This document shows positions 1 through 64,000 of a stretch of DNA of 64,000 nucleotides, piece after piece. Below the pieces are notes generated by a model. That model saw nothing but the letters and a program-made list of their open reading frames with translations. It was not told where the DNA came from and did no database searches. Position 1 is the first letter of the stretch. Each line of letters begins with the position of its first letter. This DNA is from Lentimicrobium saccharophilum (GTDB lineage Bacteria > Bacteroidota > Bacteroidia > Bacteroidales > Lentimicrobiaceae). The stretch lies in NCBI RefSeq assembly GCF_001192835.1, contig NZ_DF968182.1, positions 1,118,968-1,182,967 on the forward strand, in the 5' to 3' direction. Position numbers and translations under genes: made by a program.

Positions 1-20
1 GGTCGTCGCCAACCTTATAA

Positions 21-53
21 CACAAAGGCTATCCGAAAGGGTAGCCTTTTGTG
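21..53 (+). terminator. Hairpin, probable rho-independent terminator
   Basis: An 11-bp stem (CACAAAGGCTA / TAGCCTTTTGTG with one bulged T) closes a short GAAAGG-type loop. The sequence downstream is T-rich rather than a clean T run. The 20 bases before it contain a TAA at 18-20, so this may be the 3' end of a gene lying outside the window; too little is visible to name it. Confidence 0.45.
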
Positions 54-546
54 GTTTATGGTGGTTCTATTCGGGGAATATGCGACCTGCCAGATTAATG
101 TATTGATCCATGGCTAAAATAAACATGCGACTCCTCCGGAGTTGGGAAATCCGGAGACGAGCCGAGGTTTCTATAAGCATACCAATCCTCCGGAGTCGTC
201 AGACGGATATAGTTCTCCGCGCCTGAAAATATTTGATTCCCGTATAGATTCATTGAACATTCGGTTATTGTAAACAGCGGCGCACCAACAAAACGGCAAT
301 TTTATGACTCCGGAGGAGTCAAACGTGTATAGCACGGAAGATGCCACAAAGAAATTACGACTCCGGAGGAGTCGAATGTCCTCAGCCCAAGTGCATTCCA
401 CCTGCCAACCGTATAAAACCGGCCGGAAATTTTCATGCCGCATATCCTCCTTGATTGTCGGCTCTGATACAATCAACAAAATTTATAATCTCCCCCCTCC
501 CCTTTCAGAAAATAAAAACTACTTTAGACATATAAAACCAACCACC
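54..546. other. Non-coding stretch with REP-like palindromes
   Basis: No convincing gene. The stretch holds four copies of a 15-bp palindrome with core CTCCGGAG (listed separately). Reading frames that cross it on either strand are made largely of these repeats and show no recognisable protein. A polypyrimidine patch (CTCCCCCCTCCCC) lies near 490-503, shortly before the diacylglycerol kinase start. Confidence 0.5.
129..373. repeat. Four interspersed 15-bp palindromes, GACTCCGGAGGAGTC family
   Basis: Copies lie at 129-143 (GACTCCTCCGGAGTT), 184-197 (partial, AATCCTCCGGAGTC), 306-320 and 359-373 (both GACTCCGGAGGAGTC). The first two are in the opposite orientation to the last two, so the array as a whole could also fold into larger hairpins. 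They resemble REP-type elements mobilised in trans by RAYT transposases, but no RAYT gene lies in the window. Confidence 0.6.
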
Positions 547-921
547 ATGAATCTTTCATTTCTGTCAATGCGTGTTAAATCTTTCCGATGCGCCACATCG
601 GGGATCATTCAGGCAACCAAAACTGAATTAAATCTCCGAATTCATTTTGCAGCTGTTACCGCGGTTACAGCCGCTGGTTTTATTCTCGGACTCAGTCAGC
701 AGGAATGGATCGCCATCCTGCTTCTTTTTGCACTGGTTATTTCGTTGGAATTAATTAATACCTCATTTGAGAAACTATGTGATGTTATTGATCCGGAATA
801 CAACAATCCTGTCAAGAAAATCAAAGATATTGCCGCAGGTGCAGTTTTGTGGTCTACGGTTATTGCCGTAATCGCCGGAATCATTATTTTTGCACCTAAA
901 CTTCTGATCATCTTTAAATAG
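547..921 (+). CDS. dgkA: Diacylglycerol/undecaprenol kinase family integral membrane protein (DgkA)
   Basis: A 124-residue protein with the DgkA layout: a short N-terminal amphipathic segment (residues 5-25), then three membrane helices at about 32-50, 53-72 and 98-120. The family signature lies between helix 2 and 3, reading ISLELINTSFEKLCD, with the catalytic and metal-binding Glu/Asn residues. Members phosphorylate diacylglycerol or undecaprenol in the inner membrane using ATP. The ATG at 547 gives the normal family length; the frame is open back to 304 but that part runs through palindromic repeats. An internal ATG at 568 is possible. The next gene follows 33 bp downstream on the same strand. 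Confidence 0.85.
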   Translation: MNLSFLSMRVKSFRCATSGIIQATKTELNLRIHFAAVTAVTAAGFILGLSQQEWIAILLLFALVISLELINTSFEKLCDVIDPEYNNPVKKIKDIAAGAVLWSTVIAVIAGIIIFAPKLLIIFK

Positions 922-953
922 GCTGATCATATTATTTAAATTCTTTCAATTAC

Positions 954-1799
954 ATGATGCTGATTGCAGACAGTGGTTCCACCAAAACAGACTGGTGTAT
1001 TATTGACAAATACGGGGATAAAAAAGTCGTCCAGACCATAGGCATAAATCCCTATCATATGAATTCCGCTGCCATCAGGGAAGTTCTGGATAAGGAGCTC
1101 TATCCTTTCATGAACCCGGAATCAATAAATGAGATATTTTTCTACGGATCCGGATGTTCAACCGATCAGAAGTGCAGAACTGTTGACAATGTTCTGAGAG
1201 ACTTTTTCAAAAAGGCTTCTGTTGAAGTAAACCACGACCTGCTTGGGGCAGCCCGTGCTTTGTGTGACCACAAACCCGGCATTGCCTGTATTCTGGGCAC
1301 GGGTTCCAACTCCTGTTTTTTCGATGGAAAAGAAATCACACAAAATGCCGTATCCCTTGGTTTTGTGCTGGGGGATGAAGGTAGTGGTGCCCATCTGGGT
1401 AAGCAACTGATCGTTGATTATTTTCACAACAACCTGCCGCCTGAACTCCATGCCCTGATCAATGAAGAATTCCGGCTCAGCCTGGAATCAACACTCGACG
1501 CAATCTACAACCAACCCAGGCCCAACCGTTTCCTGGCATCTTTCAGCCCTTTTATATTTAAGCATAAGGAGCATCCTTATTTCAGGGAACTTATCATTAA
1601 AAGTTTCGATGAATTTTTCAGAATCAGTGTAAGCAAATATGAGGAGTATAATTCTGTAGATGTTAACTTCCTCGGTTCAATTGCCTTCTTCTTCAGTGAC
1701 CTGCTGCATATCTCTGCAGAAAAATTCGGGATCAGAATCGGGACCATCAGCCGTTCAGCCATAGACGGATTAAGTTTGTACCACATTTCTGAAAATTAA
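954..1799 (+). CDS. BadF/BadG-type ATPase, N-acetylglucosamine kinase-like
   Basis: A 281-residue member of the ASKHA sugar-kinase fold. The phosphate-1 loop is near the N-terminus (ADSGSTKTDW, residues 5-14), the second glycine-rich phosphate loop is LGTGSNSC near residue 115, and GDEGSGAHLGK lies near 142-152. In Bacteroidota this short BadF-type protein is usually annotated as an N-acetylglucosamine kinase, which would feed recycled amino sugar into wall or energy metabolism. Substrate is inferred from family only. Two ATG codons are in tandem (954 and 957). It lies between dgkA and a secreted serine hydrolase on the same strand and is probably co-transcribed with them. Confidence 0.75.
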   Translation: MMLIADSGSTKTDWCIIDKYGDKKVVQTIGINPYHMNSAAIREVLDKELYPFMNPESINEIFFYGSGCSTDQKCRTVDNVLRDFFKKASVEVNHDLLGAARALCDHKPGIACILGTGSNSCFFDGKEITQNAVSLGFVLGDEGSGAHLGKQLIVDYFHNNLPPELHALINEEFRLSLESTLDAIYNQPRPNRFLASFSPFIFKHKEHPYFRELIIKSFDEFFRISVSKYEEYNSVDVNFLGSIAFFFSDLLHISAEKFGIRIGTISRSAIDGLSLYHISEN

Positions 1800-1803
1800 A
1801 TCA

Positions 1804-3363
1804 TTGATATACATGGAACGTTCTAAAAAGTTCATAACCTCCATTATTTTATCTCTTACATTACTATCATGTATCACAGCCTCCGGCCAGAATAAAAAGG
1901 CCGGCGAACTGGATAAATACTTCGAAAATGCCCTTATAAAGTGGAGAGTTCCCGGCATGGCTGTCGGCATCATCAAGGACAATCAGGTGTTTCTGCTTAA
2001 AGGATATGGCGTCCGCGAAACCGGAAAACAGGATGCTGTTGATGAAAATACCCTGTTCGCCGTTGCTTCAAATACCAAATCATTTACGTCAACCGCCCTG
2101 GGCATGCTGGTAGATGAAGGGAAAATAAGCTGGGATGATAAGGTTACGGACCACCTCCCCTGGTTTCGGCTTTATGATCCTTATGTAACCATGAACATCA
2201 CCATCAGGGACCTGCTGACACATCGTACAGGTCTCGAAACCTTCAGCGGAGACCTGATCTGGTATGGCAGTACCCATTCCCGCGAGGAAGTAGTCAGACG
2301 TGCTTCCAATCTGAAACCCACCCATGGTTTCAGAGCAGGATACGGTTACTCAAATATTATGTATCTCGCAGCAGGACTGATCATTGAAAAAGTCAGCGGG
2401 TTAAGATGGGACGATTTTATCAGCCAGAGAATATTCGGGCCACTCGGCATGAATTCCTCAAATACCAGTATAACCAGGCTGGATTTGAATGGTAATACTG
2501 CTATCCCGCACAATGACGCGGATAATGAAGTAATCCCTATCAAATACCTGAATTGGGACAATATAGGGCCGGCAGGATCAATCAATTCCTCTGCATCGGA
2601 CATGTTGAAATGGATAAGATTTCAGCTGGAAAAAGGCAAAATAAACGGACAACCGCTGATAAGTGAGAAAGCACTGCGCGAAATATGGTCCCCCCAGATT
2701 ATGCAGAAGGTTTCACCATTCTCTGAGAAAAACTGGCCCTCCACACATTTCAAAAGCTACGGAATGGGCTGGTCGTTAATGGATTATCATGGAAAGAAAA
2801 TCATTTCTCATTCAGGAGGGTATGATGGATTTATTTCATTTTCTGCTTTTGTTCCTGAGGCTGATCTCGGGTATGTAATCCTGACAAACAAAAACTCAAG
2901 CCTCTACTTGCCGCTTTCGTACCGCATTCTCGACTATTTCCTTTCAGATGAGCGAACTGACTGGAGCGAAAAAATCTTCGAACTGATCGAACAGGGGAAT
3001 GCCGCTGAAAAGAAAAAATCAGAAGAAGAAATTGCCGGACGGATTACAGGAACATCCCCTGCCCTGCCTTTATCGCAATACTGCGGAACCTATACCAGCG
3101 AAATATATGGTGATGCGGAAGTTCAACTGAAAGATGATCAACTTTATCTGATTTTTAAACATACTCCGATTTTCCACAGCCCGCTCGAACACTGGCATTA
3201 CAATACTTTTACCCTGAAATTTCCAGAAGTACCCTCATTACCTCAGGGTAAAGCCGCATTTATCCTGAACAGGGATAACCAGATTGACAGAATGTTGATA
3301 GACGTTCCAAATCCTGATTTTGACTTTACCGAACTTGATTTTATCCGGCAACAACAGGATTAA
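1804..3363 (+). CDS. Secreted serine hydrolase, class C beta-lactamase/esterase family
   Basis: About 519 residues. A signal sequence (hydrophobic residues 11-25, ending LLSC, a possible lipobox) is followed by a beta-lactamase-type serine hydrolase domain. The catalytic Ser-x-x-Lys is in [11 protein letters not shown] (residues 81-91), the Tyr-x-Asn element is YGYSN, and [10 protein letters not shown] corresponds to the third active-site strand. The C-terminal 100 residues form a separate beta-rich domain of the DUF3471 type. These enzymes act on peptides or esters in the periplasm; true beta-lactamase activity is not implied. An ATG at 1813 is an alternative start. Its stop overlaps the stop of the convergent msrB gene by four bases. 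Confidence 0.8.
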
Positions 3364-3914
3364 TGAATGCTTTGAAAATTTGCTGAATCCGCTTCATTCC
3401 GGATCTGAAGAGCACTCTTAAAAAGCAGTGCATCAGAGTTTATACAATACCTTAACCCTGTCGGGGGCGGTCCGTCATTAAACACATGTCCTAGATGCCC
3501 CCCGCACTTTGAACAAACAACCTCCGTCCGTACCATTCCAAAACTCAGGTCTGTATGCTCCTCTACATTTTGCTTTGCGGCGGGTTCACTGAAACTTGGC
3601 CATCCGCAACCCGCATCAAACTTGGTTCCTGAATCAAACAGCTCATTGCCGCATCCTGCACAGTAGTACTTTCCTTCCACAAATAACTGGTCATATAAAC
3701 CGCTTCCCGGACGCTCTGTTCCCTTTTTCCTGAGTATATAGTATTGCTCCGGCGTTAAGACTTCCTTCCATTCTTCATCAGTTTTAACAACTTTTTCCGG
3801 TAGCTGAATCTTACCCTCTTTCATTTTAGCAGTTTTTTGTGTTTCATGTTTACATGCATTGAAACCCACCATCATTAAAATGACCAGATAAAAGTTTAAT
3901 AGATTTTTTTTCAT
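3360..3914 (-). CDS. msrB: Peptide methionine-R-sulfoxide reductase MsrB, exported
   Basis: A 184-residue protein that reduces methionine-R-sulfoxide in proteins. The N-terminus is a signal sequence ending in FNAC, probably a lipoprotein anchor. The MsrB domain covers residues about 45-170. It has both zinc CxxC pairs (CAGC and CSKC), the GWPSF strand, and the catalytic [11 protein letters not shown] segment. An export signal on MsrB is common in Bacteroidota and points to periplasmic repair. It is the only minus-strand gene in this part of the window, converges on the serine hydrolase and overlaps its stop codon. Confidence 0.92.
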
Positions 3915-4359
3915 GATCAGAAAATATCAGGGTTCATTGAAAAAACAATTCATCATCCGGCTTTGTTTGCCGGATCATCATAAAGAATAACAATCCCTGA
4001 CGTCCAGAATAAAAATTCATCGCATTATTGCAGAAATTAAACATGAATAGCTAAATTTACACTGAAAAGAGACTGTGGGTCTTGCCGTTCAGCATAAATC
4101 CACTTTCAGTGAATGACGGATGGAAAAAATGTCCGGTTAATTCTCATTTGGTCAATTCATCGTTGATCAGGTAAATCAGCAAAGACCCGCAGACTCAATC
4201 AGGATCCCGGAGACTGCCAGATCCCCGGGAATCGTAAAGATTATTTATTAATGCATTATCAATATAAAAAGAACAATATTGATTTTTTTATTCCCGAAAG
4301 GGAACCTGATTCCCCGGCCGGAAATAAAATTTAGTTTTCACCGTGTAAAATTTGAGCGT
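3915..4359. other. Intergenic region, no gene seen
   Basis: A 445-bp divergent region between msrB and the DUF456 gene. The frame of the downstream gene is open back to 4279, but the extra residues are not family-like. A G+C-rich imperfect hairpin (GATCCCGG ... CCGGGAATC) lies near 4202-4232 and a small TTCCCGAAAGGGAA hairpin near 4292-4305. No strong promoter box was identified. Confidence 0.5.
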
Positions 4360-4836
4360 ATGGATTGGCTTTGGATCACACTTGGAGTTGTTTTAATTAT
4401 TGCAGGCCTGGCTGGTTGTATCATTCCCCTGATACCAGGCCCTCCGCTCAGTTATCTTGGTTTGGTAATAATTCAGTTTGCACTTAATGAACCTTTTACG
4501 TACCGCTTTATGGTAATCTGGCTGCTGATAACGATCGGTGTCACACTGCTTGATTACTATGTTCCAATCTGGGGTACAAAGAAATTCGGCGGAAGCCGGA
4601 GTGGTATCTGGGGGGCTACCTTTGGGTTGCTGATCGGAATTTTCTTTTTCCCACCATTCGGGATGATTGCCGGACCCTTTATAGGAGCAGTGATTGGAGA
4701 ACTGATCATCGGTAAGGACTCTGCAACGGCCATCAGGTCGGGATTTGGTTCGTTTATCGGTTTTATCGCGGGAACAGTAATGAAGCTCGCCGTTTCATTT
4801 ATTATGGCATTTTACTTCTTCAAAGCGATCATCTGA
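4360..4836 (+). CDS. DUF456 family membrane protein
   Basis: A 158-residue integral membrane protein starting MDWLWITLG. It has a first helix (about residues 4-24) followed by the conserved IPLIPGPPLSYLGL loop/helix typical of DUF456. Further hydrophobic segments at about 45-62, 78-112 (glycine-rich, GLLIGIFFFPPFG) and 125-155 follow. The function of DUF456 is unknown. The ATG at 4360 was preferred to 4279 because the family begins just before the first helix. It ends four bases before the transketolase N-subunit gene and is likely in the same transcript. Confidence 0.8.
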   Translation: MDWLWITLGVVLIIAGLAGCIIPLIPGPPLSYLGLVIIQFALNEPFTYRFMVIWLLITIGVTLLDYYVPIWGTKKFGGSRSGIWGATFGLLIGIFFFPPFGMIAGPFIGAVIGELIIGKDSATAIRSGFGSFIGFIAGTVMKLAVSFIMAFYFFKAII

Positions 4837-4840
4837 ATCT

Positions 4841-5713
4841 ATGATCAAAATCAGCGATCCCCGCAAATTACTGAATATCAGTTATCAGACCAGGGCACTC
4901 ATTATTAAAATGCTTTCGGCGGCAGGCTCAGGTCATACTGGTGGATCCCTTGGGCTGGCAGATATTTTTACCTGTCTTTATTTCAACGAACTAAATCATA
5001 ATCCTGAAAATCCTGTCTGGCCAGATCGTGACAGGGTGATTCTTTCTATCGGGCATGTTGCACCGGTTTTTTATGCGACCCTTTCTCAAGCCGGTTATTT
5101 TGATAAATCAGAGTTGTTTACACTGCGCAAACTCGGATCAAGGCTGCAGGGGCATCCGGGTATGGATTGGGGACTCCCCGGAATCGAAACATCCTCCGGA
5201 TCTCTGGGACAAGGTTTGTCCATCGCCACAGGTATGGCAATCGTTGCAAAAAAAAGTTTGCCGGATATCAGGGTGTTCAGTATTCACGGCGACGGGGAGT
5301 TGCAGGAGGGACAAATATGGGAAGCCGCGATGGCTGCTGTACACTACAACCTTGATAACATTACCGCCATTGTTGACCTGAACGGAGTTCAGATTGACGG
5401 CCCGACATCGGCAGTAATGCAATTGAACCCACTGTCAGAAAAATGGCGGGCATTTGGCTGGAATGTTATCAATTGCGATGGTCACGACATTCCCGGAATC
5501 CTGGCTGCATTCAGAAAGGCACGGTTGTGTTCAGGCAAGCCCTCGGTTATCCTTGCCGAAACAATCATGGGGAAAGGTGTTAAAACCATAGAAAACGACC
5601 ACCGCTGGCATGGCCGGGCTCCCTCACCCGCCGAAGCCATTGAGTTCCTTTGTCAGATAGATGAAATTTACCGTATTGAACTAGCCAAAATCAAAACTGT
5701 CAATGATGTTTAA
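4841..5713 (+). CDS. Transketolase, N-terminal (thiamine diphosphate-binding) subunit
   Basis: A 290-residue protein matching the N-terminal third of transketolase. Visible elements are SAAGSGHTGGSLG (substrate/ThDP loop, residues 26-38), the segment LSIGHVAPVFY, GSLGQGLSIATGMA, and the ThDP/metal motif GDGELQEGQIWEA ending with Asn in VDLNGVQ. With the next gene it forms a split transketolase that moves two-carbon units in the non-oxidative pentose phosphate pathway. The two genes overlap by 11 bp, which fits translational coupling of subunits made in equal amounts. Confidence 0.92.
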   Translation: MIKISDPRKLLNISYQTRALIIKMLSAAGSGHTGGSLGLADIFTCLYFNELNHNPENPVWPDRDRVILSIGHVAPVFYATLSQAGYFDKSELFTLRKLGSRLQGHPGMDWGLPGIETSSGSLGQGLSIATGMAIVAKKSLPDIRVFSIHGDGELQEGQIWEAAMAAVHYNLDNITAIVDLNGVQIDGPTSAVMQLNPLSEKWRAFGWNVINCDGHDIPGILAAFRKARLCSGKPSVILAETIMGKGVKTIENDHRWHGRAPSPAEAIEFLCQIDEIYRIELAKIKTVNDV

Positions 5714-6668
5714 CAACAGGGGAAATCGTTCGACCAGAGAAGGATTCGGAGAAGGACTACTCGAAGCCGGCCGGATGAATCCTAACGTTTTTGCCCTAGG
5801 TGCAGACATCACCGTTTCGACAGGTGTCAATCTCTTTGCCGGGGCATTTCCTGAAAACTTCATCTCCCTGGGCATTGCAGAGCAAAATTGTGCGGGTGTT
5901 GCTGCAGGTATGGCTTTGATGGGTAAAATTCCGGTTTTCACAACTTATGCCGTTTTCTCAGCCATACGTGCTACCGATCAGGTCAGGATTTCCATTTGTT
6001 ACAACAATCTTCATGTAATGATCGGTGGAGCACATGCCGGCATCTCTGTTGGTCCTGATGGAGCCACTCACCAGGCTCTTGAAGATATCGCTGTGATGCG
6101 GTGCCTTCCGAATATGACAGTAATATCCCCCTGCGATGCCACACAGGCTGCAATTCTCACCCGTAAAGCCATTCTTGAAGAAAAAGGCCCGGTTTACCTG
6201 AGGTTTGGCCGCGAAGCAGTTGCCGATTTCACCCCTCCGGAGCTTGAGACCCAAATAGGTAAAGCGCAAATGCTTCAACCAGGAAACCACCTCACCCTGA
6301 TCGCGACAGGACATATGGTGTGGGAAGCACTGAAAGCTGCAGAAATACTATCCCTCAAAGGCATCAACGCCAGGGTTATCAACATGCATACGATCAAACC
6401 GATCGACGCCGATGCCATCCTGGAAGCAGCAAAAGAGACCCGGTTGATCATCAGCATAGAAGAGCACCAGGTTACCGGCGGACTGGGAAGTGCCATCGCT
6501 GAGGTGTTGGTCGGAAACTGCCCGGTGAGAATGGAGAGAATCGGAATCCCTGATTGCTTCGGTGAATCAGGAAAACCCGAAGAACTACTTGATAAATACG
6601 GACTTACCGCCGATAAAATCGCCAGGAAAGCCGAATCCATCTTCCGGGCTAAACAGATTTCATCCTGA
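5703..6668 (+). CDS. Transketolase, C-terminal subunit
   Basis: A 321-residue protein covering the pyrimidine-binding and C-terminal domains of transketolase. It has FISLGIAEQNCAGVAAGMA with the catalytic Glu that activates thiamine diphosphate, followed by FTTYAVFSAIRATDQVR and GGAHAGISVGPDGATHQALED. The C-terminal domain carries HTIKPIDADAI. ATG codons at 5703 and 5706 both overlap the end of the N-subunit gene. The 3' end overlaps the convergent truA gene by 20 bp. Confidence 0.92.
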   Translation: MMFNNRGNRSTREGFGEGLLEAGRMNPNVFALGADITVSTGVNLFAGAFPENFISLGIAEQNCAGVAAGMALMGKIPVFTTYAVFSAIRATDQVRISICYNNLHVMIGGAHAGISVGPDGATHQALEDIAVMRCLPNMTVISPCDATQAAILTRKAILEEKGPVYLRFGREAVADFTPPELETQIGKAQMLQPGNHLTLIATGHMVWEALKAAEILSLKGINARVINMHTIKPIDADAILEAAKETRLIISIEEHQVTGGLGSAIAEVLVGNCPVRMERIGIPDCFGESGKPEELLDKYGLTADKIARKAESIFRAKQISS

Positions 6669-7419
6669 ATCCCTCGGGATATTCAATGTCTTCAAGAAAC
6701 AGCCCATGGGCCGGAACCGATTCGCCGGCGTCAGAGCGACTCCCGTTCAGGATCAGATCCCGGAAACCGGTTTCATCCATTTTCCCCTTACCCACTTCAA
6801 TCAGAGTTCCGGTTATTGCCCTTACCATATTCCTCAGGAACCTGTTGGCTTTTATATGATAAATCAGTAAACCGGGCTCTTCAATAAAATATGATTCGGA
6901 TATATGACAAATAGTTGAACCGGTTTCGGAACCCTTTTTCGAAAAACATGAAAACTCAGTGTATTCAGGCAATAATGAGGCGATGTGTTTCATGGCCTCA
7001 AGATTGAGTTTCCCTTCATATCTCCATGAAAAATCCGCCAAAAACGGGTTCTTTTTTCTGCTCAGGTAATATCTGTATGTTCTGGAAACCGCAGAAAATC
7101 GGGCATGAATTCCAGCCTCCACCGGAAAAATCTGAAACAAAGCAACTGAAGGAGGGAGCACCCTGTTCATCCGGTAAACCAACTCCTTTAATTCATCCGC
7201 ATGAAACCTGTGCTGAAAACCAAAATGGGCATAGTAATTCCGCGCATGAACTCCTGTATCGGTGCGACCGGCTCCTGTAACCGATATTTTTTCCCTGAGA
7301 AGCATTGACAGCGTTGATTCCAGGGATTGCTGCACCGAGGGAGATGCGGGCTGAACCTGCCATCCGTTAAATTCTTTGCCATTATATGCCAGATGAATAA
7401 AATACCTGAAACTGTCCAT
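6649..7419 (-). CDS. truA: tRNA pseudouridine synthase A (positions 38-40)
   Basis: A 256-residue TruA that isomerises uridines 38-40 in the anticodon stem-loop. The catalytic aspartate is in GAGRTDTGVHA, about residues 48-58. Other family elements are YNGKEFNGWQVQP near the N-terminus, the RTYRYYLS strand and FLRNMVRAITGTLIEVG in the second domain. The ATG at 7419 was chosen because the protein then begins just before the conserved first strand; the frame runs on to 7473 without similarity. It converges on the transketolase C-subunit gene and overlaps its last 20 bases. Confidence 0.93.
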   Translation of the reverse strand: MDSFRYFIHLAYNGKEFNGWQVQPASPSVQQSLESTLSMLLREKISVTGAGRTDTGVHARNYYAHFGFQHRFHADELKELVYRMNRVLPPSVALFQIFPVEAGIHARFSAVSRTYRYYLSRKKNPFLADFSWRYEGKLNLEAMKHIASLLPEYTEFSCFSKKGSETGSTICHISESYFIEEPGLLIYHIKANRFLRNMVRAITGTLIEVGKGKMDETGFRDLILNGSRSDAGESVPAHGLFLEDIEYPEGFRMKSV

Positions 7420-7537
7420 CGGGATAAAAGTACAAAATACAACCATACTTCCATGGTAGTCTGAACGAATCAAAAATTGAATTATCTGAATTTAGAATAG
7501 TTATAAATTAAGTAAAACATGCGAAAAAAGGACACTG

Positions 7538-7555
7538 TTGTTAATTAATTCACAA
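7538..7555. promoter_or_regulatory. Rex-type operator 1 of the hydC1B1A1 operon
   Basis: TTGTTAATTAATTCACAA is an 18-bp interrupted inverted repeat. It matches the Rex consensus TTGTGAAnnnnTTCACAA at 13 of the 14 specified positions; the one variant base, T in TTGTTAA, is a common Rex variant. It lies upstream of the -7 box. Rex is a repressor released by a high NADH/NAD+ ratio. The regulator gene itself is not in the window. Confidence 0.7.
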
Positions 7556-7564
7556 AAGAATTTC

Positions 7565-7572
7565 TACTTTTG
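7565..7572 (+). promoter_or_regulatory. -7 promoter box of hydC1B1A1
   Basis: TACTTTTG matches the Bacteroidota TAnnTTTG -7 element. A TTG at 7538-7540 is a possible -33 element but is 24 bp away, longer than usual. The box lies between the two Rex-type operators, which are centred 42 bp apart (four helical turns). Confidence 0.6.
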
Positions 7573-7579
7573 AGGTGAA

Positions 7580-7597
7580 TTGTTAATCAATTCACAA
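7580..7597. promoter_or_regulatory. Rex-type operator 2 of the hydC1B1A1 operon
   Basis: TTGTTAATCAATTCACAA has the same half-sites as operator 1 with a different 4-bp spacer. It lies just downstream of the -7 box, over the expected transcription start, which is a classical repressor position. Confidence 0.7.
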
Positions 7598-7644
7598 GTC
7601 ACACTCAATCTACTAATCAACAAAGTATTTTATCAACTAAAGTC

Positions 7645-7650
7645 GGAGGA
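7645..7650 (+). promoter_or_regulatory. Strong Shine-Dalgarno sequence for hydC1
   Basis: GGAGGA lies four bases before the ATG at 7655. Bacteroidota genes generally lack such sequences, so it stands out from the neighbouring genes. Confidence 0.6.
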
Positions 7651-7654
7651 TTAA

Positions 7655-8125
7655 ATGTTAACAACAGAAGCACTCGTAAAAGAGCTGGTTGAAAAAAACG
7701 GCAGAACCCGAAACAGCCTGATGCCGGTATTGCAGGGCATCGTGCAACAGGAACACTTCCTGTCGGAAGAAGCTTTACTGTGCGTTGCCAGGGAACTCGA
7801 TCTTGCAGCAGCAGATGTATACGGTACAGCCTCTTTTTACACGTTTCTCGACACTGTGCCGAGGGGAAAAAACATTATCAGGGTTTGCAAGACCATCACC
7901 TGCCACATGAAAGGCAAGGATGAAATCATCAACACACTGAGCAACGCACTTAAAATCAAGGTAGGTGAAACAACCCATGACAAGAAATTTACACTTTTGA
8001 CCGCCAATTGCCTGGGATGGTGTCACAAGGGACCAGTTATGCTGATCAACGATGAGGTTTATCCTGAACTTACGCCTCAGAAGGCTCTTGAAATTGTTGA
8101 AGAGTACGCCAAAAGCACTCACTAA
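7655..8125 (+). CDS. hydC: NuoE-like [2Fe-2S] subunit of NADH-dependent [FeFe]-hydrogenase 1 (HydC1)
   Basis: A 156-residue subunit of the thioredoxin-like [2Fe-2S] ferredoxin family. After an N-terminal helical bundle come the conserved YGTASFYTF segment and four cluster cysteines arranged as CKTITC (C-x4-C) and CLGWC (C-x3-C). In trimeric hydrogenases this subunit passes electrons between the flavin subunit HydB and the hydrogenase core. It opens an operon with hydB1 (6 bp downstream) and hydA1, behind a promoter flanked by two Rex-type operators. It is a distant paralogue of HydC2 at the end of the next operon. Confidence 0.88.
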   Translation: MLTTEALVKELVEKNGRTRNSLMPVLQGIVQQEHFLSEEALLCVARELDLAAADVYGTASFYTFLDTVPRGKNIIRVCKTITCHMKGKDEIINTLSNALKIKVGETTHDKKFTLLTANCLGWCHKGPVMLINDEVYPELTPQKALEIVEEYAKSTH

Positions 8126-8131
8126 ACCCAA

Positions 8132-9325
8132 ATGGTCACAAACAAAAACAATATCCAAATGGAAAACAATCTTAAAAAAGTTGATATAATATTCGAGGTC
8201 GACGACAAATGCACTCCGCTCGAAGTACTTGATAAAACGCTTAAAAGATCAGCAGATGATATTATCCTGGATCTGATCGACAGCGGTCTTAAAGGTCGTG
8301 GAGGCGCCGGATTTCCAACCGGACTCAAATGGAAATTCACCAGGAATGAATCAGGTGATGTAAAATATGTTATTTGCAATGCCGATGAGGGAGAACCGGG
8401 AACATTTAAAGACCGCGAGATCCTCGACCGCGTACCGGAAAAGATTTTCGCCGGTATGACTATCTGCGGCTATGTTATAGGGGCCAAGGAAGGTTACATC
8501 TACCTCAGGGGAGAATATAACTTCCTGTTGAAGAACCTGTTGAAGAAACTTGAGGACTTCAACAATGCGTTGAAAAAACGCAACATAGATTTCAGGATCT
8601 ATTTCAAGTCCGGCTCGGGCGCATATGTTTGCGGAGAAGAAAGTGCGTTGTTCGAATCCATGGAAGGGAAGCGCGGCGAGCCCCGCAACAAGCCCCCCTA
8701 CCCGACCGTTGCAGGTTACAACAGCAAACCTACCGTCATCAACAACGTAGAAACCCTTGTTTATACCACGATGATCTGCCACATGGGTCCTGAAAAATTC
8801 AAGGCCCTGGGAACCAGCGACTCCAGAGGGTCAAAAGTATTTTCCGTTTCAGGTGACACGCCGATTCCGGGAATCTACGAGCTGGAACTTGGCATGCCCC
8901 TGCATGAATTTGTGAATGAATTCGGTGATGGCGATACCAAAGCTGTTCAGGTAGGAGGCGCATCCGGTCACTGTGTACCTAGGAAGAAGTTCAATGATAC
9001 AATCATTGGTTTCGAAGGGATACCCACCGGAGGCTCCATGATGATTTTCAACAGTTCACGTTCAATGTATAACGTTCTTCATGATTACCTGGAATTCTTC
9101 ACCGAAGAGTCATGCGGGCAATGTACCCCCTGCCGGGTTGGTTGCCAGCAACTGCTTAAGGGAATAGAAGCGGTAAAACGTGGGGAACGCCCGCCTGCTT
9201 ACCTCGATGACCTGAAAAAGCTGACAGGGACCATGAAAATCGCTGCGAAATGCGGTCTTGGTCAATCGGTTGGCAATCCCTTCAATTCGATTATTGACAA
9301 TTTCAGGGAAGAGATTATTTACTAA
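8132..9325 (+). CDS. hydB: NuoF-like flavin subunit of [FeFe]-hydrogenase 1, short form (HydB1)
   Basis: A 397-residue NADH- and FMN-binding subunit. Present are GRGGAGFPTGLKW and NADEGEPGTFKDRE (FMN/NADH site), GAYVCGEESALFE, an SLBB domain, and the [4Fe-4S] motif ESCGQCTPCRVG with a later Cys in AKCGLGQ. It lacks the thioredoxin-like domain at the N-terminus and the two-[4Fe-4S] ferredoxin domain at the C-terminus that HydB2 has. NADH-dependent hydrogenases with such short HydB are reported not to need ferredoxin (Syntrophomonas wolfei type), so this complex may be non-bifurcating; that is inference. An ATG at 8159 is an alternative start. Confidence 0.9.
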   Translation: MVTNKNNIQMENNLKKVDIIFEVDDKCTPLEVLDKTLKRSADDIILDLIDSGLKGRGGAGFPTGLKWKFTRNESGDVKYVICNADEGEPGTFKDREILDRVPEKIFAGMTICGYVIGAKEGYIYLRGEYNFLLKNLLKKLEDFNNALKKRNIDFRIYFKSGSGAYVCGEESALFESMEGKRGEPRNKPPYPTVAGYNSKPTVINNVETLVYTTMICHMGPEKFKALGTSDSRGSKVFSVSGDTPIPGIYELELGMPLHEFVNEFGDGDTKAVQVGGASGHCVPRKKFNDTIIGFEGIPTGGSMMIFNSSRSMYNVLHDYLEFFTEESCGQCTPCRVGCQQLLKGIEAVKRGERPPAYLDDLKKLTGTMKIAAKCGLGQSVGNPFNSIIDNFREEIIY

Positions 9326-9422
9326 GTCAAAGGAAAAAAGTACAAAGTAAAGGGCAATGATAACCTCAGGCAATATGTACCGGAGGATATAAACCCCAAA
9401 GAACCAAAAAGCAAGCGAAACC
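9326..9422 (+). other. hydB1-hydA1 spacer
   Basis: A 97-bp gap inside the operon with no promoter box or terminator. It contains a CGGAGGA sequence (9381-9387) too far (about 35 bases) from the hydA1 ATG to act as its ribosome site. This may be the relic of a start region that moved. Confidence 0.3.
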
Positions 9423-11216
9423 ATGAGCAAATACCTTGTTAACCTTAAGATAAACAACATGCCCATAGCGGTGGAAGAGGGCACAACCATTCTTGAGGCA
9501 GCTAAAAAGCTGAATTTCAGAATCCCCACCTTATGTAATCATCCTGACCTTACTGTCGCCGGCAACTGCCGCGTTTGTGTGGTTGAAGTCAAGGGCGCCA
9601 GATTGCTGGCTGCCGCTTGTGCCACACCGGTTTCCGAAGGCATGGAAGTATTTACCAACAGTGAGAAAGTAAGGGTTTCACGGAAACACATCGTTGAACT
9701 CCTGCTTTCAGAACACAATGCAGATTGCACCAAATGTTTTAAAAACGGGCATTGCGAACTGCAGGACCTGGCCAGCGAATACCGTATAGGCGATCACGTA
9801 TTTCTCGATCTCGTAAAACCGGAGAGTCTGATTCAGGATATTTCATCTCCCTCCATCGTAAAAGATGACAGCAAATGCATCCGCTGCCAGCGCTGTGTCA
9901 GAACCTGCGCCGAACTGCAGGGTGTAAGTGCACTTGCGGTAGTGAATAAGGGAGATCACCAGAAAATATCGACCTTCCTGAACAAACCGATGCACGAGGT
10001 GGTATGTACCAACTGCGGTCAATGTATCAACAGATGCCCGACAGGCGCACTTACAGAACGCAATTACATTGAAGAAGTCTGGAATGCCATCTACGATCCC
10101 TCAAAATTTGTGGTGGTTCAGACAGCCCCTGCTACCCGCATCGCCCTTGGAGAAGACCTCGGCATCCCGGTTGGTGAAAGAGTAACCGGCAAGATGGTTG
10201 CATCACTCAAGAAACTAGGTTTCAATAAAGTGCTGGATACCGATTTTACCGCCGACCTCACCATTATGGAAGAGGGAACCGAACTGCTTACCCGCCTGAA
10301 ACGCGCACTGGTCGATAAAGACGAGAAAGTTGTCCTGCCTATGATGACTTCCTGTTCCCCAGGATGGATCAAATTCCAGGAGCACATGTATTCGGACATG
10401 CTCGACAACCTGTCTACCTGCAAATCGCCGCAACAAATGTTCGGTGCAGTTGCCAAAACCTACTATGCCGATAAGATCAATATTAAAGCACAGGATATGG
10501 TTGTTGTCTCGATCATGCCCTGCGTAGCCAAAAAGTTTGAATGCGAAAGACCGGAAATGCGCGACAGCGGATATCAGGATGTTGATTATGTATTGACTAC
10601 CAGGGAACTTGCGATGATGATCAAACAGGCAGGTATTGATTTCAACAAGCTGGAAGATGAGCATTACGACAGTATCCTGGGAGAATCATCCGGAGCTGCT
10701 GTTATCTTCGGCGCTACCGGCGGTGTAATGGAAGCAGCTTTGCGAACTGCCTATGAAATTGTTACCGGACGTGAAGTTCCGTTCACTAATCTGAACATTC
10801 AACCGGTCCGCGGTATGGAAGGCATCAAGGATGCCACCATCAAGATCAAGAATGTAAAACCCGAATGGAGCTTCCTTGAAGGGGTTGACCTTCACGTTGC
10901 AATCGCGCACGGACTTGCGAATGCAAGACAACTGATGGAAAAAGTGAGAAAAGGGGAAGCAGCCTATCACTTTATTGAAGTGATGGGATGTCCCGGCGGT
11001 TGTCTGGGCGGCGGAGGCCAACCCATTCCCACGTCACCTGAAATCCGCAAGAAACGCTCTGAAGCAATTTACCAGGAAGATGAAGATATGCCTATCCGCA
11101 AGTCTCATGAGAATCCTGAAATTGTGGAAATCTACAAGGAATTCCTTGGCGAACCTCTGAGTCATAAATCTCATGACTTGTTGCACACACACTATAAACC
11201 AAGGAAGAGATACTAA
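9423..11216 (+). CDS. hydA: [FeFe]-hydrogenase 1 catalytic subunit (HydA1), TSCSP variant
   Basis: A 597-residue hydrogenase. Domains in order are an N-terminal [2Fe-2S] ferredoxin fold (CNHPDLTVAGNCRVC), a NuoG-type His-Cys3 [4Fe-4S] site (HNADCTKCFKNGHC), two [4Fe-4S] motifs (CIRCQRCVRTC, CTNCGQCINRCP), the H-cluster domain and a small-subunit-like C-terminus (LSHKSHDLLHTHY). H-cluster motifs are L1 TSCSPGW (309-315), L2 IMPCVAKKFE (Cys367) and L3 EVMGCPGGCLGGGGQP (Cys523, Cys527). L1 carries Ser312 where most enzymes, including HydA2, have Cys. By Clostridium pasteurianum CpI numbering this is the cluster-ligand position, while the preceding proton-relay Cys is kept. The rest of the protein is intact. 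Confidence 0.92.
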   Translation: MSKYLVNLKINNMPIAVEEGTTILEAAKKLNFRIPTLCNHPDLTVAGNCRVCVVEVKGARLLAAACATPVSEGMEVFTNSEKVRVSRKHIVELLLSEHNADCTKCFKNGHCELQDLASEYRIGDHVFLDLVKPESLIQDISSPSIVKDDSKCIRCQRCVRTCAELQGVSALAVVNKGDHQKISTFLNKPMHEVVCTNCGQCINRCPTGALTERNYIEEVWNAIYDPSKFVVVQTAPATRIALGEDLGIPVGERVTGKMVASLKKLGFNKVLDTDFTADLTIMEEGTELLTRLKRALVDKDEKVVLPMMTSCSPGWIKFQEHMYSDMLDNLSTCKSPQQMFGAVAKTYYADKINIKAQDMVVVSIMPCVAKKFECERPEMRDSGYQDVDYVLTTRELAMMIKQAGIDFNKLEDEHYDSILGESSGAAVIFGATGGVMEAALRTAYEIVTGREVPFTNLNIQPVRGMEGIKDATIKIKNVKPEWSFLEGVDLHVAIAHGLANARQLMEKVRKGEAAYHFIEVMGCPGGCLGGGGQPIPTSPEIRKKRSEAIYQEDEDMPIRKSHENPEIVEIYKEFLGEPLSHKSHDLLHTHYKPRKRY

Positions 11217-11236
11217 TCCTTGATGATTTTCCGGCA

Positions 11237-11263
11237 AAGAGGATGGCTAATGGCCGTCCTCTT
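11237..11263 (+). terminator. Hairpin after hydA1
   Basis: An 11-bp stem (AAGAGGATGGC paired with GCCGTCCTCTT, one G-T pair) with a TAATG loop begins 21 bp after the hydA1 stop. The T tract is weak (GGCATTTTC). It probably ends the first hydrogenase transcript. Confidence 0.6.
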
Positions 11264-11349
11264 GGCATTTTCAGAATTTTAAATTGCACTGTTTAAGTAT
11301 TTGTTTGCGTGCATCTTAAAGACCCTTGTTTAGAATAAAAATAAATTCA

Positions 11350-11367
11350 TTGTTATTTTTATAACAA
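11350..11367. promoter_or_regulatory. Perfect palindrome, Rex-like operator 1 of the second hydrogenase operon
   Basis: TTGTTATTTTTATAACAA is a perfect 7-4-7 inverted repeat with the Rex half-site ends TTGT/ACAA and the same 18-bp geometry. It shares its last base with the next site. It is a weaker Rex match than its neighbour (11 of 14 specified bases). Confidence 0.5.
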
Positions 11368-11384
11368 TGTGAATTTATTCACAA
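11367..11384. promoter_or_regulatory. Rex-type operator 2 of the second hydrogenase operon
   Basis: ATGTGAATTTATTCACAA matches the Rex consensus TTGTGAAnnnnTTCACAA at 13 of 14 specified bases. It sits directly upstream of the -33 element of the promoter at 11390-11421. Confidence 0.72.
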
Positions 11385-11389
11385 TAAAA

Positions 11390-11421
11390 TTTGTTTGGCA
11401 TGATTAAACTATTTAATTTTG
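11390..11421 (+). promoter_or_regulatory. Promoter of the ten-gene hydrogenase operon
   Basis: A -33 TTTG (11390-11393) and a -7 TAATTTTG (11414-11421) are separated by 20 bp, close to the ideal Bacteroidota promoter. The first gene starts at 11481, giving a leader of roughly 50 bases. Confidence 0.72.
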
Positions 11422-11480
11422 CCGCTCCATTTGTAAGAAGTTTGTGACCCCACACCGAAAGGTGCTTAATTTTAAAATGA

Positions 11481-11825
11481 ATGAAAATCAAAGAGGTTGT
11501 CGAATTACTGAATGCCAGGGTTGTTTCAGGACAAGACCAGCTTGATGCTGAAGTGGAATATGCATTTGCATCCGACCTGATGAGTGATGTGCTCACCATT
11601 GAAACGGATAATCTGCTTTTACTTACAGGGCTTGCAAACCTGCAAACCATCCGGACTGCTGAGATGTCTGACATCAGCAAAATAATTTTTGTCAGAAAGA
11701 AAAAGGCAACCGATGAAATGATCCGACTGGCCGCTGAGAATGATATGATACTGATTGAGTGTGACTACTCCATGTTCAAATCCAGCGGAATCCTGTTCAA
11801 ATCCGGTGTAAAGCCGGTATATTAA
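11481..11825 (+). CDS. DRTGG-domain protein, first copy
   Basis: A 114-residue stand-alone DRTGG domain, the small alpha/beta domain named after a motif in phosphotransacetylase N-regions. It opens MKIKEVVELLNARVVSG, followed by the family-typical FASDLMSDVLT segment and a central FVRKKK strand. Its biochemical role is unknown. Such proteins recur in clostridial and other anaerobe hydrogenase clusters next to HATPase and group-D hydrogenase-like genes. It begins the ten-gene operon, 60 bp after the -7 box, and is a paralogue of the 13645-13980 gene. Confidence 0.75.
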   Translation: MKIKEVVELLNARVVSGQDQLDAEVEYAFASDLMSDVLTIETDNLLLLTGLANLQTIRTAEMSDISKIIFVRKKKATDEMIRLAAENDMILIECDYSMFKSSGILFKSGVKPVY

Positions 11826-11836
11826 AAATAACCGTG

Positions 11837-12253
11837 ATGCATTTCGAGTTTCATGTAGAGGGAGGTAACTTTTCCAAAGCGGGATCGGCATCCAGCCAGT
11901 TGAAGAAAATTCTGAAACAGCTGAATGTTGATCCAAGGGTCATTAAAAGGGTGGTAGTCGCCCTTTATGAGGCTGAAGTAAACATTGTGGCCCATGCTTA
12001 CCAGGGAACTATTTACATTAACATCGACACAGAAAAGATCGAAATCAGACTGATTGACGAAGGACCGGGGATAGAGGACATAGAACTTGCCATGCAGCAG
12101 GGCTATTCAACTGCCTCGCCTGAAGTGCGTGAAATGGGTTTTGGGGCCGGTATGGGCCTTCCGAACATTAAAAACAACAGCGACCGGATGTCAGTTACCT
12201 CACAGGTTGGAAAAGGCACCACTGTTGAAATTATTACATTTCTGAACAACTAA
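11837..12253 (+). CDS. Anti-sigma-factor-type HATPase (SpoIIAB/RsbW-like)
   Basis: A 138-residue single-domain ATPase of the GHKL fold. The N box is EAEVNIVAHAY, the G1 box DEGPGI and the G2 box GFGAGMGLPNIK. In the family these small proteins are Ser/Thr kinases that bind sigma factors or phosphorylate anti-anti-sigma proteins. No sigma factor or STAS partner is encoded in the window, so the target is unknown. ATG at 11837 follows directly on a GTG at 11834. It sits between a DRTGG protein and the group-D H-cluster protein, which suggests that the latter's redox state may control it (inference). Confidence 0.75.
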   Translation: MHFEFHVEGGNFSKAGSASSQLKKILKQLNVDPRVIKRVVVALYEAEVNIVAHAYQGTIYINIDTEKIEIRLIDEGPGIEDIELAMQQGYSTASPEVREMGFGAGMGLPNIKNNSDRMSVTSQVGKGTTVEIITFLNN

Positions 12254-12265
12254 TTGATCAAAACA

Positions 12266-13642
12266 ATGGAATCAGCTATTTTTCACCATGCACTCAAGAT
12301 CAGGGAAGATCTGTGTATCGGCTGTTCCCATTGTATGAATGTGTGTCCTACTGAAGCGATCAGGGTAAAAAACGGGAAATCATATCTTATTGAGAACCGT
12401 TGTGTTGATTGCGGTGAATGCTTCAGGGTTTGCCCTGTAAGTGCCATAATCATTGATCATGATGACTTCAACTACATCTTTGACTACAAATACCGCGTTG
12501 CACTTGTTCCATCGGTATTTACCGGTCAGTTCCCTGAAGACATTTCACTGCGCCAGATACACAGTGTACTCCTTGAACTTGGATTTACACACGTTTATGA
12601 GGTCGAAAACGGTGTTGAAATCCTTACAGAAGCGATAAACACCTTTGCAGGCAAAGTCTCTGACAAAAAACCATTGATTTCTTCTTTCTGTCCTGCTATT
12701 GTGAGGCTTATCCAGGTGAAGTTTCCTGCCCTGGCCGACCACATCATGCTGCTGAAGCCTCCGTTGGATGTATCAGCATTACATATCCGGCATGAATTTG
12801 AGAAGCAGGGAATTCCTCTGGAAGAAACCGGCATTTTCTATGTGACGCCATGCGCGGCAAAAATAGCTGCCATCAAAGATCCGGTCGGAGAAAAGGCTTC
12901 GCCCATCACGGGTGTAATCAACATGGACATTCTTTTCAGCAAGGTATTCCGCCAGGTAAAGCAACGCAATCTGCAAAGCTGCGCCCTGCCTGTCGGCAGC
13001 AAACTGTCAAAAAAAGCTACCTGCTGGTCGCTCACCAATGGTGAAGCCCCCTATGCAAAAGGAAGATCGCTGGCCATTGACGAAATTCACAATGTAATCG
13101 AGTTCCTGGAACGGCTCGAAAATGAGGAAGTTTCCGATATCGATTTCCTTGAGCTCAGGGCCTGCGATGAAAGTTGCGCAGGTGGGGTACTTACCATTGC
13201 CAATCGTTTTCTGACTGCTGAGCGTTTGAGAAATCACACCGATGAATATCATCCCGAAAAAGATTTTAACCATCCGGATGCGATAAATCCAATAGATGAA
13301 AACAGGGATTTTCTCCTGAACAATATCGGCATTGGTGAAATCAAGCCCCGGTCGATGATGAAACTGGATGAAAATATGGCAGAGGCAATGCGGAAAATGG
13401 AAAAAGTAAACCGCATCATGCAACTATTGCCAATGGTGGATTGCGGCATCTGCGGAGCTCCCAGTTGCCAGGCGCTTGCCCAGGACATTGCCCAGGGAAA
13501 TGCAACCATTAATTATTGTATATTTATTCAAAAAATACTTGAACAAAAGGGTGAACTCAGCCTGGAAGAAAGCATCAAAATAATGCAGGACATCTGGGGA
13601 TTCGGGAAAACCAACAAATACCGGGACCTGAAAGGAATCTGA
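12266..13642 (+). CDS. Group-D [FeFe]-hydrogenase-like H-cluster protein, putative sensor
   Basis: A 458-residue protein. Two [4Fe-4S] motifs (CIGCSHCMNVC, CVDCGECFRVC; residues 17-56) precede an H-cluster-like domain and a C-terminal Fe-S domain (MVDCGICGAPSCQALA). All four H-cluster ligand cysteines are present: Cys142 in SSFCP, Cys196 in TPCAAK, Cys300 and Cys304 in CDESC. The proton-relay Cys is Phe141, and the L2 glutamate (MPCxxKxxE) is Ala202. Loss of the proton path argues against turnover and for a sensing role, as proposed for groups C and D. It lies in an operon with HATPase, DRTGG and PHP proteins. ATG 12266 was chosen over a TTG at 12254. Confidence 0.82.
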   Translation: MESAIFHHALKIREDLCIGCSHCMNVCPTEAIRVKNGKSYLIENRCVDCGECFRVCPVSAIIIDHDDFNYIFDYKYRVALVPSVFTGQFPEDISLRQIHSVLLELGFTHVYEVENGVEILTEAINTFAGKVSDKKPLISSFCPAIVRLIQVKFPALADHIMLLKPPLDVSALHIRHEFEKQGIPLEETGIFYVTPCAAKIAAIKDPVGEKASPITGVINMDILFSKVFRQVKQRNLQSCALPVGSKLSKKATCWSLTNGEAPYAKGRSLAIDEIHNVIEFLERLENEEVSDIDFLELRACDESCAGGVLTIANRFLTAERLRNHTDEYHPEKDFNHPDAINPIDENRDFLLNNIGIGEIKPRSMMKLDENMAEAMRKMEKVNRIMQLLPMVDCGICGAPSCQALAQDIAQGNATINYCIFIQKILEQKGELSLEESIKIMQDIWGFGKTNKYRDLKGI

Positions 13643-13644
13643 AT

Positions 13645-13980
13645 ATGAAAGTGAGAGAAGTTGCGGAAAAACTGGGGCTGACTGTAATCAGTGGTGCTGC
13701 CGGACTTGACAATGAGATCAATGAAGGATATTCATCCGACTTGTTAAGCGATGTCATGGGCAGCGCCGGATCAGGCGACATCTGGATTACACTTCAGACC
13801 CATAAAAATGTGATGGCAATCGCATCCCTGAAAGACCTTGCAGCCGTAATCCTGGTGAAGGGATTTGCCCCTGATCCTGACATGGCTGAACAGAGCGACG
13901 AAGAAAGTATTCCGGTGCTCGGTACCAGCGAGGACACATTTACAATCAACGGCAGATTGTATAATCTGTTAAAACAATGA
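13645..13980 (+). CDS. DRTGG-domain protein, second copy
   Basis: A 111-residue stand-alone DRTGG domain, starting two bases after the group-D protein stop. It begins MKVREVAEKLGLTVISG and shares the YSSDLLSDVMG segment with the first copy (FASDLMSDVLT), so the two probably arose by duplication. The C-terminus ends FTINGRLYNLLK. Function is unknown; the fixed position between the H-cluster protein and the PHP protein suggests it belongs to the same signalling or assembly module. Confidence 0.75.
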   Translation: MKVREVAEKLGLTVISGAAGLDNEINEGYSSDLLSDVMGSAGSGDIWITLQTHKNVMAIASLKDLAAVILVKGFAPDPDMAEQSDEESIPVLGTSEDTFTINGRLYNLLKQ

Positions 13981-13993
13981 ACCTGAATACAAG

Positions 13994-14731
13994 ATGAAGG
14001 AATTCAGCGCCGACCTTCACATTCATACTGTACTTTCGACTTGCGGCAGCCTTGAAATGAGCCCGCGAAACATTGTACGGAAGGCCCTGGAAGAAAAACT
14101 TGACATCATCGGAATCACTGACCACAATTCCACCCGGCAATGCCGGGAAGTATGCAGAGAGGCATCAAAGGCAGGCATCACTGTATACACCGGAGTTGAG
14201 GTAACCACAAAAGAAGAAGTTCACTGCCTGGCGTTCTTTGAAACATTTGACATTCTGGATGCATTTCAGGAATACCTTAACCGTTATTTGCCTGACATCA
14301 TGAATCATCCTAACCTGTTTGGATACCAGGTTGTTGTTGATGAAGAGGAAAATATATGTTATGAAGAGCCAAAACTGCTGATATCTGCAATTTCGCAAAG
14401 CATTAGCCAGGTTGAAGTTGCGGTACACCAAATGGGCGGACTGTTTATTCCCGCTCACATCGACCGGCAGAAGTTCAGCCTTACGAGTCAGCTTGGCTTT
14501 GTCCCGCCCGATTTGAATGCAGACGCCTTTGAATTGTCGAAAAACACATCCATTGAAGACTTTCTGAAAAAATTCCCCTATCTGCGCGGAAAAACTTTTA
14601 TCAGGAACTCTGATGCCCATCAGCCGGAAGTGATCGGGAGTATTCGCACCCGGCTCCGGATGGAAAATACCGGTTTTAATGAATTCCGTAAAGCGCTGCA
14701 GGCAAAAGAAGGAAGAGAGGTGGTGGTATGA
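13994..14731 (+). CDS. PHP-domain metal-dependent phosphoesterase
   Basis: A 245-residue PHP protein. Metal-ligand motifs are DLHIHT (residues 7-12), GITDHNS near 41, GVEVTT near 68 with HCLAFF, PAHIDRQ near 155 and NSDAHQP near 214. PHP proteins cleave phosphoester bonds in nucleotides, sugars or protein phospho-residues such as phosphohistidine or phosphotyrosine. Its substrate is unknown. Its stop overlaps the start of the following HATPase gene by four bases, so the two are translationally coupled, and one could undo a phosphorylation made by the other (inference). Confidence 0.82.
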   Translation: MKEFSADLHIHTVLSTCGSLEMSPRNIVRKALEEKLDIIGITDHNSTRQCREVCREASKAGITVYTGVEVTTKEEVHCLAFFETFDILDAFQEYLNRYLPDIMNHPNLFGYQVVVDEEENICYEEPKLLISAISQSISQVEVAVHQMGGLFIPAHIDRQKFSLTSQLGFVPPDLNADAFELSKNTSIEDFLKKFPYLRGKTFIRNSDAHQPEVIGSIRTRLRMENTGFNEFRKALQAKEGREVVV

Positions 14732-15279
14732 TGAAGGATTTTGCCATGCACATCATGGACATAGCGCAGAACTCAGTTTCTTCCGGTGCTACTGAAATAG
14801 ATCTGCTGATTGAGGAATCCGTTGCAAATGACCGGCTCATGATGATCATCAGGGACAACGGAAAAGGGATACCTGCCGACATGATCGGAAAAGTGACCGA
14901 TCCTTTTGTAACCAGTCGTAAAACCCGAAAGGTCGGGCTTGGGCTTCCGTTACTCAAACAACATGCGGATTCCACAGGAGGTGGATTAGCCATAGAATCA
15001 GGAAGTGGAAAAGGCACGACGGTAACGGCAACATTCGGCCTTTCGCATCTTGACCGGCAACCCTTCGGCGATATTGCCGGAACCGTTGTTCTGCTGGCAG
15101 CTGCAAATCCGGAAATCAGGTTTATTTACGAACACAGAACCCCTTCGGGGATGTACCGTTTTGATACAGCTGAAGTAAATGAAATGCTAGAAGGAATGTC
15201 AATATCAGAAGCTCCGGTAATCCGGTTTCTGAAAGAAATGATCAGCGAAAATCTGAAAGAAATAAAGATTTCAGGATAA
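14728..15279 (+). CDS. Histidine-kinase-type ATPase domain protein without phospho-acceptor domain
   Basis: A 183-residue protein made of a GHKL ATPase domain (N box DIAQNSVSSGA, G1 DNGKGIP, G2 GLGLPLLKQHA) and a C-terminal tail of about 70 residues with no known motif. There is no dimerisation/His-phosphotransfer domain, no membrane segment and no response regulator gene nearby. It may phosphorylate a separate partner or act as an ATP-dependent chaperone-like switch. It is coupled by a 4-bp overlap to the PHP gene and precedes the hydrogenase structural genes in the same operon. Confidence 0.78.
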   Translation: MMKDFAMHIMDIAQNSVSSGATEIDLLIEESVANDRLMMIIRDNGKGIPADMIGKVTDPFVTSRKTRKVGLGLPLLKQHADSTGGGLAIESGSGKGTTVTATFGLSHLDRQPFGDIAGTVVLLAAANPEIRFIYEHRTPSGMYRFDTAEVNEMLEGMSISEAPVIRFLKEMISENLKEIKISG

Positions 15280-15307
15280 TAAACAACACACAAACAAAAT
15301 TTTAAAC

Positions 15308-15706
15308 ATGGGACAAGTAAAATCACTGGCTGACCTGCGGAAGATCAAAGAAGAACTGCAGGGGAAAATGAGCCTCAGGGAGAAGAGCAACAACCCTGAA
15401 AGCCTGGTACAGGTGAAGGTTGCCATGGCTACCTGTGGAATTGCTTCAGGAGCCAAACAGGTAATGGATTTCTTTATTGAAGAATTTGACAAGAGAAACA
15501 TCCAGGCAGTAGTTACCCAAACAGGTTGCATGGGTTATTGTTTTGCAGAACCTACCGTTGAAGTTACCCTTCCGGGAAAAGAACCCGTTGTTTTCGGCTA
15601 TGTGGATACCAGGAAAGCCGATGATATCATTGAAAAATATGTAAAAAACGGTGAACTCGTTGAGGGTATCATTCCTGTTAATTATGAAACCATTGAAAAG
15701 AAATAA
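15308..15706 (+). CDS. Thioredoxin-like [2Fe-2S] ferredoxin of the hydrogenase operon
   Basis: A 132-residue protein of the thioredoxin-like ferredoxin fold. Cluster cysteines are in MATCGIASGA and TGCMGYCFAEP. About 40 N-terminal residues are basic and helical. It resembles the N-terminal domain of the next gene's product and HydC. It could be an additional electron-transfer subunit of hydrogenase 2 or a soluble carrier. Its stop codon touches the Shine-Dalgarno sequence of hydB2. Confidence 0.8.
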   Translation: MGQVKSLADLRKIKEELQGKMSLREKSNNPESLVQVKVAMATCGIASGAKQVMDFFIEEFDKRNIQAVVTQTGCMGYCFAEPTVEVTLPGKEPVVFGYVDTRKADDIIEKYVKNGELVEGIIPVNYETIEKK

Positions 15707-15711
15707 GGAGG
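15706..15711 (+). promoter_or_regulatory. Strong Shine-Dalgarno sequence for hydB2
   Basis: AGGAGG (inside AAGGAGGAG) lies seven bases before the ATG at 15719. Such a perfect anti-16S match is unusual for Bacteroidota, and it is the second one seen in the hydrogenase region. Confidence 0.6.
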
Positions 15712-15718
15712 AGCGGTA

Positions 15719-17512
15719 ATGGCAAAATATAAAATGCATGTTTTGGTCTGCGGTGGCACAGGGTGTCATGCTTCGGAAAGCGACACGCTGCTCGATAACC
15801 TGAAAACCATTGTTGCCGATAAAGGTCTTGACAATGAGGTTCAGGTGATTGCGACAGGATGTTTCGGCTTTTGCGAGAAAGGTCCCATCGTAAAAATCAT
15901 GCCCGACAACACATTCTACACCCAGGTGAGTCCTGCAGATGCACGGGAGATTGTAGAAGAACATCTGATCAAGGGGCGTAAGGTGAACCGCCTGCTCTAT
16001 GTTGACCCCGAAAACAAGGAGCATATTTCTGATTCCAAACACATGGGCTTCTATAAGAAGCAGCTCAGGATCGCCCTGCGCAACTGCGGTTTTATAGATC
16101 CGGAAAATATTGATGAATACATTTCACGTGACGGCTATGAGGCCCTGGCCAAATGTCTGACCGAAATGACTCCGCAGCAGGTAATTGAGGAGATGAAGAA
16201 GTCGGGTTTGCGTGGACGCGGAGGCGGAGGTTTCTCCACGGGCCTGAAATGGGAAATCACCAGCAAATCAGTATCAGATATAAAATACGTTGTATGCAAT
16301 GCCGATGAAGGAGACCCGGGCGCATTCATGGACCGTTCCATTCTGGAAGGTGACCCCCACTCCGTTATTGAGGCAATGGCCATCTGCGGCTATTGTATCG
16401 GTGCATCATACGGACTGGTATACATCCGGGCTGAATACCCGCTAGCCATCGACCGCCTGAAAACAGCCATTAACCAGGCAAGGGAATATGGACTTCTTGG
16501 AAATGATATCCTTGGCACCGGCTTTGCCTTTGACATTGAACTTCGTTATGGCGCCGGCGCTTTTGTCTGCGGCGAAGAAACTGCACTGATCCATTCAATG
16601 GAGGGACTCAGGGGCGAGCCCACCGTTAAGCCTCCGTTTCCATCTGTTTCAGGATATTATGAAAAACCGACTAACGTCAACAACGTTGAAACATTTGCCA
16701 ACGTGCCCGTTATCATCAACAAAGGTGCAGACTGGTTTGCAAGCATCGGAACCGAGAAATCAAAGGGCACCAAGGTATTCGCCCTTGCCGGAAAGATCAA
16801 CAATGTGGGACTGATAGAAGTTCCCATGGGCACCACTCTTCGCGAAGTAATCTATGAGATTGGCGGCGGTATCAAAGACGGCAAAAAATTCAAGGCTGTT
16901 CAAACCGGAGGACCATCAGGCGGATGCCTTACCGAGAAACACCTTGACACCCCAATTGATTATGACAACCTGCTCGCCAGCGGCTCAATGATGGGCTCCG
17001 GTGGTATGATTGTGATGGATGAGGACGACTGCATGGTTTCTATGGCGAAGTTCTACCTTGACTTCACTGTTGAAGAATCATGCGGAAAATGTTCACCCTG
17101 CCGGATTGGTAACAAGAGGCTTTATGAAATTCTCGATAAAATCACTCAGGGGAAAGGGACCCGCGATGACATCGACAGCCTAAGGAATCTCAGCTATGTG
17201 ATCAAAGACACTGCGCTCTGTGGGCTGGGACAGACCTCTCCCAACCCGGTACTTTCCACCATCGACAATTTCTGGGATGAATATATTGAACATGTTACTG
17301 ACAAGAAATGTCGTTCGGGCCAATGCAAAGCCTTGTTACAATATTACATTGATCCGGAAAATTGCGTTGGTTGTACAGCATGCGCCCGTAATTGCCCCGT
17401 CAATGCAATTTCAGGCGAGCGGAAAGGCATTCATGTAATTGACCAGGCTACCTGTATCAAATGCGGCGCTTGTCTTGAAAAGTGCAAATTCAATGCTGTG
17501 TTTATCAAATAA
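15719..17512 (+). CDS. hydB: NuoF-like flavin subunit of [FeFe]-hydrogenase 2, full length (HydB2)
   Basis: A 597-residue subunit. An N-terminal thioredoxin-like [2Fe-2S] domain (CGGTGCHAS, GCFGFCEKGP) is followed by the NuoF core with GRGGGGFSTGLKW, NADEGDPGAFMDRS and GAFVCGEETAL. Then come the SLBB domain and its [4Fe-4S] site (ESCGKCSPCRIG), and a C-terminal ferredoxin domain with two [4Fe-4S] motifs (CVGCTACARNCP, CIKCGACLEKC). This is the architecture of HydB in electron-bifurcating HydABC complexes, which couple NADH and ferredoxin to H2. HydB1 in the first operon lacks both end domains. Confidence 0.92.
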   Translation: MAKYKMHVLVCGGTGCHASESDTLLDNLKTIVADKGLDNEVQVIATGCFGFCEKGPIVKIMPDNTFYTQVSPADAREIVEEHLIKGRKVNRLLYVDPENKEHISDSKHMGFYKKQLRIALRNCGFIDPENIDEYISRDGYEALAKCLTEMTPQQVIEEMKKSGLRGRGGGGFSTGLKWEITSKSVSDIKYVVCNADEGDPGAFMDRSILEGDPHSVIEAMAICGYCIGASYGLVYIRAEYPLAIDRLKTAINQAREYGLLGNDILGTGFAFDIELRYGAGAFVCGEETALIHSMEGLRGEPTVKPPFPSVSGYYEKPTNVNNVETFANVPVIINKGADWFASIGTEKSKGTKVFALAGKINNVGLIEVPMGTTLREVIYEIGGGIKDGKKFKAVQTGGPSGGCLTEKHLDTPIDYDNLLASGSMMGSGGMIVMDEDDCMVSMAKFYLDFTVEESCGKCSPCRIGNKRLYEILDKITQGKGTRDDIDSLRNLSYVIKDTALCGLGQTSPNPVLSTIDNFWDEYIEHVTDKKCRSGQCKALLQYYIDPENCVGCTACARNCPVNAISGERKGIHVIDQATCIKCGACLEKCKFNAVFIK

Positions 17513-17525
17513 TACCCGGAAAGAA

Positions 17526-19298
17526 ATGGAAACAATTAAATTAACGATAGATAATAAAGTACTTGAGGTAGCCAAGGGCACCACAATACTCAAAGCTGCA
17601 AAGGAGGCCGGAATTCACATCCCTACCCTTTGTTACCTGCATCTCCACGACCTGAATATTGAAAATAAACCCGCCGGATGCCGTGTTTGCGTTGTTGAAG
17701 TTGCCGGCCGCCGCAACCTGGCCCCTGCCTGCGTTACGGAATGTACCGAAGGCATGGTCGTGAGCACCCATAATATAAGGGTACTGAATGCAAGAAAAAC
17801 AGTTCTTGAGCTTATCCTCTCCGACCACCCCACCGATTGCCTTATCTGCGCAAAAAATGGCAACTGTGAACTGCAGACCATGGCTCAGGAATTTGGCATT
17901 CGCAAACTGCATTATGAGGGAGAGCAGTCAACATACCGTGAGGACACCTCCCCTGCCATTATCCGCGATGTGGATAAATGTATCATGTGCCGCCGCTGCG
18001 AGATGATGTGCAACGAAGTTCAGACAGTAGGCGTTCTTTCAGCTGTAAACCGCGGATTTATGTCGGTTGTAGCCCCCGCTTTCGAAATGAACCTTGATCA
18101 CAGTGTCTGTACCTATTGCGGTCAATGTGTGGCCGTTTGTCCGACCGGCGCCCTCACCGAAGTTGACCATACCAATGCCGTTATCAGGGCACTTGCCGAT
18201 CCTACCAAAACGGTAGTAGTTCAGACTGCTCCGGCAGTAAGGGCAGCCCTGGGTGAAGAATTTGGCATGGAGCCGGGCACCCTGGTAACCGGGAAACTTG
18301 CCGCCGCATTGCGCAGGCTGGGCTTCAACTACGTTTTTGATACAGACTTTGCCGCCGACCTCACTATTATGGAAGAAGGAACCGAGCTGCTTGACCGTCT
18401 GACCCGTCATCTGAACGGAGATAAAGATGTTCCGTTGCCGATCCTTACCTCCTGCTGTCCGGGCTGGGTGAGCTTTTTCGAGCACCAGTTCCCTGAAATG
18501 AGGGATATTCCTTCAACGGCGCGCAGTCCGCAGCAGATGTTCGGAGCTATCGCCAAAACTTATTTCGCTGACAAAATCAATGTGAAACGCGAAGACCTGG
18601 TGGTTGTTTCCATTATGCCCTGCCTGGCTAAAAAGTTCGAATGCCAGCGTGATGAATTTGCCACCAACGGCAATCCGGATGTTGACTTCTCCATTTCGAC
18701 CCGCGAATTGGCCCACCTGATCAAGCAGTCGAACATTGAATTCAATGCCCTGCCGGATGAGGATTTCGACAATCCGCTTGGCGAATCCACCGGAGCTGCG
18801 GTTATCTTCGGAACAACCGGAGGGGTGATTGAAGCTGCAGTCCGTACCGCCTATGAGGTGCACACGGGTAAAAAACTTGAGAAAGTTGATTTCGAAGAGT
18901 TGAGGGGAATGGAATATATCCGCGAAGCAACCATTGACTTCAACGGACTTCCGATCAGGATAGGCATTGCGCACGGACTTGGTAATGCGCGTAAACTGCT
19001 GCAGGATATCAAGGACGGAAAATCTGAATTCCATGCGATTGAAATTATGGCCTGCCCGGGCGGTTGCATCGGGGGTGGCGGACAACCCTTACATCATGGA
19101 GATTCTTCCATCATTAAAGCTCGTCAGAAGGCCCTTTATCAGGAAGATACCAATAAGACCATCCGTAAATCGCACGAAAATCCTTACATCATCCAACTTT
19201 ATGAAGAGTTCCTCGGTAAACCGCTGAGTGAAAAATCTCATCACCTGCTTCATACTCATTACTTCGATAAAAGCAAGGAGATAAAAGTTGTAGAATAA
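17526..19298 (+). CDS. hydA: [FeFe]-hydrogenase 2 catalytic subunit (HydA2)
   Basis: A 590-residue catalytic subunit of a trimeric NAD-linked [FeFe]-hydrogenase (group A3 type). Domains in order are a [2Fe-2S] fold, the His-Cys3 site (HPTDCLICAKNGNC), two [4Fe-4S] motifs (CIMCRRCEMMC, CTYCGQCVAVCP), the H-cluster domain and a small-subunit-like tail. H-cluster motifs are canonical: TSCCPGW with Cys310-Cys311, IMPCLAKKFE with Cys366, and EIMACPGGCIGGGGQP with Cys510 and Cys514. ATG 17526 was chosen because it starts right at the [2Fe-2S] domain; the longer frame would overlap hydB2. The maturases HydE, HydF and HydG are not in the window. Confidence 0.94.
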   Translation: METIKLTIDNKVLEVAKGTTILKAAKEAGIHIPTLCYLHLHDLNIENKPAGCRVCVVEVAGRRNLAPACVTECTEGMVVSTHNIRVLNARKTVLELILSDHPTDCLICAKNGNCELQTMAQEFGIRKLHYEGEQSTYREDTSPAIIRDVDKCIMCRRCEMMCNEVQTVGVLSAVNRGFMSVVAPAFEMNLDHSVCTYCGQCVAVCPTGALTEVDHTNAVIRALADPTKTVVVQTAPAVRAALGEEFGMEPGTLVTGKLAAALRRLGFNYVFDTDFAADLTIMEEGTELLDRLTRHLNGDKDVPLPILTSCCPGWVSFFEHQFPEMRDIPSTARSPQQMFGAIAKTYFADKINVKREDLVVVSIMPCLAKKFECQRDEFATNGNPDVDFSISTRELAHLIKQSNIEFNALPDEDFDNPLGESTGAAVIFGTTGGVIEAAVRTAYEVHTGKKLEKVDFEELRGMEYIREATIDFNGLPIRIGIAHGLGNARKLLQDIKDGKSEFHAIEIMACPGGCIGGGGQPLHHGDSSIIKARQKALYQEDTNKTIRKSHENPYIIQLYEEFLGKPLSEKSHHLLHTHYFDKSKEIKVVE

Positions 19299-19368
19299 GG
19301 GAAGATTGCCGGTACGGAAATTTCCTTACCGGCTGAACAAACAACACAAAATCAAAAGAATTCAGATC

Positions 19369-19848
19369 ATGGCAAATATTAAATTATCCGCAGAAAAGCT
19401 TGATGAATTGAAAGCTGTCTGCAAATCGTTTAACAACGATAAGGGAGAACTGATCAATGTGCTGCACAAGGCGCAGGGAATCTTCGGTTATCTTCCCGCG
19501 GAAGTACAGGAAGTGATCGCCAAGGAGTTAAACATCTCCGTTGCTCATGTTTACGGAGTGGTATCTTTTTACTCTTTCTTTACCATGTTACCAAAAGGCG
19601 AGCATCCGGTTTCTATCTGCCTTGGCACAGCCTGCTATGTGCGCGGTGCTGAAAAAGTTATTGATGAATTCAAGCGACTGCTTAACATCAATGTAGGAGA
19701 AACAACCCCCGACGGTAAGTTTTCGCTGGCATGTCTGCGCTGTGTGGGCGCCTGCGGGCTTGCTCCGGTTGTGCTCGTTGGTGAAAAAGTTTACGGGCGT
19801 GTGGCTCCCGAAGGCGTTAAGGATATCGTTGCAGAATACGCTAACTAG
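19369..19848 (+). CDS. hydC: NuoE-like [2Fe-2S] subunit of [FeFe]-hydrogenase 2 (HydC2)
   Basis: A 159-residue thioredoxin-like ferredoxin subunit with YGVVSFYSFF and cluster cysteines CLGTAC (C-x4-C) and CVGAC (C-x3-C). It closes the ten-gene operon, 70 bp after hydA2 and before a strong terminator. The subunit order differs from the first operon (hydC-B-A there, hydB-A-C here), so the two gene sets are not a simple recent tandem duplication. ATG 19369 removes a non-conserved 21-residue extension. Confidence 0.9.
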   Translation: MANIKLSAEKLDELKAVCKSFNNDKGELINVLHKAQGIFGYLPAEVQEVIAKELNISVAHVYGVVSFYSFFTMLPKGEHPVSICLGTACYVRGAEKVIDEFKRLLNINVGETTPDGKFSLACLRCVGACGLAPVVLVGEKVYGRVAPEGVKDIVAEYAN

Positions 19849-19872
19849 TTGTTTTCATTAGTGTTTGGTAGA

Positions 19873-19904
19873 AGCGGCCGGATTATTTCCGGCTGCTTTT
19901 TTTT
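19873..19904 (+). terminator. Rho-independent terminator of the hydrogenase 2 operon
   Basis: A 10-bp stem, AGCGGCCGGA with TCCGGCTGCT (one G-T pair), is followed directly by eight T. Confidence 0.88.
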
Positions 19905-20031
19905 ACACATATAACAAAAATAATTACACTCAAGTTTTAGTTTCATCCGATCCTTATCATGCTATAATCTCGCCTGACCAGGCGATATTTAGCAAGGGGA
20001 TCACGCCCGGGTTAAAATGTGAGAAAAAGAA

Positions 20032-20059
20032 AGAAGGGCTGTCCATGGACAACCCTTCT
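20032..20059 (-). terminator. Rho-independent terminator of sucC
   Basis: AGAAGGG-TGTCC and its complement form a 28-nt near-perfect hairpin with one C-A mismatch. On the minus strand it is followed by TTTCTTTTTCTC. It starts 23 bp after the sucC stop. Confidence 0.78.
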
Positions 20060-20082
20060 AAACCACATTCACAAAACAAAAA

Positions 20083-21276
20083 CTAATTTTCAAGAACTTT
20101 TGTCACCAATTCGGCAGCTTCCTGCAATAATACGGCGGAGAAAACCTTCAGGCCCGAATGCTCAATCAGGACTTTGGCCTCCTCGGCATTGGTACCCTGT
20201 AACCTTACAATTATTGGAATATCAATGGTTCCAATGTTGCGGTATGCATCCACGATACCCTGCGCCACCCGGTCGCAGCGAACAATGCCACCAAAAATAT
20301 TGACCAGGATTACCTTTACATTGGGATCTTTCATGATGATTCTGAAAGCCTGCTCAACCCTTTCGGCATTGGCAGTACCCCCTACATCAAGGAAATTGGC
20401 AGGTTCCCCGCCCGAAAGTTTAATAATATCCATGGTTGCCATGGCCAATCCGGCTCCATTCACCATGCATCCTACATTCCCGCTGAGTTTAACATAATTC
20501 AGATGATGCGCCCCTGCTTCAACTTCGGCGGGATCTTCTTCAGCAAGATCGCGCATGGCAAGCAGATCAGGGTGGCGGAACAGTGCATTCTGGTCAAGGC
20601 GCATTTTACAATCGGCCGCCATAATCAGATTATCGGATGTCTTAAATACCGGATTTATTTCAAGCAAGGCCGCATCACTTCCCATGTAAGCATCATACAG
20701 ACTTTTTACAAATTTCTGCATATTCTTATGGGCAGCTCCTTCAAGTTTGAAGTTATAGGCAATCTTGCGGCACTGGAAATCCTGCAGGCCAACCTTGGGA
20801 TCAACCTCCTCGGTAAATATGAGGTGAGGGGTCTTTTCGGCAACCTCTTCGATATCCATCCCCCCTTCAGTAGAATACATGATCATGACCCTTCCGCTGG
20901 CGCGGTTGAGCAACATACTCATATAAAATTCCCTGGGTTCACTTTCGCCCGGGTAGAAAATATTCTGCTCAACAAGCACTTTACTTACCAACTTCCCACC
21001 GGGTCCTGTCTGCGGAGTTACCAGCGTCATCCCGATAATCTGCGAGGACTTTTCCCAGACCTCATGCAGCGACTGGGCAATCTTAACGCCTCCGCCTTTG
21101 CCTCTGCCCCCGGCATGTATCTGTGCTTTTACCGCCCACCGGTCAGAGTCGGTAATCTGCTGGATTTCTTCGGCGGCTTTTACTGCCAGTTCAGGAGTCT
21201 CGGCAACAATGCCCACAGGCACCGGAACGCCGTAAGAGCGAAGAATTTGTTTTGCCTGAAATTCGTGGAGGTTCAT
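20083..21276 (-). CDS. sucC: Succinyl-CoA synthetase beta subunit, ADP-forming type
   Basis: A 397-residue subunit with an N-terminal ATP-grasp domain (MNLHEFQAKQILRSYGVPVP; AQIHAGGRGKGGGVKI) and a C-terminal CoA-ligase domain (GNVGCMVNGAGLAMATMD; LVNIFGGIVRCDRVAQGI). It makes or uses succinyl-CoA with ATP and phosphate in the citric acid cycle or succinate fermentation. The alpha subunit gene sucD is not adjacent, unlike in most bacteria. The gene is transcribed alone from a divergent promoter region and has its own terminator. Confidence 0.95.
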   Translation of the reverse strand: MNLHEFQAKQILRSYGVPVPVGIVAETPELAVKAAEEIQQITDSDRWAVKAQIHAGGRGKGGGVKIAQSLHEVWEKSSQIIGMTLVTPQTGPGGKLVSKVLVEQNIFYPGESEPREFYMSMLLNRASGRVMIMYSTEGGMDIEEVAEKTPHLIFTEEVDPKVGLQDFQCRKIAYNFKLEGAAHKNMQKFVKSLYDAYMGSDAALLEINPVFKTSDNLIMAADCKMRLDQNALFRHPDLLAMRDLAEEDPAEVEAGAHHLNYVKLSGNVGCMVNGAGLAMATMDIIKLSGGEPANFLDVGGTANAERVEQAFRIIMKDPNVKVILVNIFGGIVRCDRVAQGIVDAYRNIGTIDIPIIVRLQGTNAEEAKVLIEHSGLKVFSAVLLQEAAELVTKVLEN

Positions 21277-21349
21277 GAGGATACGTTTAAACTGAATATT
21301 TAGTAGGTTGAATTAATCACTTTAAGTGCTAATCTTTGAGAAAATCCGG

Positions 21350-21357
21350 TATATTTG
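21350..21357 (+). promoter_or_regulatory. -7 box, possible promoter of the DUF5916 gene
   Basis: TATATTTG matches TAnnTTTG, 155 bp before the ATG at 21513. It is the best plus-strand match in the divergent region. Confidence 0.4.
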
Positions 21358-21402
21358 TCCGGAATCACTGGCTTAAACAAATTAGCCGGCTGTCAGTTCA
21401 AA

Positions 21403-21410
21403 CAAATATA
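21403..21410 (-). promoter_or_regulatory. -7 box, possible promoter of sucC
   Basis: CAAATATA on the plus strand is TATATTTG on the minus strand, about 127 bp before the sucC ATG. Confidence 0.4.
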
Positions 21411-21512
21411 AAAAGTTTTTAATCTTAGTTACAATTTTAAGTTAACCAGAAGTACTATTAATTGAAGAGAGTTGTTTTCATTTCTATTTTATTCCAACTG
21501 CCATCGCCCCCT

Positions 21513-23957
21513 ATGAGAACCTTTGTTCTTCTGTCAATCTGTATTATAAGCATATTTACCTTTTCGTCAGCCTCATTGGCCGGCGTTCCTCCTTCGGCTG
21601 CAATAAACCGGACTGTTACTATTCCTCATATTGATGGCAGAATCTCAGAAGGAGAGTGGACAAATGCCACTGTGCTCAGCGGATTCAGACAATTTGAACC
21701 TGTATCGGATGCCGAGCCGTCTTTCGAAACAACGGTTATGCTGACATATAATGATGAAGCAGTATATATTGCCGCCATCATGTATGACCGGGCTCCCGAC
21801 AGTATCGCCCGGCAGCTGGGTGAACGGGACAATGATGATCTTAATGCCGATTACTTCGGAATTGCCTTTGACACCTATAACAATCAGCAGGATGCTTATT
21901 ATTTCGCCGTTTCCGCTTCCGGAATACAGGTGGATGGCCGGATGCTTGATGAAACATACAGTGCCGTCTGGTACAGTGAAGTTGACATCACCGACTCCGG
22001 ATGGATTGCTGAAATCCGCATCCCTTACTCTGCAATCAGATTTCCAGGCTTGCCCACTCAGGACTGGGGTTTCCAGGCGATAAGAAAAATCAGAAGATAC
22101 CGCGAACAAATCCACTGGGCCCTTGAGGAAAAAGGAGCCGGCAATATTCAGGTGCACTGGGGCAGGCTTACGGGATTTGAAAGTATCAGGCCTCCCCTAC
22201 GCCTGTCATTTACTCCGTACCTTTCTGCCAACATGCAACACAACAGTGATCCCGCGTTCCGCAGTGATCCATGGTCTTTTGCATACAACGGTGGTATGGA
22301 TCTGAAATACGGCATCAATGAAAGTTTCACCCTTGATATGATTTTACTGCCGGATTTCAGCCAGGTACAATCAGACAAAATTCAGAAAAACCTTACTGCA
22401 CTTGAGTTAATTTACGACGAAAACCGGACATTTTTCAATGAAGGCACTGATCTCTTCAACAAGGGAGAACTTTTTTACTCACGGCGCATAGGCCGCACTC
22501 CACTGCGTCATTACATGGTCAATTCTATGCTTGACGAGACGGAAGTCCTGACCCACAATCCGGTAAGTGCAAGACTGTTGAATGCGATAAAATTTAGTGG
22601 CAGAACAGGTTCGGGATTGGGGATAGGGGTTTTCAATGCAGTAACCGGCAATACCTGGGCTACCGCTAAAGATACGGTCAGCGGCAATGAAAGGGAAATC
22701 CTTACAGATCCGGCGACCAACTATAACATTGTGGTGCTCGATCAGGCGCTGCCCAACAATTCTTCTGTTTATTTTATCAATACCAATGTCACCAGACCCG
22801 GGGGCTGGGATGACTCCAATGTCACCGGAGCGGGTGCTACCGTCGGGAACAAAACAAAGACTTACTTTGCAGGACTGAATTTTTCCGCATCCAAGTGGAA
22901 TAAAGCGGGGGCAAATCCCGAATTCTCATGGGGTGAAAATAAAACCGGCTATAATTACGGCGCTTTTCTGATGAAAAGCCGGGGAAAATTCCAGTTTTCG
23001 GTTTACCAGAGTGCACTGGATTCCAATTACAATATCAATGATCTGGGCATCAACCGATACAAAAATCAACAAAACCGGGGGATTTACGTCAGCTACAGGC
23101 TTTATGAACCTTTCGGCATATTCCTAAATTTTTCACAAAGTCTGGGTCTTGATCAGATCAGGGCGCTGAACAATAAAACCAACATCAACACCTTACTCAC
23201 CTATAAGGGCAATACAACATTTAAGAATTACCTGACATTCTGGTGGGGAGTTTCTGTTTCACCATCCGAAAGGTATGATTATTATGAACCCAGAATTTCA
23301 GGAAGGTACTTCCTTAAACCTGGCTACACCCAGGGTTGGATAGGTTTTTCGAGCGATTATCGCAAAAAGCTGGCCATAGACGGTCAGTTCTATTATACAG
23401 CAGAATATGATAAAAAACATTATACATGGTTTGAAATAGGCCCTGTGGTAAGGCTCAGCAACCGGCTGTCATTCAAGCATACGACGGGCCTAGGCGATAA
23501 TCCGGGAGATCTGGGATTTATCGGAGCATACAACAACACTGTGTGGTTTGGCAAAAGAGATGTAAAGACCCTTGAAAATTCTTTCTCCGGCAAGTATATG
23601 GTCAGCCGACTGATTTCAACTTCACTTTTGCTCAGGCATTTCTGGCAAACAGCAGATTATAGAGGTTATTATATTCTGAATGACGATGGCGGCCTGGTGC
23701 CTGATCCCGACCTGGTGTATGATGCAAATTTCAACTACAACTTTTTCAGCATCGACCTTGCCATCGGATGGGAATTTGCGCCGGGCAGCATGCTGAGCCT
23801 GGTATGGAAAAATAATATTGAGAGCGAAAACAAGGCTTATAATATTAAATACCTTGAGAACCTTGATCAATTATTCAATGCTTCACAGCTGAACATGATC
23901 AGCATCAAAGCATTATACCATCTTGATTACCTGATGCTGAAACGAAGAAAGCACTGA
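21513..23957 (+). CDS. DUF5916 family protein with CBM9-like N-domain
   Basis: An 814-residue exported protein. A signal peptide (residues 1-25) is followed by a domain of about 200 residues like the carbohydrate-binding CBM9 family (IDGRISEGEWTNA, DYFGIAFDTYNN, WIAEIRIPYSAIRF). The long C-terminal region has alternating polar and aromatic strands and ends in a strand-like segment, suggesting an outer-membrane beta-barrel. DUF5916 proteins are common in Bacteroidota; no enzymatic function is established. The ATG at 21513 was chosen because the signal peptide starts there; the longer frame begins with a TTG. It is likely monocistronic. Confidence 0.78.
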   Translation: MRTFVLLSICIISIFTFSSASLAGVPPSAAINRTVTIPHIDGRISEGEWTNATVLSGFRQFEPVSDAEPSFETTVMLTYNDEAVYIAAIMYDRAPDSIARQLGERDNDDLNADYFGIAFDTYNNQQDAYYFAVSASGIQVDGRMLDETYSAVWYSEVDITDSGWIAEIRIPYSAIRFPGLPTQDWGFQAIRKIRRYREQIHWALEEKGAGNIQVHWGRLTGFESIRPPLRLSFTPYLSANMQHNSDPAFRSDPWSFAYNGGMDLKYGINESFTLDMILLPDFSQVQSDKIQKNLTALELIYDENRTFFNEGTDLFNKGELFYSRRIGRTPLRHYMVNSMLDETEVLTHNPVSARLLNAIKFSGRTGSGLGIGVFNAVTGNTWATAKDTVSGNEREILTDPATNYNIVVLDQALPNNSSVYFINTNVTRPGGWDDSNVTGAGATVGNKTKTYFAGLNFSASKWNKAGANPEFSWGENKTGYNYGAFLMKSRGKFQFSVYQSALDSNYNINDLGINRYKNQQNRGIYVSYRLYEPFGIFLNFSQSLGLDQIRALNNKTNINTLLTYKGNTTFKNYLTFWWGVSVSPSERYDYYEPRISGRYFLKPGYTQGWIGFSSDYRKKLAIDGQFYYTAEYDKKHYTWFEIGPVVRLSNRLSFKHTTGLGDNPGDLGFIGAYNNTVWFGKRDVKTLENSFSGKYMVSRLISTSLLLRHFWQTADYRGYYILNDDGGLVPDPDLVYDANFNYNFFSIDLAIGWEFAPGSMLSLVWKNNIESENKAYNIKYLENLDQLFNASQLNMISIKALYHLDYLMLKRRKH

Positions 23958-24177
23958 TTTTCCATACCCAGAAGTCAAATACACTTCAGGCCGGGTCCAT
24001 AAAAAAATCGTGCAGCAATTCCGGTCTTCCTATTGATTCATTCGGGTTTATAAATTCAACTGATCAGATATCAGGATATTATACACCATATCAGATTACT
24101 TTTATACTATAAAGCGATATATTACTATAGCCTGGCCGGCATAACCTGCCGGGTTTTAACACGCAAAAATCATCATT

Positions 24178-24318
24178 ATGCTTGCAACACTTAAATTCCC
24201 TATTATGGGTTATGTCAAAATCAGACTCATTGTAAAAAACGGTTACAAGTGGCTGGCTGAACTGATCGGCGCAGAACTTGAAATTGAAGTTACAGAGGAT
24301 GATTTTGTCCTTGATTAA
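24178..24318 (+). CDS. Small hypothetical protein, 46 residues
   Basis: A short frame from ATG 24178 to TAA 24318, too short for routine gene calling. It begins MLATLKFPIMGYVKIRLIV, has a central KNGYKWLAEL segment and ends acidic (TEDDFVLD). Codon usage looks coding: consistent third-position variation, no rare codons, no internal stop. It stands alone between the DUF5916 gene and the ABC ATPase gene, with a GGAAGG/CCTTCC hairpin 38 bp downstream. I do not recognise a family. It could be a small cytoplasmic protein or chance. Confidence 0.4.
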   Translation: MLATLKFPIMGYVKIRLIVKNGYKWLAELIGAELEIEVTEDDFVLD

Positions 24319-24355
24319 TTTTACAAGGGTGTTTAACCCGACTTTTATCCTGGCT

Positions 24356-24382
24356 CAGGAAGGTAATCTTTATCCTTCCCTG
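24356..24382. terminator. Hairpin without T tract
   Basis: CAGGAAGG and CCTTCCCTG flank a TAATCTTTAT loop. It lies after the small frame at 24178-24318 and could attenuate or end its transcript. Confidence 0.35.
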
Positions 24383-24521
24383 CATTGCTTTGGCAAAATC
24401 TGAAAATTCAGATCCCGGCTATTCTGGTATAATGATCCTTCTCTGAATCCGGCCACTTTTCCCCATCGGGCACTTCTTCCATTACTTCTCACCTAAGCAG
24501 GGTGATTTTCGCTTAAACTGT

Positions 24522-24529
24522 TAACTTTG
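24522..24529 (+). promoter_or_regulatory. -7 box of the ABC ATPase gene
   Basis: TAACTTTG matches TAnnTTTG, 20 bp before the ATG at 24550. No clear -33 element was seen. Confidence 0.55.
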
Positions 24530-24549
24530 CATTAAGTTAATTTCATTCT

Positions 24550-25212
24550 ATGATTCAGGCGAAAGAAATAGTCAAGTCGTATGGAAGTCTCCAGGTATTG
24601 AAAGGGGTATCTGTAGTGATTAAAAAAGGTGAGATCGTTTCGGTGACCGGTGCATCGGGAGCCGGCAAATCGACCCTGCTTCACATTCTCAGCACCATAG
24701 ACCGGGCCGACAGTGGTCATGTAGTTGTAGACGGAATTGATACCGGTAAGCTCAACGACCGTAAACTTGCCGAATTCCGGAACCGGAAAGTGGGTTTTGT
24801 TTTTCAGTTTCACCACCTGCTGCCTGAATTTACAGCCCTTGAAAATGTTTGTATCCCTGCATTTATCGCCGGGACCGGCCGCAGGGGGGCTGAACTCCGG
24901 GCCATGGAATTGCTTGATTTTCTTAACCTGAAAGACCGCTCCTCACATAAGCCATCAGAATTATCGGGGGGAGAGCAACAGCGCATTGCGGTAGCCAGGG
25001 CATTGATCAACAGTCCTTCTGTGATAATGGCTGACGAGCCTTCGGGCAATCTCGACTCAACCAACGCAAGGCAGTTGCATCAGCTCTTCTTTGAATTGCG
25101 CGAAAAGTTCAGCCAAACCATTCTGATTGTCACCCATAACGAAGAACTCGCTGAAATGGCTGATCGCAGGCTCTTTATGCGAGACGGACTCATTTTTGAC
25201 CACAAAACCTGA
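24550..25212 (+). CDS. ABC transporter ATP-binding protein, LolD-like
   Basis: A 220-residue ATPase with Walker [10 protein letters not shown] (residues 35-43), the Q-loop [18 protein letters not shown], signature [15 protein letters not shown], Walker [13 protein letters not shown] and the switch His in VTHN. The [11 protein letters not shown] stretch and short length are those of the LolD/MacB/FtsE group, which serve lipoprotein release or export through FtsX-like permeases. No permease gene is next to it, as is frequent for LolD in Bacteroidota. The substrate is therefore inferred. Confidence 0.85.
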
Positions 25213-25307
25213 TTTAGCAAAGCACCCAATAAACTTTCCTGATTTTCGTTTTGTTATAGCGCTATTGAGCAAAAACAATACGTGATTACCAATTATCTGA
25301 CTTCAAA

Positions 25308-28300
25308 ATGATTAAATATTTCTCTATCCGGATTTTATCCGCCTTTCTTCTGATATGTTCACTCTTCCTGGGATGCGGTATAAATGCCTATGCTCAAAGC
25401 ATTGACCCCGCAAGGTTACAGCAATTTGAAGAAGCCATCCTCCGTGGTGAAGAATTTCTGCAGGCAAAGGATTATGCAAGAGCCAAAGCCGAATACCAGA
25501 AGGCATTGAATATTGACCCCTCGGCCAAATTCCCAAAAGACAAGCTGGCCCAGATCAGGAAGGTTTACACAGATCCTGAAGACGAAGTACGGTTCACCAA
25601 TGCAGTTGAACAAGGTAACCGCCTTATGCTGGCAAAGAATTTTGATGCAGCCAAAGATCAGTTTTCCATAGCGGTCAACATCAAACCGGAAGACAAAACA
25701 ATCCGCGATAAGCTTGCTGAAGCCGAGAGACTTGCCAAAGAAAGGCAGGAGATGGTGAACCAATATGAAAAAATCGTAGCAGAAGCTGATAAATTGTACA
25801 CTTCAGGAAACCTGCAGGCTGCCAGGGAAAAATATGCCGAAGCTTCCGCACTGAATCCGGAAGAAAACCATCCAAAACAGCGCATCCGTGACATCGACAA
25901 CAACCTTGCATCAGAAAAAGCAAAGCAGGAGTTGTATGAAAAACTGCTGACTGAGGCTGATGAAGCCTATATGAACAGGGATTTCACCACGGCAAAACTG
26001 AAGTATGAGCAAGCCCTGAAGATCAAACCGGCCGATAACTATCCCAAAAGCATGCTTTCAAGAGTTGCTGAAGGAATGACCCAGCAAAAGGATGCGCTGG
26101 CAAAATACCAGACCTTGATTGCATCTGCCGACCGCTTATTTCAGGCCGGGGATTACGAAACTGCCCTAACAGCTTATCAGCAGGCTTCAGGCATTATGTC
26201 ATCAGAAGAATATCCGAAAACACGGATTGCTGAAATAAACGGCATACTGCAGCAGCAAAAGGAACTTGAAGAGAATTACAACGACGCTATCACCCGCGGC
26301 GATGCCCTGATACTGGAAAAAAAATATGAAGAAGCCAGGGCAATATTCCAGCAGGCCGCCACCCTGAAACCCACCGAAACATATCCAAAGCAAAAGATTG
26401 AGGAGATTGCCGGGCTGACCGCTGCCCTGAAAGAAGCTGAAATAAACCAATCCTATCAGGAGGCAATTTCAAAAGCTGATAATTTTTTCACGATTCCCGA
26501 TTACCCATCAGCCCTTGATGCATACGGGCAAGCCAAAAAAATTAAACCTGCCGAAAATTATCCTGACCAGCAGATTTCCAGGATCAATGATATACTGACC
26601 AAAGAAAAGGCGGATCAACAAGCATACAGCAATGTCATTGCAGAAGGTGATCAGTTATTCAACGCCGGGAATTATACCGGGGCAAAAGAGAAGTACAATC
26701 AGGCACTGAATATTAAACCCGGGGAAGCTTATCCGGCATCACAAATTTCAAAGGCAGATCAGCAACTGGCGCTCCAAAAAGAGAAGGACGACCTCTACCT
26801 TAAAACAGTGAGTGAGGCTGACCGTCTGTATGCCGAAAAAAACGTAAACAATGCCCTGACTGAATATAACAAGGCAGCATTGCTAAAGCCGGAAGAAGTC
26901 TATCCAAAAGAACAAATCGCAAAATTACAGACCGAACTTGATAACCTCAGGTCAGCAGAAGAAAAATACAAGAATTACATTGCCGAAGGTGACCGTTTAT
27001 ACGACAACCGGGACCTTCAAAATTCGGCCAATGCCTATAACAATGCACTGGCCATCAGACCAGGGGAAAAATATCCATCAGAACGAATAGCCCGGATCGG
27101 ACAGGAAATGGAGAATCAACGCATTCAGCGTGAAAACTACTCCACGGAAATTGCAAAAGCCGATCAGATGTTCAGCGACGGAAAATACGAGGAAGCCCGA
27201 ACGACCTATACCAGGGCGGCCGGTATTTTGCCGGGCGAAAATTATCCTCCGGAGCAAATAGCAAAAATTGAAAAAATAATCAGGGACCGGGAGTCGCTGG
27301 AAGAGAATTATGCAGCATATATTTCAGAAGGAGATGCCGCTTTCGCGAATAAACAATACCAGGCAGCACGTTCATCCTATCAACAGGCGCTGATGCTTAA
27401 ACCCGGTGAAAAATATCCAACTGATCGCATTGCCCTAACCGATAAAGAACTGGAAACGGCCATGCAACTATCAGCAGGGTATCAAAAAGCCATTGCTGAA
27501 GGAGATATTCTTTTCAATTCAGGATCGCTCGGGGAAGCCAGGGATAAATATGCCGGCGCACTTAAACTGCAGCCCGGAGAAACCTATCCTGCCATCCAGA
27601 TTGAACGGATCGCGCAAATGCAGGCAGAGCAGCTGGCCAATGAACAAAAATTCAGCAAAGCCATTGAGGATGGCGACCGTTTATTTAGTGCCGGAGAATA
27701 TCGCCAGGCTCAGACCCATTACAATGCTGCCTTAATGATCAAACAGGATGCCGCCCACCCGGCAGGCAGGATTGCGGAAATTGCAAAAATACTGGGAGAG
27801 CAGGAAGCGACCGACAAACAGTATGCGGATGCCATACAACTTGGAGACAATATGTTGTCACAGAATAAGCTTGATGAAGCAGCATCGGCTTACCTGCAGG
27901 CCGGACAACTCAAGCCTTCCGAAACATACCCCGGAAGTCAGCTTGAGCTCATTGAAGGGAGGCGGGAAGCAGAAAAAGCACTGAATGAAAATTATGCCAA
28001 TGCCATAATCACCGCCGATGCAGCATTTGAATCAAAAGATTATTCACAAGCCCTGGCATCATACAGGAAGGCGCTTGAACTCAAGCCCGGCAGCGAATAT
28101 CCATCAGCAAAAATCAGGGAGATCAACGGCATACAGGAAGAGCAGAAAATGCTGGCTGACAGGGAGTATTATGAAGCAATCCGGCAAGCTGATCAGCTTT
28201 TCAGTGAAGAAGATTATACCTCGGCCGTTAAATTTTATGAAAATGCTTCCGCACTCAAACCAGGTGAAAAACATCCACAGGACAGAATCCTTGCTATCCG

Positions 28301-28838
28301 GACCATCTTGCAGGAGCGCACCCTGAATCAGCTTGCCACATACAATAAACATATCATCAATGCCGACAGGTTGTACCAGGATAAAATATTTGACCAGGCG
28401 ATCGACGCATATCTTGCGGCATCCATTGCCAGACCGGATGAAACCTATCCCGGAGAAATGATCGGAAAGATCAGGAAATACCTGGAAGATCATGCCATGG
28501 TTGACCTGATCAGCGATCCAACGATAATAGATGCAGACACAGAAAAGAGATTCAGCTTCAACCCGATTGAAATGCGTCTGCGGAAAAACAACTATGTATC
28601 CATTAAAGGCCGCAAAACCAGCGAAGCCGATCCTAAAGTATATGTGAATTACGGGAAAGGCAACCAAAAGAACGGAGGCATTGTAATCAGGAGTATAACC
28701 ACGGAAGAAAACGGAGATTACCTGGTTCGGGTGAGCATTCAGGACAAATGGTACCGGGAGGACAATAACTGGATAGCTATCTACGCGGAAGGTGGAAGCA
28801 TTGAAATTTCAAAAATGCAGATCGCCCAGGGAGATTAA
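25308..28838 (+). CDS. Secreted protein of 18 tandem 57-residue TPR-like repeats
   Basis: A 1176-residue protein. A signal sequence (residues 1-30, with LFLGC a possible lipobox) leads into 18 repeats of 57-59 residues from about 40 to 1064. A C-terminal domain of about 110 beta-rich residues follows. Each repeat starts with Tyr/Phe, has A(D/E)x(L/F)F, a TPR-type helix pair (YxxAxxxYxxAL), the KPxExYP turn and a charged helix IxxI..; the last 15 residues of each unit look like coiled coil. Repeat-to-repeat identity is high in the turn and low in the linker. Probably a long periplasmic or surface rod for protein contacts; specific role unknown. Confidence 0.8.
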   Translation: MIKYFSIRILSAFLLICSLFLGCGINAYAQSIDPARLQQFEEAILRGEEFLQAKDYARAKAEYQKALNIDPSAKFPKDKLAQIRKVYTDPEDEVRFTNAVEQGNRLMLAKNFDAAKDQFSIAVNIKPEDKTIRDKLAEAERLAKERQEMVNQYEKIVAEADKLYTSGNLQAAREKYAEASALNPEENHPKQRIRDIDNNLASEKAKQELYEKLLTEADEAYMNRDFTTAKLKYEQALKIKPADNYPKSMLSRVAEGMTQQKDALAKYQTLIASADRLFQAGDYETALTAYQQASGIMSSEEYPKTRIAEINGILQQQKELEENYNDAITRGDALILEKKYEEARAIFQQAATLKPTETYPKQKIEEIAGLTAALKEAEINQSYQEAISKADNFFTIPDYPSALDAYGQAKKIKPAENYPDQQISRINDILTKEKADQQAYSNVIAEGDQLFNAGNYTGAKEKYNQALNIKPGEAYPASQISKADQQLALQKEKDDLYLKTVSEADRLYAEKNVNNALTEYNKAALLKPEEVYPKEQIAKLQTELDNLRSAEEKYKNYIAEGDRLYDNRDLQNSANAYNNALAIRPGEKYPSERIARIGQEMENQRIQRENYSTEIAKADQMFSDGKYEEARTTYTRAAGILPGENYPPEQIAKIEKIIRDRESLEENYAAYISEGDAAFANKQYQAARSSYQQALMLKPGEKYPTDRIALTDKELETAMQLSAGYQKAIAEGDILFNSGSLGEARDKYAGALKLQPGETYPAIQIERIAQMQAEQLANEQKFSKAIEDGDRLFSAGEYRQAQTHYNAALMIKQDAAHPAGRIAEIAKILGEQEATDKQYADAIQLGDNMLSQNKLDEAASAYLQAGQLKPSETYPGSQLELIEGRREAEKALNENYANAIITADAAFESKDYSQALASYRKALELKPGSEYPSAKIREINGIQEEQKMLADREYYEAIRQADQLFSEEDYTSAVKFYENASALKPGEKHPQDRILAIRTILQERTLNQLATYNKHIINADRLYQDKIFDQAIDAYLAASIARPDETYPGEMIGKIRKYLEDHAMVDLISDPTIIDADTEKRFSFNPIEMRLRKNNYVSIKGRKTSEADPKVYVNYGKGNQKNGGIVIRSITTEENGDYLVRVSIQDKWYREDNNWIAIYAEGGSIEISKMQIAQGD

Positions 28839-29026
28839 GTTCCCGTAAGGGTATGTCATAAATATCCTAACCTGCACATACCGGACACTACCGGCTTTTG
28901 CATTTATTATCAATGCAATACAGCGTTGCGCTTCCTGCTTTTTAAAATTTTTCCATCTTTCGGTTAAACCTTCGGAGAAGATCAATTTTTTATGACATTT
29001 GCAGCAATCTGCAAACTACTGCAATT
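28839..29026. other. Intergenic region, nothing distinctive
   Basis: A 188-bp gap. A weak TTCCCGTAAGGG hairpin lies right after the repeat-protein stop. No -7 consensus box was found before the aminotransferase-like gene. Confidence 0.3.
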
Positions 29027-30487
29027 ATGGAAAACTATTTTGAAACTTTCCGCCGGAACACCATCGGACATGATGCAGAATATGATACTCCTTTTGGAAG
29101 GCAAAAGCTGATTTATGCCGATTGGATCGCCAGCGGAAGACTATATAAACCCATTGAAGAAAGGCTTTCATACGAAATAGGTCCTTTTATCGGCAATACG
29201 CACACCGAGACCAGCGAAACAGGCACCTCCATGACCAGGGCGTATCACGAAGCGCATAAACGGATCAAAAAACATGTAAATGCAGGGCCCGAGGATGTTA
29301 TTATCACGGCCGGATTCGGTATGACCGGGGTAATAGTGAAGTTTCAGCGGATGATGGGACTGAAGATGTGCGGACAGCTCACCGACAGTAAATGCTTTAA
29401 GGAAAAAGAGCGCCCGGTCGTATTTGTCACGCATATGGAACACCACAGTAATCACACTTCATGGTTTGAGACCATGAGTGATGTGGTTGTACTGGCTCCG
29501 GATAAAGATCTGCTGGTTGACCCTGATGAATTGCGCAGACAACTGGAAAATTATAAAGACCGGCCGCTGAAGATCGGGGCGTTTACGGCTTGTTCAAATG
29601 TTACGGGCGTTGGCACTCCTTATCACCAGTTGGCAAAGATTATGCATGAGAACGGTGGCTTCTGCTTTATCGATTTTGCCGCATCAGCCCCATATGCCGA
29701 TATCAACATGCATCCGGAGGATCCACTCGAAAAGTTGGATGCCGTTCTATTTTCGCCGCACAAGTTTTTAGGAGGCCCGGGTTCTTCAGGCGTACTGATT
29801 TTTGACCGGTCAATTTACAAAAGCAGGACACCGGATCAGCCCGGCGGCGGGACCGTTGACTGGACCAATCCGTGGGGTGAATACAAATATGTTGATGATA
29901 TAGAACTGCGTGAAGACGGCGGCACTCCCGGCTTTATGCAGGCCATCCGCACAGCTTTGTGTATTGAACTCAAGGAGCGAATGGGCACGGTAAATATTGC
30001 AAAGAGAGAAGAGGAGTTACTGGAACGCGCTTTCCATGGTATGGATAAAATTCCGGGACTGCATATCCTTGCCAACAATCAGCGGAAACGACTTGGAGTC
30101 ATTTCATTCTATTTCGAGAATATACACTACAATCTTGTAGTGAAACTCCTCTCCGACAGGTATGGCATACAGGTGAGGGGCGGATGCGCCTGCGCCGGGA
30201 CTTACGGGCATTATCTTCTGGATGTAAGTTATGAGCATTCTAAAAGAATCACCGAACTGATCAATCATGGTGACCTTTCACAAAAGCCTGGTTGGGTCAG
30301 GCTTTCCCTGCATCCGACGATGACAAACAACGAACTGGATCATATTCTGAACGCACTGGAAGAAATCAGCCTGCACCATCAGACATGGATGAAAGAATAC
30401 ATGTACAACAAGCACACGAATGAGTTCAGGCATATCCAGGACAATTGCCAGATTACCAATAGGGTGAACGAATGGTTCAAGTTATAA
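29027..30487 (+). CDS. Class V aminotransferase, cysteine desulfurase-like
   Basis: A 486-residue PLP enzyme. The Schiff-base lysine is in FSPHKFLGGPGSSGVL (near residue 243), preceded by FIDFAASAPY with the PLP-binding Asp. A Cys-containing loop RGGCACAGTYG near 387-397 corresponds to the position of the persulfide-forming cysteine of SufS/Csd enzymes. Family members in Bacteroidota are about 480-490 residues and are annotated only as class V PLP enzymes, so sulfur transfer is plausible but not proven. No Fe-S scaffold genes are adjacent. Confidence 0.82.
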   Translation: MENYFETFRRNTIGHDAEYDTPFGRQKLIYADWIASGRLYKPIEERLSYEIGPFIGNTHTETSETGTSMTRAYHEAHKRIKKHVNAGPEDVIITAGFGMTGVIVKFQRMMGLKMCGQLTDSKCFKEKERPVVFVTHMEHHSNHTSWFETMSDVVVLAPDKDLLVDPDELRRQLENYKDRPLKIGAFTACSNVTGVGTPYHQLAKIMHENGGFCFIDFAASAPYADINMHPEDPLEKLDAVLFSPHKFLGGPGSSGVLIFDRSIYKSRTPDQPGGGTVDWTNPWGEYKYVDDIELREDGGTPGFMQAIRTALCIELKERMGTVNIAKREEELLERAFHGMDKIPGLHILANNQRKRLGVISFYFENIHYNLVVKLLSDRYGIQVRGGCACAGTYGHYLLDVSYEHSKRITELINHGDLSQKPGWVRLSLHPTMTNNELDHILNALEEISLHHQTWMKEYMYNKHTNEFRHIQDNCQITNRVNEWFKL

Positions 30488-30534
30488 CAGGCATTCAGAA
30501 GGAGAAAATCTGATATTTCAAATCTCGATGACTG

Positions 30535-31890
30535 CTAATTGGCTTTGCTGAGGGTGATCAGGGTGATTTCCGGAAGAATGCCGACCCGACCGGGGTAGGC
30601 GATATGGCCTAATCCACGGTTCACATAAAGATAATTATCCCTTCCATCACGATTGCCCTGTATGGTAAGGCCGGCCCAGTGCTTATACATATAACGGGCA
30701 GGACTCCACTTCATCCCGAGTGCTTCGATACCAAGCTGCATGCCATGTGTATGCCCCGAGAGGGTAAGATCAAACCCGCGGTAGTTTTCCAGGACCTCTG
30801 CATCCCAGTGGGTCGGATCATGAGAAAGCAGGATATTAAAATCGCAATACGCCACACCCTCCATGGTCTTCGCCATATCTCCGTAACGTTTAAATCGTGC
30901 TGTTGCGCTCCAGTTTTCAACACCTGCTATTAATAAACGGGCACTGTCAATACTGATTACCTCGGTGGAATTACGCAGAAGCTTCCAACCTATTGATTTA
31001 TAGAAATCAATGAGTTCATTCATGTTCTCTTCTTTTTCCTGTGGAGTTTTCCAGGATGTATAATCCCCGTAATCATGGTTGCCGAGAATGGCATAAACAC
31101 CCAGCGGAGCTTTGACTTGTGCAAGAATGTGCCCGAAACCTTTCACCTCAGCGGATGAATAATTCACCAAATCGCCGGTAAACATGACAATATCCGGATT
31201 TAACGCATTGACTTTATCAATGGCGCGCTGCAACGGTGCAGCCGACATCCAGCTACCCAGATGCAGATCGGAAAGCTGAACAATTTTCAGCCCTTCCAGG
31301 GCATCCGGCAGTTCCTCTATCTGAAGAGAGACTGAGTGAACCTTAAATTTATACACCCATATGGTGCTCCCAATTAATAACCCGGCAAAAGCCAGGCCCC
31401 CGATAAATAATCCCATTCGTCTGAAAAAAAGAAATGATTTGCCTGAAGTTTCAGATTTCTTCCTGAAGAATAAACCTGTAACAAAGGCTTTGATTTGTAA
31501 TAAAAAGACCGGTAACAAAGGTATCAGCATGATGACTTTGGCCAGATAGGCCATCAATGCAATGCCCGGAAGATAGATCCGCCAGAATTTACCCATTGAC
31601 TGCAACGGAAAAACTGCTGTACCCAGAAGGAAAAGCAATAAAACAGCCAGAGGGAACCACCATAAAACACTAAAGAAACGCTTTACAGAACTCCTGTACT
31701 TTTTCAGCAAGCCGCCGATACTTTTTAAAATCAGCCAATCGAATAAAAAGAGCAGTACCAGGAAAGGCACGCGCCCGGCATATTTGGGCATTGAATACTG
31801 CATCAACAGGTACAGGACTGTGATCAAAATAAATCCGGCAATAGCCGGAATCAACCACTTAAAAATCCTGTGCTGAAAGATACTCTTCAA
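30535..31890 (-). CDS. Membrane-anchored metallophosphoesterase
   Basis: A 451-residue protein with four to five membrane helices in the first 190 residues and a calcineurin-type phosphoesterase domain after residue 200. Metal motifs are LSDLHLGSW, FTGDLVNY, ILGNHDYGDY, LLSHDP and LSGHTHGMQLG, all complete. The layout resembles YaeI/YkuE-type phosphodiesterases, which act on lipids or UDP-sugars at the membrane. It has a TATTTTTG -7 box upstream and stands alone on the minus strand. Confidence 0.85.
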   Translation of the reverse strand: MKSIFQHRIFKWLIPAIAGFILITVLYLLMQYSMPKYAGRVPFLVLLFLFDWLILKSIGGLLKKYRSSVKRFFSVLWWFPLAVLLLFLLGTAVFPLQSMGKFWRIYLPGIALMAYLAKVIMLIPLLPVFLLQIKAFVTGLFFRKKSETSGKSFLFFRRMGLFIGGLAFAGLLIGSTIWVYKFKVHSVSLQIEELPDALEGLKIVQLSDLHLGSWMSAAPLQRAIDKVNALNPDIVMFTGDLVNYSSAEVKGFGHILAQVKAPLGVYAILGNHDYGDYTSWKTPQEKEENMNELIDFYKSIGWKLLRNSTEVISIDSARLLIAGVENWSATARFKRYGDMAKTMEGVAYCDFNILLSHDPTHWDAEVLENYRGFDLTLSGHTHGMQLGIEALGMKWSPARYMYKHWAGLTIQGNRDGRDNYLYVNRGLGHIAYPGRVGILPEITLITLSKAN

Positions 31891-31952
31891 AATCTGTATG
31901 AATGCGGATGCTGTAATGAAAAACCGACCGGTGAATTTATCGCCGGCCGGTG

Positions 31953-31960
31953 CAAAAATA
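31953..31960 (-). promoter_or_regulatory. -7 box of the metallophosphoesterase gene
   Basis: The minus strand reads TATTTTTG, about 62 bp before the ATG at 31890, in the gap after the dehydratase gene. Confidence 0.5.
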
Positions 31961-31972
31961 CGAAATATTTAT

Positions 31973-33751
31973 TTACGACATTGATTTAACATAATTTACA
32001 AGTCCTTTGGCTTCGAAAATCCCCATCAGTTTTGCAGGAAGCGGAGAAAATCTGAATTCTTTTCCTGCAATGGTAACAAAGCCTCCCGCAAAATCAATTT
32101 CGACTTTATCACCCTGCTTATAAGCATCTACTGCTTCAGGAAGTAAAATGATCGGCAATCCCTGGTTAACAGATGAGCGGTAGAAAATCCGGTTTACTGA
32201 TTTGCAGATAACGGCTTTAACCCCGGCATAAGCAAGTCCTACACATGGGTGCTCCCGTGAGCTGCCGCAACCGAAATTAGCGCCCGCCATAAGGATATCT
32301 CCTTCTTTCACCCTTTCGGAGAAACTATCGTCAAATCCCTTGAACAGATATGGCATAATTTTCTCAGCCTCCGAGCTGTTGATCTCGTAGGTAAATTTTC
32401 CGGCAAACATCTGGTCGGTATTCAGGTTGTCCACATCGGCATAGTTCCAGGTTCCGCTGGCATAGCGATCCTCATCCTTTGCTATATCAACCGTTTTGCT
32501 TTGCTCAATTTTGAAGGGAAATTTGTCGGTAAAGTGGTCTCCGCGCGGATCGGCGATCTCGCCCTTCAGCGCCGAATATGCCACTACCGCAGGAGAAGCG
32601 AGGTAAATGGAAGATTCCTTGTTGCCCATCCGTCCCTTAAAGTTACGGTTTGCTGTAGAAATTACGTTGTAACCATCAGCAGGTATCCCCTGCCCTGTTC
32701 CCAGGCAGGGTCCGCAACTGGGGGCAAGTACATTGGCGCCCGCTTCCATAAACAAACGGATCAGTCCTTCTTCCATGGCCTGCAGATAAATTTCCTGAGA
32801 TGCCGGAATGATCAGTAACTGGAATCCATCCGGTAATTTATTTCCTTTCAGTATCCCGGCCGCTTCGCGCAGGTCCTCGATGCGTCCGTTTGTACAGGTA
32901 CCAATCAGCGCCTGGTTCAGTGTGACCCCTTTAACTTCGGCCAGGGCTTTCACATTGTCGACATGATGAGGGGCAGCAACCACCGGGAACAGCTCATTCA
33001 GGTTAATTTCGATCTCACGGGCATAGCCGGCATCCGGATCAGCCCATTCACCTTCCGCTTTATATCCAAGCCATTCAGAAAGCACTTCATCGGCCGGGAA
33101 AACGGCATTTTTGGCTCCCATCTCCGAAGCCAGGTTGGCAATGGTCATGCGGTCAGAAATATTCAGGGTCTTCACCCCTTCGCCATGATATTCAATGGAC
33201 ATATAATCTGCTCCGCTGGAACCTATCATTCCGATGATCCATAAAGAGAGGTCCTTTGCATATACTCCCTGAGGAAGCTTTCCGTTAAGTATGATTTTGA
33301 TGCTTTCCGGTACACGGAACCAGGTTTCACCCTGCTTCCACAGACCGGCCGTCTCGGTGCGGTCGATCCCGGCAGCAAAAGCGTTAAAAGCACCTGCAGT
33401 GCAGGTATGACTATCGCTTCCAACCACAATCATCTTTGGCCTTGCATATTTCGAAACAATCTGGTGGCAGATTCCTTTACCTACATCGTGAAATTTCTCA
33501 ATCCCCTGTTGCCTGACAATATCCCTGATCTTCTGGTAATCGTTGGCAAGTTTGGCATTGGTCGGCGGGGCATTGTGGTCAAGTACGATCAGTAGCTGAC
33601 CGGGATCGGACACTTTCACCCCTCCCATCTTTGCAAATGTTCCTGCGATACTGGATGTATTGTCGTGGGTTAGGATAATATCCGGTTTACGGAATACAAT
33701 GGCGCCGGCTTCGGCTCCCATGATTTTTTCTGCAAAAGTTTTACCTTTCAT
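31973..33751 (-). CDS. Aconitase-superfamily dehydratase, fused LeuC/LeuD-like (homoaconitase/isopropylmalate type)
   Basis: A 592-residue protein joining the large catalytic part and the swivel domain in one chain. Fe-S ligands are in GSDSHTC, GTCTNGRIEDL and APSCGPCLGTGQG. The swivel domain has GANFGCGSSREHPCVGL and the substrate-loop RIFYRSSVNQGLPI. It is shorter than true aconitase (755 residues at 51481-53748) and closer in size and motifs to 3-isopropylmalate dehydratase or homoaconitase. No other leucine or lysine biosynthesis gene is next to it, so the substrate is open: isopropylmalate, homocitrate or a citrate analogue. Confidence 0.82.
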   Translation of the reverse strand: MKGKTFAEKIMGAEAGAIVFRKPDIILTHDNTSSIAGTFAKMGGVKVSDPGQLLIVLDHNAPPTNAKLANDYQKIRDIVRQQGIEKFHDVGKGICHQIVSKYARPKMIVVGSDSHTCTAGAFNAFAAGIDRTETAGLWKQGETWFRVPESIKIILNGKLPQGVYAKDLSLWIIGMIGSSGADYMSIEYHGEGVKTLNISDRMTIANLASEMGAKNAVFPADEVLSEWLGYKAEGEWADPDAGYAREIEINLNELFPVVAAPHHVDNVKALAEVKGVTLNQALIGTCTNGRIEDLREAAGILKGNKLPDGFQLLIIPASQEIYLQAMEEGLIRLFMEAGANVLAPSCGPCLGTGQGIPADGYNVISTANRNFKGRMGNKESSIYLASPAVVAYSALKGEIADPRGDHFTDKFPFKIEQSKTVDIAKDEDRYASGTWNYADVDNLNTDQMFAGKFTYEINSSEAEKIMPYLFKGFDDSFSERVKEGDILMAGANFGCGSSREHPCVGLAYAGVKAVICKSVNRIFYRSSVNQGLPIILLPEAVDAYKQGDKVEIDFAGGFVTIAGKEFRFSPLPAKLMGIFEAKGLVNYVKSMS

Positions 33752-33876
33752 GGCGTTGCTTTTGATTTGATTATTGATATGAGGAATTTCTACCTGATAA
33801 TTAATGCAACGAATTTACAGGTTTTCCGGCACCTTCTCCCTGCAAGCCAAAAATATTTTCCCGTAAAAGAAATCAC

Positions 33877-33904
33877 AAAAAAACCACCGCTGAGGGTGGT
33901 TTTT
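33877..33904. terminator. Hairpin terminator after the DUF6340 gene
   Basis: AAAAACCACC and GGTGGTTTTT around a GCTGAG loop. The T and A tracts on both sides make it usable in either direction; it lies 29 bp beyond the minus-strand DUF6340 stop. Confidence 0.82.
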
Positions 33905-33932
33905 CATTTATGCATGCAACTTGTTTTTTCAA

Positions 33933-34970
33933 TTACATATCCTTCATCTGTTCATCCAGACGATTCTGCTGAGACAAGCGCTGTTCAAGAAGCAGAATAT
34001 ATTGCCGTGCCTTTTTCAATCCGTGTTGTTTCCATGCCCGGTTTGCCCATTCCAGCGCGAGGGGCAGGTTACCCTCAACTTCGCTGGCAAGGGCCATATT
34101 ATAGCATGCCCGGCCGGCCACTTTCTCATCTGAACTCACTGCATATTTCTGCCAGATCTGAATGGCATCGTTCCATCTGTCCCTTTTTACATATCCGGTA
34201 GCAATCTTAAAGTCATCATTTGCTTTTCTGAAGTAGGAACGATGCTCGGCTACCCAGGTCGGTGAAATCCTTCTGGCATACTCCCTGCCCGAAAAGAAAC
34301 CTGACTCATTGATAGCCCTTCTTTTGGAAGGCAGTTTAGCCAACACCTGTTCAGGGGTATCCCCCTGTTCACTCCACCGCATTTCATCATTAAAAGCATT
34401 GCGGTCAACAATCTGATGATCAGCGGGCTTATAAATCGTCCAGCCTGATCTTACATTCATTCTGAGGTCGGCATAATACTCCTTAACAATTACTTTTTTC
34501 TTATCCACAACCCTTTCCACATCTGCTGACCTTTTGCGAATGTCGGTATCGGAGTCAAATGATTCCAGGGCAATCAGCGCATCCAGCCGGAATCTTTCGC
34601 AGAGTTCATCCACCTGATTCCAGTCGAGGTAAGGGGGCCACTCACGGGTACCGGTTCCGGGGAGTTCAACCCCTTCAATGACAACGGCAGTGAAGCGCGG
34701 GCCATTGTTCAGCCCTGAAGCCAATCCTTTCAGCGTTTCCTGAGACCCTTCCCGGTCGGCACCGATTGACTCTCCGGTTACAAATCCTTCAAGAACATTC
34801 TTAAATCCTTGTCCCTTCCCGGGCAAAGACCGGTTTATAATTCCGACCTGCCTGATATCAGACGGAAGGTTAATATCTGCCGGCTTCAGAATCTGCATCT
34901 GATGCGATGATGTCCGGCAGGATGCGGAAACTATTGCCAATAAAAGGATAACGGGATAGATTTTCCTCAT
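33933..34970 (-). CDS. DUF6340 family lipoprotein
   Basis: A 345-residue protein. The N-terminus has a signal sequence with a lipobox-like SASC at residues 15-18. A central region with VGIINRSLPG and LDALIALESFD follows, then a C-terminal TPR-like helical part (WNDAIQIWQKYAVSS, ACYNMALASEVEGNLPLALEWANRAW). DUF6340 proteins are known only from Bacteroidota and have no assigned function. A TAAATTTG -7 box lies 60 bp upstream and a strong terminator follows, so it is monocistronic. Confidence 0.78.
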   Translation of the reverse strand: MRKIYPVILLLAIVSASCRTSSHQMQILKPADINLPSDIRQVGIINRSLPGKGQGFKNVLEGFVTGESIGADREGSQETLKGLASGLNNGPRFTAVVIEGVELPGTGTREWPPYLDWNQVDELCERFRLDALIALESFDSDTDIRKRSADVERVVDKKKVIVKEYYADLRMNVRSGWTIYKPADHQIVDRNAFNDEMRWSEQGDTPEQVLAKLPSKRRAINESGFFSGREYARRISPTWVAEHRSYFRKANDDFKIATGYVKRDRWNDAIQIWQKYAVSSDEKVAGRACYNMALASEVEGNLPLALEWANRAWKQHGLKKARQYILLLEQRLSQQNRLDEQMKDM

Positions 34971-35030
34971 AATTTTTATAATTTAAGATTTACATATTGA
35001 ATTAAAAATATCTCTTACCAACTACTATAC

Positions 35031-35038
35031 CAAATTTA
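35031..35038 (-). promoter_or_regulatory. -7 box of the DUF6340 gene
   Basis: The minus strand reads TAAATTTG, about 60 bp before the ATG at 34970. Confidence 0.5.
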
Positions 35039-35109
35039 CGCTAACTAAAGGAAAATTATACAGGCAAATGCAAATCATTGTTGTCCGGAAAAAACCGGAT
35101 AATGAACTT

Positions 35110-35147
35110 AGAGATTCTTCGCTCCACGATGTTACGCTCAGAAAGAC
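35110..35147 (-). repeat. Inverted, interrupted copy of the element repeated at 35207-35338
   Basis: It contains AGATTCTTCGCT and ACGCTCAGAAAGAC, which are the reverse complement of the AGTCTTTCTGAGCGTTAGCG and AAGAATCT parts of the downstream repeats, with about nine extra bases between them. The motif resembles a short intergenic repeat found in many environmental bacterial genomes. Confidence 0.55.
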
Positions 35148-35163
35148 AATGTTTTAGGATTCA

Positions 35164-35210
35164 AAGGAGGGGGCTTGGTGGCGGCTTCGCCGCCACCAAG
35201 CCCCCTCCTT
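35164..35210. repeat. Perfect 22-bp stem, 3-nt loop hairpin
   Basis: The left arm (35164-35185) and right arm (35189-35210) are exact reverse complements around TTC; the core is GGCTTGGTGGCGGC. Twenty-two perfect base pairs far exceed a normal terminator. After the right arm comes AAAAAAC on the plus strand; the minus strand also lacks a T tract. It may be a mobile hairpin or an extragenic palindrome. Confidence 0.7.
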
Positions 35211-35338
35211 AAAAAACACATGCAAATTGCAGTCTTTCTGAGCGTTAGCGAAGAATCTCATGCTTTTTCCCGCCTTAAAAAACACATGCAAATTGCAGTC
35301 TTTCTGAGCGTTAGCGAAGAATCTCATGCTTTTTCCCG
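35207..35338 (+). repeat. 66-bp tandem duplication, two exact copies
   Basis: Units 35207-35272 and 35273-35338 are identical. Each starts CCTTAAAAAACACATGC, contains TCTTTCTGAGCGTTAGCG and AAGAATCTCATGC, and ends CTTTTTCCCG. The first copy begins inside the right arm of the perfect hairpin. Exact identity indicates a recent duplication. Confidence 0.85.
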
Positions 35339-35418
35339 GACAATAGTGAATGCAAATAAATTAAGGGAGAAATTTAAACTGAATAAAAAATATTCTTTGT
35401 GAATAAGAAATCCTTTTG

Positions 35419-35426
35419 TACTTTTG
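35419..35426 (+). promoter_or_regulatory. -7 box of tRNA-Ser
   Basis: TACTTTTG ends 10 bases before the first base of the tRNA, fitting a Bacteroidota promoter with a short leader. Confidence 0.6.
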
Positions 35427-35436
35427 CACTCCGTTT

Positions 35437-35523
35437 GGTGAGGTGGGTGAGTGGCTTAAACCAACAGTTTGCTAAACTGTCGTACTGGAAACGGTACCGG
35501 GGGTTCGAATCCCCCCTTCACCG
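35437..35523 (+). tRNA. tRNA-Ser, anticodon GCT
   Basis: The 87-nt gene has a 7-bp acceptor stem (GGTGAGG with CTTCACC, one G-T pair) and an anticodon arm ACAGT-TTGCTAA-ACTGT giving GCT. A long variable arm (GTACTGGAAACGGTAC) typical of serine tRNA and a T arm GGGGG-TTCGAAT-CCCCC follow. The discriminator is G; CCA is not encoded. It reads AGC/AGU codons. Confidence 0.95.
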
Positions 35524-35527
35524 CAAA

Positions 35528-35552
35528 GAGGATGAAAGTCCTCATTTTTTTT
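35528..35552 (+). terminator. Terminator between tRNA-Ser and tRNA-Pro
   Basis: GAGGA-TGAAAG-TCCTC followed by ATTTTTTTT begins five bases after the tRNA-Ser discriminator base. Confidence 0.8.
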
Positions 35553-35560
35553 AAATTCAG

Positions 35561-35635
35561 CGGGGTGTAGCGCAGTCCGGTTAGCGCACCTGGTTTGGGA
35601 CCAGGGGGTCGATGGTTCGAATCCATTCACCCCGA
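35561..35635 (+). tRNA. tRNA-Pro, anticodon TGG
   Basis: The 75-nt gene has a perfect acceptor stem (CGGGGTG with CACCCCG), a D arm GCGC...GCGC, an anticodon arm CCTGG-TTTGGGA-CCAGG giving TGG, and a T arm GATGG-TTCGAAT-CCATT (one G-T pair). The discriminator is A; CCA is not encoded. Confidence 0.95.
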
Positions 35636-35643
35636 CGCAAAAA

Positions 35644-35677
35644 GGAAGTTGTCTGATAAAGGCAGCTTCTTTTTTTT
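35644..35677 (+). terminator. Terminator after tRNA-Pro
   Basis: A 9-bp stem (GAAGTTGTC with GGCAGCTTC, two G-T pairs) and a TGATAAA loop are followed by eight T (T70-T77 of the 35601 block). Confidence 0.85.
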
Positions 35678-35684
35678 GACATGT

Positions 35685-35740
35685 CACCTGGTTTGGCCCC
35701 GCCACGGCAGGGGATGGTTCAAATCCATTCACCCCGACGC
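35685..35740 (+). pseudogene. Decayed 3' half of a second tRNA-Pro
   Basis: CACCTGGTTTGG and GATGGTTCAAATCCATTC plus ACCCCGACGC match the anticodon arm and T/acceptor arm of the tRNA-Pro 50 bp upstream with one mismatch in the last 28 bases. The middle, including the anticodon, is replaced (CCCCGCCACGGCAGGG), and the 5' half is missing. The similarity continues downstream into AGTTGTCCGATA, which matches the terminator stem of the intact gene, so this is a decayed tandem duplicate. Confidence 0.75.
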
Positions 35741-35825
35741 CAATAGTTGTCCGATACTGTTAAACTTTTTTTTCAGGAATTTTTCAATATACAATTATCC
35801 CCGCAATGGAAACCCCTGCATATCA

Positions 35826-35863
35826 ATAAAAAAAACCGCCTCCCATGGGACCAGGAGACGGTT
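35826..35863 (-). terminator. Terminator of the TonB-receptor transcript
   Basis: The plus strand shows AACCGCCTCC and GGAGACGGTT (one mismatch) preceded by a run of A. On the minus strand this is a stem followed by TTTTTTTT. It lies about 90 bp after the TonB receptor stop. Confidence 0.75.
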
Positions 35864-35952
35864 GTCGGAAAATTAACACACACAAATCTTCATAAACAGA
35901 AGCACATTACAGCCATCAAAATCCGTTACATGCTTTCTGCCTGCGCGGGAAA

Positions 35953-38250
35953 TCAATTCAGCAGATTGCCGATTTTAATCCCGATCGAAAAACTTCTCGG
36001 GTAAGACGGGCCATAAATATATCCGGCATCCCTGAATTCTCCCTGATCGAAATCTTTCTGAAATGAATTAAACAGGTTTTGTATCCCGGCATAACCCTGG
36101 ATACGGGTATCCCCCGACAGCCTGGTTGTATAACTCAGCTTCAGCGAGAGATCAAAGAAAGGATTTGTTTCTTTCAGCAGGTCATTTTCAATGTACCCGG
36201 CATAATGCGGCATGATCATGCTGCCGGTATAGCTTCCGGTAACAGAAAGTCCGACCCTTTTTAAGGGACTAGCTGTGAAGGTAAAATAACCGTAATGATC
36301 GGGCGAACGCAGGAGGCCTTCAACGGTTCCGGCATCCGGATCGTCAGACCATTCAAGAGGATCAGCATATTTGCTCTTCTGGAAAGTAAAGCCGAGCTGC
36401 AGTTGCGTTCTGGATGAAAAAGCAGTCCGCATTTCAAGATTCAGCCCCCTGACCACGGCACCCGAGCCGTTGCGACGTTCAAGCAACTTATTGCCGTATG
36501 CGTCCATGCCAATTTCAGCAACAAAAAACACATCATCAAGGTGGGTGTTGAATGCCTCTGCCAGCGCATTCACCCTGACTTCGCCAATACTGAAGTAATA
36601 ATCGAAGGAGCCGCTTACGCTTTGAGACTTTTCTGTTTTAAGATCTTCCGCCAGTTGTATCAGCATCACTTCGCCCCCTACCGCGAGAATGTGGAGGTCC
36701 TCATCAAACGCCTGGGGCGCCCTGAATCCCGTACTGTATGAAACCCGTCCGTAAAGGTTTTCATTGAATGCATAGCGAAAATTGGCACGCGGGCTGAATA
36801 CAGGATTCTCGATCAGGTTGTGCTTATCCAGTCTGGCCCCGAGCAAAAGGCTGATTTTATGATTCTTCCATTCATTCTGAACAAAAACGCCGCCTACGTT
36901 GGTTTCCTGCAGCAGGTCCCTATCGTACCCGGGCATCATATCATGCAGCCGGTTGTGGTTAAACTCCATCCCGGCGGTGAACTGTGAAGGCATGAACAGC
37001 ACTTTGGTTATTTCCTGACTTACCTGCAATCCTGCACTGGCCGAAAGGTCATCGGTTGTGCCGTAAGCGTTGGGATCCATGCCTGCTCCGTAATAGCTTT
37101 CGCGGGCGATGTGTTGAACGGCGCCGTAAACTTCAAATTTGCGGGTGCGGTCTTTCGAGAACAACAGGTATGCAAGACTTCCCCCGTTGAACTGATGCTC
37201 CGTTTGCTCAGTGATATCGGTTTCGTGCGGTTGCAGATCGAATTTGTTGCCACCCCGCCGGAATTCCCTGAGGTTATGGTATTCCATGGTAAGTTTGCTT
37301 TGGTCGGTCAACCGCTGATAAGCCCTGAAGCCAAGGCTGTTGGCTTTAACCAGACCTATTTCAGAGTAGCCGTCACCATTGGCATCGTAATGACCGCGGT
37401 TTCTGTATGATGAATGCAGGAAGATACCGGATTTATGATCCCCGCTCACCAGTGCCCCATTCAGGTTGGTTGTGTGATCAGGGGTCGTTCCACCGATTGA
37501 GGTAAAATTATGACCAATGCTGAAGGTATTGACTACAGGCTCACGGGTAATAATATTTACTGTTCCGGCAATGGCATTGGATCCGTATAACGCTGATCCG
37601 CCGCCGCGAAGTATCTCCACCCGTTCGATCATGGATACCGGAATCTGTTCAATGCCGTAGACGCTGCCAAGGGCGCTGAACACAGGCCTGCTGTCGATGA
37701 GAATCTGCGAATACTGGCCTTCAAGTCCATTGATACGAACCTGCTGAAAACCGCAGTTCTGGCAATTGTTCTCCACCCTTAACCCAGGCTGAAAACCAAG
37801 ACTTTGAGAGAGACAAACCGCATTGGTATTCTCCAGCATTTTTTGTCCGATTACGTTGACTATGGCCGGCGTTTCGCGCCGGTTGGATTCATTGCGGTTA
37901 GCGCTGACCACCAGTTCATTCAGCTGAATAATATCTTCCTCCAGTTCAATTGTCAGCTGGTTATCAGTTCCGGGTTTTATATCAATTTCAAGATCCCGGG
38001 GAGTATACCCCACTCCCTGTACCCTGATGACTGATTTGCCGGCAGGCATCCCGTTCAGGGTGAATTCTCCATTAACCCCGGTTACAGTGCCAATCGTGGT
38101 ACCTTTTAAAGAAATTGTAATATAAGGCAAAGAATCCCCGGCATTTTTACTCAGGATTTTCCCCGAGAAACTGTATCCTGAAGGCGGAGCCTGAGAGAGT
38201 GAAAGCAGCGGGAAGAGAATTGCTATCAGATAGAGGTTGAGTTTTTTCAT
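35953..38250 (-). CDS. TonB-dependent outer-membrane receptor
   Basis: A 765-residue receptor. A signal peptide (residues 1-20) is followed by a carboxypeptidase D-like regulatory domain (about 25-105: FSGKILSKNAGDSLPY, GEFTLNGMPAG) and a plug (about 120-240: IVNVIGQKML, NCQNCGFQQVRINGLEG, MIERVEILRGGGSALYGSNA). A 22-strand beta-barrel ends in the usual aromatic-rich terminus (RSFSIGIKIGNLLN). A CxxC (NCQNC) in the plug is notable. It probably imports a metal, metal complex or cobalamin-like ligand; the His-rich protein encoded just upstream supports a metal. ATG 38250 puts the signal peptide at the start. Confidence 0.9.
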   Translation of the reverse strand: MKKLNLYLIAILFPLLSLSQAPPSGYSFSGKILSKNAGDSLPYITISLKGTTIGTVTGVNGEFTLNGMPAGKSVIRVQGVGYTPRDLEIDIKPGTDNQLTIELEEDIIQLNELVVSANRNESNRRETPAIVNVIGQKMLENTNAVCLSQSLGFQPGLRVENNCQNCGFQQVRINGLEGQYSQILIDSRPVFSALGSVYGIEQIPVSMIERVEILRGGGSALYGSNAIAGTVNIITREPVVNTFSIGHNFTSIGGTTPDHTTNLNGALVSGDHKSGIFLHSSYRNRGHYDANGDGYSEIGLVKANSLGFRAYQRLTDQSKLTMEYHNLREFRRGGNKFDLQPHETDITEQTEHQFNGGSLAYLLFSKDRTRKFEVYGAVQHIARESYYGAGMDPNAYGTTDDLSASAGLQVSQEITKVLFMPSQFTAGMEFNHNRLHDMMPGYDRDLLQETNVGGVFVQNEWKNHKISLLLGARLDKHNLIENPVFSPRANFRYAFNENLYGRVSYSTGFRAPQAFDEDLHILAVGGEVMLIQLAEDLKTEKSQSVSGSFDYYFSIGEVRVNALAEAFNTHLDDVFFVAEIGMDAYGNKLLERRNGSGAVVRGLNLEMRTAFSSRTQLQLGFTFQKSKYADPLEWSDDPDAGTVEGLLRSPDHYGYFTFTASPLKRVGLSVTGSYTGSMIMPHYAGYIENDLLKETNPFFDLSLKLSYTTRLSGDTRIQGYAGIQNLFNSFQKDFDQGEFRDAGYIYGPSYPRSFSIGIKIGNLLN

Positions 38251-38339
38251 AAGTTTATTAATGTCAGTTAGGGAAAGTAATCTGCACATATCACCCGGGA
38301 TATTCAGCATATCCGGTTCCATGCAGGGGAGTCAATCAA

Positions 38340-38714
38340 TTAATTTCCGGCGGGAGGAGCGCGCAAACCATTGCCAATGAGCAGAACCTGAGCATGCAGA
38401 GGGATATTCTCCATTACAGATTGCTCAGCAACAGGCAAAAAGCAAACAGGCTGAGGTTGAAAAACAACCGGGGGTAGTTCAAACGCATTGTCATTTACTG
38501 TAAGAAACAGAGAGCCCGGATGGTGCTGATGCTGTTTGAACGGAGCATCGGGATTATCGTCAGAGAAAGGATGCGAATGGACCATTACCATTCCGTCGAC
38601 GATATGCCTGTGCCGGTAGTTAAAATTGACCGAAAAGTAGAAACCTAACAGCAGAATCATCAGGAAACTGATGAAGACTTTTATGATTGCTGCCGCAGGT
38701 CTGATTCTGTTCAT
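38340..38714 (-). CDS. His-rich membrane-anchored protein, putative metal binder
   Basis: A 124-residue protein with one N-terminal membrane segment (residues 8-28) and a short external part. The region after the helix is very rich in His (YRHRHIVDG, MVHSHPF, KQHQHHPG): nine His within about 35 residues. The C-terminal half is hydrophobic/proline-rich without motif. It lies 89 bp upstream of the TonB receptor on the same strand, behind its own promoter. I infer a role in handling the metal imported by the receptor or sensing it. No named family was recognised. Confidence 0.65.
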   Translation of the reverse strand: MNRIRPAAAIIKVFISFLMILLLGFYFSVNFNYRHRHIVDGMVMVHSHPFSDDNPDAPFKQHQHHPGSLFLTVNDNAFELPPVVFQPQPVCFLPVAEQSVMENIPLHAQVLLIGNGLRAPPAGN

Positions 38715-38718
38715 GGCG

Positions 38719-38726
38719 CAAAAGTA
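38719..38726 (-). promoter_or_regulatory. -7 box upstream of the His-rich protein/TonB receptor pair
   Basis: The minus strand reads TACTTTTG followed by CGCC and the ATG at 38714, so transcription would start at or almost at the start codon (leaderless or very short leader). Confidence 0.55.
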
Positions 38727-38960
38727 GACCGGTTCGGTGGAGTACACAATAGCCAGAAGTGGGTATTTTCGTCTATTATGAACATAGTTTTATAACAATT
38801 TAGAGTTCTCTTGCCTGACATCCATCAAACAAATGCCATTCCCTGTCCGGATGTGAACATTTTTTAGTTGAAGCAACAATAAATACAACTACTTAATGCC
38901 TGAATATCTGTATCTTAAAAAGAATGGCACATTTTTTATATTAGTTTAAAAAATACAATT

Positions 38961-40022
38961 ATGAAAAAGGTCATTCTAACACTATTGCCTGTGTTAATAT
39001 TTGCGTTGCTCGGAAGCGCCTGTACAACCTTTTTTCTGAAAAACAATGACAGTAAAATGATTTTCGGAAGAAACTTCGATTTTCCGGCAGGACAGGGGCA
39101 TATCCAGATCAATCAGCGGGGCGTGATAAAATCGGCGTTTATCGCACCTCCCGAGAAAAAGTTTCAGTGGATATCGGAATATGGCAGTATTTCTTTCAAT
39201 CAAAACGGCAGGGAATTTCCCTATGGAGGAATGAATGAAGCCGGTCTTGTTATTGAACAGATGTGGCTCGAGGAAAGCGTTTACCCTGAGTATGATGAGA
39301 GAAAGGCCCTCACTGAGCTGCAATGGATACAATATCAGCTCGACAAAGCCGGCAGTGTTGAAGAAGTTATTGCCAGTGATAAATACTTAAGAATATCGTT
39401 TACCTCTGTCGCGAAACTTCATTTCCTGGTGGCTGATGCAAGCGGGAATTCCGCAGTAATTGAGTATTTAAACGGCAGAATGTCGGTGAAAACGGGAGAT
39501 TCCCTGCCTTATCCTGTGCTGGCTAATTCTGGTTACAGCACATCGCTTGATTATAAAAAACAGAAAGAAACAGGCGCTGACGTCACATATTCACCCATGG
39601 AAGAAAACTCTTCAGGACGATTTTTGACTGCTTCACGGATGATTTCCGGTGATACTCCCCGGGATACGGATCTTATTGATTATGGATTCAGCATTTTGAA
39701 CGCCGTTGCCCAGGGCCTTGCCACCCAGTGGAGTATCATTTATGACCTGACCGACAGGAAAATTTATTACCGGACCCATCAAAATGCGGAAACCAGAAGA
39801 ATAGATTTCAACACTTTTCATTATAACTGCAGCGGAAATTATCTGTTTATTGACATTGACCAGCAGAACAATGCACCGGCAGATTTCTTGGCCCTGGATT
39901 TCCTGAGGAATTTTGATCTGATCAATTCAGTCTGTAACGATGTGGAATTCCTGAGTAATATTCCCGGTGAGTATCGGAAAGCCACGGCCGGTGTATTCCT
40001 GGATTCGGTCTGCGCTGAATAG
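38961..40022 (+). CDS. Exported Ntn hydrolase, choloylglycine hydrolase/penicillin acylase family
   Basis: A 353-residue linear-amide hydrolase. A signal peptide of 20 residues ends in GSA, and the next residue Cys21 (CTTFFLKN) is the N-terminal nucleophile of the family, so signal cleavage also activates the enzyme. Further family elements are GRNFDFPAGQGH, PYGGMNEAGLVIEQMW and the late TQWSIIYDLTDRKIYYRT strand pair. Substrates could be bile-salt-like amides, N-acyl amino acids or beta-lactams; the sequence does not decide. It is transcribed alone, divergent from the His-rich gene. Confidence 0.85.
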   Translation: MKKVILTLLPVLIFALLGSACTTFFLKNNDSKMIFGRNFDFPAGQGHIQINQRGVIKSAFIAPPEKKFQWISEYGSISFNQNGREFPYGGMNEAGLVIEQMWLEESVYPEYDERKALTELQWIQYQLDKAGSVEEVIASDKYLRISFTSVAKLHFLVADASGNSAVIEYLNGRMSVKTGDSLPYPVLANSGYSTSLDYKKQKETGADVTYSPMEENSSGRFLTASRMISGDTPRDTDLIDYGFSILNAVAQGLATQWSIIYDLTDRKIYYRTHQNAETRRIDFNTFHYNCSGNYLFIDIDQQNNAPADFLALDFLRNFDLINSVCNDVEFLSNIPGEYRKATAGVFLDSVCAE

Positions 40023-40055
40023 GAACCTCAGGGAGTGCTTCCCGGATTGAGCTGA

Positions 40056-40616
40056 TCAGAATCCGCTGACTTCTCTGAACTCTCCTGCACTCAGGATCCC
40101 CAGCCTAACCTGATCAACCCGGACCCTGACAAGTCTCAATGTCGGAAATCCGGCAGCTGCGGTCATCTTCCTGATCTGCCTGTTTTTACCCTCTGTAAGG
40201 GTTATCGAAATCCATGAAGTCGGCCCGTGCCGGTCATCACGGATTTTCTTTACCCTCGGAGGAAATTCAGGATCAGGAATAAGCTCCGCCCTGCAGGGCA
40301 GCGTCATGTATTTCTTGCCGCGGATTCCTATTTCAACCCCGTTTCTTAATTTATCCAATCCAGCTTCGCCGATCAATCCATCCAGCTGGACATAATACTC
40401 CTTTTCCTTATCTTTTGCCCTCATCAAATCGCAGAGTTTGCCATCTGTTGTTAACAGCAGCAAGCCTTCGCTGTCCTCATCCAGTCTGCCGACCGGCATA
40501 GTTCCTTCCGGAAAATCGTATATTTCTCCAAGCACCTTCTTCCAGTCGTGCTCACAACGAAACTGGCTCAGATAACCGTATGGTTTATGGAGAATGAAAT
40601 GCCTTTGGATTGTCAT
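40056..40616 (-). CDS. rRNA pseudouridine synthase, RluE-like
   Basis: A 186-residue RsuA-family synthase without an S4 domain. The catalytic aspartate is in PVGRLDEDSEGLLLLT (near residue 44). Others are the KEYYVQLDG strand and TLTEGKNRQIRKMTAAAGFPTLRLVRVRV split over the second half. The short form lacking S4 and the motif spacing match RluE, which modifies 23S rRNA U2457 in Escherichia coli. ATG 40616 fits both the family start and a TAGCTTTG -7 box just upstream. Confidence 0.85.
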   Translation of the reverse strand: MTIQRHFILHKPYGYLSQFRCEHDWKKVLGEIYDFPEGTMPVGRLDEDSEGLLLLTTDGKLCDLMRAKDKEKEYYVQLDGLIGEAGLDKLRNGVEIGIRGKKYMTLPCRAELIPDPEFPPRVKKIRDDRHGPTSWISITLTEGKNRQIRKMTAAAGFPTLRLVRVRVDQVRLGILSAGEFREVSGF

Positions 40617-40630
40617 AATTATTTCCTTTG

Positions 40631-40638
40631 CAAAGCTA
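40631..40638 (-). promoter_or_regulatory. -7 box of the RluE-like gene
   Basis: The minus strand reads TAGCTTTG, 14 bp before the ATG at 40616. Confidence 0.5.
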
Positions 40639-40770
40639 AGCCTTATCATTAGGAGGGCAAAGCAAAAATTTTGCTCCTGAAAATAACCATTCACAAAGCT
40701 TTCAGGAGAATACAGGACCAGATTTCTCCATTATTCCATATCTTTACGGACTTCAAATAATGAATACCGC

Positions 40771-42738
40771 ATGAAACTTTCGGTTGTAATTGTCAACTAC
40801 AACGTAAAATATTTCCTTGAGCAATGTCTTCATTCAGTAGAAGCTGCGATCCGCGATCTGGACGCAGAAGTCTTCGTGGTGGACAACAATTCCGTTGATG
40901 GTTCAGTGGAAATGATCAGGGAGAAATTTCCCAGGATCAAACTGATTGCCAACACGGTCAACACAGGTTTTTCGGTAGCCAATAATCAGGCAATCCGTGA
41001 ATCTTCCGGTGAATATATTCTGCTGCTGAACCCCGACACGGTTGTTGAGCTTGATACTTTTACCCGATCGGTGGAGTTTATGGATGCGCATCCGGATGCA
41101 GGAGGGCTAGGTATTAAAATGGTTGATGGCAGCGGCAAATACCTTCCTGAATCAAAGCGGGGCCTTCCGACACCGGCGGTGGCATTTTATAAAATCTTCG
41201 GATTATCAGCGCTGTTTCCTAAATCAAAAGTATTCGGGCAGTATCACCTGGGCTATCTCGACAGAGATCAAACCCATGTAGTGGATGTGCTGGCCGGCGC
41301 TTACATGATGTTAAGGCGGGAAACGCTGGAAAAGACGGGATTGCTTGATGAAACATTCTTTATGTATGGCGAAGATATCGACCTGAGTTACCGCATTACA
41401 AAAGCCGGGTATAAAAACTATTACTATCCGGACGCACGCATCATTCATTACAAAGGCGAGAGTACCAAGAAATCAAGCATCAATTACGTGTTTGTTTTTT
41501 ACAATGCCATGGTGATTTTCGCCAGGAAACACTTTTCGCAGAAGAATGCACGGCTGTTTTCCTTTCTGATACACATTGCCATTTACCTGAGGGCAGGCGT
41601 TTCCATTATTCACCGGCTGCTGAAGCGGGTAATGCTGCCCCTGGCAGATGCCGCTGTAATATATTCCGGCTCACTGCTGATCGTAAATTACTGGGAATCT
41701 GCCGTAACCTATACTTTTGGAGGACATTACCCTCCCCTGTTCCTTTATGGTCTGCTTCCCGCTTATATCCTGATCTGGCTTTTTTCCGTGCTGATCGCCG
41801 GAGGCTATGACAAGCCCCTCAGCCTGAGAAAGGTTTACACCGGCATATTTGCCGGCACTGTCGTTATTCTGGTTTTTTACGCATTGCTGCCATCGGGATT
41901 CCGGTTTTCACGTGCCATTATTATCCTGTCAGGGCTATGGGGGCTGATTTCACTCACCGGGATCAGGCTTGCACTGCATTTTGCGGGATTGAGGAACTAC
42001 AGGCTCGGCTACAATGAAAACCTGCGTTTCGCCATCGCCGGCAGCGGTGATGAAGCCGGCAGGGTGGCCGATCTGCTGCGGAACAGCCTCCGGAATCCCG
42101 GATTTATCGGACTGGTTTCAACAGAGAATACTCCCGAAAAGAATGAGGGTTATATCGGCTCCATTGCAAACATCAGCGACATCATCAATATCTATAAAAT
42201 AGATGAAGTCATCTTTTGTGCCCGCGATATCCCCGCCAACCAGATCATTGATACCATGGCACAGCTCAGTGATATGGAAATTGAGTTTAAAATTGCGCCA
42301 CCCGAGAGCCTTTCCATTATCGGCTCCAACTCCATCAGCACGACAGGGGATGTTTATATCATTGACATCAATTCAATAACAAAAGCCAACAACCTCAGAA
42401 ACAAACGGCTGCTGGATTTCGGAACAGCACTCCTTTTATTGCCGCTCTCCCCGCTACTGATGTGGACAATGAAAAATCCGCTGAATTTCCTGGTCAATAT
42501 AATTATGGTTTTGTCTGGTTTCAGGAGTTGGGTTGGTTACAGCACTTTTGAGCACAGGACGACCACCCTGCCTCCGGTCAGGAAAGGCATTCTGAATCCG
42601 ACAGATATGCTGAGGATCAGCAATCTCGACCCCGAAACCGTACTGAGATTAAACATGTTATATGCCAGAGACTACCGGATATCGAACGATATCAATATTT
42701 TCCTCCGGTCATTTCGTCACCTGGGCCGCAAAGCCTGA
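40771..42738 (+). CDS. GT2 glycosyltransferase fused to a degenerate polyprenyl-phosphate sugar transferase
   Basis: A 655-residue two-part protein. Residues 1-260 are a GT-A glycosyltransferase of the rhamnosyltransferase type (LSVVIVNYNV, VVDNNSVDGS, LLNPDTVV, DVLAGAYMMLRRE, FFMYGEDIDLSYRI). Residues 280-400 hold four membrane helices, 410-530 a nucleotide-binding-like CoA-binding/WbaP-type domain (RFAIAGSGDEAGRV). Residues 540-655 resemble the ends of the bacterial sugar transferase domain (NKRLLDFGTALLLLPLSP, then FRSWVGY and the C-terminal LYARDYRISNDI). The catalytic core (PGPxFxRxxRxG and KFRSM) is missing. Probably works in surface-polysaccharide synthesis; the second half may only anchor or regulate. 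Confidence 0.75.
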   Translation: MKLSVVIVNYNVKYFLEQCLHSVEAAIRDLDAEVFVVDNNSVDGSVEMIREKFPRIKLIANTVNTGFSVANNQAIRESSGEYILLLNPDTVVELDTFTRSVEFMDAHPDAGGLGIKMVDGSGKYLPESKRGLPTPAVAFYKIFGLSALFPKSKVFGQYHLGYLDRDQTHVVDVLAGAYMMLRRETLEKTGLLDETFFMYGEDIDLSYRITKAGYKNYYYPDARIIHYKGESTKKSSINYVFVFYNAMVIFARKHFSQKNARLFSFLIHIAIYLRAGVSIIHRLLKRVMLPLADAAVIYSGSLLIVNYWESAVTYTFGGHYPPLFLYGLLPAYILIWLFSVLIAGGYDKPLSLRKVYTGIFAGTVVILVFYALLPSGFRFSRAIIILSGLWGLISLTGIRLALHFAGLRNYRLGYNENLRFAIAGSGDEAGRVADLLRNSLRNPGFIGLVSTENTPEKNEGYIGSIANISDIINIYKIDEVIFCARDIPANQIIDTMAQLSDMEIEFKIAPPESLSIIGSNSISTTGDVYIIDINSITKANNLRNKRLLDFGTALLLLPLSPLLMWTMKNPLNFLVNIIMVLSGFRSWVGYSTFEHRTTTLPPVRKGILNPTDMLRISNLDPETVLRLNMLYARDYRISNDINIFLRSFRHLGRKA

Positions 42739-42841
42739 AAAACAGGTAAACCTTTTCAGGCGAAGATTGTTAAATAGGCCAGCAAACTAAAAGAAATCAG
42801 CCGCTCCCCGCCAGAGGATTGCGGTTTAAATAAACATACAA

Positions 42842-44167
42842 ATGGCAAAATTTGAAGTGATTATGCCCAAGTTGGGCGAAAGTATCATTGAGGCAACCAT
42901 CACGAAGTGGCTTAAGAATCCGGGCGACACCATCGAAGAGGATGATCCTATCGTGGAAATTGCCACCGACAAGGTTGACTCTGAAATTCCCTCACCCGTT
43001 GAAGGAAAACTTATTCAGGTCCTTTTTAATGAAGGCGACGTGGTTGCAGTAGGCAAAGTGATTGCCATTATCGAAACCGATCCCGGCGCTGCCTCCGAAA
43101 TTGCAGAAGATGTTCCCGCTGCTGAAAAATCAACAGAAGCGGCCACCATTCAGCACGAAGATGCAAGTACAACCCAGAGTTCAACTGCCGTTGAGAGTTC
43201 CTCGGACAGGTTCTATTCCCCGTTGGTTAAAAATATTGCCAGAACTGAAGGAATCAGCCAGGTGGAGCTCGACGCCATCCCCGGCACCGGAAAAGACGGC
43301 AGGCTTACCAAAGATGATCTGATAGGTTATCTGAAGGACAGGACAGCCTCACCAGCAAAACCCGCCGCAGCAGCAACCGCTCCGGCTCCAGGCACTGCTT
43401 CTGCTCCGGCATCAACTGCTGCACCCAAAGTAACAGCCCCTCCGGTTGTATCAGCCGCCGGCGATGAGATTGTTGAGATGGACCGCATGAGGAAACTGAT
43501 TGCTGACCACATGGTGATGTCGAAACAGGTGTCGCCTCATGTAACTTCTTTCATTGAAGTTGATGTAACCAACATTGTTAAGTGGCGCGATAAAGTAAAG
43601 GATGAGTTCCAGAAGCGTGAAAAAGAGAAAATCACTTTTACCCCGATCTTTATCGAAGCAGCCGCTCAGGCACTCAAGGATTTTCCGGGCGTGAATGCAT
43701 CTGTTGACGGCTATAAAGTCATCCTGAGAAAGAACGTTAACATCGGGATGGCAGCAGCGCTTCCCAACGGCAACCTGATCGTTCCCGTAATCAAAAATGC
43801 TGACCAGAAAAACCTGCTCGGACTTGCAAAAGATGTTAACAGCCTGGCAAATAAAGCCCGGTCAAACAAACTCGAGCCCGATGACATTTCCGGAGGAACG
43901 TTTACCATAACGAATCTGGGAACTTTCGGAAGCATTACCGGCTCACCCATCATCAACCAGCCTCAGGTAGCCATACTCGGTATAGGTGTGATCAGGAAAA
44001 AACCTGTGGTACTCGAAACTGCCGACGGGGATGTTATAGCAATCCGTCACATGATGATATTGTCTCTTTCGTATGATCATCGTGTGGTTGACGGCGCCCT
44101 GGGCGGTATGTACCTGCAACGCATGCAGCAACTGCTCGAAAGTTTCGATCAAAACAGGTTAATCTGA
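42842..44167 (+). CDS. 2-oxo acid dehydrogenase E2 component (lipoyl acyltransferase)
   Basis: A 441-residue E2. The lipoyl domain (residues 1-80) has the lipoylated Lys in EIATDKVDSEIPSP. An Ala/Pro/Thr-rich linker is followed by the E3/E1-binding domain (FYSPLVKNIARTEGIS ... GKDGRLTKDDLIGYL, about 121-165), a second Ala/Pro linker and the catalytic domain with SYDHRVVDGALGG (active-site His). It could serve pyruvate, 2-oxoglutarate or branched-chain oxoacid dehydrogenase. No E1 or E3 gene is next to it, so the substrate is undecided. Confidence 0.9.
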   Translation: MAKFEVIMPKLGESIIEATITKWLKNPGDTIEEDDPIVEIATDKVDSEIPSPVEGKLIQVLFNEGDVVAVGKVIAIIETDPGAASEIAEDVPAAEKSTEAATIQHEDASTTQSSTAVESSSDRFYSPLVKNIARTEGISQVELDAIPGTGKDGRLTKDDLIGYLKDRTASPAKPAAAATAPAPGTASAPASTAAPKVTAPPVVSAAGDEIVEMDRMRKLIADHMVMSKQVSPHVTSFIEVDVTNIVKWRDKVKDEFQKREKEKITFTPIFIEAAAQALKDFPGVNASVDGYKVILRKNVNIGMAAALPNGNLIVPVIKNADQKNLLGLAKDVNSLANKARSNKLEPDDISGGTFTITNLGTFGSITGSPIINQPQVAILGIGVIRKKPVVLETADGDVIAIRHMMILSLSYDHRVVDGALGGMYLQRMQQLLESFDQNRLI

Positions 44168-44189
44168 GTTTAAAATAAACTAAATTCGC

Positions 44190-44222
44190 AGCACCACACG
44201 CGCAATGCGGTGGTGCTTTTTC
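44190..44222 (+). terminator. Terminator of the E2 gene
   Basis: AGCACCAC and GTGGTGCT form an 8-bp stem with an inner CGC/GCG pairing, followed by TTTTTCTTT. It ends 15 bp before the exonuclease ATG. Confidence 0.85.
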
Positions 44223-44236
44223 TTTATATCAAGCCT

Positions 44237-45058
44237 ATGAAACTCAATCTTACCAAACCTCTGGCGGTTTTTGACCTGGAAACAACCGGTACCAATGTTG
44301 GAACTGACAGAATAGTAGAAATCTCAGTCATTAAGATTCATCCCGACGGAAGAGAAGAAACCCTTACCCGGAGAGTAAACCCGGGTATACCTATCCCGCC
44401 GGAGGTTACAGCCATTCACGGGATCTCAGATGAAGACGTGAAAGACGAACCAACCTTTGCCATGCTGGCTCCGCTGCTCAACCAGTTTTTGACCAATTGC
44501 GACCTGGGCGGATACAACTCCAATAAATTTGATATTCCCCTGCTGGTTGAAGAATTCCTGAGGGCCGAAATTGACTTTGATATTAAAGGAAGAAGATTCG
44601 TTGACGTTCAGAACATTTTTCACAAGATGGAGCCCCGTACGCTTAAAGCCGCGTATAAATTTTACTGCAACAAGGAAATCGTCAACGCCCATTCAGCCGA
44701 AGCTGATACACGGGCCACCTACGAAGTACTGCTTTCGCAAATCGAAAGGTATCAGGGGGCAGAATATGCTGACAAAGACGGAAAAATCTCCACTCCGGTC
44801 ATTAATGATATCAAGGCTTTGCATGAGTTTTCATTCCAGAACAGGAATGCTGATCTTGTGGGACATATTATCTTCAATGATAAAAATCTGGAAGTCTTTA
44901 ATTTCGGCAAATACAAAGGCCGGCCGGTCGCTGAAATTTTCAGTAGTGAGCCCTCATACTATGACTGGATGATGAAAGCAGACTTTCCGTTATACACCAA
45001 AAAAATCATCACCGGCATTAAACTGAGGGGATTTAACAAGAGCTCAGTGAAGATATAA
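44237..45058 (+). CDS. DEDDh-family 3'-5' exonuclease
   Basis: A 273-residue protein. An N-terminal exonuclease domain (residues 1-175) has motif I FDLETTGTN (Asp, Glu), motif II in LGGYNSNKFDIPLL (Asp) and motif III HSAEADTRAT (His, Asp), as in the DnaQ epsilon proofreading family. The C-terminal 80 residues contain the segment FNFGKYKGRPVAEIFSSEPSYYDWM, a small domain often found behind DnaQ-like exonucleases. ATG 44237 was chosen because the earlier GTG start would lie inside the upstream terminator. It may work in repair or RNA/DNA end trimming. Confidence 0.87.
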   Translation: MKLNLTKPLAVFDLETTGTNVGTDRIVEISVIKIHPDGREETLTRRVNPGIPIPPEVTAIHGISDEDVKDEPTFAMLAPLLNQFLTNCDLGGYNSNKFDIPLLVEEFLRAEIDFDIKGRRFVDVQNIFHKMEPRTLKAAYKFYCNKEIVNAHSAEADTRATYEVLLSQIERYQGAEYADKDGKISTPVINDIKALHEFSFQNRNADLVGHIIFNDKNLEVFNFGKYKGRPVAEIFSSEPSYYDWMMKADFPLYTKKIITGIKLRGFNKSSVKI

Positions 45059-45151
45059 TGTATCCTTCTGTAAAGAACAAGCAAGACCTGATTCTGCAGT
45101 TCACCAATAATAATATACCGGGGCACCGGTCTTGTCAGCAGAAATATTTCT

Positions 45152-45448
45152 ATGCCTAAACGAACCACCAACAATCAATCACTAAGGCAGGTCATTGAGG
45201 AACTGATCGAGGCCTACCGGCTCAGCGACAAACTGAACCAGGCCAGGGTGATCAGTTTGTGGGATAATGTAGTCGGAAAAATGATTGCCCGTGATACAAC
45301 GCATCTGTATATCAAGCACAAAACACTCTATGTGAAGCTCAACTCACCGGCGCTCAGGGAAGAATTAAGGTATGCAAAAAGCAAACTGATCAAATCGCTG
45401 AACAAGGCCGCAGGCGCCGAGGTAATTGAGGATATAGCATTCATCTAG
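45152..45448 (+). CDS. DUF721 (DciA-like) protein
   Basis: A 98-residue basic protein of the DUF721 family. It has the helical N-part SLRQVIEELIEAYRL and the conserved WDNVVGKMIARDT with the strand LYVKLNSPALREELRYAKS. DUF721 includes DciA, a helicase loader/partner of DnaB in many bacteria without DnaC. In Bacteroidota the gene is often next to recF, which here lies 2.7 kb away. Adjacent to the exonuclease on the same strand. Confidence 0.82.
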   Translation: MPKRTTNNQSLRQVIEELIEAYRLSDKLNQARVISLWDNVVGKMIARDTTHLYIKHKTLYVKLNSPALREELRYAKSKLIKSLNKAAGAEVIEDIAFI

Positions 45449-45524
45449 TATTGATATTCAATTTTATATCATAGTATTACAAACATCACTAATCCCTTCG
45501 CAGGATGTCAATTCCGGTGTTTTA

Positions 45525-47315
45525 TTACCACAATCCTGTCCTTAAATACGACTTCAGTTCTATTTTCAGGTCATCTATCCATATTTCAGCGTTACCGCGA
45601 TTCCAGAAAAAAAGTTTCATCTCGCCCCGGGCAGGCAAAAATGGAAGTTTCATGCTGAGTTCCGTTTTGTCCCATGTAAAATCAGCAGCTCCGGCCTGAA
45701 CCATGACCGGTTGAGCATGATAAAAAATCAGGCTGTCGCTATTTGTTACAGAGCATACAAGCTGAAGGCCATCAGCCTGGCCCTGTGAAGTTGCCTGAAA
45801 GGTTACTTCCAGATAGTATATTTTCCCTGAAATCAATTTTTCCAGTGGAAGCATGATGGCATCTGAATAGGCAAGTTCAGGGGAGATCCGGTTCACTTTT
45901 CTGCCTTCCGCAGCCATATCTGTAATATAAATCCTGTTACCGGGTTTCAGATAGTCATCCTGTTGTTCATAGCCTGTGTAATAGCTGTATTTTCCGGAAA
46001 CAAACGGAAGAAGCCGCTCCCTCACCACATACTGATTGTAAGCATCAAAACTGCTGCCTCCTCCGTAACATTTACTGTAGGCCAGCGAGAATTTAAGGTT
46101 AAACCAGATCAGAAAAACGGCAATGAATCCGCTGAAAAGCATCAGCCAGTATTTTCGCCCGGCAATAACCAGATGAATCATCCATGCAAGTGGTATGGAG
46201 AGCAATGCATAGTATTCAACGAATGTCCGGTGTCCGAAACCACAGCCAAAACCGGGCATATGCCAGGATGAAACCAGGTAAATATGCAACGCAAGGATTG
46301 AAAATATCAGCCATCCATTTCTTTTCCGGGTTAAAATCATGAAGATCAGCCCTATAACCATAAAACCAAAAAGCGGGACGTACAATAACAGCCCATTGTT
46401 TGGCGATAGCATCACTTCAGCCATTTGAGGACAATTCAAGAATACAAAACTTTCATTTCCATAGGAGTAGTAGAACGGACTACCGGAAATAAAATTCCAG
46501 TAGAGCAACTGGGGCAATAGTACTAAAGTTACCGTAAACAAGATTATTGCAAGATTTACCGGCGTGAAAAGAACTCCCAGGCGAGCCATCAGTTCTTTAA
46601 ATGAGTTCAGATCCAGCAGCAGGATTAAAGGCAAAAATATAATATTGGCGGGCCTAACGATCACAATCAGAGAAGCCAGGAGGCTAATCAGAAATAAGTT
46701 AACCCGGCCGGGCTTGCGGATAAAATTGCCGGCTATCAATAACAAGAAGCTAAAGAGGGCAAATGAATAGACGTGCGACATCAGGGAATCCCTGAAACTG
46801 TAATAAAAGAGATTGGTGGCCGCAACAATCATCAATACTGTCATTGTCGAAACAACTGCGGAGAACCGCTTTCGCAGGAAAAGCCAAAGGGCAATCATAC
46901 CGGCCAGGAGGTAGAAAACCGCAGCCATGTATGTGTAGTTAAGGTAAGCCAACGAAAAGCCATCTGCAGTTTCGCCGGATGCCAGTTGAATCAGGTGCGT
47001 GATGAGAAAAAACGGGCTGGTTAATAATGCTACACCACAGGTGTATTTGGTAACCAGCTTGCCTCTGTAAAAACTAAAACCGTCACCCATCCTGACATCA
47101 ATACTGTCGGGATAAGAAGACTCGTAGAATCCGTATATGAATGCAGCCGGAAGATAAATATAATACCCGGACTTATCAGCATATATCTCTGATTTCCAGT
47201 CTCCTGCCGGATAATCATTCAATTCTCCGGCTACTTTGACCAGAGATAAATATATTATCAGCAATAAGCCAGCACCGGACAGCCATCGATAAATCCCGTT
47301 TTCAGATTTTCTCAT
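45525..47315 (-). CDS. Polytopic membrane protein, GT-C glycosyltransferase-like
   Basis: A 596-residue protein with about ten to eleven membrane helices up to residue 400 and a C-terminal soluble part of about 190 residues that looks beta-rich (LYYLEVTFQATSQG-type strands). The first loop (residues 30-85, with DKSGYYIYLPAAFIYG) is large and periplasmic, as in GT-C enzymes such as the ArnT/PMT group that use polyprenyl-linked sugars. No catalytic DD/DE motif can be assigned with certainty. Likely surface glycan or lipid modification. Confidence 0.65.
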   Translation of the reverse strand: MRKSENGIYRWLSGAGLLLIIYLSLVKVAGELNDYPAGDWKSEIYADKSGYYIYLPAAFIYGFYESSYPDSIDVRMGDGFSFYRGKLVTKYTCGVALLTSPFFLITHLIQLASGETADGFSLAYLNYTYMAAVFYLLAGMIALWLFLRKRFSAVVSTMTVLMIVAATNLFYYSFRDSLMSHVYSFALFSFLLLIAGNFIRKPGRVNLFLISLLASLIVIVRPANIIFLPLILLLDLNSFKELMARLGVLFTPVNLAIILFTVTLVLLPQLLYWNFISGSPFYYSYGNESFVFLNCPQMAEVMLSPNNGLLLYVPLFGFMVIGLIFMILTRKRNGWLIFSILALHIYLVSSWHMPGFGCGFGHRTFVEYYALLSIPLAWMIHLVIAGRKYWLMLFSGFIAVFLIWFNLKFSLAYSKCYGGGSSFDAYNQYVVRERLLPFVSGKYSYYTGYEQQDDYLKPGNRIYITDMAAEGRKVNRISPELAYSDAIMLPLEKLISGKIYYLEVTFQATSQGQADGLQLVCSVTNSDSLIFYHAQPVMVQAGAADFTWDKTELSMKLPFLPARGEMKLFFWNRGNAEIWIDDLKIELKSYLRTGLW

Positions 47316-47384
47316 TCTTCGGACATATCTGTTATTACCAGGGCTGATATGACATCAATCCATTCGTATACCTGTCACCAGGAA

Positions 47385-47996
47385 TTACCTGATATTACAT
47401 AGCAACAATTTATCATTTCCGATAAATGCTTCAAGTCTGTCACCGATAACTACCGGACCTACGCCTGCCGGAGTCCCTGTAAAGATGTAATCGCCCTGCT
47501 TAAGGGTAACAAATTTCGACACGTAAGCTATAATAGCATCAAAGGTAAAGATCATATCATGTGAGTTCCCCTGCTGAACGACTACCCCGTTTTTATAAAG
47601 ACCAAAAGGGATGTTGTTCCGATCAGCAAAATCGGAGACCGGCAGAAATCCGCTGACCGGTGCAGAAAAATCAAAAGCCTTAGCCATTTCCCATGGCAGA
47701 CCTTTTTCTTTTGCCTTTTGCTGGAGATCGCGGGCTGTAAAATCAATGCCCACCCCTATTCCGTCATAATACGTATGTGCAAATTTTTCCTGAATATTCT
47801 TACCCACCTTGTTGATATGCAAAACAAGTTCAACTTCATAATGGATGTCGTTTGAGAATGCAGGATAAAAAAAGGGCTGATTATTGCGCAACTGGGCAGA
47901 CTCCGGTTTCATAAAAAAGACAGGCTCCGCCGGAACCGGATTGTTTAACTCCCTCGCGTGTTCGGAATAATTACGGCCAATGCAGATAATTTTCAT
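47385..47996 (-). CDS. Fumarylacetoacetate hydrolase family protein
   Basis: A 203-residue single-domain FAH-fold protein. Metal ligands are in YEVELVLHI (residues 53-61), and the family elements MKIICIGRNYSEHARELN, FMKPESAQL and IFTGTPAGVGPVVIGD are present. Small members act as oxaloacetate decarboxylases, acylpyruvases or hydratases; 203 residues is the usual acylpyruvase/FAHD1 length. Substrate not determinable from sequence. It lies between the GT-C-like gene and recF on the same strand. Confidence 0.85.
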   Translation of the reverse strand: MKIICIGRNYSEHARELNNPVPAEPVFFMKPESAQLRNNQPFFYPAFSNDIHYEVELVLHINKVGKNIQEKFAHTYYDGIGVGIDFTARDLQQKAKEKGLPWEMAKAFDFSAPVSGFLPVSDFADRNNIPFGLYKNGVVVQQGNSHDMIFTFDAIIAYVSKFVTLKQGDYIFTGTPAGVGPVVIGDRLEAFIGNDKLLLCNIR

Positions 47997-48098
47997 GTTA
48001 TGATGATTTGAGATTCATGGCATGACACCGGCAATGGCTTTCAGACGAAAAACTGTTGCCCGGTCTATGATTCAAGTTCCGCAATTCAAATTCTCAGA

Positions 48099-49217
48099 TC
48101 AGTAGGTACCGGCTCCTTCGTAAACCACTCCCTGGTTAACGGTAAACAATTTATGATCAATACTTGCTGATTCAAATATCTTGTTGACCCTTTCAGGCTG
48201 GGTATCCGTAATAAAGACCTGACCAAAGGAATTGTCACCCACCAGATGAATCAGTTGAGAAACGCGTTCATTGTCGAGTTTATCAAAAATATCGTCGAGC
48301 AGTAAAATTGGTTTAAAACCTTTAACAGTCTGCGTATAATCAAATTGCGCCAGCTTGATTGCAAGCACAAATGATTTTTGTTGCCCCTGTGAACCAAACT
48401 TCTTTACCGGATAGCCACCGATAGAAAATTCAAGGTCATCTTTATGAATACCGGATGTAGTGAACCTGGCGGTAAGGTCGCGCTGAAGTCCTGATTTTAG
48501 CAGTATATCCATAGCCGAATCCCGCAAGTCAGATGTATAGGAGATATCAACCAGATCCCTGCCATTGCTGATAAATTCAAAATATTTTTGGAAAACAGGA
48601 AGAAATCCCCCGATAAAAACATTGCGGCGCGCAAAGATACGGGCGGCAGGGCCGGCCATTTGTTCATCCCAGATTTCCAGCGATGTTTTATCAAAATATC
48701 TTTTCTCGGCAAAGTCCTTCAGAAGGGCATTCCTTTGCGCAAGGGCCTTGTTATAAGTAATCAGATCATCGAGGTACATCCGGTCGAACTGGGAGATGAC
48801 CGAATCCATGTATTTCCGCCGGAGTTCGCTCCCCTCGTTGATCATATCGCGATCGTAGGGAGACACCATCACCAAAGGGAATGCCCCGATATGGTCGGCC
48901 ATCCGATCATAATCCTTGGTGTTGATCCGGAACTGCTTTTTCAGGTTCCTCCGCTGAATGCAACTCACTTCATCATTTCCATTCCCGTTGCGGACAAACT
49001 GACCGTGAATGGCAAAATAATCTTCGCCGTGCCTGATGTTCTGGTTGTCGATCAGGTTAAAGTAACTTTTGGTAAACGACAGGTAATAAATGGCATCGAG
49101 CAGATTGGTTTTTCCGGACCCATTGCGTCCTGTGAAGCAATTTATCTTTTCAGAAAACCCCAGCGAAGCCTCACTGTAATTTTTAAAATTGTATAAAGTA
49201 AGTTTCCTGAGGTACAT
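48099..49217 (-). CDS. recF: DNA replication and repair protein RecF
   Basis: A 372-residue SMC-like ATPase. Walker A is FTGRNGSGKTNLLDAIYYLS (near residue 28), the signature FGSQGQQKSFVLAIKLAQ near 280, Walker B ILLLDDIFDKLD near 305, and the D-loop/H-loop VFITDTQ near 345. RecF loads RecA at gapped DNA with RecO and RecR. It starts three bases after the ispH stop codon, so the two are co-transcribed. Confidence 0.95.
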   Translation of the reverse strand: MYLRKLTLYNFKNYSEASLGFSEKINCFTGRNGSGKTNLLDAIYYLSFTKSYFNLIDNQNIRHGEDYFAIHGQFVRNGNGNDEVSCIQRRNLKKQFRINTKDYDRMADHIGAFPLVMVSPYDRDMINEGSELRRKYMDSVISQFDRMYLDDLITYNKALAQRNALLKDFAEKRYFDKTSLEIWDEQMAGPAARIFARRNVFIGGFLPVFQKYFEFISNGRDLVDISYTSDLRDSAMDILLKSGLQRDLTARFTTSGIHKDDLEFSIGGYPVKKFGSQGQQKSFVLAIKLAQFDYTQTVKGFKPILLLDDIFDKLDNERVSQLIHLVGDNSFGQVFITDTQPERVNKIFESASIDHKLFTVNQGVVYEGAGTY

Positions 49218-49220
49218 ATT

Positions 49221-50117
49221 TTAAAGATTGTTTTCAACAATCGCCTTGATTCTGCCTGCCACTTCATCCATCAGCCACAACGGGGTGGAAGTGGCACCGG
49301 TAATGCCGATGCTGCGGGCGCCGGCAAACCAGTTTTCAACATCAGACGGACTGCCAACGACATGGGTTTCAGGATTAACTTCGCGTGCTACACCTGACAG
49401 ATAGCGCCCATTGGAACTTTCCGACCCTGTGACAAAGATAATCACATCATGCTTCTGTGCAAACGCCCTCATCCGGGGCGCCCGCTGGCTCATCTGGCGA
49501 CAAATGGTATTGTGGACGGTTACCAGGTCGTTCCTGCCGGTCAGTTGTAAAGAATTCTCTGAAATACGCCGGCACAAAGAAGCATATTCTTCCTCCCCTG
49601 CCGTCGTCTGGGCATAAAGATGTAATGGCTGATTGTAATCAATTGAACCGGTTTCCTCCAATTTGCTGATAAGTATAGCATTGCCCTCTGTCTGACCCAA
49701 AAGACCGGTTATTTCAGGATGACCCGGCTTGCCGTAAATAATTACCAGGCCGCTGCCAGTCTCCCGGAACTGCCGGCTGCTTTCCTTCACTTTATGCTGC
49801 AACCTCAGTACAACAGGGCAAGTGGCATCAATTACCGAAGCATTGTTATTTCTGAGAATACTGTATGTTTCCGGAGGTTCTCCGTGGGCACGGATAAACA
49901 CGGTTTTCATCTCACCGTTGATCTCATCATGCCGGATAAACCGCATCCCCAGGCTGCTCAGGCGTTCCAATTCTTCTTCGTTGTGCACAAGGTTACCCAG
50001 GCAATAAATGGGTTCCTCCTGCAGAAGTTTATCCTCTGCAATCTTTATGGCACGTTCAACGCCCGAACAAAATCCGGAGGAACGGTCAATCTCAATTTCG
50101 GGAATTGCAGGATTCAT
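49221..50117 (-). CDS. ispH: 4-hydroxy-3-methylbut-2-enyl diphosphate reductase
   Basis: A 298-residue IspH, the last enzyme of the non-mevalonate isoprenoid pathway. The three [4Fe-4S] cysteines are in GFCSGVERA (Cys17), DATCPVV and HNTICRQM. The conserved His/Glu/Thr elements are VHNEEELERL, RAHGEPPET and YGKPGHPEITGLLGQT. The SSNGRYL diphosphate-binding element is at about residue 235. A TACTTTTG -7 box ends only four bases before the ATG. Confidence 0.95.
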   Translation of the reverse strand: MNPAIPEIEIDRSSGFCSGVERAIKIAEDKLLQEEPIYCLGNLVHNEEELERLSSLGMRFIRHDEINGEMKTVFIRAHGEPPETYSILRNNNASVIDATCPVVLRLQHKVKESSRQFRETGSGLVIIYGKPGHPEITGLLGQTEGNAILISKLEETGSIDYNQPLHLYAQTTAGEEEYASLCRRISENSLQLTGRNDLVTVHNTICRQMSQRAPRMRAFAQKHDVIIFVTGSESSNGRYLSGVAREVNPETHVVGSPSDVENWFAGARSIGITGATSTPLWLMDEVAGRIKAIVENNL

Positions 50118-50121
50118 GCTG

Positions 50122-50129
50122 CAAAAGTA
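50122..50129 (-). promoter_or_regulatory. -7 box of ispH-recF
   Basis: The minus strand reads TACTTTTG, then CAGC, then the ispH ATG at 50117. The predicted start of transcription lies at or next to the start codon. Confidence 0.6.
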
Positions 50130-50170
50130 AGCAATGAAAACGGTACTTCTGCAGGCAGTTGAAGCAAAAA

Positions 50171-51256
50171 CTACTGCAGTCCGCCATCAGCGCTTTTTCT
50201 GCTGTCGCCGAAATCCGACAGGTTAAACGCGACACTCAGGAAGTTTGGCGAACCGGCCAGGTGATAGGCCGAACGGGCATATGAAAAGTTAAATTTTGAG
50301 ACCCTCAGACCAATCCCCCAGGAAAAACCAACGGTGGAACGTTTGCTTTCAACTTTCATTTCCTGACGGCGCTGGTAGTTGTATCCCAACCGGAAACTGA
50401 AATTCTTTGTTGGAATAAACTCCCCTCCGATCACTACATGTCTCATTGCCTTGTCGGCAAACTCACCTGCTTTACTTTTCGTTTTTACTTCACCTGTAAA
50501 CGGATCGATTTCATCTTCAGCCGGGTCGTAGTAAGTCAGGTCCCATTTCTGTAAATTTGTAAGCAATACCGAATAGCGGAACGGCAGGTGCTGCAGTCTT
50601 TTTGAAATGCCCAGCTGGATTTCAAACGGGAGGGGCTCATTATTACCGGCGGTATAGGTTTTAAGCTGTCTTCCGATATTCCGGGCAATCAATGAGGCGG
50701 TAAATCCGGAAGGGGAATGGTACGATCCGGCAACATCCACACCAAGTCCGAAAGAATTATAAGTTTCAAATGAAGAATAGATAGTCTTCAGGTTGGCTCC
50801 GATGCTGAAAAGTGAATCAAGGCGCCGCCCCCAGCCCAGGACCAGGGCAAATTCACCGGCCGAAAATTCACCGGCATCTTCAGCGAGGATTCCCGTTTCA
50901 TCGGTATAGGTAAAACGGCCGTAATTGATATATTGCATGCTGGCCGCGAAACTGCCGGCCTTCTCATAAGTTCTCGAATAACTGGCAAACCCGTAATTTA
51001 TATCTGAAAAATAATCCACAAAGTTCAATGAAACGGCATTGTGCATTTCTTCCGTAATCAGTGAAGGATTATTCAATCCGACAGACAAATCATTATCCGA
51101 AATAGCCACAAAATTGCCTCCCATAGCTGCCACACGGGGAGAATTGGGCAGATTCAGAAAACGGTAGGTACTTGTCCCTCCAATCTGAGCCTGAACATTC
51201 ATGAAGCTAAAAACACTCAGAAAAATAATCAGTTGTAAAGATAATTTTCGGATCAC
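50171..51256 (-). CDS. porQ: Type IX secretion system protein PorQ
   Basis: A 361-residue outer-membrane beta-barrel protein. A signal peptide (residues 1-24) is followed by the PorQ hallmark GGTSTYRFLNLPNSPR and AAMGGNFVAISDND. It then has regular beta-hairpins to the C-terminus (FSFRLGYNYQRRQEM, NFLSVAFNLSDFG). PorQ is a FadL-like component of the Bacteroidota-specific T9SS. GTG at 51256 is taken as the start: it lies just before the signal peptide and 24 bp after a TACTTTTG -7 box, whereas the longer frame would begin upstream of that promoter. Confidence 0.85.
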   Translation of the reverse strand: MIRKLSLQLIIFLSVFSFMNVQAQIGGTSTYRFLNLPNSPRVAAMGGNFVAISDNDLSVGLNNPSLITEEMHNAVSLNFVDYFSDINYGFASYSRTYEKAGSFAASMQYINYGRFTYTDETGILAEDAGEFSAGEFALVLGWGRRLDSLFSIGANLKTIYSSFETYNSFGLGVDVAGSYHSPSGFTASLIARNIGRQLKTYTAGNNEPLPFEIQLGISKRLQHLPFRYSVLLTNLQKWDLTYYDPAEDEIDPFTGEVKTKSKAGEFADKAMRHVVIGGEFIPTKNFSFRLGYNYQRRQEMKVESKRSTVGFSWGIGLRVSKFNFSYARSAYHLAGSPNFLSVAFNLSDFGDSRKSADGGLQ

Positions 51257-51280
51257 GGTATAGGATTTAATATCAGTGTG

Positions 51281-51288
51281 CAAAAGTA
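51281..51288 (-). promoter_or_regulatory. -7 box of porQ
   Basis: The minus strand reads TACTTTTG, 24 bp before the GTG start at 51256. It helps decide the porQ start. Confidence 0.58.
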
Positions 51289-51480
51289 ACAGATCAGCAG
51301 ACAATCTGCTAACAAACGATGTCAGGAACTGAATATTGCAGAAAAAAGACAAAATCGGTCAAAATTGCTGAATTTATCAGCCTCCGGCAAAGCGCCATAT
51401 CCGGATTCAACCTTCATTGAACCTCACATAAAAACACCGGCAGGTAATTCTCCTTCCGGCGTAAATAAAATACTGACCGG

Positions 51481-53748
51481 CTATTTTCCGATCTGCTTCC
51501 GGATCAGGTTCAGTGCGCTGCCTGCAATAAACCACTCTATCTGCGACTGATTGTAAGTATGATTTACGATGAAGGATTCAGAAGAACCATCAGCATGATC
51601 AAGCGTAAGCGTTAACGGCTTGCCGGGAGAAAACTCCTTTAAACCGCTTACTGAAATGGTATCTTCTTCACGCACCTTGTCATAATCGGATTTATTGGCG
51701 AACGTCAGCGCGAGCATTCCCTGTTTTTTCAGGTTCGTTTCATGAATTCTCGCAAATGATTTAACGAGCACAACTTTCACCCCGAGATGACGGGGCTCCA
51801 TGGCGGCATGTTCGCGGGAAGAACCTTCCCCGTAATTTTCATCACCGATCACGATTGAACCCGCACCAGCAGCCTTATAGGCCCTGGCAACCGCAGGCAC
51901 GGCGTCATAACTTCCGGTCAGGCCGTTTTTTACAAAGTTCGTTTTTTCATTAAAATAATTTACAGCGCCTATCAGCAGGTTATCAGAAATATTATCGAGA
52001 TGACCGCGGAACCGGAGCCAGGGACCGGCCATGGAGATATGATCTGTAGTGCATTTACCTTTGGCTTTAATCAGCAGGCGCAATCCTTTCATGTCTTTCC
52101 CGTCCCAGGCGGGAAAAGGCTGAAGCAGCTGCAGCCGGTTAGAATCCGGCTTAACGGCTACCGTAACACTGCTACCGTCTTCCGAAGGTGCGACATAACC
52201 GGCATCTTTCACCTCAAAACCGTCCGGAGGGAGTTCAAGCCCCTCGGGCATATCCAGGGTAACCCATTCTCCGTTTTCATTTAACAGCTTGTCGGTGAGC
52301 GGATTGAATGTAAGATCTCCGGCTATGGTCATTGCAGTGACTATTTCAGGAGAGGCCACAAAACCATGCGTATTCGGATTTCCATCATTCCTTTTGGCAA
52401 AATTCCTGTTAAAAGAGGTAATTATTGAATTTTTGCGTTCCGGATCATCGGTATGGCGTTTCCATTGTCCGATACACGGGCCGCAGGCATTGGCCATTAC
52501 TACGCCGCCGATATCTTCAAAAACGTCCAGCAATCCATCACGTTCGGTAGTGTAACGTATCTGCTCTGAACCCGGCGTAATGATGAACTCGCTCCGCACC
52601 TTCAGGTTTTTCTGCTTTGCCTGACGGGCAACAGAAGCAGCACGGGTGAGATCTTCATAGGATGAATTGGTACATGATCCGATAAGCCCGACTTCAAGCG
52701 TCAGCGGATAATTTTTCTCCCTGACAATTTTTACAAATTCCGAAATACCGTAAGCGGCATCCGGCGTAAACGGTCCGTTGATATGAGGTTCCAGTTCCGA
52801 AAGATTTATTTCGATCAACTGATCATAGTATTTCTCTGGGTTTTGATACACATCCTCATCCGAACGCAGGTCTGCCAACATTTTATCCGCCATATCCGCC
52901 ACCACGGCCCTGCCGGTCTCTCTGAGGTATGCACTCATTTTTGCATCATAGCCGAAGATGGAGGTTGTGGCACCGATTTCGGCACCCATATTGCAGATGG
53001 TACCCTTTCCGGTTGCAGAAATTGCATCAGCCCCTTCGCCAAAGTACTCAACAATAGCACCGGTACCGCCTTTCACTGTAAGGATACCAGCTACTTTCAG
53101 AATTACATCCTTGGCTGAGGCCCATCCGTTAAGCCTGCCGGTAAGTTTAACCCCGATCAGCCTGGGCATTTTAAGTTCCCATGCCATTCCGGCCATTACA
53201 TCCACGGCGTCGGCGCCCCCGACACCTATGGCGATCATTCCCAATCCGCCGGCATTCACGGTATGCGAATCTGTACCTATCATCATTCCTCCCGGAAAAG
53301 CGTAATTCTCCAGTACCACCTGGTGTATGATACCGGCGCCTGGCTTCCAGAAACCGATGCCGTATTTGTTGGATACGGACTGCAAAAAATCAAAAACTTC
53401 CCTGTTTTGATCCAGGGCAGTGTCAAGATCGGCCTGAGCGCCGGAATGCGCCTGAATCAAATGGTCGCAATGCACTGTGGAAGGAACGGCAGTTCTGCTT
53501 CGCCCTGCATTCATGAACTGCAGCAGGGCCATCTGGGCTGTGGCATCCTGCATGGCGACCCGGTCGGGTGCAAAATTTACATAATCACCTCCCCTGGCGT
53601 ATGGCTTAAATGCTTCCCCCTTAAAAAGATGGGAATAAAGAATTTTTTCACTCAGGGTCAGCGGTCTGCCAAGCATCACCCTGGCATTTTTCACCCGTTC
53701 GGGCATCGCTGCATAAACACGTTGAATCAGGTCAAGATCAAAAAGCAT
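51481..53748 (-). CDS. acnA: Aconitate hydratase
   Basis: A 755-residue aconitase of the mitochondrial type. Fe-S cysteines are in [12 protein letters not shown] and [11 protein letters not shown]. Substrate residues are in [13 protein letters not shown] and the swivel-domain [17 protein letters not shown] with [20 protein letters not shown]. It interconverts citrate and isocitrate. Together with sucC and an E2 in the window it supports at least part of a citric acid cycle. No citrate synthase or isocitrate dehydrogenase is adjacent. Confidence 0.95.
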
Positions 53749-53788
53749 AAGAATTAAAGTTCAGGCATGTTAATAATAAGGTCTGCGG

Positions 53789-53814
53789 CAGGCGCTTGCC
53801 GTGGCAAACGCCTG
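53789..53814. other. Isolated hairpin between acnA and the tudor-like gene
   Basis: CAGGCGCTTGCC and GGCAAACGCCTG pair over 12 bp with one mismatch around GT. There is no T tract on either strand, so it is either a terminator of the coaE transcript without U tail or a structured acnA leader. Confidence 0.45.
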
Positions 53815-53928
53815 AATATACCGGAATCCGGGGTTTGATGTAAAATACCACACGCTGTCAAAATCATCAGCAATAACAGCCGAATCCAGCTTTTGTTTAA
53901 GTACTGGCCGGCTTCATGCCATCATACT

Positions 53929-54462
53929 TCAGGCGCCTTTATCTCCTGTGAAATAATCTTCCTTGTTTTTAAACAATACATTAAAGGTGGTCAGGCTTCC
54001 GTAGATGCGGGTAATGTATTGCTGAATATTTACTTTATCCTCATCGCTCAGCGCGCTCGAATTAACCCTTTGCTCCAGCACACGCAGACGGTCGCGCACC
54101 ATTACAATTTTATGAAAAAACGCATCGATCGGCACTTCTTTTTCCTTCAGGGTCGGATCGCCCGGAAATAAAACCATACGACCACCGGTCCACCGCTGCC
54201 CCAGTGGTACAGTTTCCTGGATATCTGTAAAGCGGCGCAATACCCTGATCAGGCTCTTCTCCATTTTCTCGTAGGTAGCAATGTCCGAAGGCGTTTCAAC
54301 AGCCTCAAGCACCCTCATACCGGTAAAATCACGCTGGATAATCCGGGTTCCGTTTTCAATAAAGGTGATTTCCCATGCATCGGAGCGAACCTGAATGATC
54401 ACTCCTTTTCCGAACTGGGGATGCTCCACCCGGGAGCCTATACCCAACACCATGTCTTCCAT
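53929..54462 (-). CDS. Protein with tudor-like N-domain, function unknown
   Basis: A 177-residue protein. Residues 7-50 (GSRVEHPQFGKGVIIQV, then ITFIENGTRIIQRDF) look like the small SH3/tudor-like domain found at the end of UvrD/PcrA helicases. The rest is helical and charged (TYEKMEKSLIRVLRRF; IVMVRDRLRVLEQRV). No enzyme motif. It follows coaE by 11 bp and is in its operon. A nucleic-acid or RNA-polymerase contact is conceivable through the tudor-like part. Confidence 0.6.
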   Translation of the reverse strand: MEDMVLGIGSRVEHPQFGKGVIIQVRSDAWEITFIENGTRIIQRDFTGMRVLEAVETPSDIATYEKMEKSLIRVLRRFTDIQETVPLGQRWTGGRMVLFPGDPTLKEKEVPIDAFFHKIVMVRDRLRVLEQRVNSSALSDEDKVNIQQYITRIYGSLTTFNVLFKNKEDYFTGDKGA

Positions 54463-54473
54463 ATAGTTTTTTT

Positions 54474-55079
54474 TTACTGATTTTTAAAGGCTTCAGAGAT
54501 TCCCATAAGGTTTCTGTGAATTTCAAGCACCTGGGGTATGGCCAGGTCCGTGTCACTGTTCCGGATTACAAAATCCGACATCGCGATTTTGGACTCCTCC
54601 GGCCACTGGTTTTCAATTCGCGCCATTACATCTTCCCGCTTCAGTCCGTCACGAAGCATTACCCTGCTGATACGTTCCTCAACCGGTGCAGCTACGGTAA
54701 TTATTTTATCAAACATTTTGTAAAAGCCGGATTCAAAAATTATGGCTGCCTCCTGAATGATATATGGCACGCCGGATTGCGTTTCGATCCAATCAAAGAA
54801 ATGCCTCCTTACCCTCGGATGAATGATGTTATTGAGGGTTGTAAGTCTGGCCGGATCGTTGAATACCAAAGATGCCAGCATTCTCCGGTCGATGGATCCA
54901 TCTGGGCTGAGCACACCGTCTCCGGCCATTTCCACAACCATGCGGATAACCTCCGGGTCACCCAGAAACTTCTTTGCCTCAACATCGGCAATATAAACAG
55001 GTATGCCAAAAACACGAAACAAACCGGCAATGGTCGATTTTCCGCTCCCAATACTCCCGGTGAGTCCTACTTTCAGCAT
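54474..55079 (-). CDS. coaE: Dephospho-CoA kinase
   Basis: A 201-residue P-loop kinase for the last step of coenzyme A synthesis. Walker A is GLTGSIGSGKST (residues 5-16), IADVEAKKFL and NNIIHPRV are family elements, and QEAAIIFESGF corresponds to the LLxExG region. ATG 55079 starts directly before the P-loop strand; the longer frame has no similarity. A TATGTTTG -7 box lies 19 bp upstream. Confidence 0.93.
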   Translation of the reverse strand: MLKVGLTGSIGSGKSTIAGLFRVFGIPVYIADVEAKKFLGDPEVIRMVVEMAGDGVLSPDGSIDRRMLASLVFNDPARLTTLNNIIHPRVRRHFFDWIETQSGVPYIIQEAAIIFESGFYKMFDKIITVAAPVEERISRVMLRDGLKREDVMARIENQWPEESKIAMSDFVIRNSDTDLAIPQVLEIHRNLMGISEAFKNQ

Positions 55080-55098
55080 CTGTTTTGCGTTTATCTTA

Positions 55099-55106
55099 CA
55101 AACATA
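55099..55106 (-). promoter_or_regulatory. -7 box of coaE
   Basis: The minus strand reads TATGTTTG, 19 bp before the coaE ATG at 55079. Confidence 0.5.
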
Positions 55107-55201
55107 ATGCTTTTCAGGGAAACAGAAAAATCCGCAACAGGGATGATTCCTGCAATGAACCAACAATCAGGGTATACTCCGTGAATGGCTGTACTTCTCT
55201 C

Positions 55202-56203
55202 CTATTTCAGGATGAGGTATTCAACCTTTTGCGGTTCAATGCGGATAACCTTCAGAAATGCCGGAGCCCGGCTCACTTCAACCGGCACTCTTTCGCTGTC
55301 AGAAGCGACAGGTTTATCAATGTCAACAACAACGGTTACCAGCGAGGGATCCACCCGGTTATAGTCGCGCAGGGCAACCCTGCAGGTAAGGGTTACCTTT
55401 TCAGGGAAGGTGCGGTAGTTAATTTTACCGTGGCCTGATCTTATATTTACAGGCACTTCCATGGTAGTTTCAGTGAACTTTTCAACATTCAGCTGAACCG
55501 TCACGCTATCTGCCGATAAATTAACCGGGGGCCTGACCGGGGGCGCAATCAGCGCCAGCCTGGCAGTTACATCAGCCTTCAGATTATCAAAGGCCTTTCT
55601 TTCAGTGGTAATACTCCTGATTGTATCAATAATTTCTTTTCTGCCTGATATATAGATTGAATCCGGATCAGTCTGTACAGAATCATAAAGCTGATACTGA
55701 CGACTGAAATCAAGGGAAAGCCCGGGCCTGACACCTACCTTTTTTCTGATACTTTTTTCGAATATAAAATGAAGCGTATCCGGCTCTACAGCCGTCATTT
55801 CATATCCACCGGGAAGTTGTTGCGCAATTGACTTCAGCATTTTCGAAGTTCTCAGGAACCCGGTATACTGATCTCCTTCCTGTTTCAGCCTGAGGCTTTC
55901 CAGGCTTATGTTCACTGTGTTGCTTCTGGTTGAAAAAATACGCGAATATAACTCCAGCCCTTTGGCTTTCAGCGTAATACTGATAACAGAATCAGGATTA
56001 GAAATCATCACTTTTCCCTTAGGCAGGTTTTCAGGTACGGCCCTGAATCTGACCGGGATCTGATATTCCCTGGACAACTTGATCATTCCCCACATTATGA
56101 CAGAGATAACGACACAAATCAAAAAAACGGAAAGCCGGTTTCTCAGCTTTCCGTCCATTGGTTTTCTGACGCGTGCAATAATAGCATGTAAAATCTCTTT
56201 CAC
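55202..56203 (-). CDS. YbbR-domain membrane protein
   Basis: A 333-residue protein with one membrane helix near residues 24-42 and extracytoplasmic YbbR-type beta domains. The repeat signatures are VPVRFRAVPENLPKGKVM, VRPGLSLDFSRQYQL and MEVPVNIRSG. In Firmicutes the YbbR protein CdaR regulates the diadenylate cyclase CdaA; Bacteroidota homologues are encoded in the yajC-coaE region, as here. No cyclase gene is present in the window. Confidence 0.8.
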   Translation of the reverse strand: MKEILHAIIARVRKPMDGKLRNRLSVFLICVVISVIMWGMIKLSREYQIPVRFRAVPENLPKGKVMISNPDSVISITLKAKGLELYSRIFSTRSNTVNISLESLRLKQEGDQYTGFLRTSKMLKSIAQQLPGGYEMTAVEPDTLHFIFEKSIRKKVGVRPGLSLDFSRQYQLYDSVQTDPDSIYISGRKEIIDTIRSITTERKAFDNLKADVTARLALIAPPVRPPVNLSADSVTVQLNVEKFTETTMEVPVNIRSGHGKINYRTFPEKVTLTCRVALRDYNRVDPSLVTVVVDIDKPVASDSERVPVEVSRAPAFLKVIRIEPQKVEYLILK

Positions 56204-56236
56204 CTGCAGGGATCTTTGCTAGCGAAAACTGTTACT

Positions 56237-56560
56237 TTACTTCTGCTGGTTGGCCAGCTGATCACTGGCATCTCCGGCTACTGCAGATTTTTCAATTCTA
56301 AGCCGTGTGCCATCTTCCACTTCAATGGTAAAAGTGGTTTCCTGAACCTCCACGATCTTGCCGTGAATTCCGCCAATGGTAACGATTTTGTCACCCTTTT
56401 TCAGGGCTTCACGGTACTTCCTGAGATCCTTCGCTTTTTTTGCCTGGGGCCTGATGAAGAAAAAGTAGAAAACCACCATGATGAGGACCAGAAAAATCAG
56501 TGAGCTGTAACCACTGCCGCCGCCTTCGGCCGGGGCCATTAATAATGCAGATGTGAACAT
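56237..56560 (-). CDS. yajC: Preprotein translocase subunit YajC
   Basis: A 107-residue protein with one membrane helix (about 18-36, ending FFIRPQAKK) followed by the conserved cytoplasmic GDKIVTIGGIHGKIVEV segment. YajC associates with SecDF. It is in the DUF1573-yajC-YbbR-coaE order, all on the minus strand. Confidence 0.93.
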   Translation of the reverse strand: MFTSALLMAPAEGGGSGYSSLIFLVLIMVVFYFFFIRPQAKKAKDLRKYREALKKGDKIVTIGGIHGKIVEVQETTFTIEVEDGTRLRIEKSAVAGDASDQLANQQK

Positions 56561-56601
56561 TTGTTTGCTTGTTTATTTGGTTATTAAAGAATTCAGTATT
56601 G

Positions 56602-57081
56602 TCAATTCATTTCTTCCGGAAGCACCACCTGGGCTTTTATCCTCAGCACAACAGAGTTAGGCTGGGTATTGCTGATAATGGTAATGCTCTTGTTCTGAAA
56701 TCCGCGCCGGTTTTCACTGTCGAATTTCACCGCAATCTTATTGGATTCACCCGGCCTGATCGGCGTTTTGGGAAACTCAGGTACTGTACATCCGCACGAG
56801 GTGCTGACTTTCGAAATGATGAGATCAGATTTCCCGGCATTGGTGAATTTAAAGCTGTACGAAACCTTTTCGCCCTGAATGATTCTGCCGAAATCATGAA
56901 AATCCTTCTCAAACTCCAGCACAGGCATGTCCCCGGCATCGGCCTCTCCGCTTGCAGTATTCGGATTTTTAACTATATCTGCAGGATAAAGTCCCTCTGC
57001 AGCATTTCTGTTGCCACAGGAGGTCTGCATCAATCCAGCAAAAACAAGGGCGGCAATCAATATAATCGCATTCATTTTCAT
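56602..57081 (-). CDS. DUF1573 lipoprotein
   Basis: A 159-residue protein. A signal sequence ends in MQTSC, a probable lipoprotein anchor. One immunoglobulin-like DUF1573 domain (residues 45-155) shows FHDFGRIIQGEKVSYSFKF, VSTSCGCTVPEFP and IRPGESNKIAVKFDSENR. The two Cys of SCGC are conserved in the family. Function unknown; DUF1573 proteins are abundant periplasmic or surface proteins in Bacteroidota. Confidence 0.82.
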   Translation of the reverse strand: MKMNAIILIAALVFAGLMQTSCGNRNAAEGLYPADIVKNPNTASGEADAGDMPVLEFEKDFHDFGRIIQGEKVSYSFKFTNAGKSDLIISKVSTSCGCTVPEFPKTPIRPGESNKIAVKFDSENRRGFQNKSITIISNTQPNSVVLRIKAQVVLPEEMN

Positions 57082-57403
57082 ACTAAACAGTTTATTGCCA
57101 TTGAAAGGCCAAAAATATCAAATTCTCAAAGGCTCAGTCATCCCGGATCTTACTGCATCCTGATCTTCATGAAGGCCGGCAATACAACGACTGGGGCCTG
57201 AAGATGACAGGGCATTCATTCGCCTTTGCAAAGTTAGTCAAAAACATCAGATCAGGCGGGAGATTGCGGAATTATTTAAGAAATACCCTTTGTATCAGCA
57301 TGGCATATCGTTCAGGACAGCATCAAATAATACCGGCCCGTATATGATCCGGTAAAATTTTAAAAAAACTGCGGCAACAGGAATCCAAACCTGATCCGGG
57401 AAC
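57082..57403. other. Intergenic region with one promoter candidate
   Basis: A 322-bp gap between the GNAT and DUF1573 genes. The only signal seen is a minus-strand TAACTTTG -7 box at 57229-57236, about 150 bp before the DUF1573 ATG. No gene or strong hairpin. Confidence 0.45.
57229..57236 (-). promoter_or_regulatory. -7 box, possible promoter of DUF1573-yajC-YbbR
   Basis: The minus strand reads TAACTTTG. The leader would be about 140 bases. Confidence 0.4.
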
Positions 57404-57853
57404 TTAATCACAAGTGTTCCTGATGATTAACACATCATAATCTCCCAGATATGTAAAACCGGCTTTTTTATAGAGAAGCTGAGCAGGCAGATTATCCCGG
57501 TGAACCTCTATCTTAATCTGGTAACCGTCAGCACGGGCCAATTCCAGGGAGGCTTTCAGCAAAAAGGTGGCAAGGCCCATGCGGCGAAACGGATCAGCAA
57601 TCCCGAAATGGTGAAGGTAAGTTCTCCTTTTATCATTGGTCATCCAGGATGTACCCGCCACCATTCCATCATCGGTAACAAGCAATAGAAGATGCCCGCC
57701 GGCTTTCAGGGTCTGTTCAACAACAGCGGCATCGTCACCCCTGTGTGCACCGCCAAGTCCGTTTTCATTCCAGAACTTTTCCACAGCGGTAAAATCACCC
57801 GGTTCGAAGTTCCTTAACCTGAACCCTTCCGGCAAAAACTTTCCGGCAATCAT
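57404..57853 (-). CDS. GNAT-family N-acetyltransferase
   Basis: A 149-residue acyl-CoA-dependent acetyltransferase. The acetyl-CoA loop is GIADPFRRMGLATFLLKASLELAR split around the R-x-x-G-x-A signature (FRRMGLA), followed by the EVHRDNLPAQLLYKKAGF motif B. The substrate is unknown. Its start overlaps the nusB stop by four bases, so the two are translationally coupled. Confidence 0.85.
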   Translation of the reverse strand: MIAGKFLPEGFRLRNFEPGDFTAVEKFWNENGLGGAHRGDDAAVVEQTLKAGGHLLLLVTDDGMVAGTSWMTNDKRRTYLHHFGIADPFRRMGLATFLLKASLELARADGYQIKIEVHRDNLPAQLLYKKAGFTYLGDYDVLIIRNTCD

Positions 57854-58812
57854 TCCACAAGTCCCCTGCCTGATTTTTTGATTTCTCCGGAGGCTTTCAG
57901 GTCGGCCACAAGTTTATCCATCATCCCGTTTACAAACTGACGGCTCCGGGGAGTGCTATATTCCTTGGATATCTCAATATACTCGTTAATGGTTACCTTA
58001 ACCGGGATTGAAGGAAACTCGGTGAATTCACAGATCGCCATTTTCAGGATAATAACATCCAGTACCGCGATGCGCTCCAGGTCCCAGTTCTGTGCCCTTT
58101 CGGCAATCAGTTTGCCGGACACTTCACTTTTTACTATCGTTTTTCTGAATAGTTTAAGCACAAAATCCCTGATCAGGTCATCTCCTTCTTCATCAGGATT
58201 AATCATCAGCGGAGGCAGCGGCTTAAACTCGTCCATTGCCGGAGTCCACTTTCGCACGGTCTTGGCAACCAGCGATGCTGCAGTATCAATATCATCGGCC
58301 CAATGAATATTCCGTTCTTCAAAAATGCTGGTGTAAACCTCATTGGTAAGCATAAACTCACCAAACATCTGTAGCACCAGCTCCTTATCTTCATGGTAGG
58401 AGGCTGAAGGCGCATTCATATAGGACTCGTAGAGTTCAGAAGCTTTGAAATTCTGAAATATCTTTCTGAAAGTTTCCTGATGATCGGCCCAGGATATTTT
58501 TAATCGTGAAATATTACGCTGCAGGTCACGGTTATTCCCGAGTTGTTCAAGAAACCGGTTGTCGACAAAACGGGTATTCGGGTTCAGTTCCTCGGCGGTT
58601 GGCAGAAACTTCTGCCGTGCATCTTCCTGTCGGTTTCTTGCAAAATCCCTGACCTCCAGTATCGAGGACAACAGGTAAATGTATAAATCGTAAATGCTCT
58701 CAATACTCGAAAGCAGCCCCTTCTCTATCTGGTTTATCTGGCCGTCCTGCGTCTGGAAATGAGCGTACAGCGATTGTAAAACCTTAATCCTTAAATGCCT
58801 TCTGCTTAGCAT
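57850..58812 (-). CDS. nusB: Transcription antitermination factor NusB, long Bacteroidota form
   Basis: A 320-residue NusB, about twice the usual 140. It starts MLSRRHLRIKVLQSLYAH, like the RNA-binding N-terminus of NusB. The canonical C-terminal part is at residues 225-300 (WDLERIAVLDVIILKMAICEF, then KVTINEYIEISKEYSTPRS). About 130 residues of helical sequence are inserted or added in between, which is normal for the phylum. NusB works with NusE in rRNA antitermination. Confidence 0.9.
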   Translation of the reverse strand: MLSRRHLRIKVLQSLYAHFQTQDGQINQIEKGLLSSIESIYDLYIYLLSSILEVRDFARNRQEDARQKFLPTAEELNPNTRFVDNRFLEQLGNNRDLQRNISRLKISWADHQETFRKIFQNFKASELYESYMNAPSASYHEDKELVLQMFGEFMLTNEVYTSIFEERNIHWADDIDTAASLVAKTVRKWTPAMDEFKPLPPLMINPDEEGDDLIRDFVLKLFRKTIVKSEVSGKLIAERAQNWDLERIAVLDVIILKMAICEFTEFPSIPVKVTINEYIEISKEYSTPRSRQFVNGMMDKLVADLKASGEIKKSGRGLVE

Positions 58813-58888
58813 GAAATCTTTATGTAAATGAACTTATTGATTCTTTATCCGGAATTAGAACTTCATTTTTACACCGGATAACAGCCGG

Positions 58889-58896
58889 CAAAATTA
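58889..58896 (-). promoter_or_regulatory. -7 box of nusB
   Basis: The minus strand reads TAATTTTG, about 76 bp before the nusB ATG at 58812. Confidence 0.5.
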
Positions 58897-59546
58897 CAAT
58901 TTTTATTCAAAAGGTTTATTGCCTGATTTTTGACACAGGAGGAAAACCCTGCCGATTAAAGAAATCTGCCGGACAAAATAACCCGGTAAAAGAAATTCCA
59001 GGCATTAAGGATTCCTGAAAAATATCAGCCCTTCTGACCACCCTCCCGCCTGATCCCTTCGTAAAAATCTGAATAAATTGGTATTCAGTTAATTCAGAAG
59101 GTGCCAAAACCTGCCGGAATCTCATGCCCGGATGAATGCGCTAACAATACCTGCATATAAATATCATTGCTTTAACCATTACCGGATTTGGCTTTAAACA
59201 AGTACATCCATTTCACCTGCCCGCTTCATATAATTGATTGCCTCATAATCCGGAAGTCACTTTCGAACCCGTTACAAAACTTCAGTTGCATCTTAAACCT
59301 GCCGGATCCGAATGGTGTTAATGATCCGGAAAATCATTCAAAATCAGGCATCCCTGAATAGTAGCCGGGATTCGGAAAAATCATCAAATCAGCAAACAGA
59401 CAGTCAGAAAGATTTTCACATTGAGCAATTATTAATATCCTGATTATCAGTATTAAAAAAACCATTAAAGGCTAATAATAAGCGGATTGAGAAAACTATC
59501 GGATTTTTTTATGCTCTATCCTTATAAATAATTACAATTATTTTAA

Positions 59547-59554
59547 TATTTTTG
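59547..59554 (+). promoter_or_regulatory. -7 box of the DUF3276 gene
   Basis: TATTTTTG matches TAnnTTTG, 32 bp before the ATG at 59587. Confidence 0.55.
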
Positions 59555-59586
59555 CGTTTACATCCCAAAAATCTCAGATCACTGCC

Positions 59587-59922
59587 ATGGAAGAGTCCAG
59601 CACCAGAAATAATGTTGATGTCTACACCAATATCATCAAAGCCGGAAAAAGGACATATTTTTTTGATGTTAAGCTGACCAAGTCAGGCGAGAAATACCTC
59701 ACCATTACTGAGAGTAAGCGGCGGTATGACGAGGAGCAGGACAAGTTTATATATGAGAAACACAAGATCTTCCTTTACAGGGAGGATTTTGAAAATTTCA
59801 TCCATGGACTTTCAGGCGCAGTTGCATTTATAGATGCTGACAACAAAGGGTTGGATGCAGAACTGTCAGCAGCCGGAGCAAGTAATTCATCAGACCTGAG
59901 TGCCGAAGATTTTGGCCTCTAG
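59587..59922 (+). CDS. DUF3276 PUR-alpha-like nucleic-acid-binding protein
   Basis: A 111-residue protein with one PUR repeat: KAGKRTYFFDVKLTKSGEKY, then LTITESKRR and IFLYREDFENFIHGL. The C-terminal 25 residues are a low-complexity Ala/Ser/Asp tail. PUR-family proteins of Bacteroidota bind single-stranded DNA and RNA; the physiological role is not settled. It has its own promoter and no operon partner. Confidence 0.85.
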   Translation: MEESSTRNNVDVYTNIIKAGKRTYFFDVKLTKSGEKYLTITESKRRYDEEQDKFIYEKHKIFLYREDFENFIHGLSGAVAFIDADNKGLDAELSAAGASNSSDLSAEDFGL

Positions 59923-60280
59923 AAAACATGCCAGTGGCAGAGTAAACAGCCTGATTCCGGTATTTTGCAAGCACAAGTAAAATAATCCATCCAATGATCG
60001 GGATTGAGTCATGGCATCCGGTATGCCGCCGGAAAAATCTGAAGAACAATCCCTCATTCATCAATCATAACTTCTTGCTTTAAACTGCTGAAATTCTGCC
60101 GGACATCCTTATTGACGGTAATCAGACTACAGTTAAAGAATTGCGGGCCGGTTTACTATATTTATCAACACCCTGCCTGAACACTTCAGATATATGGAAT
60201 AAAAAATTGTACCTTTGTGGGGCTTTCATCAAAGGCACAAATATTGAATTAAATACTTGATTACAAGAGATTTAACTAAA
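59923..60280. other. Intergenic region before parA
   Basis: A 358-bp gap without a gene. It contains the parA promoter box at 60210-60217. No parS-like 16-bp palindrome was recognised in it. Confidence 0.45.
60210..60217 (+). promoter_or_regulatory. -7 box of the parAB operon
   Basis: TACCTTTG matches TAnnTTTG, 63 bp before the parA ATG at 60281. Confidence 0.5.
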
Positions 60281-61096
60281 ATGGGAAAGATAATCGCCGT
60301 TGCCAATCAAAAGGGAGGAGTCGGGAAAACAACTACTGCCATCAACCTGGGCGCAGCATTTGCCGTGCTTGAATACCGCACACTGATCATAGATGCTGAT
60401 CCGCAGGCCAACTCCACTTCCGGTGTGGGATTTGACCCTAAAAATATCAAAACCAGCATCTATGAATGTCTTATGGATGAGGTAGAGCCTTTGAATATTA
60501 TCCTTTCGACCAGTACGCCCAACCTCGACCTGCTTCCGGCACATATTGACCTGGTTGGCGCCGAAATCGAAATGATCAATCAGCCCAACCGCGAATTTAT
60601 GATGCGCAAGGTGCTTCAGAAGGTGAGGGAAGCATATGATTTTATTGTAATCGATTGCTCCCCGTCGCTGGGACTTATCACGGTTAACTCGCTCGTTGCG
60701 GCGGATTCAGTTATTATACCCGTTCAATGTGAATATTTTGCGCTTGAAGGCCTCGGGAAACTGCTGAACACCATCAAGATTGTTCAGCAGCGCCTCAACA
60801 GGGGGCTTGATATTGAGGGGATACTGCTGACCATGTATGATTCAAGGCTCCGTCTCTCAAACCAGGTGGTTGATGAGGTAAAAGCCCACTTCCAGGATAT
60901 GGTATTTGAAACGCTGATCAACCGGAATACAAAACTCGGTGAAGCCCCTAGTTTCGGAGAGACGATCATTATGCACGACATCAACAGCAGCGGAGCGATC
61001 AATTACCTGAACCTGGCGCGTGAAATACTCCAGAAAAACGAACTGACCCGGATCAAAACATCTGAAAAACAAATTGAACCTGAAAATGAATCCTAA
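60281..61096 (+). CDS. parA: Chromosome-partitioning ATPase ParA (Soj)
   Basis: A 271-residue deviant-Walker ATPase. The P-loop is ANQKGGVGKTTTAINLG with the signature Lys (KGGVGKT, residues 10-16). Walker A' is IDADPQANST and Walker B VIDCSPSLGL. The C-terminal helices follow VDEVKAHF. It moves replicated origins with ParB. ATG 60281 puts the P-loop strand at the normal distance from the start; an upstream TTG at 60257 is unlikely. It overlaps parB by 11 bp. Confidence 0.95.
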   Translation: MGKIIAVANQKGGVGKTTTAINLGAAFAVLEYRTLIIDADPQANSTSGVGFDPKNIKTSIYECLMDEVEPLNIILSTSTPNLDLLPAHIDLVGAEIEMINQPNREFMMRKVLQKVREAYDFIVIDCSPSLGLITVNSLVAADSVIIPVQCEYFALEGLGKLLNTIKIVQQRLNRGLDIEGILLTMYDSRLRLSNQVVDEVKAHFQDMVFETLINRNTKLGEAPSFGETIIMHDINSSGAINYLNLAREILQKNELTRIKTSEKQIEPENES

Positions 61097-61976
61097 AAAG
61101 AAAGCCCTTGGCCGGGGCCTGAGTGCCATACTTGAAAGCCCGGAAACCGACATCACTTCAAGTGACATTTCGGGCAATTTTGTCGCGGGGGCCATTGCCT
61201 CCCTCCCACTCAGCCAGATTGAAGCCAATCCCTTTCAGCCGCGTGAAGATTTTGACCAGGAAGCCCTGAACGAACTGGCAGCCTCCATCAAGGAACAGGG
61301 CATTATCCAACCCATCACCGTCAGAAAAATGGGATACGACAAGTATCAGCTGATTTCCGGAGAAAGACGGCTGAAAGCTTCCAAACTGGCCGGGCTGGAC
61401 GAAATCCCCTGCTATATCCGTATCGCCAACGACCAGCAGATGCTCGAGATGGCCCTGGTGGAAAATATACAACGCGAAAGCCTTAACGCCCTTGAAATCG
61501 CCATCAGTTATCAGCGCCTGATCGAAGAGTGCGAACTTACCCAGGAAGAACTGAGCCAGCGTGTCGGCAAGAACCGGACAACTGTGACCAACTATATCCG
61601 GTTGCTCAAACTGCCGGCTGAACTGCAGGTGGCTATCCGGGACAATAAAATTTCGATGGGCCACGCCCGGGCTTTGATAAACATTGATGATGAGCAGACG
61701 CAGATAGCAATTCTGAAAAATATCATCACCAAAGACCTTTCCGTCAGGGAAGTCGAAGAGATTGTCCGCAACCTCAACAAACAACCGGCATCACGCAAGG
61801 AAGCGCCGGCAAGGGAATTGCCCCGTGAAATAGAAGCCATTCGTGAAAATATTGCAGGTAAACTTGACACGAAAGTCAATGTCACCCTCAACCAGAAAGG
61901 CAAAGGAAACATCGTAATCAGTTTCAATTCGCAAAAACAACTCGAACGAATACTTGCAGAGCTGCTTTCACGTTAA
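61086..61976 (+). CDS. parB: Chromosome-partitioning protein ParB (Spo0J), CTPase
   Basis: A 296-residue ParB. The N-terminal ParA-contact segment (KKKALGRGLSAIL) is followed by the CTP-binding domain with NPFQPREDF, the box LISGERRLKASKLAG, and ALVENIQRESLNALEIA. A helix-turn-helix DNA-binding domain (ELSQRVGKNRTTVTNYIRLL) recognises parS. A C-terminal dimerisation domain ends the chain (ISFNSQKQLERILAEL). ATG 61086 lies inside the end of parA. Confidence 0.95.
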   Translation: MNPKKKALGRGLSAILESPETDITSSDISGNFVAGAIASLPLSQIEANPFQPREDFDQEALNELAASIKEQGIIQPITVRKMGYDKYQLISGERRLKASKLAGLDEIPCYIRIANDQQMLEMALVENIQRESLNALEIAISYQRLIEECELTQEELSQRVGKNRTTVTNYIRLLKLPAELQVAIRDNKISMGHARALINIDDEQTQIAILKNIITKDLSVREVEEIVRNLNKQPASRKEAPARELPREIEAIRENIAGKLDTKVNVTLNQKGKGNIVISFNSQKQLERILAELLSR

Positions 61977-61998
61977 TAATACACCAGGCAGGCCGGGT

Positions 61999-62628
61999 AT
62001 GAATAAACCGTTCCATATAGTTAACTTCTGCAACATAAAAACAACCGCACTGACTGCGGTTTTCTTCGTTTTTATGACAGCCGCCGTCTGCCCGGCCGCC
62101 GCGCAGGAAGATGCCATGTACTTCCCGCCGAAGAAAACAACATACAACGACACGCTGGTCAGGCCCCTGCATTCCGCGCACAAAGCGACCATCTATTCAC
62201 TGGCATTACCCGGCCTTGGCCAGGCATACAACAGGAAATACTGGAAAATCCCGCTTATCTACGCCGGCTTCGGCTATCTCGGATATTCGATTAAAATCAA
62301 TAATGACGAGGTCAGGAAATTCACCGAAGCTTACCGCTATGTCTCCAATAAGGACACATATCCGATCGACAATGAATATGTCACACGGTATCCGAATACC
62401 GACGATCTCCTCCGGGGACGGGACTTTTACAGAAGGCGGGTAGAATTGAATATCATTTACAGCGCGGCCTGGTACATCCTGAATGTGATTGACGCCGCGG
62501 TGGATGCGCATTTTTTCGATTATGACATTTCCGACGACCTTACCCTCAGGGTTGAACCGGCGATTATCAGCCCATACAGTCCTGGCCTTCAGGGAGCCTC
62601 GGGCGTGAGACTCAGTATGAATTTCTGA
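61999..62628 (+). CDS. DUF5683 membrane protein
   Basis: A 209-residue protein with a signal/membrane segment (about 13-34), then the DUF5683 domain. The conserved part is HKATIYSLALPGLGQAYNRKYWKIPLIYAG, carrying one membrane segment, followed by a charged part with RRRVELNIIYSAAWYILNVIDAAVDAHFFDY. Known only from Bacteroidota and regularly encoded between parB and dapB, as here. Function unknown. ATG 61999 was chosen over the earlier frame overlapping parB. Confidence 0.8.
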   Translation: MNKPFHIVNFCNIKTTALTAVFFVFMTAAVCPAAAQEDAMYFPPKKTTYNDTLVRPLHSAHKATIYSLALPGLGQAYNRKYWKIPLIYAGFGYLGYSIKINNDEVRKFTEAYRYVSNKDTYPIDNEYVTRYPNTDDLLRGRDFYRRRVELNIIYSAAWYILNVIDAAVDAHFFDYDISDDLTLRVEPAIISPYSPGLQGASGVRLSMNF

Positions 62629-62645
62629 ATTAAAATCTGACGAAA

Positions 62646-63368
62646 TTGAAGATAGCATTATCAGGATATGGCAAAATGGGCCATGAAGTAGAAAAAGTCG
62701 CGGTTGCAAGAGGTCACGAGATCCTTATTGCCATCGACACGCCTGATGCCTGGATTTCTGCCGTAAAGTTGCTGGAGTCCTGCGATGCCGTGATTGACTT
62801 CAGCACTCCGGCTGCCGCATCCATGGCTGTTAACCGCTGCTTCGACCTTGGCATTCCGGTAGTTTCGGGAACCACCGGCTGGAACGATGGGCTCTGCGCA
62901 GCCATTCAGCGCTGCCTGTCCGGTAATTATTCCTTTTTTCATGCACCGAATTTCAGCATAGGCGTCAATATCTTTTTTGAAATAAACAGGCAACTGGCCC
63001 AACTGATGAGTCCATACAGCACTTATCGTGCTGCCATTCATGAAATTCATCATATTTATAAAAAAGATGCTCCGAGTGGCACGGCCATTGCATTGGCTGA
63101 CGGCATTATTGAAGCAAATCAGGCTTACCACCGGTGGGTCAGTGGCCCCGGCGCAAATCACGGTGAACTGGAAGTAAGCAGCGAGCGGACCGGCGAAATT
63201 CCGGGTACGCATATTGTCAGCTGGTCTTCGCTCACCGACGACATTGAAATAAAACATACCGCCCGCAACAGGGAGGGTTTTGCCCTGGGTGCCGTGCTTG
63301 CCGCCGAATGGTTACGCGGGCGTAAAGGGTTTTTCGGAATGGCGGATTTGCTTGGGAATAATCCTTAA
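62646..63368 (+). CDS. dapB: 4-hydroxy-tetrahydrodipicolinate reductase
   Basis: A 240-residue DapB of lysine/diaminopimelate synthesis. The Rossmann nucleotide-binding motif is LSGYGKMGHEV at the N-terminus, VSGTTGWND at about residue 78, the catalytic HEIHHIYKKDAPSGTA near 138, and HTARNREGFALGA near 205. A TTG at 62646 is the start: an in-frame stop lies 15 bases upstream and no ATG precedes the Rossmann strand. It follows the DUF5683 gene by 17 bp. Confidence 0.93.
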   Translation: MKIALSGYGKMGHEVEKVAVARGHEILIAIDTPDAWISAVKLLESCDAVIDFSTPAAASMAVNRCFDLGIPVVSGTTGWNDGLCAAIQRCLSGNYSFFHAPNFSIGVNIFFEINRQLAQLMSPYSTYRAAIHEIHHIYKKDAPSGTAIALADGIIEANQAYHRWVSGPGANHGELEVSSERTGEIPGTHIVSWSSLTDDIEIKHTARNREGFALGAVLAAEWLRGRKGFFGMADLLGNNP

Positions 63369-63435
63369 CTCAATAAAAAACCTTAATATTGCACCACACA
63401 CTGTCCGTTAACGGCAGGTCATCAAGAAGAAATCT

Positions 63436-64000
63436 ATGTCACCAACATTAATCCTGATCATTCTGATCATTTTCTTTCCGGTCTTATTATGGAAAACATT
63501 CGGGCACGCCGGGCATCCGGGATGGAAATCCGTTGTTCCCATATACAATTATTACATCTGGCTACAGATTATCAATAAACCGCTCTGGTGGTTTGTTTTC
63601 CTGGTTATGCCGTTCATCAACGCATTTATGGTAATGCTGATGGTGGTTGAAACCCTTAAATGTTACAAAATCCACAGTCTCGGTCAGCAGGCGCTGGCCG
63701 TTGTATTTCCGGTTGTTTATCTGCCCTGGCTGGGCCTGAAAAAGGAAAAAGACTATACCGTTCCGGCAAACCGGGTCAGGATTAAGAAGACCGCCCTCCG
63801 GGAATGGGTGGATGCCATTATCTTCGCAGTGATCGCGGCCTCCATTATCCGGATTTTCATGATTGAAGCCTATACAATTCCAACTTCTTCCATGGAAAAA
63901 TCACTGCTGGTCGGAGATTTTCTTTTTGTCAGCAAACTGAGTTACGGCCCCAAAGTACCCAACACCCCCATTGCCTTCCCGTTTGTGCACCATACCCTCC
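63436..64000 (+). CDS. lepB: Signal peptidase I, 5' part, cut by the window edge
   Basis: At least 188 residues are visible with no stop before the edge. Residues 1-120 form a DUF5684-like membrane region (three hydrophobic helices, with GWKSVVPIYNYY between the first two) found at the N-terminus of Bacteroidota signal peptidases. The peptidase domain begins after residue 130: a helix, then the catalytic Ser in IPTSSMEKSLLVGDFLFV. The catalytic Lys lies beyond the window. It follows dapB by 67 bp. Confidence 0.9.
   Translation, partial: MSPTLILIILIIFFPVLLWKTFGHAGHPGWKSVVPIYNYYIWLQIINKPLWWFVFLVMPFINAFMVMLMVVETLKCYKIHSLGQQALAVVFPVVYLPWLGLKKEKDYTVPANRVRIKKTALREWVDAIIFAVIAASIIRIFMIEAYTIPTSSMEKSLLVGDFLFVSKLSYGPKVPNTPIAFPFVHHTL

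Follow-up and report, generated by a model that had tools for sequence, protein, structure and literature searches.

Which role do six closely spaced genes play that lie between two hydrogenase gene sets of Lentimicrobium saccharophilum? The window, i.e. the whole analysed stretch of DNA, comprises 64,000 nucleotides; a first-pass annotation had placed six consecutive genes at 11481-15279, before hydrogenase structural genes, and had interpreted them as a hydrogen or redox signalling module built around a group D H-cluster protein. Every ORF was found at these coordinates on the forward strand, with intergenic gaps of 8, 0, 2, 13, and -4 bp, followed by 28 bp to the next gene. The position before hydrogenase genes is correct and can be extended: The cassette lies between an upstream set (hydC1-hydB1-hydA1, 7655-11216) and a downstream set (fdN-hydB2-hydA2-hydC2, 15308-19848).

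The six gene products and their neighbours

Family scanning confirmed the families previously proposed for the two HATPase-type genes, the H-cluster gene, D2, and PHP; homologue alignments comprised 103-113 sequences per gene. For the first gene, D1 (11481-11825, 114 residues), the claim of a DRTGG protein agrees with the predicted fold but not with the Pfam score. D1 is PucR/DRTGG-like and stays below both Pfam cut-offs (DRTGG: 20.1 versus 25.2), whereas its AF2 model (pLDDT 95.6) adopts a DRTGG fold with a TM value of 0.85 to 2IOJ and also matches 3L2B. The motif SDLMSDVL is largely kept in 107 homologues, and in two loci, one of which was family-scanned, D1 is fused to H1. H1 (11834-12253, 139 residues) is a SpoIIAB/RsbW-like GHKL ATPase and, judged from the family scan, its motifs, and a rate shift in loci without HydS, the probable hub of the cassette. 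It belongs to HATPase_c_2 and matches SpoIIAB chains in sequence; SpoIIAB is also the best NCBIfam match, with 65.5 bits, under the cut-off of 135 bits. Conserved in 113 homologues are E46, N50, DxGxG (75-79), R99, and GFGAGMGL. The roles of the N-box Glu and Asn are known from SpoIIAB/RsbW-type kinases, and in H1 these residues are E46 and N50. Unlike in these kinase systems, neither a STAS antagonist nor a sigma factor is encoded alongside among nine scanned proteins, and relatives of H1 occur as fusions with DRTGG or CBS domains.

The H-cluster protein HydS (12254-13642, forward strand, 462 residues) starts with TTG; the alternative in-frame ATG at 12266 gives the numbering of the first-pass annotation, which is 4 lower than the one used here. 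HydS contains Fe_hyd_lg_C, two Fer4 domains, and a C-terminal FeS domain (PF04060). The four ligand cysteines were borne out (C146, C200, C304, and C308; previously 142, 196, 300, and 304), as were F145 in place of the proton-relay Cys and A206 in place of the L2 Glu (previously Phe141 and Ala202). Conservation of the cysteines and of F145 reaches at least 97% among 111 aligned homologues; the place of CpI Met497 is taken by Arg302. Besides the H-domain with its four ligand cysteines, there are two N-terminal [4Fe-4S] sites and a C-terminal Cx2Cx4Cx16C motif at 397-422 (cysteines 397, 400, 405, and 422). The assignment to group D holds, as HydS carries the marks published in the accessible part of Land 2020: C299 is absent (F145), Ser/Thr is found at M353 (T198), and no PAS domain was detected in the scan. 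A rough tree with long branches, which does not include TamHydS, places the HydS set in a clade apart from two group C-like and four other entries. HydE, HydF, and HydG score above their cut-offs in this genome; in nine other HydS-bearing genomes they do not, so that sensing of H2 gas is hard to uphold there. Matches to DRTGG, HydG, and Fe_hyd_lg_C were present in the control genome of Thermotoga maritima.

According to the available text of Land 2020, TamHydS of Thermoanaerobacter mathranii (group D/M2e) resembles HydS in its domain plan, the missing C299, Ser/Thr at M353, the C-terminal Cx2Cx4Cx16C, and the lack of PAS; its gene, too, has a bifurcating hydrogenase downstream and an HATPase as a neighbour. 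The proteins differ in that HydS has Phe at C299 and Arg at M497, where TamHydS has Leu at M497. That text yielded no mention of DRTGG or a phosphatase. Similarly, in bifurcating hydrogenase loci of Thermoanaerobacter the bifurcating set is preceded by genes for a histidine kinase and a group D-like protein, but the account, in its accessible portion (PMC3608648), is without D1, D2, PHP, two halves, and swapped inputs or enzymes. The group C sensors (HydS of Thermotoga maritima, HfsB of Thermoanaerobacterium, HydS of R. albus) are likewise proposed to sense H2 gas or redox state near hydrogenases; in contrast to HydS, the available descriptions give them PAS domains and an output through a kinase or phosphatase. 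On the R. albus plasmid pRUMAL01, the H-cluster protein, for which no PAS match was obtained at 1e-4, is followed by a SpoIIE phosphatase and a 4Fe-4S protein.

The second DRTGG protein, D2 (13645-13980, forward strand, 111 residues), exceeds the Pfam cut-off (32.8 versus 25.2 bits). Its residues Q51, H53, and N55 are at least 97% conserved in 110 homologues and absent in the Firmicute D2. A single-sequence search against the PDB gave no match; a profile search found HPr kinase at 0.00016. The subsequent gene (13994-14731, forward strand, 245 residues) encodes a protein with PHP and PHP_C domains. At the level of sequence, it qualifies as a PHP-family phosphoesterase by its Pfam score (PHP: 43 bits, cut-off 26.4) and its metal-site residues: H9, H11, C17, D43, H44, E69, H77, H155, D207, and H209 are at least 97% conserved in 110 homologues. 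PHP enzymes act mostly on small molecules or nucleic acids. In the homologue alignments, both H1 and PHP retain their catalytic motifs. The last protein, here termed H2 (GHKL) (14728-15279, forward strand, 183 residues), is an HATPase_c ATPase of the histidine-kinase CA / MutL type; its AF2 model (pLDDT 91.2) matches the CA domains of WalK and ZraS as well as MutL. It is no sensor histidine kinase, because it consists of a lone CA-type domain plus a conserved C-terminal part and lacks the DHp acceptor His.

Downstream on the same strand follow FdN (15308-15706), a small Trx-like [2Fe-2S]-type protein recognised by weak family matches only; hydB2 (15719-17512), whose NuoF-like subunit was assigned by sequence reading and its conserved place in related loci; hydA2 (17526-19298), coding for a group A-type [FeFe]-hydrogenase grouped with HydA1 of the window in a tree; and hydC2 (19369-19848), a NuoE-like subunit matched by the hydC1 profile. 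The upstream hydC1-hydB1-hydA1 genes, also on the forward strand, form a second bifurcating-type set according to ORFs and family scan; hydA1 belongs to group A6 (897 bits, cut-off 765). An Rfam scan of 6500-20500 gave no match at the gathering threshold.

Conservation of the cassette and its two halves

The six genes form a real conserved cassette. A genomic survey had been suggested previously, and in 80 contigs and 295 genomes the genes rarely travel independently. Among the best 80 of 557 related contigs (79 are titled as Bacteroidota and one as Alphaproteobacteria), D1-H1-HydS-D2-PHP-H2 is complete and ordered in 69, and 10 of the remaining 11 run off the contig end. Strains of Marinifilum and Labilibaculum are among the carriers of the cassette. 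Of the 69 complete loci among the matches listed, 59 have FdN after H2 (GHKL). HydS occurs in 85 of 295 genomes of the order; H1 accompanies it in all 85 and PHP in 82, five genomes have PHP only, and 205 have neither HydS nor PHP. One plasmid-labelled Firmicute record contains all six genes within 6 kb in rearranged form; since the survey patterns were derived from Bacteroidota sequences and the best 80 of 557 relatives were used, the cross-phylum claim rests on this locus. Viral contigs contained no relative. A literature search of limited reach did not recognise the six-gene cassette as described, so a prior description is possible.

The cassette consists of two halves, [D1-H1-HydS] and [D2-PHP-H2], because several genomes carry them apart and covariation of evolutionary rates is seen inside halves, not across them. 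Both halves are present but apart in five genomes of four families; in a further genome, PHP alone was seen, at a contig end, and three genomes of another family have the half order swapped. Rates were compared for 86 loci with all six genes, using branches of mean length >0.03. Covariation within the input half was 0.44 (D1-HydS), 0.37 (H1-HydS), and 0.26 (D1-H1), and within the output half 0.47 (PHP-H2 (GHKL)), 0.28 (D2-H2 (GHKL)), and 0.23 (D2-PHP), whereas no pair across halves exceeded 0.18. This division is the best of 10 splits (0.272, bootstrap 0.15-0.39; next 0.091). The halves are not strict: One locus has HydS-D2-PHP-H2 and lacks D1-H1 in spite of 6.5 kb of upstream room, and in the Firmicute locus H2 (GHKL) is parted from D2-PHP. 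Part of the rate covariation may stem from adjacency or from joint transfer.

Loss of HydS and exchange of enzymes

The notion of a module built around the H-cluster protein did not survive: 4 of the 295 genomes keep D1-H1-D2-PHP-H2 in order without HydS, as do two more distant loci, and HydS as the core is thereby ruled out. Where HydS is lost, H1 accelerates most. In a sample of 90 loci with the five non-HydS genes, 55 of which have a reference branch >0.15 (a cut-off chosen once), the four HydS-less loci occupy ranks 1, 2, 3, and 5 of 55 for their H1 branches and ranks 40-55 for PHP; these are few cases from three families, with two of the loci sharing a genus. H1 is not the only gene ranked high among these loci: L116 is at rank 2 for D1 and rank 3 for D2, and L117 at rank 1 for H2 (GHKL). 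In two cassettes without HydS, H1 carries two fused CBS domains (CBS-CBS-H1); in the other four, no input was recognised. Comparison of the loci shows that, of all parts, H1 depends most strongly on HydS in its evolution. The link from HydS to the first HATPase is supported by the rate shift, the covariation, and the split analysis: H1 probably reads HydS, since the halves cohere, H1 accelerates without HydS, and CBS-H1 fusions occur where HydS is absent. Residue H54 of H1 was a promising marker of HydS contact at first and failed on wider sampling; it is Y/F in 4 of 6 HydS-less H1, yet Y in 3 of 111 HydS-bearing H1, so no single residue tracks HydS.

A hydrogenase is not a required neighbour. 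The six-gene set occurs without hydrogenase neighbours in Parabacteroides and stands alone in several families, and the cassette also adjoins formate dehydrogenase (FDH), NuoG-like, and HdrA-like proteins; the stand-alone, FDH, and HdrA-like loci, together with Parabacteroides, rule out that the module needs an adjoining hydrogenase. In L116, the catalytic subunit is swapped for FDH (901 bits, cut-off 666), and an HdrA2-like catalytic partner, under the cut-off, lies beside another cassette. HydS-less cassettes adjoin FDH or HdrA-like proteins, neither of which needs an H-cluster. The link between output half and complex is positional and fails in stand-alone cassettes.

Transcriptional signals and proposed function

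Two adjoining Rex-like operators (11350-11367 and 11368-11383) precede D1, with similar sites before D1 in relatives, and two further Rex-like sites (7538-7555 and 7580-7597) precede hydC1; all were called with what we take to be the Rex consensus. Such sites occur in 64 of 104 upstream regions, compared with 2.7% of shuffles and 0 of 81 coding stretches, in a test of related genomes that was post hoc to the window sites and used the same presumed consensus. A match at 11390-11421 (forward strand) to TTTG-N20-TAnnTTTG, presumably the Bacteroidota promoter consensus, is weak alone: The window has 6 matches where 2.6 are expected, and 5 of 100 shuffles reach 6. A sigma-70 and terminator scan of 11150-15800 gave no more than chance. 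Hydrogenase expression, one of the outputs considered originally, is more plausibly governed by Rex, as operator-like sites precede both operons; amounts of the complex would then be set by Rex. Because such operators precede it, the cassette itself more probably acts at the post-translational level, and because the diaphorase part FdN/HydB/HydC stays when the catalytic subunit changes, this action is probably a tuning of the complex.

We give about an even chance to the reading that the cassette is a signalling system of two parts for NADH-linked electron-bifurcating complexes. HydS would read H2 gas or the ferredoxin/NADH redox state and control H1, which would work with D1. H1 may phosphorylate a partner or bind it in an ATP-dependent manner, D2 or one of the subunits of the complex being the simplest candidates, and PHP may reverse this mark. 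Within the output half of D2, PHP, and H2 (GHKL), usually beside the FdN-HydB-HydA-HydC enzyme, H2 (GHKL) may act on FdN/HydB/HydC. A 2026 paper argues, in its accessible part, against the view that group D enzymes signal through a changed redox state of the C-terminal cluster. HydS would be one interchangeable input, CBS domains fused to H1 being the other. The wider model is tentative and falls short of an even chance: a widespread exchangeable-sensor cassette for flavin-based electron-bifurcating complexes, in which the H1 socket takes HydS (H2 gas/redox) or CBS (adenylate) input and the DRTGG-PHP-GHKL half reversibly modifies the shared diaphorase of hydrogenase, FDH, or HdrA-type enzymes.

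Alternatively, the cassette could control transcription of hydrogenase genes, with HydS switching an H1 that works like an anti-sigma or partner-switching factor. The closeness of H1 to SpoIIAB speaks for this, as do, in their accessible portions, a 2025 report that HydA2 synthesis in R. albus appears to be under the control of HydS (PMC11837493) and the HydDB description of kinase- and phosphatase-linked group C enzymes as putative H2-gas sensors (PMC5037454). We regard it as unlikely, since Rex-like sites already precede the operon and the nine scanned proteins include neither a STAS partner nor a sigma factor or DNA-binding domain; an anti-sigma role of H1 was rejected on the missing partner genes and the missed SpoIIAB cut-off. 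It is decidedly unlikely that the GHKL ATPases and HydS build, repair, or insert cofactors of the neighbouring complex, with HydS as scaffold instead of sensor. GHKL folds do include chaperone-like ATPases, the cassette shares an operon with structural genes, and nine HydS genomes lack recognisable HydEFG; against this stand the HydS-less cassettes beside enzymes without need for an H-cluster and the free-standing six-gene sets. Moreover, TamHydS is itself an active, if slow, hydrogenase, according to the available parts of PMC8163306 and PMC13104023. That HydS is an ordinary slow hydrogenase whose companions are a separate regulator merely sharing the operon would fit its loss while the other genes persist, and is highly doubtful, as H1 accelerates upon this loss and D1, H1, and HydS stay joined and covary when the operon splits.

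If true, the exchangeable-sensor cassette would explain how group D [FeFe]-hydrogenases signal. H1 would receive the signal with the help of D1, and the other half of the cassette is a candidate for the output. It would also show how fermenters may gate electron bifurcation, balancing NADH, ferredoxin, and H2 gas, and how one controller may fit several enzymes.

The six genes of the cassette and their products

The window belongs to a Bacteroidota genome, whose nearest named relatives among the matches listed are Bacteroidales UBA5833 and Lentimicrobium. Six consecutive forward-strand genes, D1-H1-HydS-D2-PHP-H2, had been placed by the first-pass annotation at 11481-15279, and ORF reading bore out these coordinates; the cassette sits between two bifurcating-type hydrogenase gene sets. 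Family scans backed the names of all six proteins: D1 and D2 are DRTGG proteins, H1 is a SpoIIAB-like GHKL ATPase, HydS an H-cluster protein, PHP a PHP protein, and gene H2 encodes a histidine-kinase-type GHKL ATPase without acceptor domain. Reserves apply to D1, whose sequence scores under the Pfam cut-offs, and to H1, which falls under the SpoIIAB cut-off. The predicted model of D1 (pLDDT 95.6) has a DRTGG fold (TM 0.85 to 2IOJ); that of the gene H2 product (pLDDT 91.2) resembles MutL and the CA domains of histidine kinases. The family scans showed no DNA-binding domain in any of the six. Among the neighbors, hydB1 (8132-9325; 397 aa) is shorter than hydB2 (597 aa) and lacks an FdN-like gene (FdN being a small Trx-like protein) beside it.

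According to family scan and sequence reading, HydS combines two N-terminal [4Fe-4S] sites, an H-domain and a C-terminal Cx2Cx4Cx16C motif. All four ligand cysteines claimed for the H-domain are present, and the Phe proposed in place of the proton-relay Cys is indeed there, as Phe145; Thr198 and Arg302 occupy the positions of Met353 and Met497. Land 2020 (PMC8163306) gives as marks of group D [FeFe]-hydrogenases the absence of both C299 and a PAS domain, together with Ser/Thr at position 353 and the C-terminal motif; HydS likewise lacks C299 and a PAS domain and has Thr198 at 353 and the C-terminal motif. HydE, HydF and HydG, all over cut-off, are encoded in the same genome, which in principle allows an H-cluster to be assembled.

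Conservation of the gene set and its neighbors

A survey of 295 genomes of the order (thresholds: HydS E≤1e-50, PHP 1e-15, H1 1e-12) found HydS in 85, PHP in 87 and H1 in 91, with H1 in 85/85 HydS genomes, in line with the expected co-occurrence. HydS and PHP were both present in 82 genomes and both absent from 205; because the genomes are related, Fisher values were not read as probabilities. The three genomes with HydS only are a contig end (G193) and a divergent cassette (G086, G161), in which PHP was not found; of the five with PHP only, one is a contig start (G088) and four carry the cassette without HydS. The H1-only genomes G263 and G268 are 76 and 66% complete.

Gene order was followed in the best 80 of 557 relatives, drawn from a scan of genome contigs (79 with Bacteroidota-type titles; L096 titled Alphaproteobacteria). 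The proposed six-gene cassette is complete and in order in 69/80; ten of the other 11 stop at a contig end, and in the remaining one, L080, HydS is joined only by the output half D2-PHP-H2, D1-H1 being absent despite 6.5 kb of room. FdN directly follows gene H2 in 59/69 complete loci of this sample; in the other ten no complex gene was found directly after it, some being cut by contig ends. The Firmicute record L112 holds the same six-gene set in another order, with D1, H1, HydS, D2 and PHP on one strand and gene H2, FdN and a group A6 hydrogenase on the opposite one. A 231-aa ORF (8247-8939) lies there between H1 and HydS. L112 and L113, plasmid-labelled in PLSDB, resemble chromosome pieces (gyrA in L113).

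Group A-type hydrogenase sets adjoin the cassette in most of the best 80 loci with downstream sequence. Elsewhere the neighbor is an NAD-type formate dehydrogenase (L116; TIGR01591, 901 bits versus a cut-off of 666), a NuoG-like protein scoring below threshold (L135; 208 bits versus 470) or an HdrA2-like protein with NuoG-type N-terminus, likewise below threshold (L158, L160, L161; 429, 791 and 445 bits versus 1100; in L159 the layout matches by position only). Common to these cassettes are the small FdN, a NuoF-like HydB and a NuoE-like HydC. L158 and L161 have HydS itself beside the HdrA-type protein, as does L159 judged by position. Just upstream of D1, L158 (10062-10916) and L161 (7202-8071) have a gene of 285-290 aa, with flavin/NAD-binding and 4Fe-4S matches in L161. 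The six genes stand alone in Parabacteroides distasonis, flanked by unrelated genes, and five loci (L139, L141, L142, L146, L147) have them without hydrogenase structural genes within the stretches examined.

The two halves and the relation of H1 to HydS

Covariation of branch lengths (143 branches, 86 loci) was 0.23 to 0.47 within the halves and nowhere above 0.18 between them; [D1-H1-HydS]/[D2-PHP-H2] was the best of ten triplet splits (0.272 versus 0.091; bootstrap 0.15 to 0.39). Among the broken operons examined, the halves lie apart yet are both present in five genomes (G148, G019, G137, G199, G164), and PHP alone was seen at a contig end in G234; the halves are swapped in G118, G217 and G301. 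These data support a cassette of two halves and do not prove it, because adjacent genes may covary otherwise, L080 keeps HydS with the output half, and L112 parts gene H2 from D2-PHP.

Four loci from three families (L116-L119) keep D1-H1-D2-PHP-H2 without HydS, and HydS was not found at 1e-50 elsewhere in their genomes. On a fixed tree, the branch of each gene relative to the other four was ranked among 55 loci. For L119, L116, L118 and L117 the H1 ranks were 1, 2, 3 and 5, compared with 41, 2, 6, 44 for D1, 6, 3, 38, 33 for D2, 40, 55, 46, 48 for PHP and 25, 33, 17, 1 for gene H2. Were the rows exchangeable, an assumption that holds only partly, H1 ranks that extreme for four chosen rows would arise about 6 times in a million. 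The most economical interpretation is that H1 is constrained by its contact with HydS. One divergent lineage has a D1-H1 fusion (L135, L136; family scan on L135), and in two genomes of other families the cassette lacks HydS at the locus and H1 bears two N-terminal CBS domains (L157, L160; Pfam 4e-27 and 1e-26).

Maturation, expression and proposed mechanism

What counts against the signaling model is that 9/85 HydS genomes (G021, G060, G067, G089, G113, G122, G170, G221, G304) have no HydE, HydF or HydG over curated cut-offs; four of them are 99% complete. Either maturation differs there, or HydS works in the absence of a diiron site, or the assemblies are missing genes; another maturation route and apo-proteins are both possible. 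Other Fe_hyd_lg_C proteins occur in 9/9, and HydS keeps all four motifs in six of the seven genomes sampled (the nine less G170 and G304), the search patterns leaving two of four unmatched in L144 (G113).

Two Rex-like operators, matched to the Rex consensus, precede D1 (11350-11367, 11368-11383), followed by a Bacteroidota-type promoter match (11390-11421); two tandem ones precede hydC1 (7538-7597). In a test against this consensus, devised after the window's sites had been seen, matches of at least 12/14 occur upstream of D1 in 64/104 regions, in 2.7% of mononucleotide shuffles and in 0/81 coding stretches. Near hydG lies a gene for a protein with a Rex-type N-terminal domain; together with the sites, this makes Rex the likely regulator at the level of transcription. 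At G000:C2:910602-924535, HydG and a Rex-type protein lie close to two HydS-like matches, in frames of 621 and 676 aa; this is perhaps a group C sensor cluster.

Family knowledge suggests a chemistry. H1, in which the SpoIIAB-type Glu and Asn are retained, could act as a kinase on a partner; PHP, with its metal site conserved, could strip phosphate; and the conserved SDLxSDV motif common to D1 and D2 (in part only in the Firmicute D2) is a candidate place for a mark. In published work, group D is a putative sensor with a HATPase neighbor (PMC8163306), a histidine kinase and a group D gene lie upstream of a bifurcating hydrogenase in Thermoanaerobacter (PMC3608648), and the C-terminal cluster as signal is doubted (PMC13104023). 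For the DRTGG and PHP partners, the two halves and the swapped inputs and enzymes we found no account among the publications listed by the literature searches; these features may be new.

Sequence comparison points to one conserved set in two halves, with H1 dependent on HydS. That the cassette is real and that HydS communicates with H1 is more probable than the chemistry of phosphorylation, and we give an even chance to the model as a whole, in which a two-part signaling cassette would tune bifurcating complexes, probably post-translationally.
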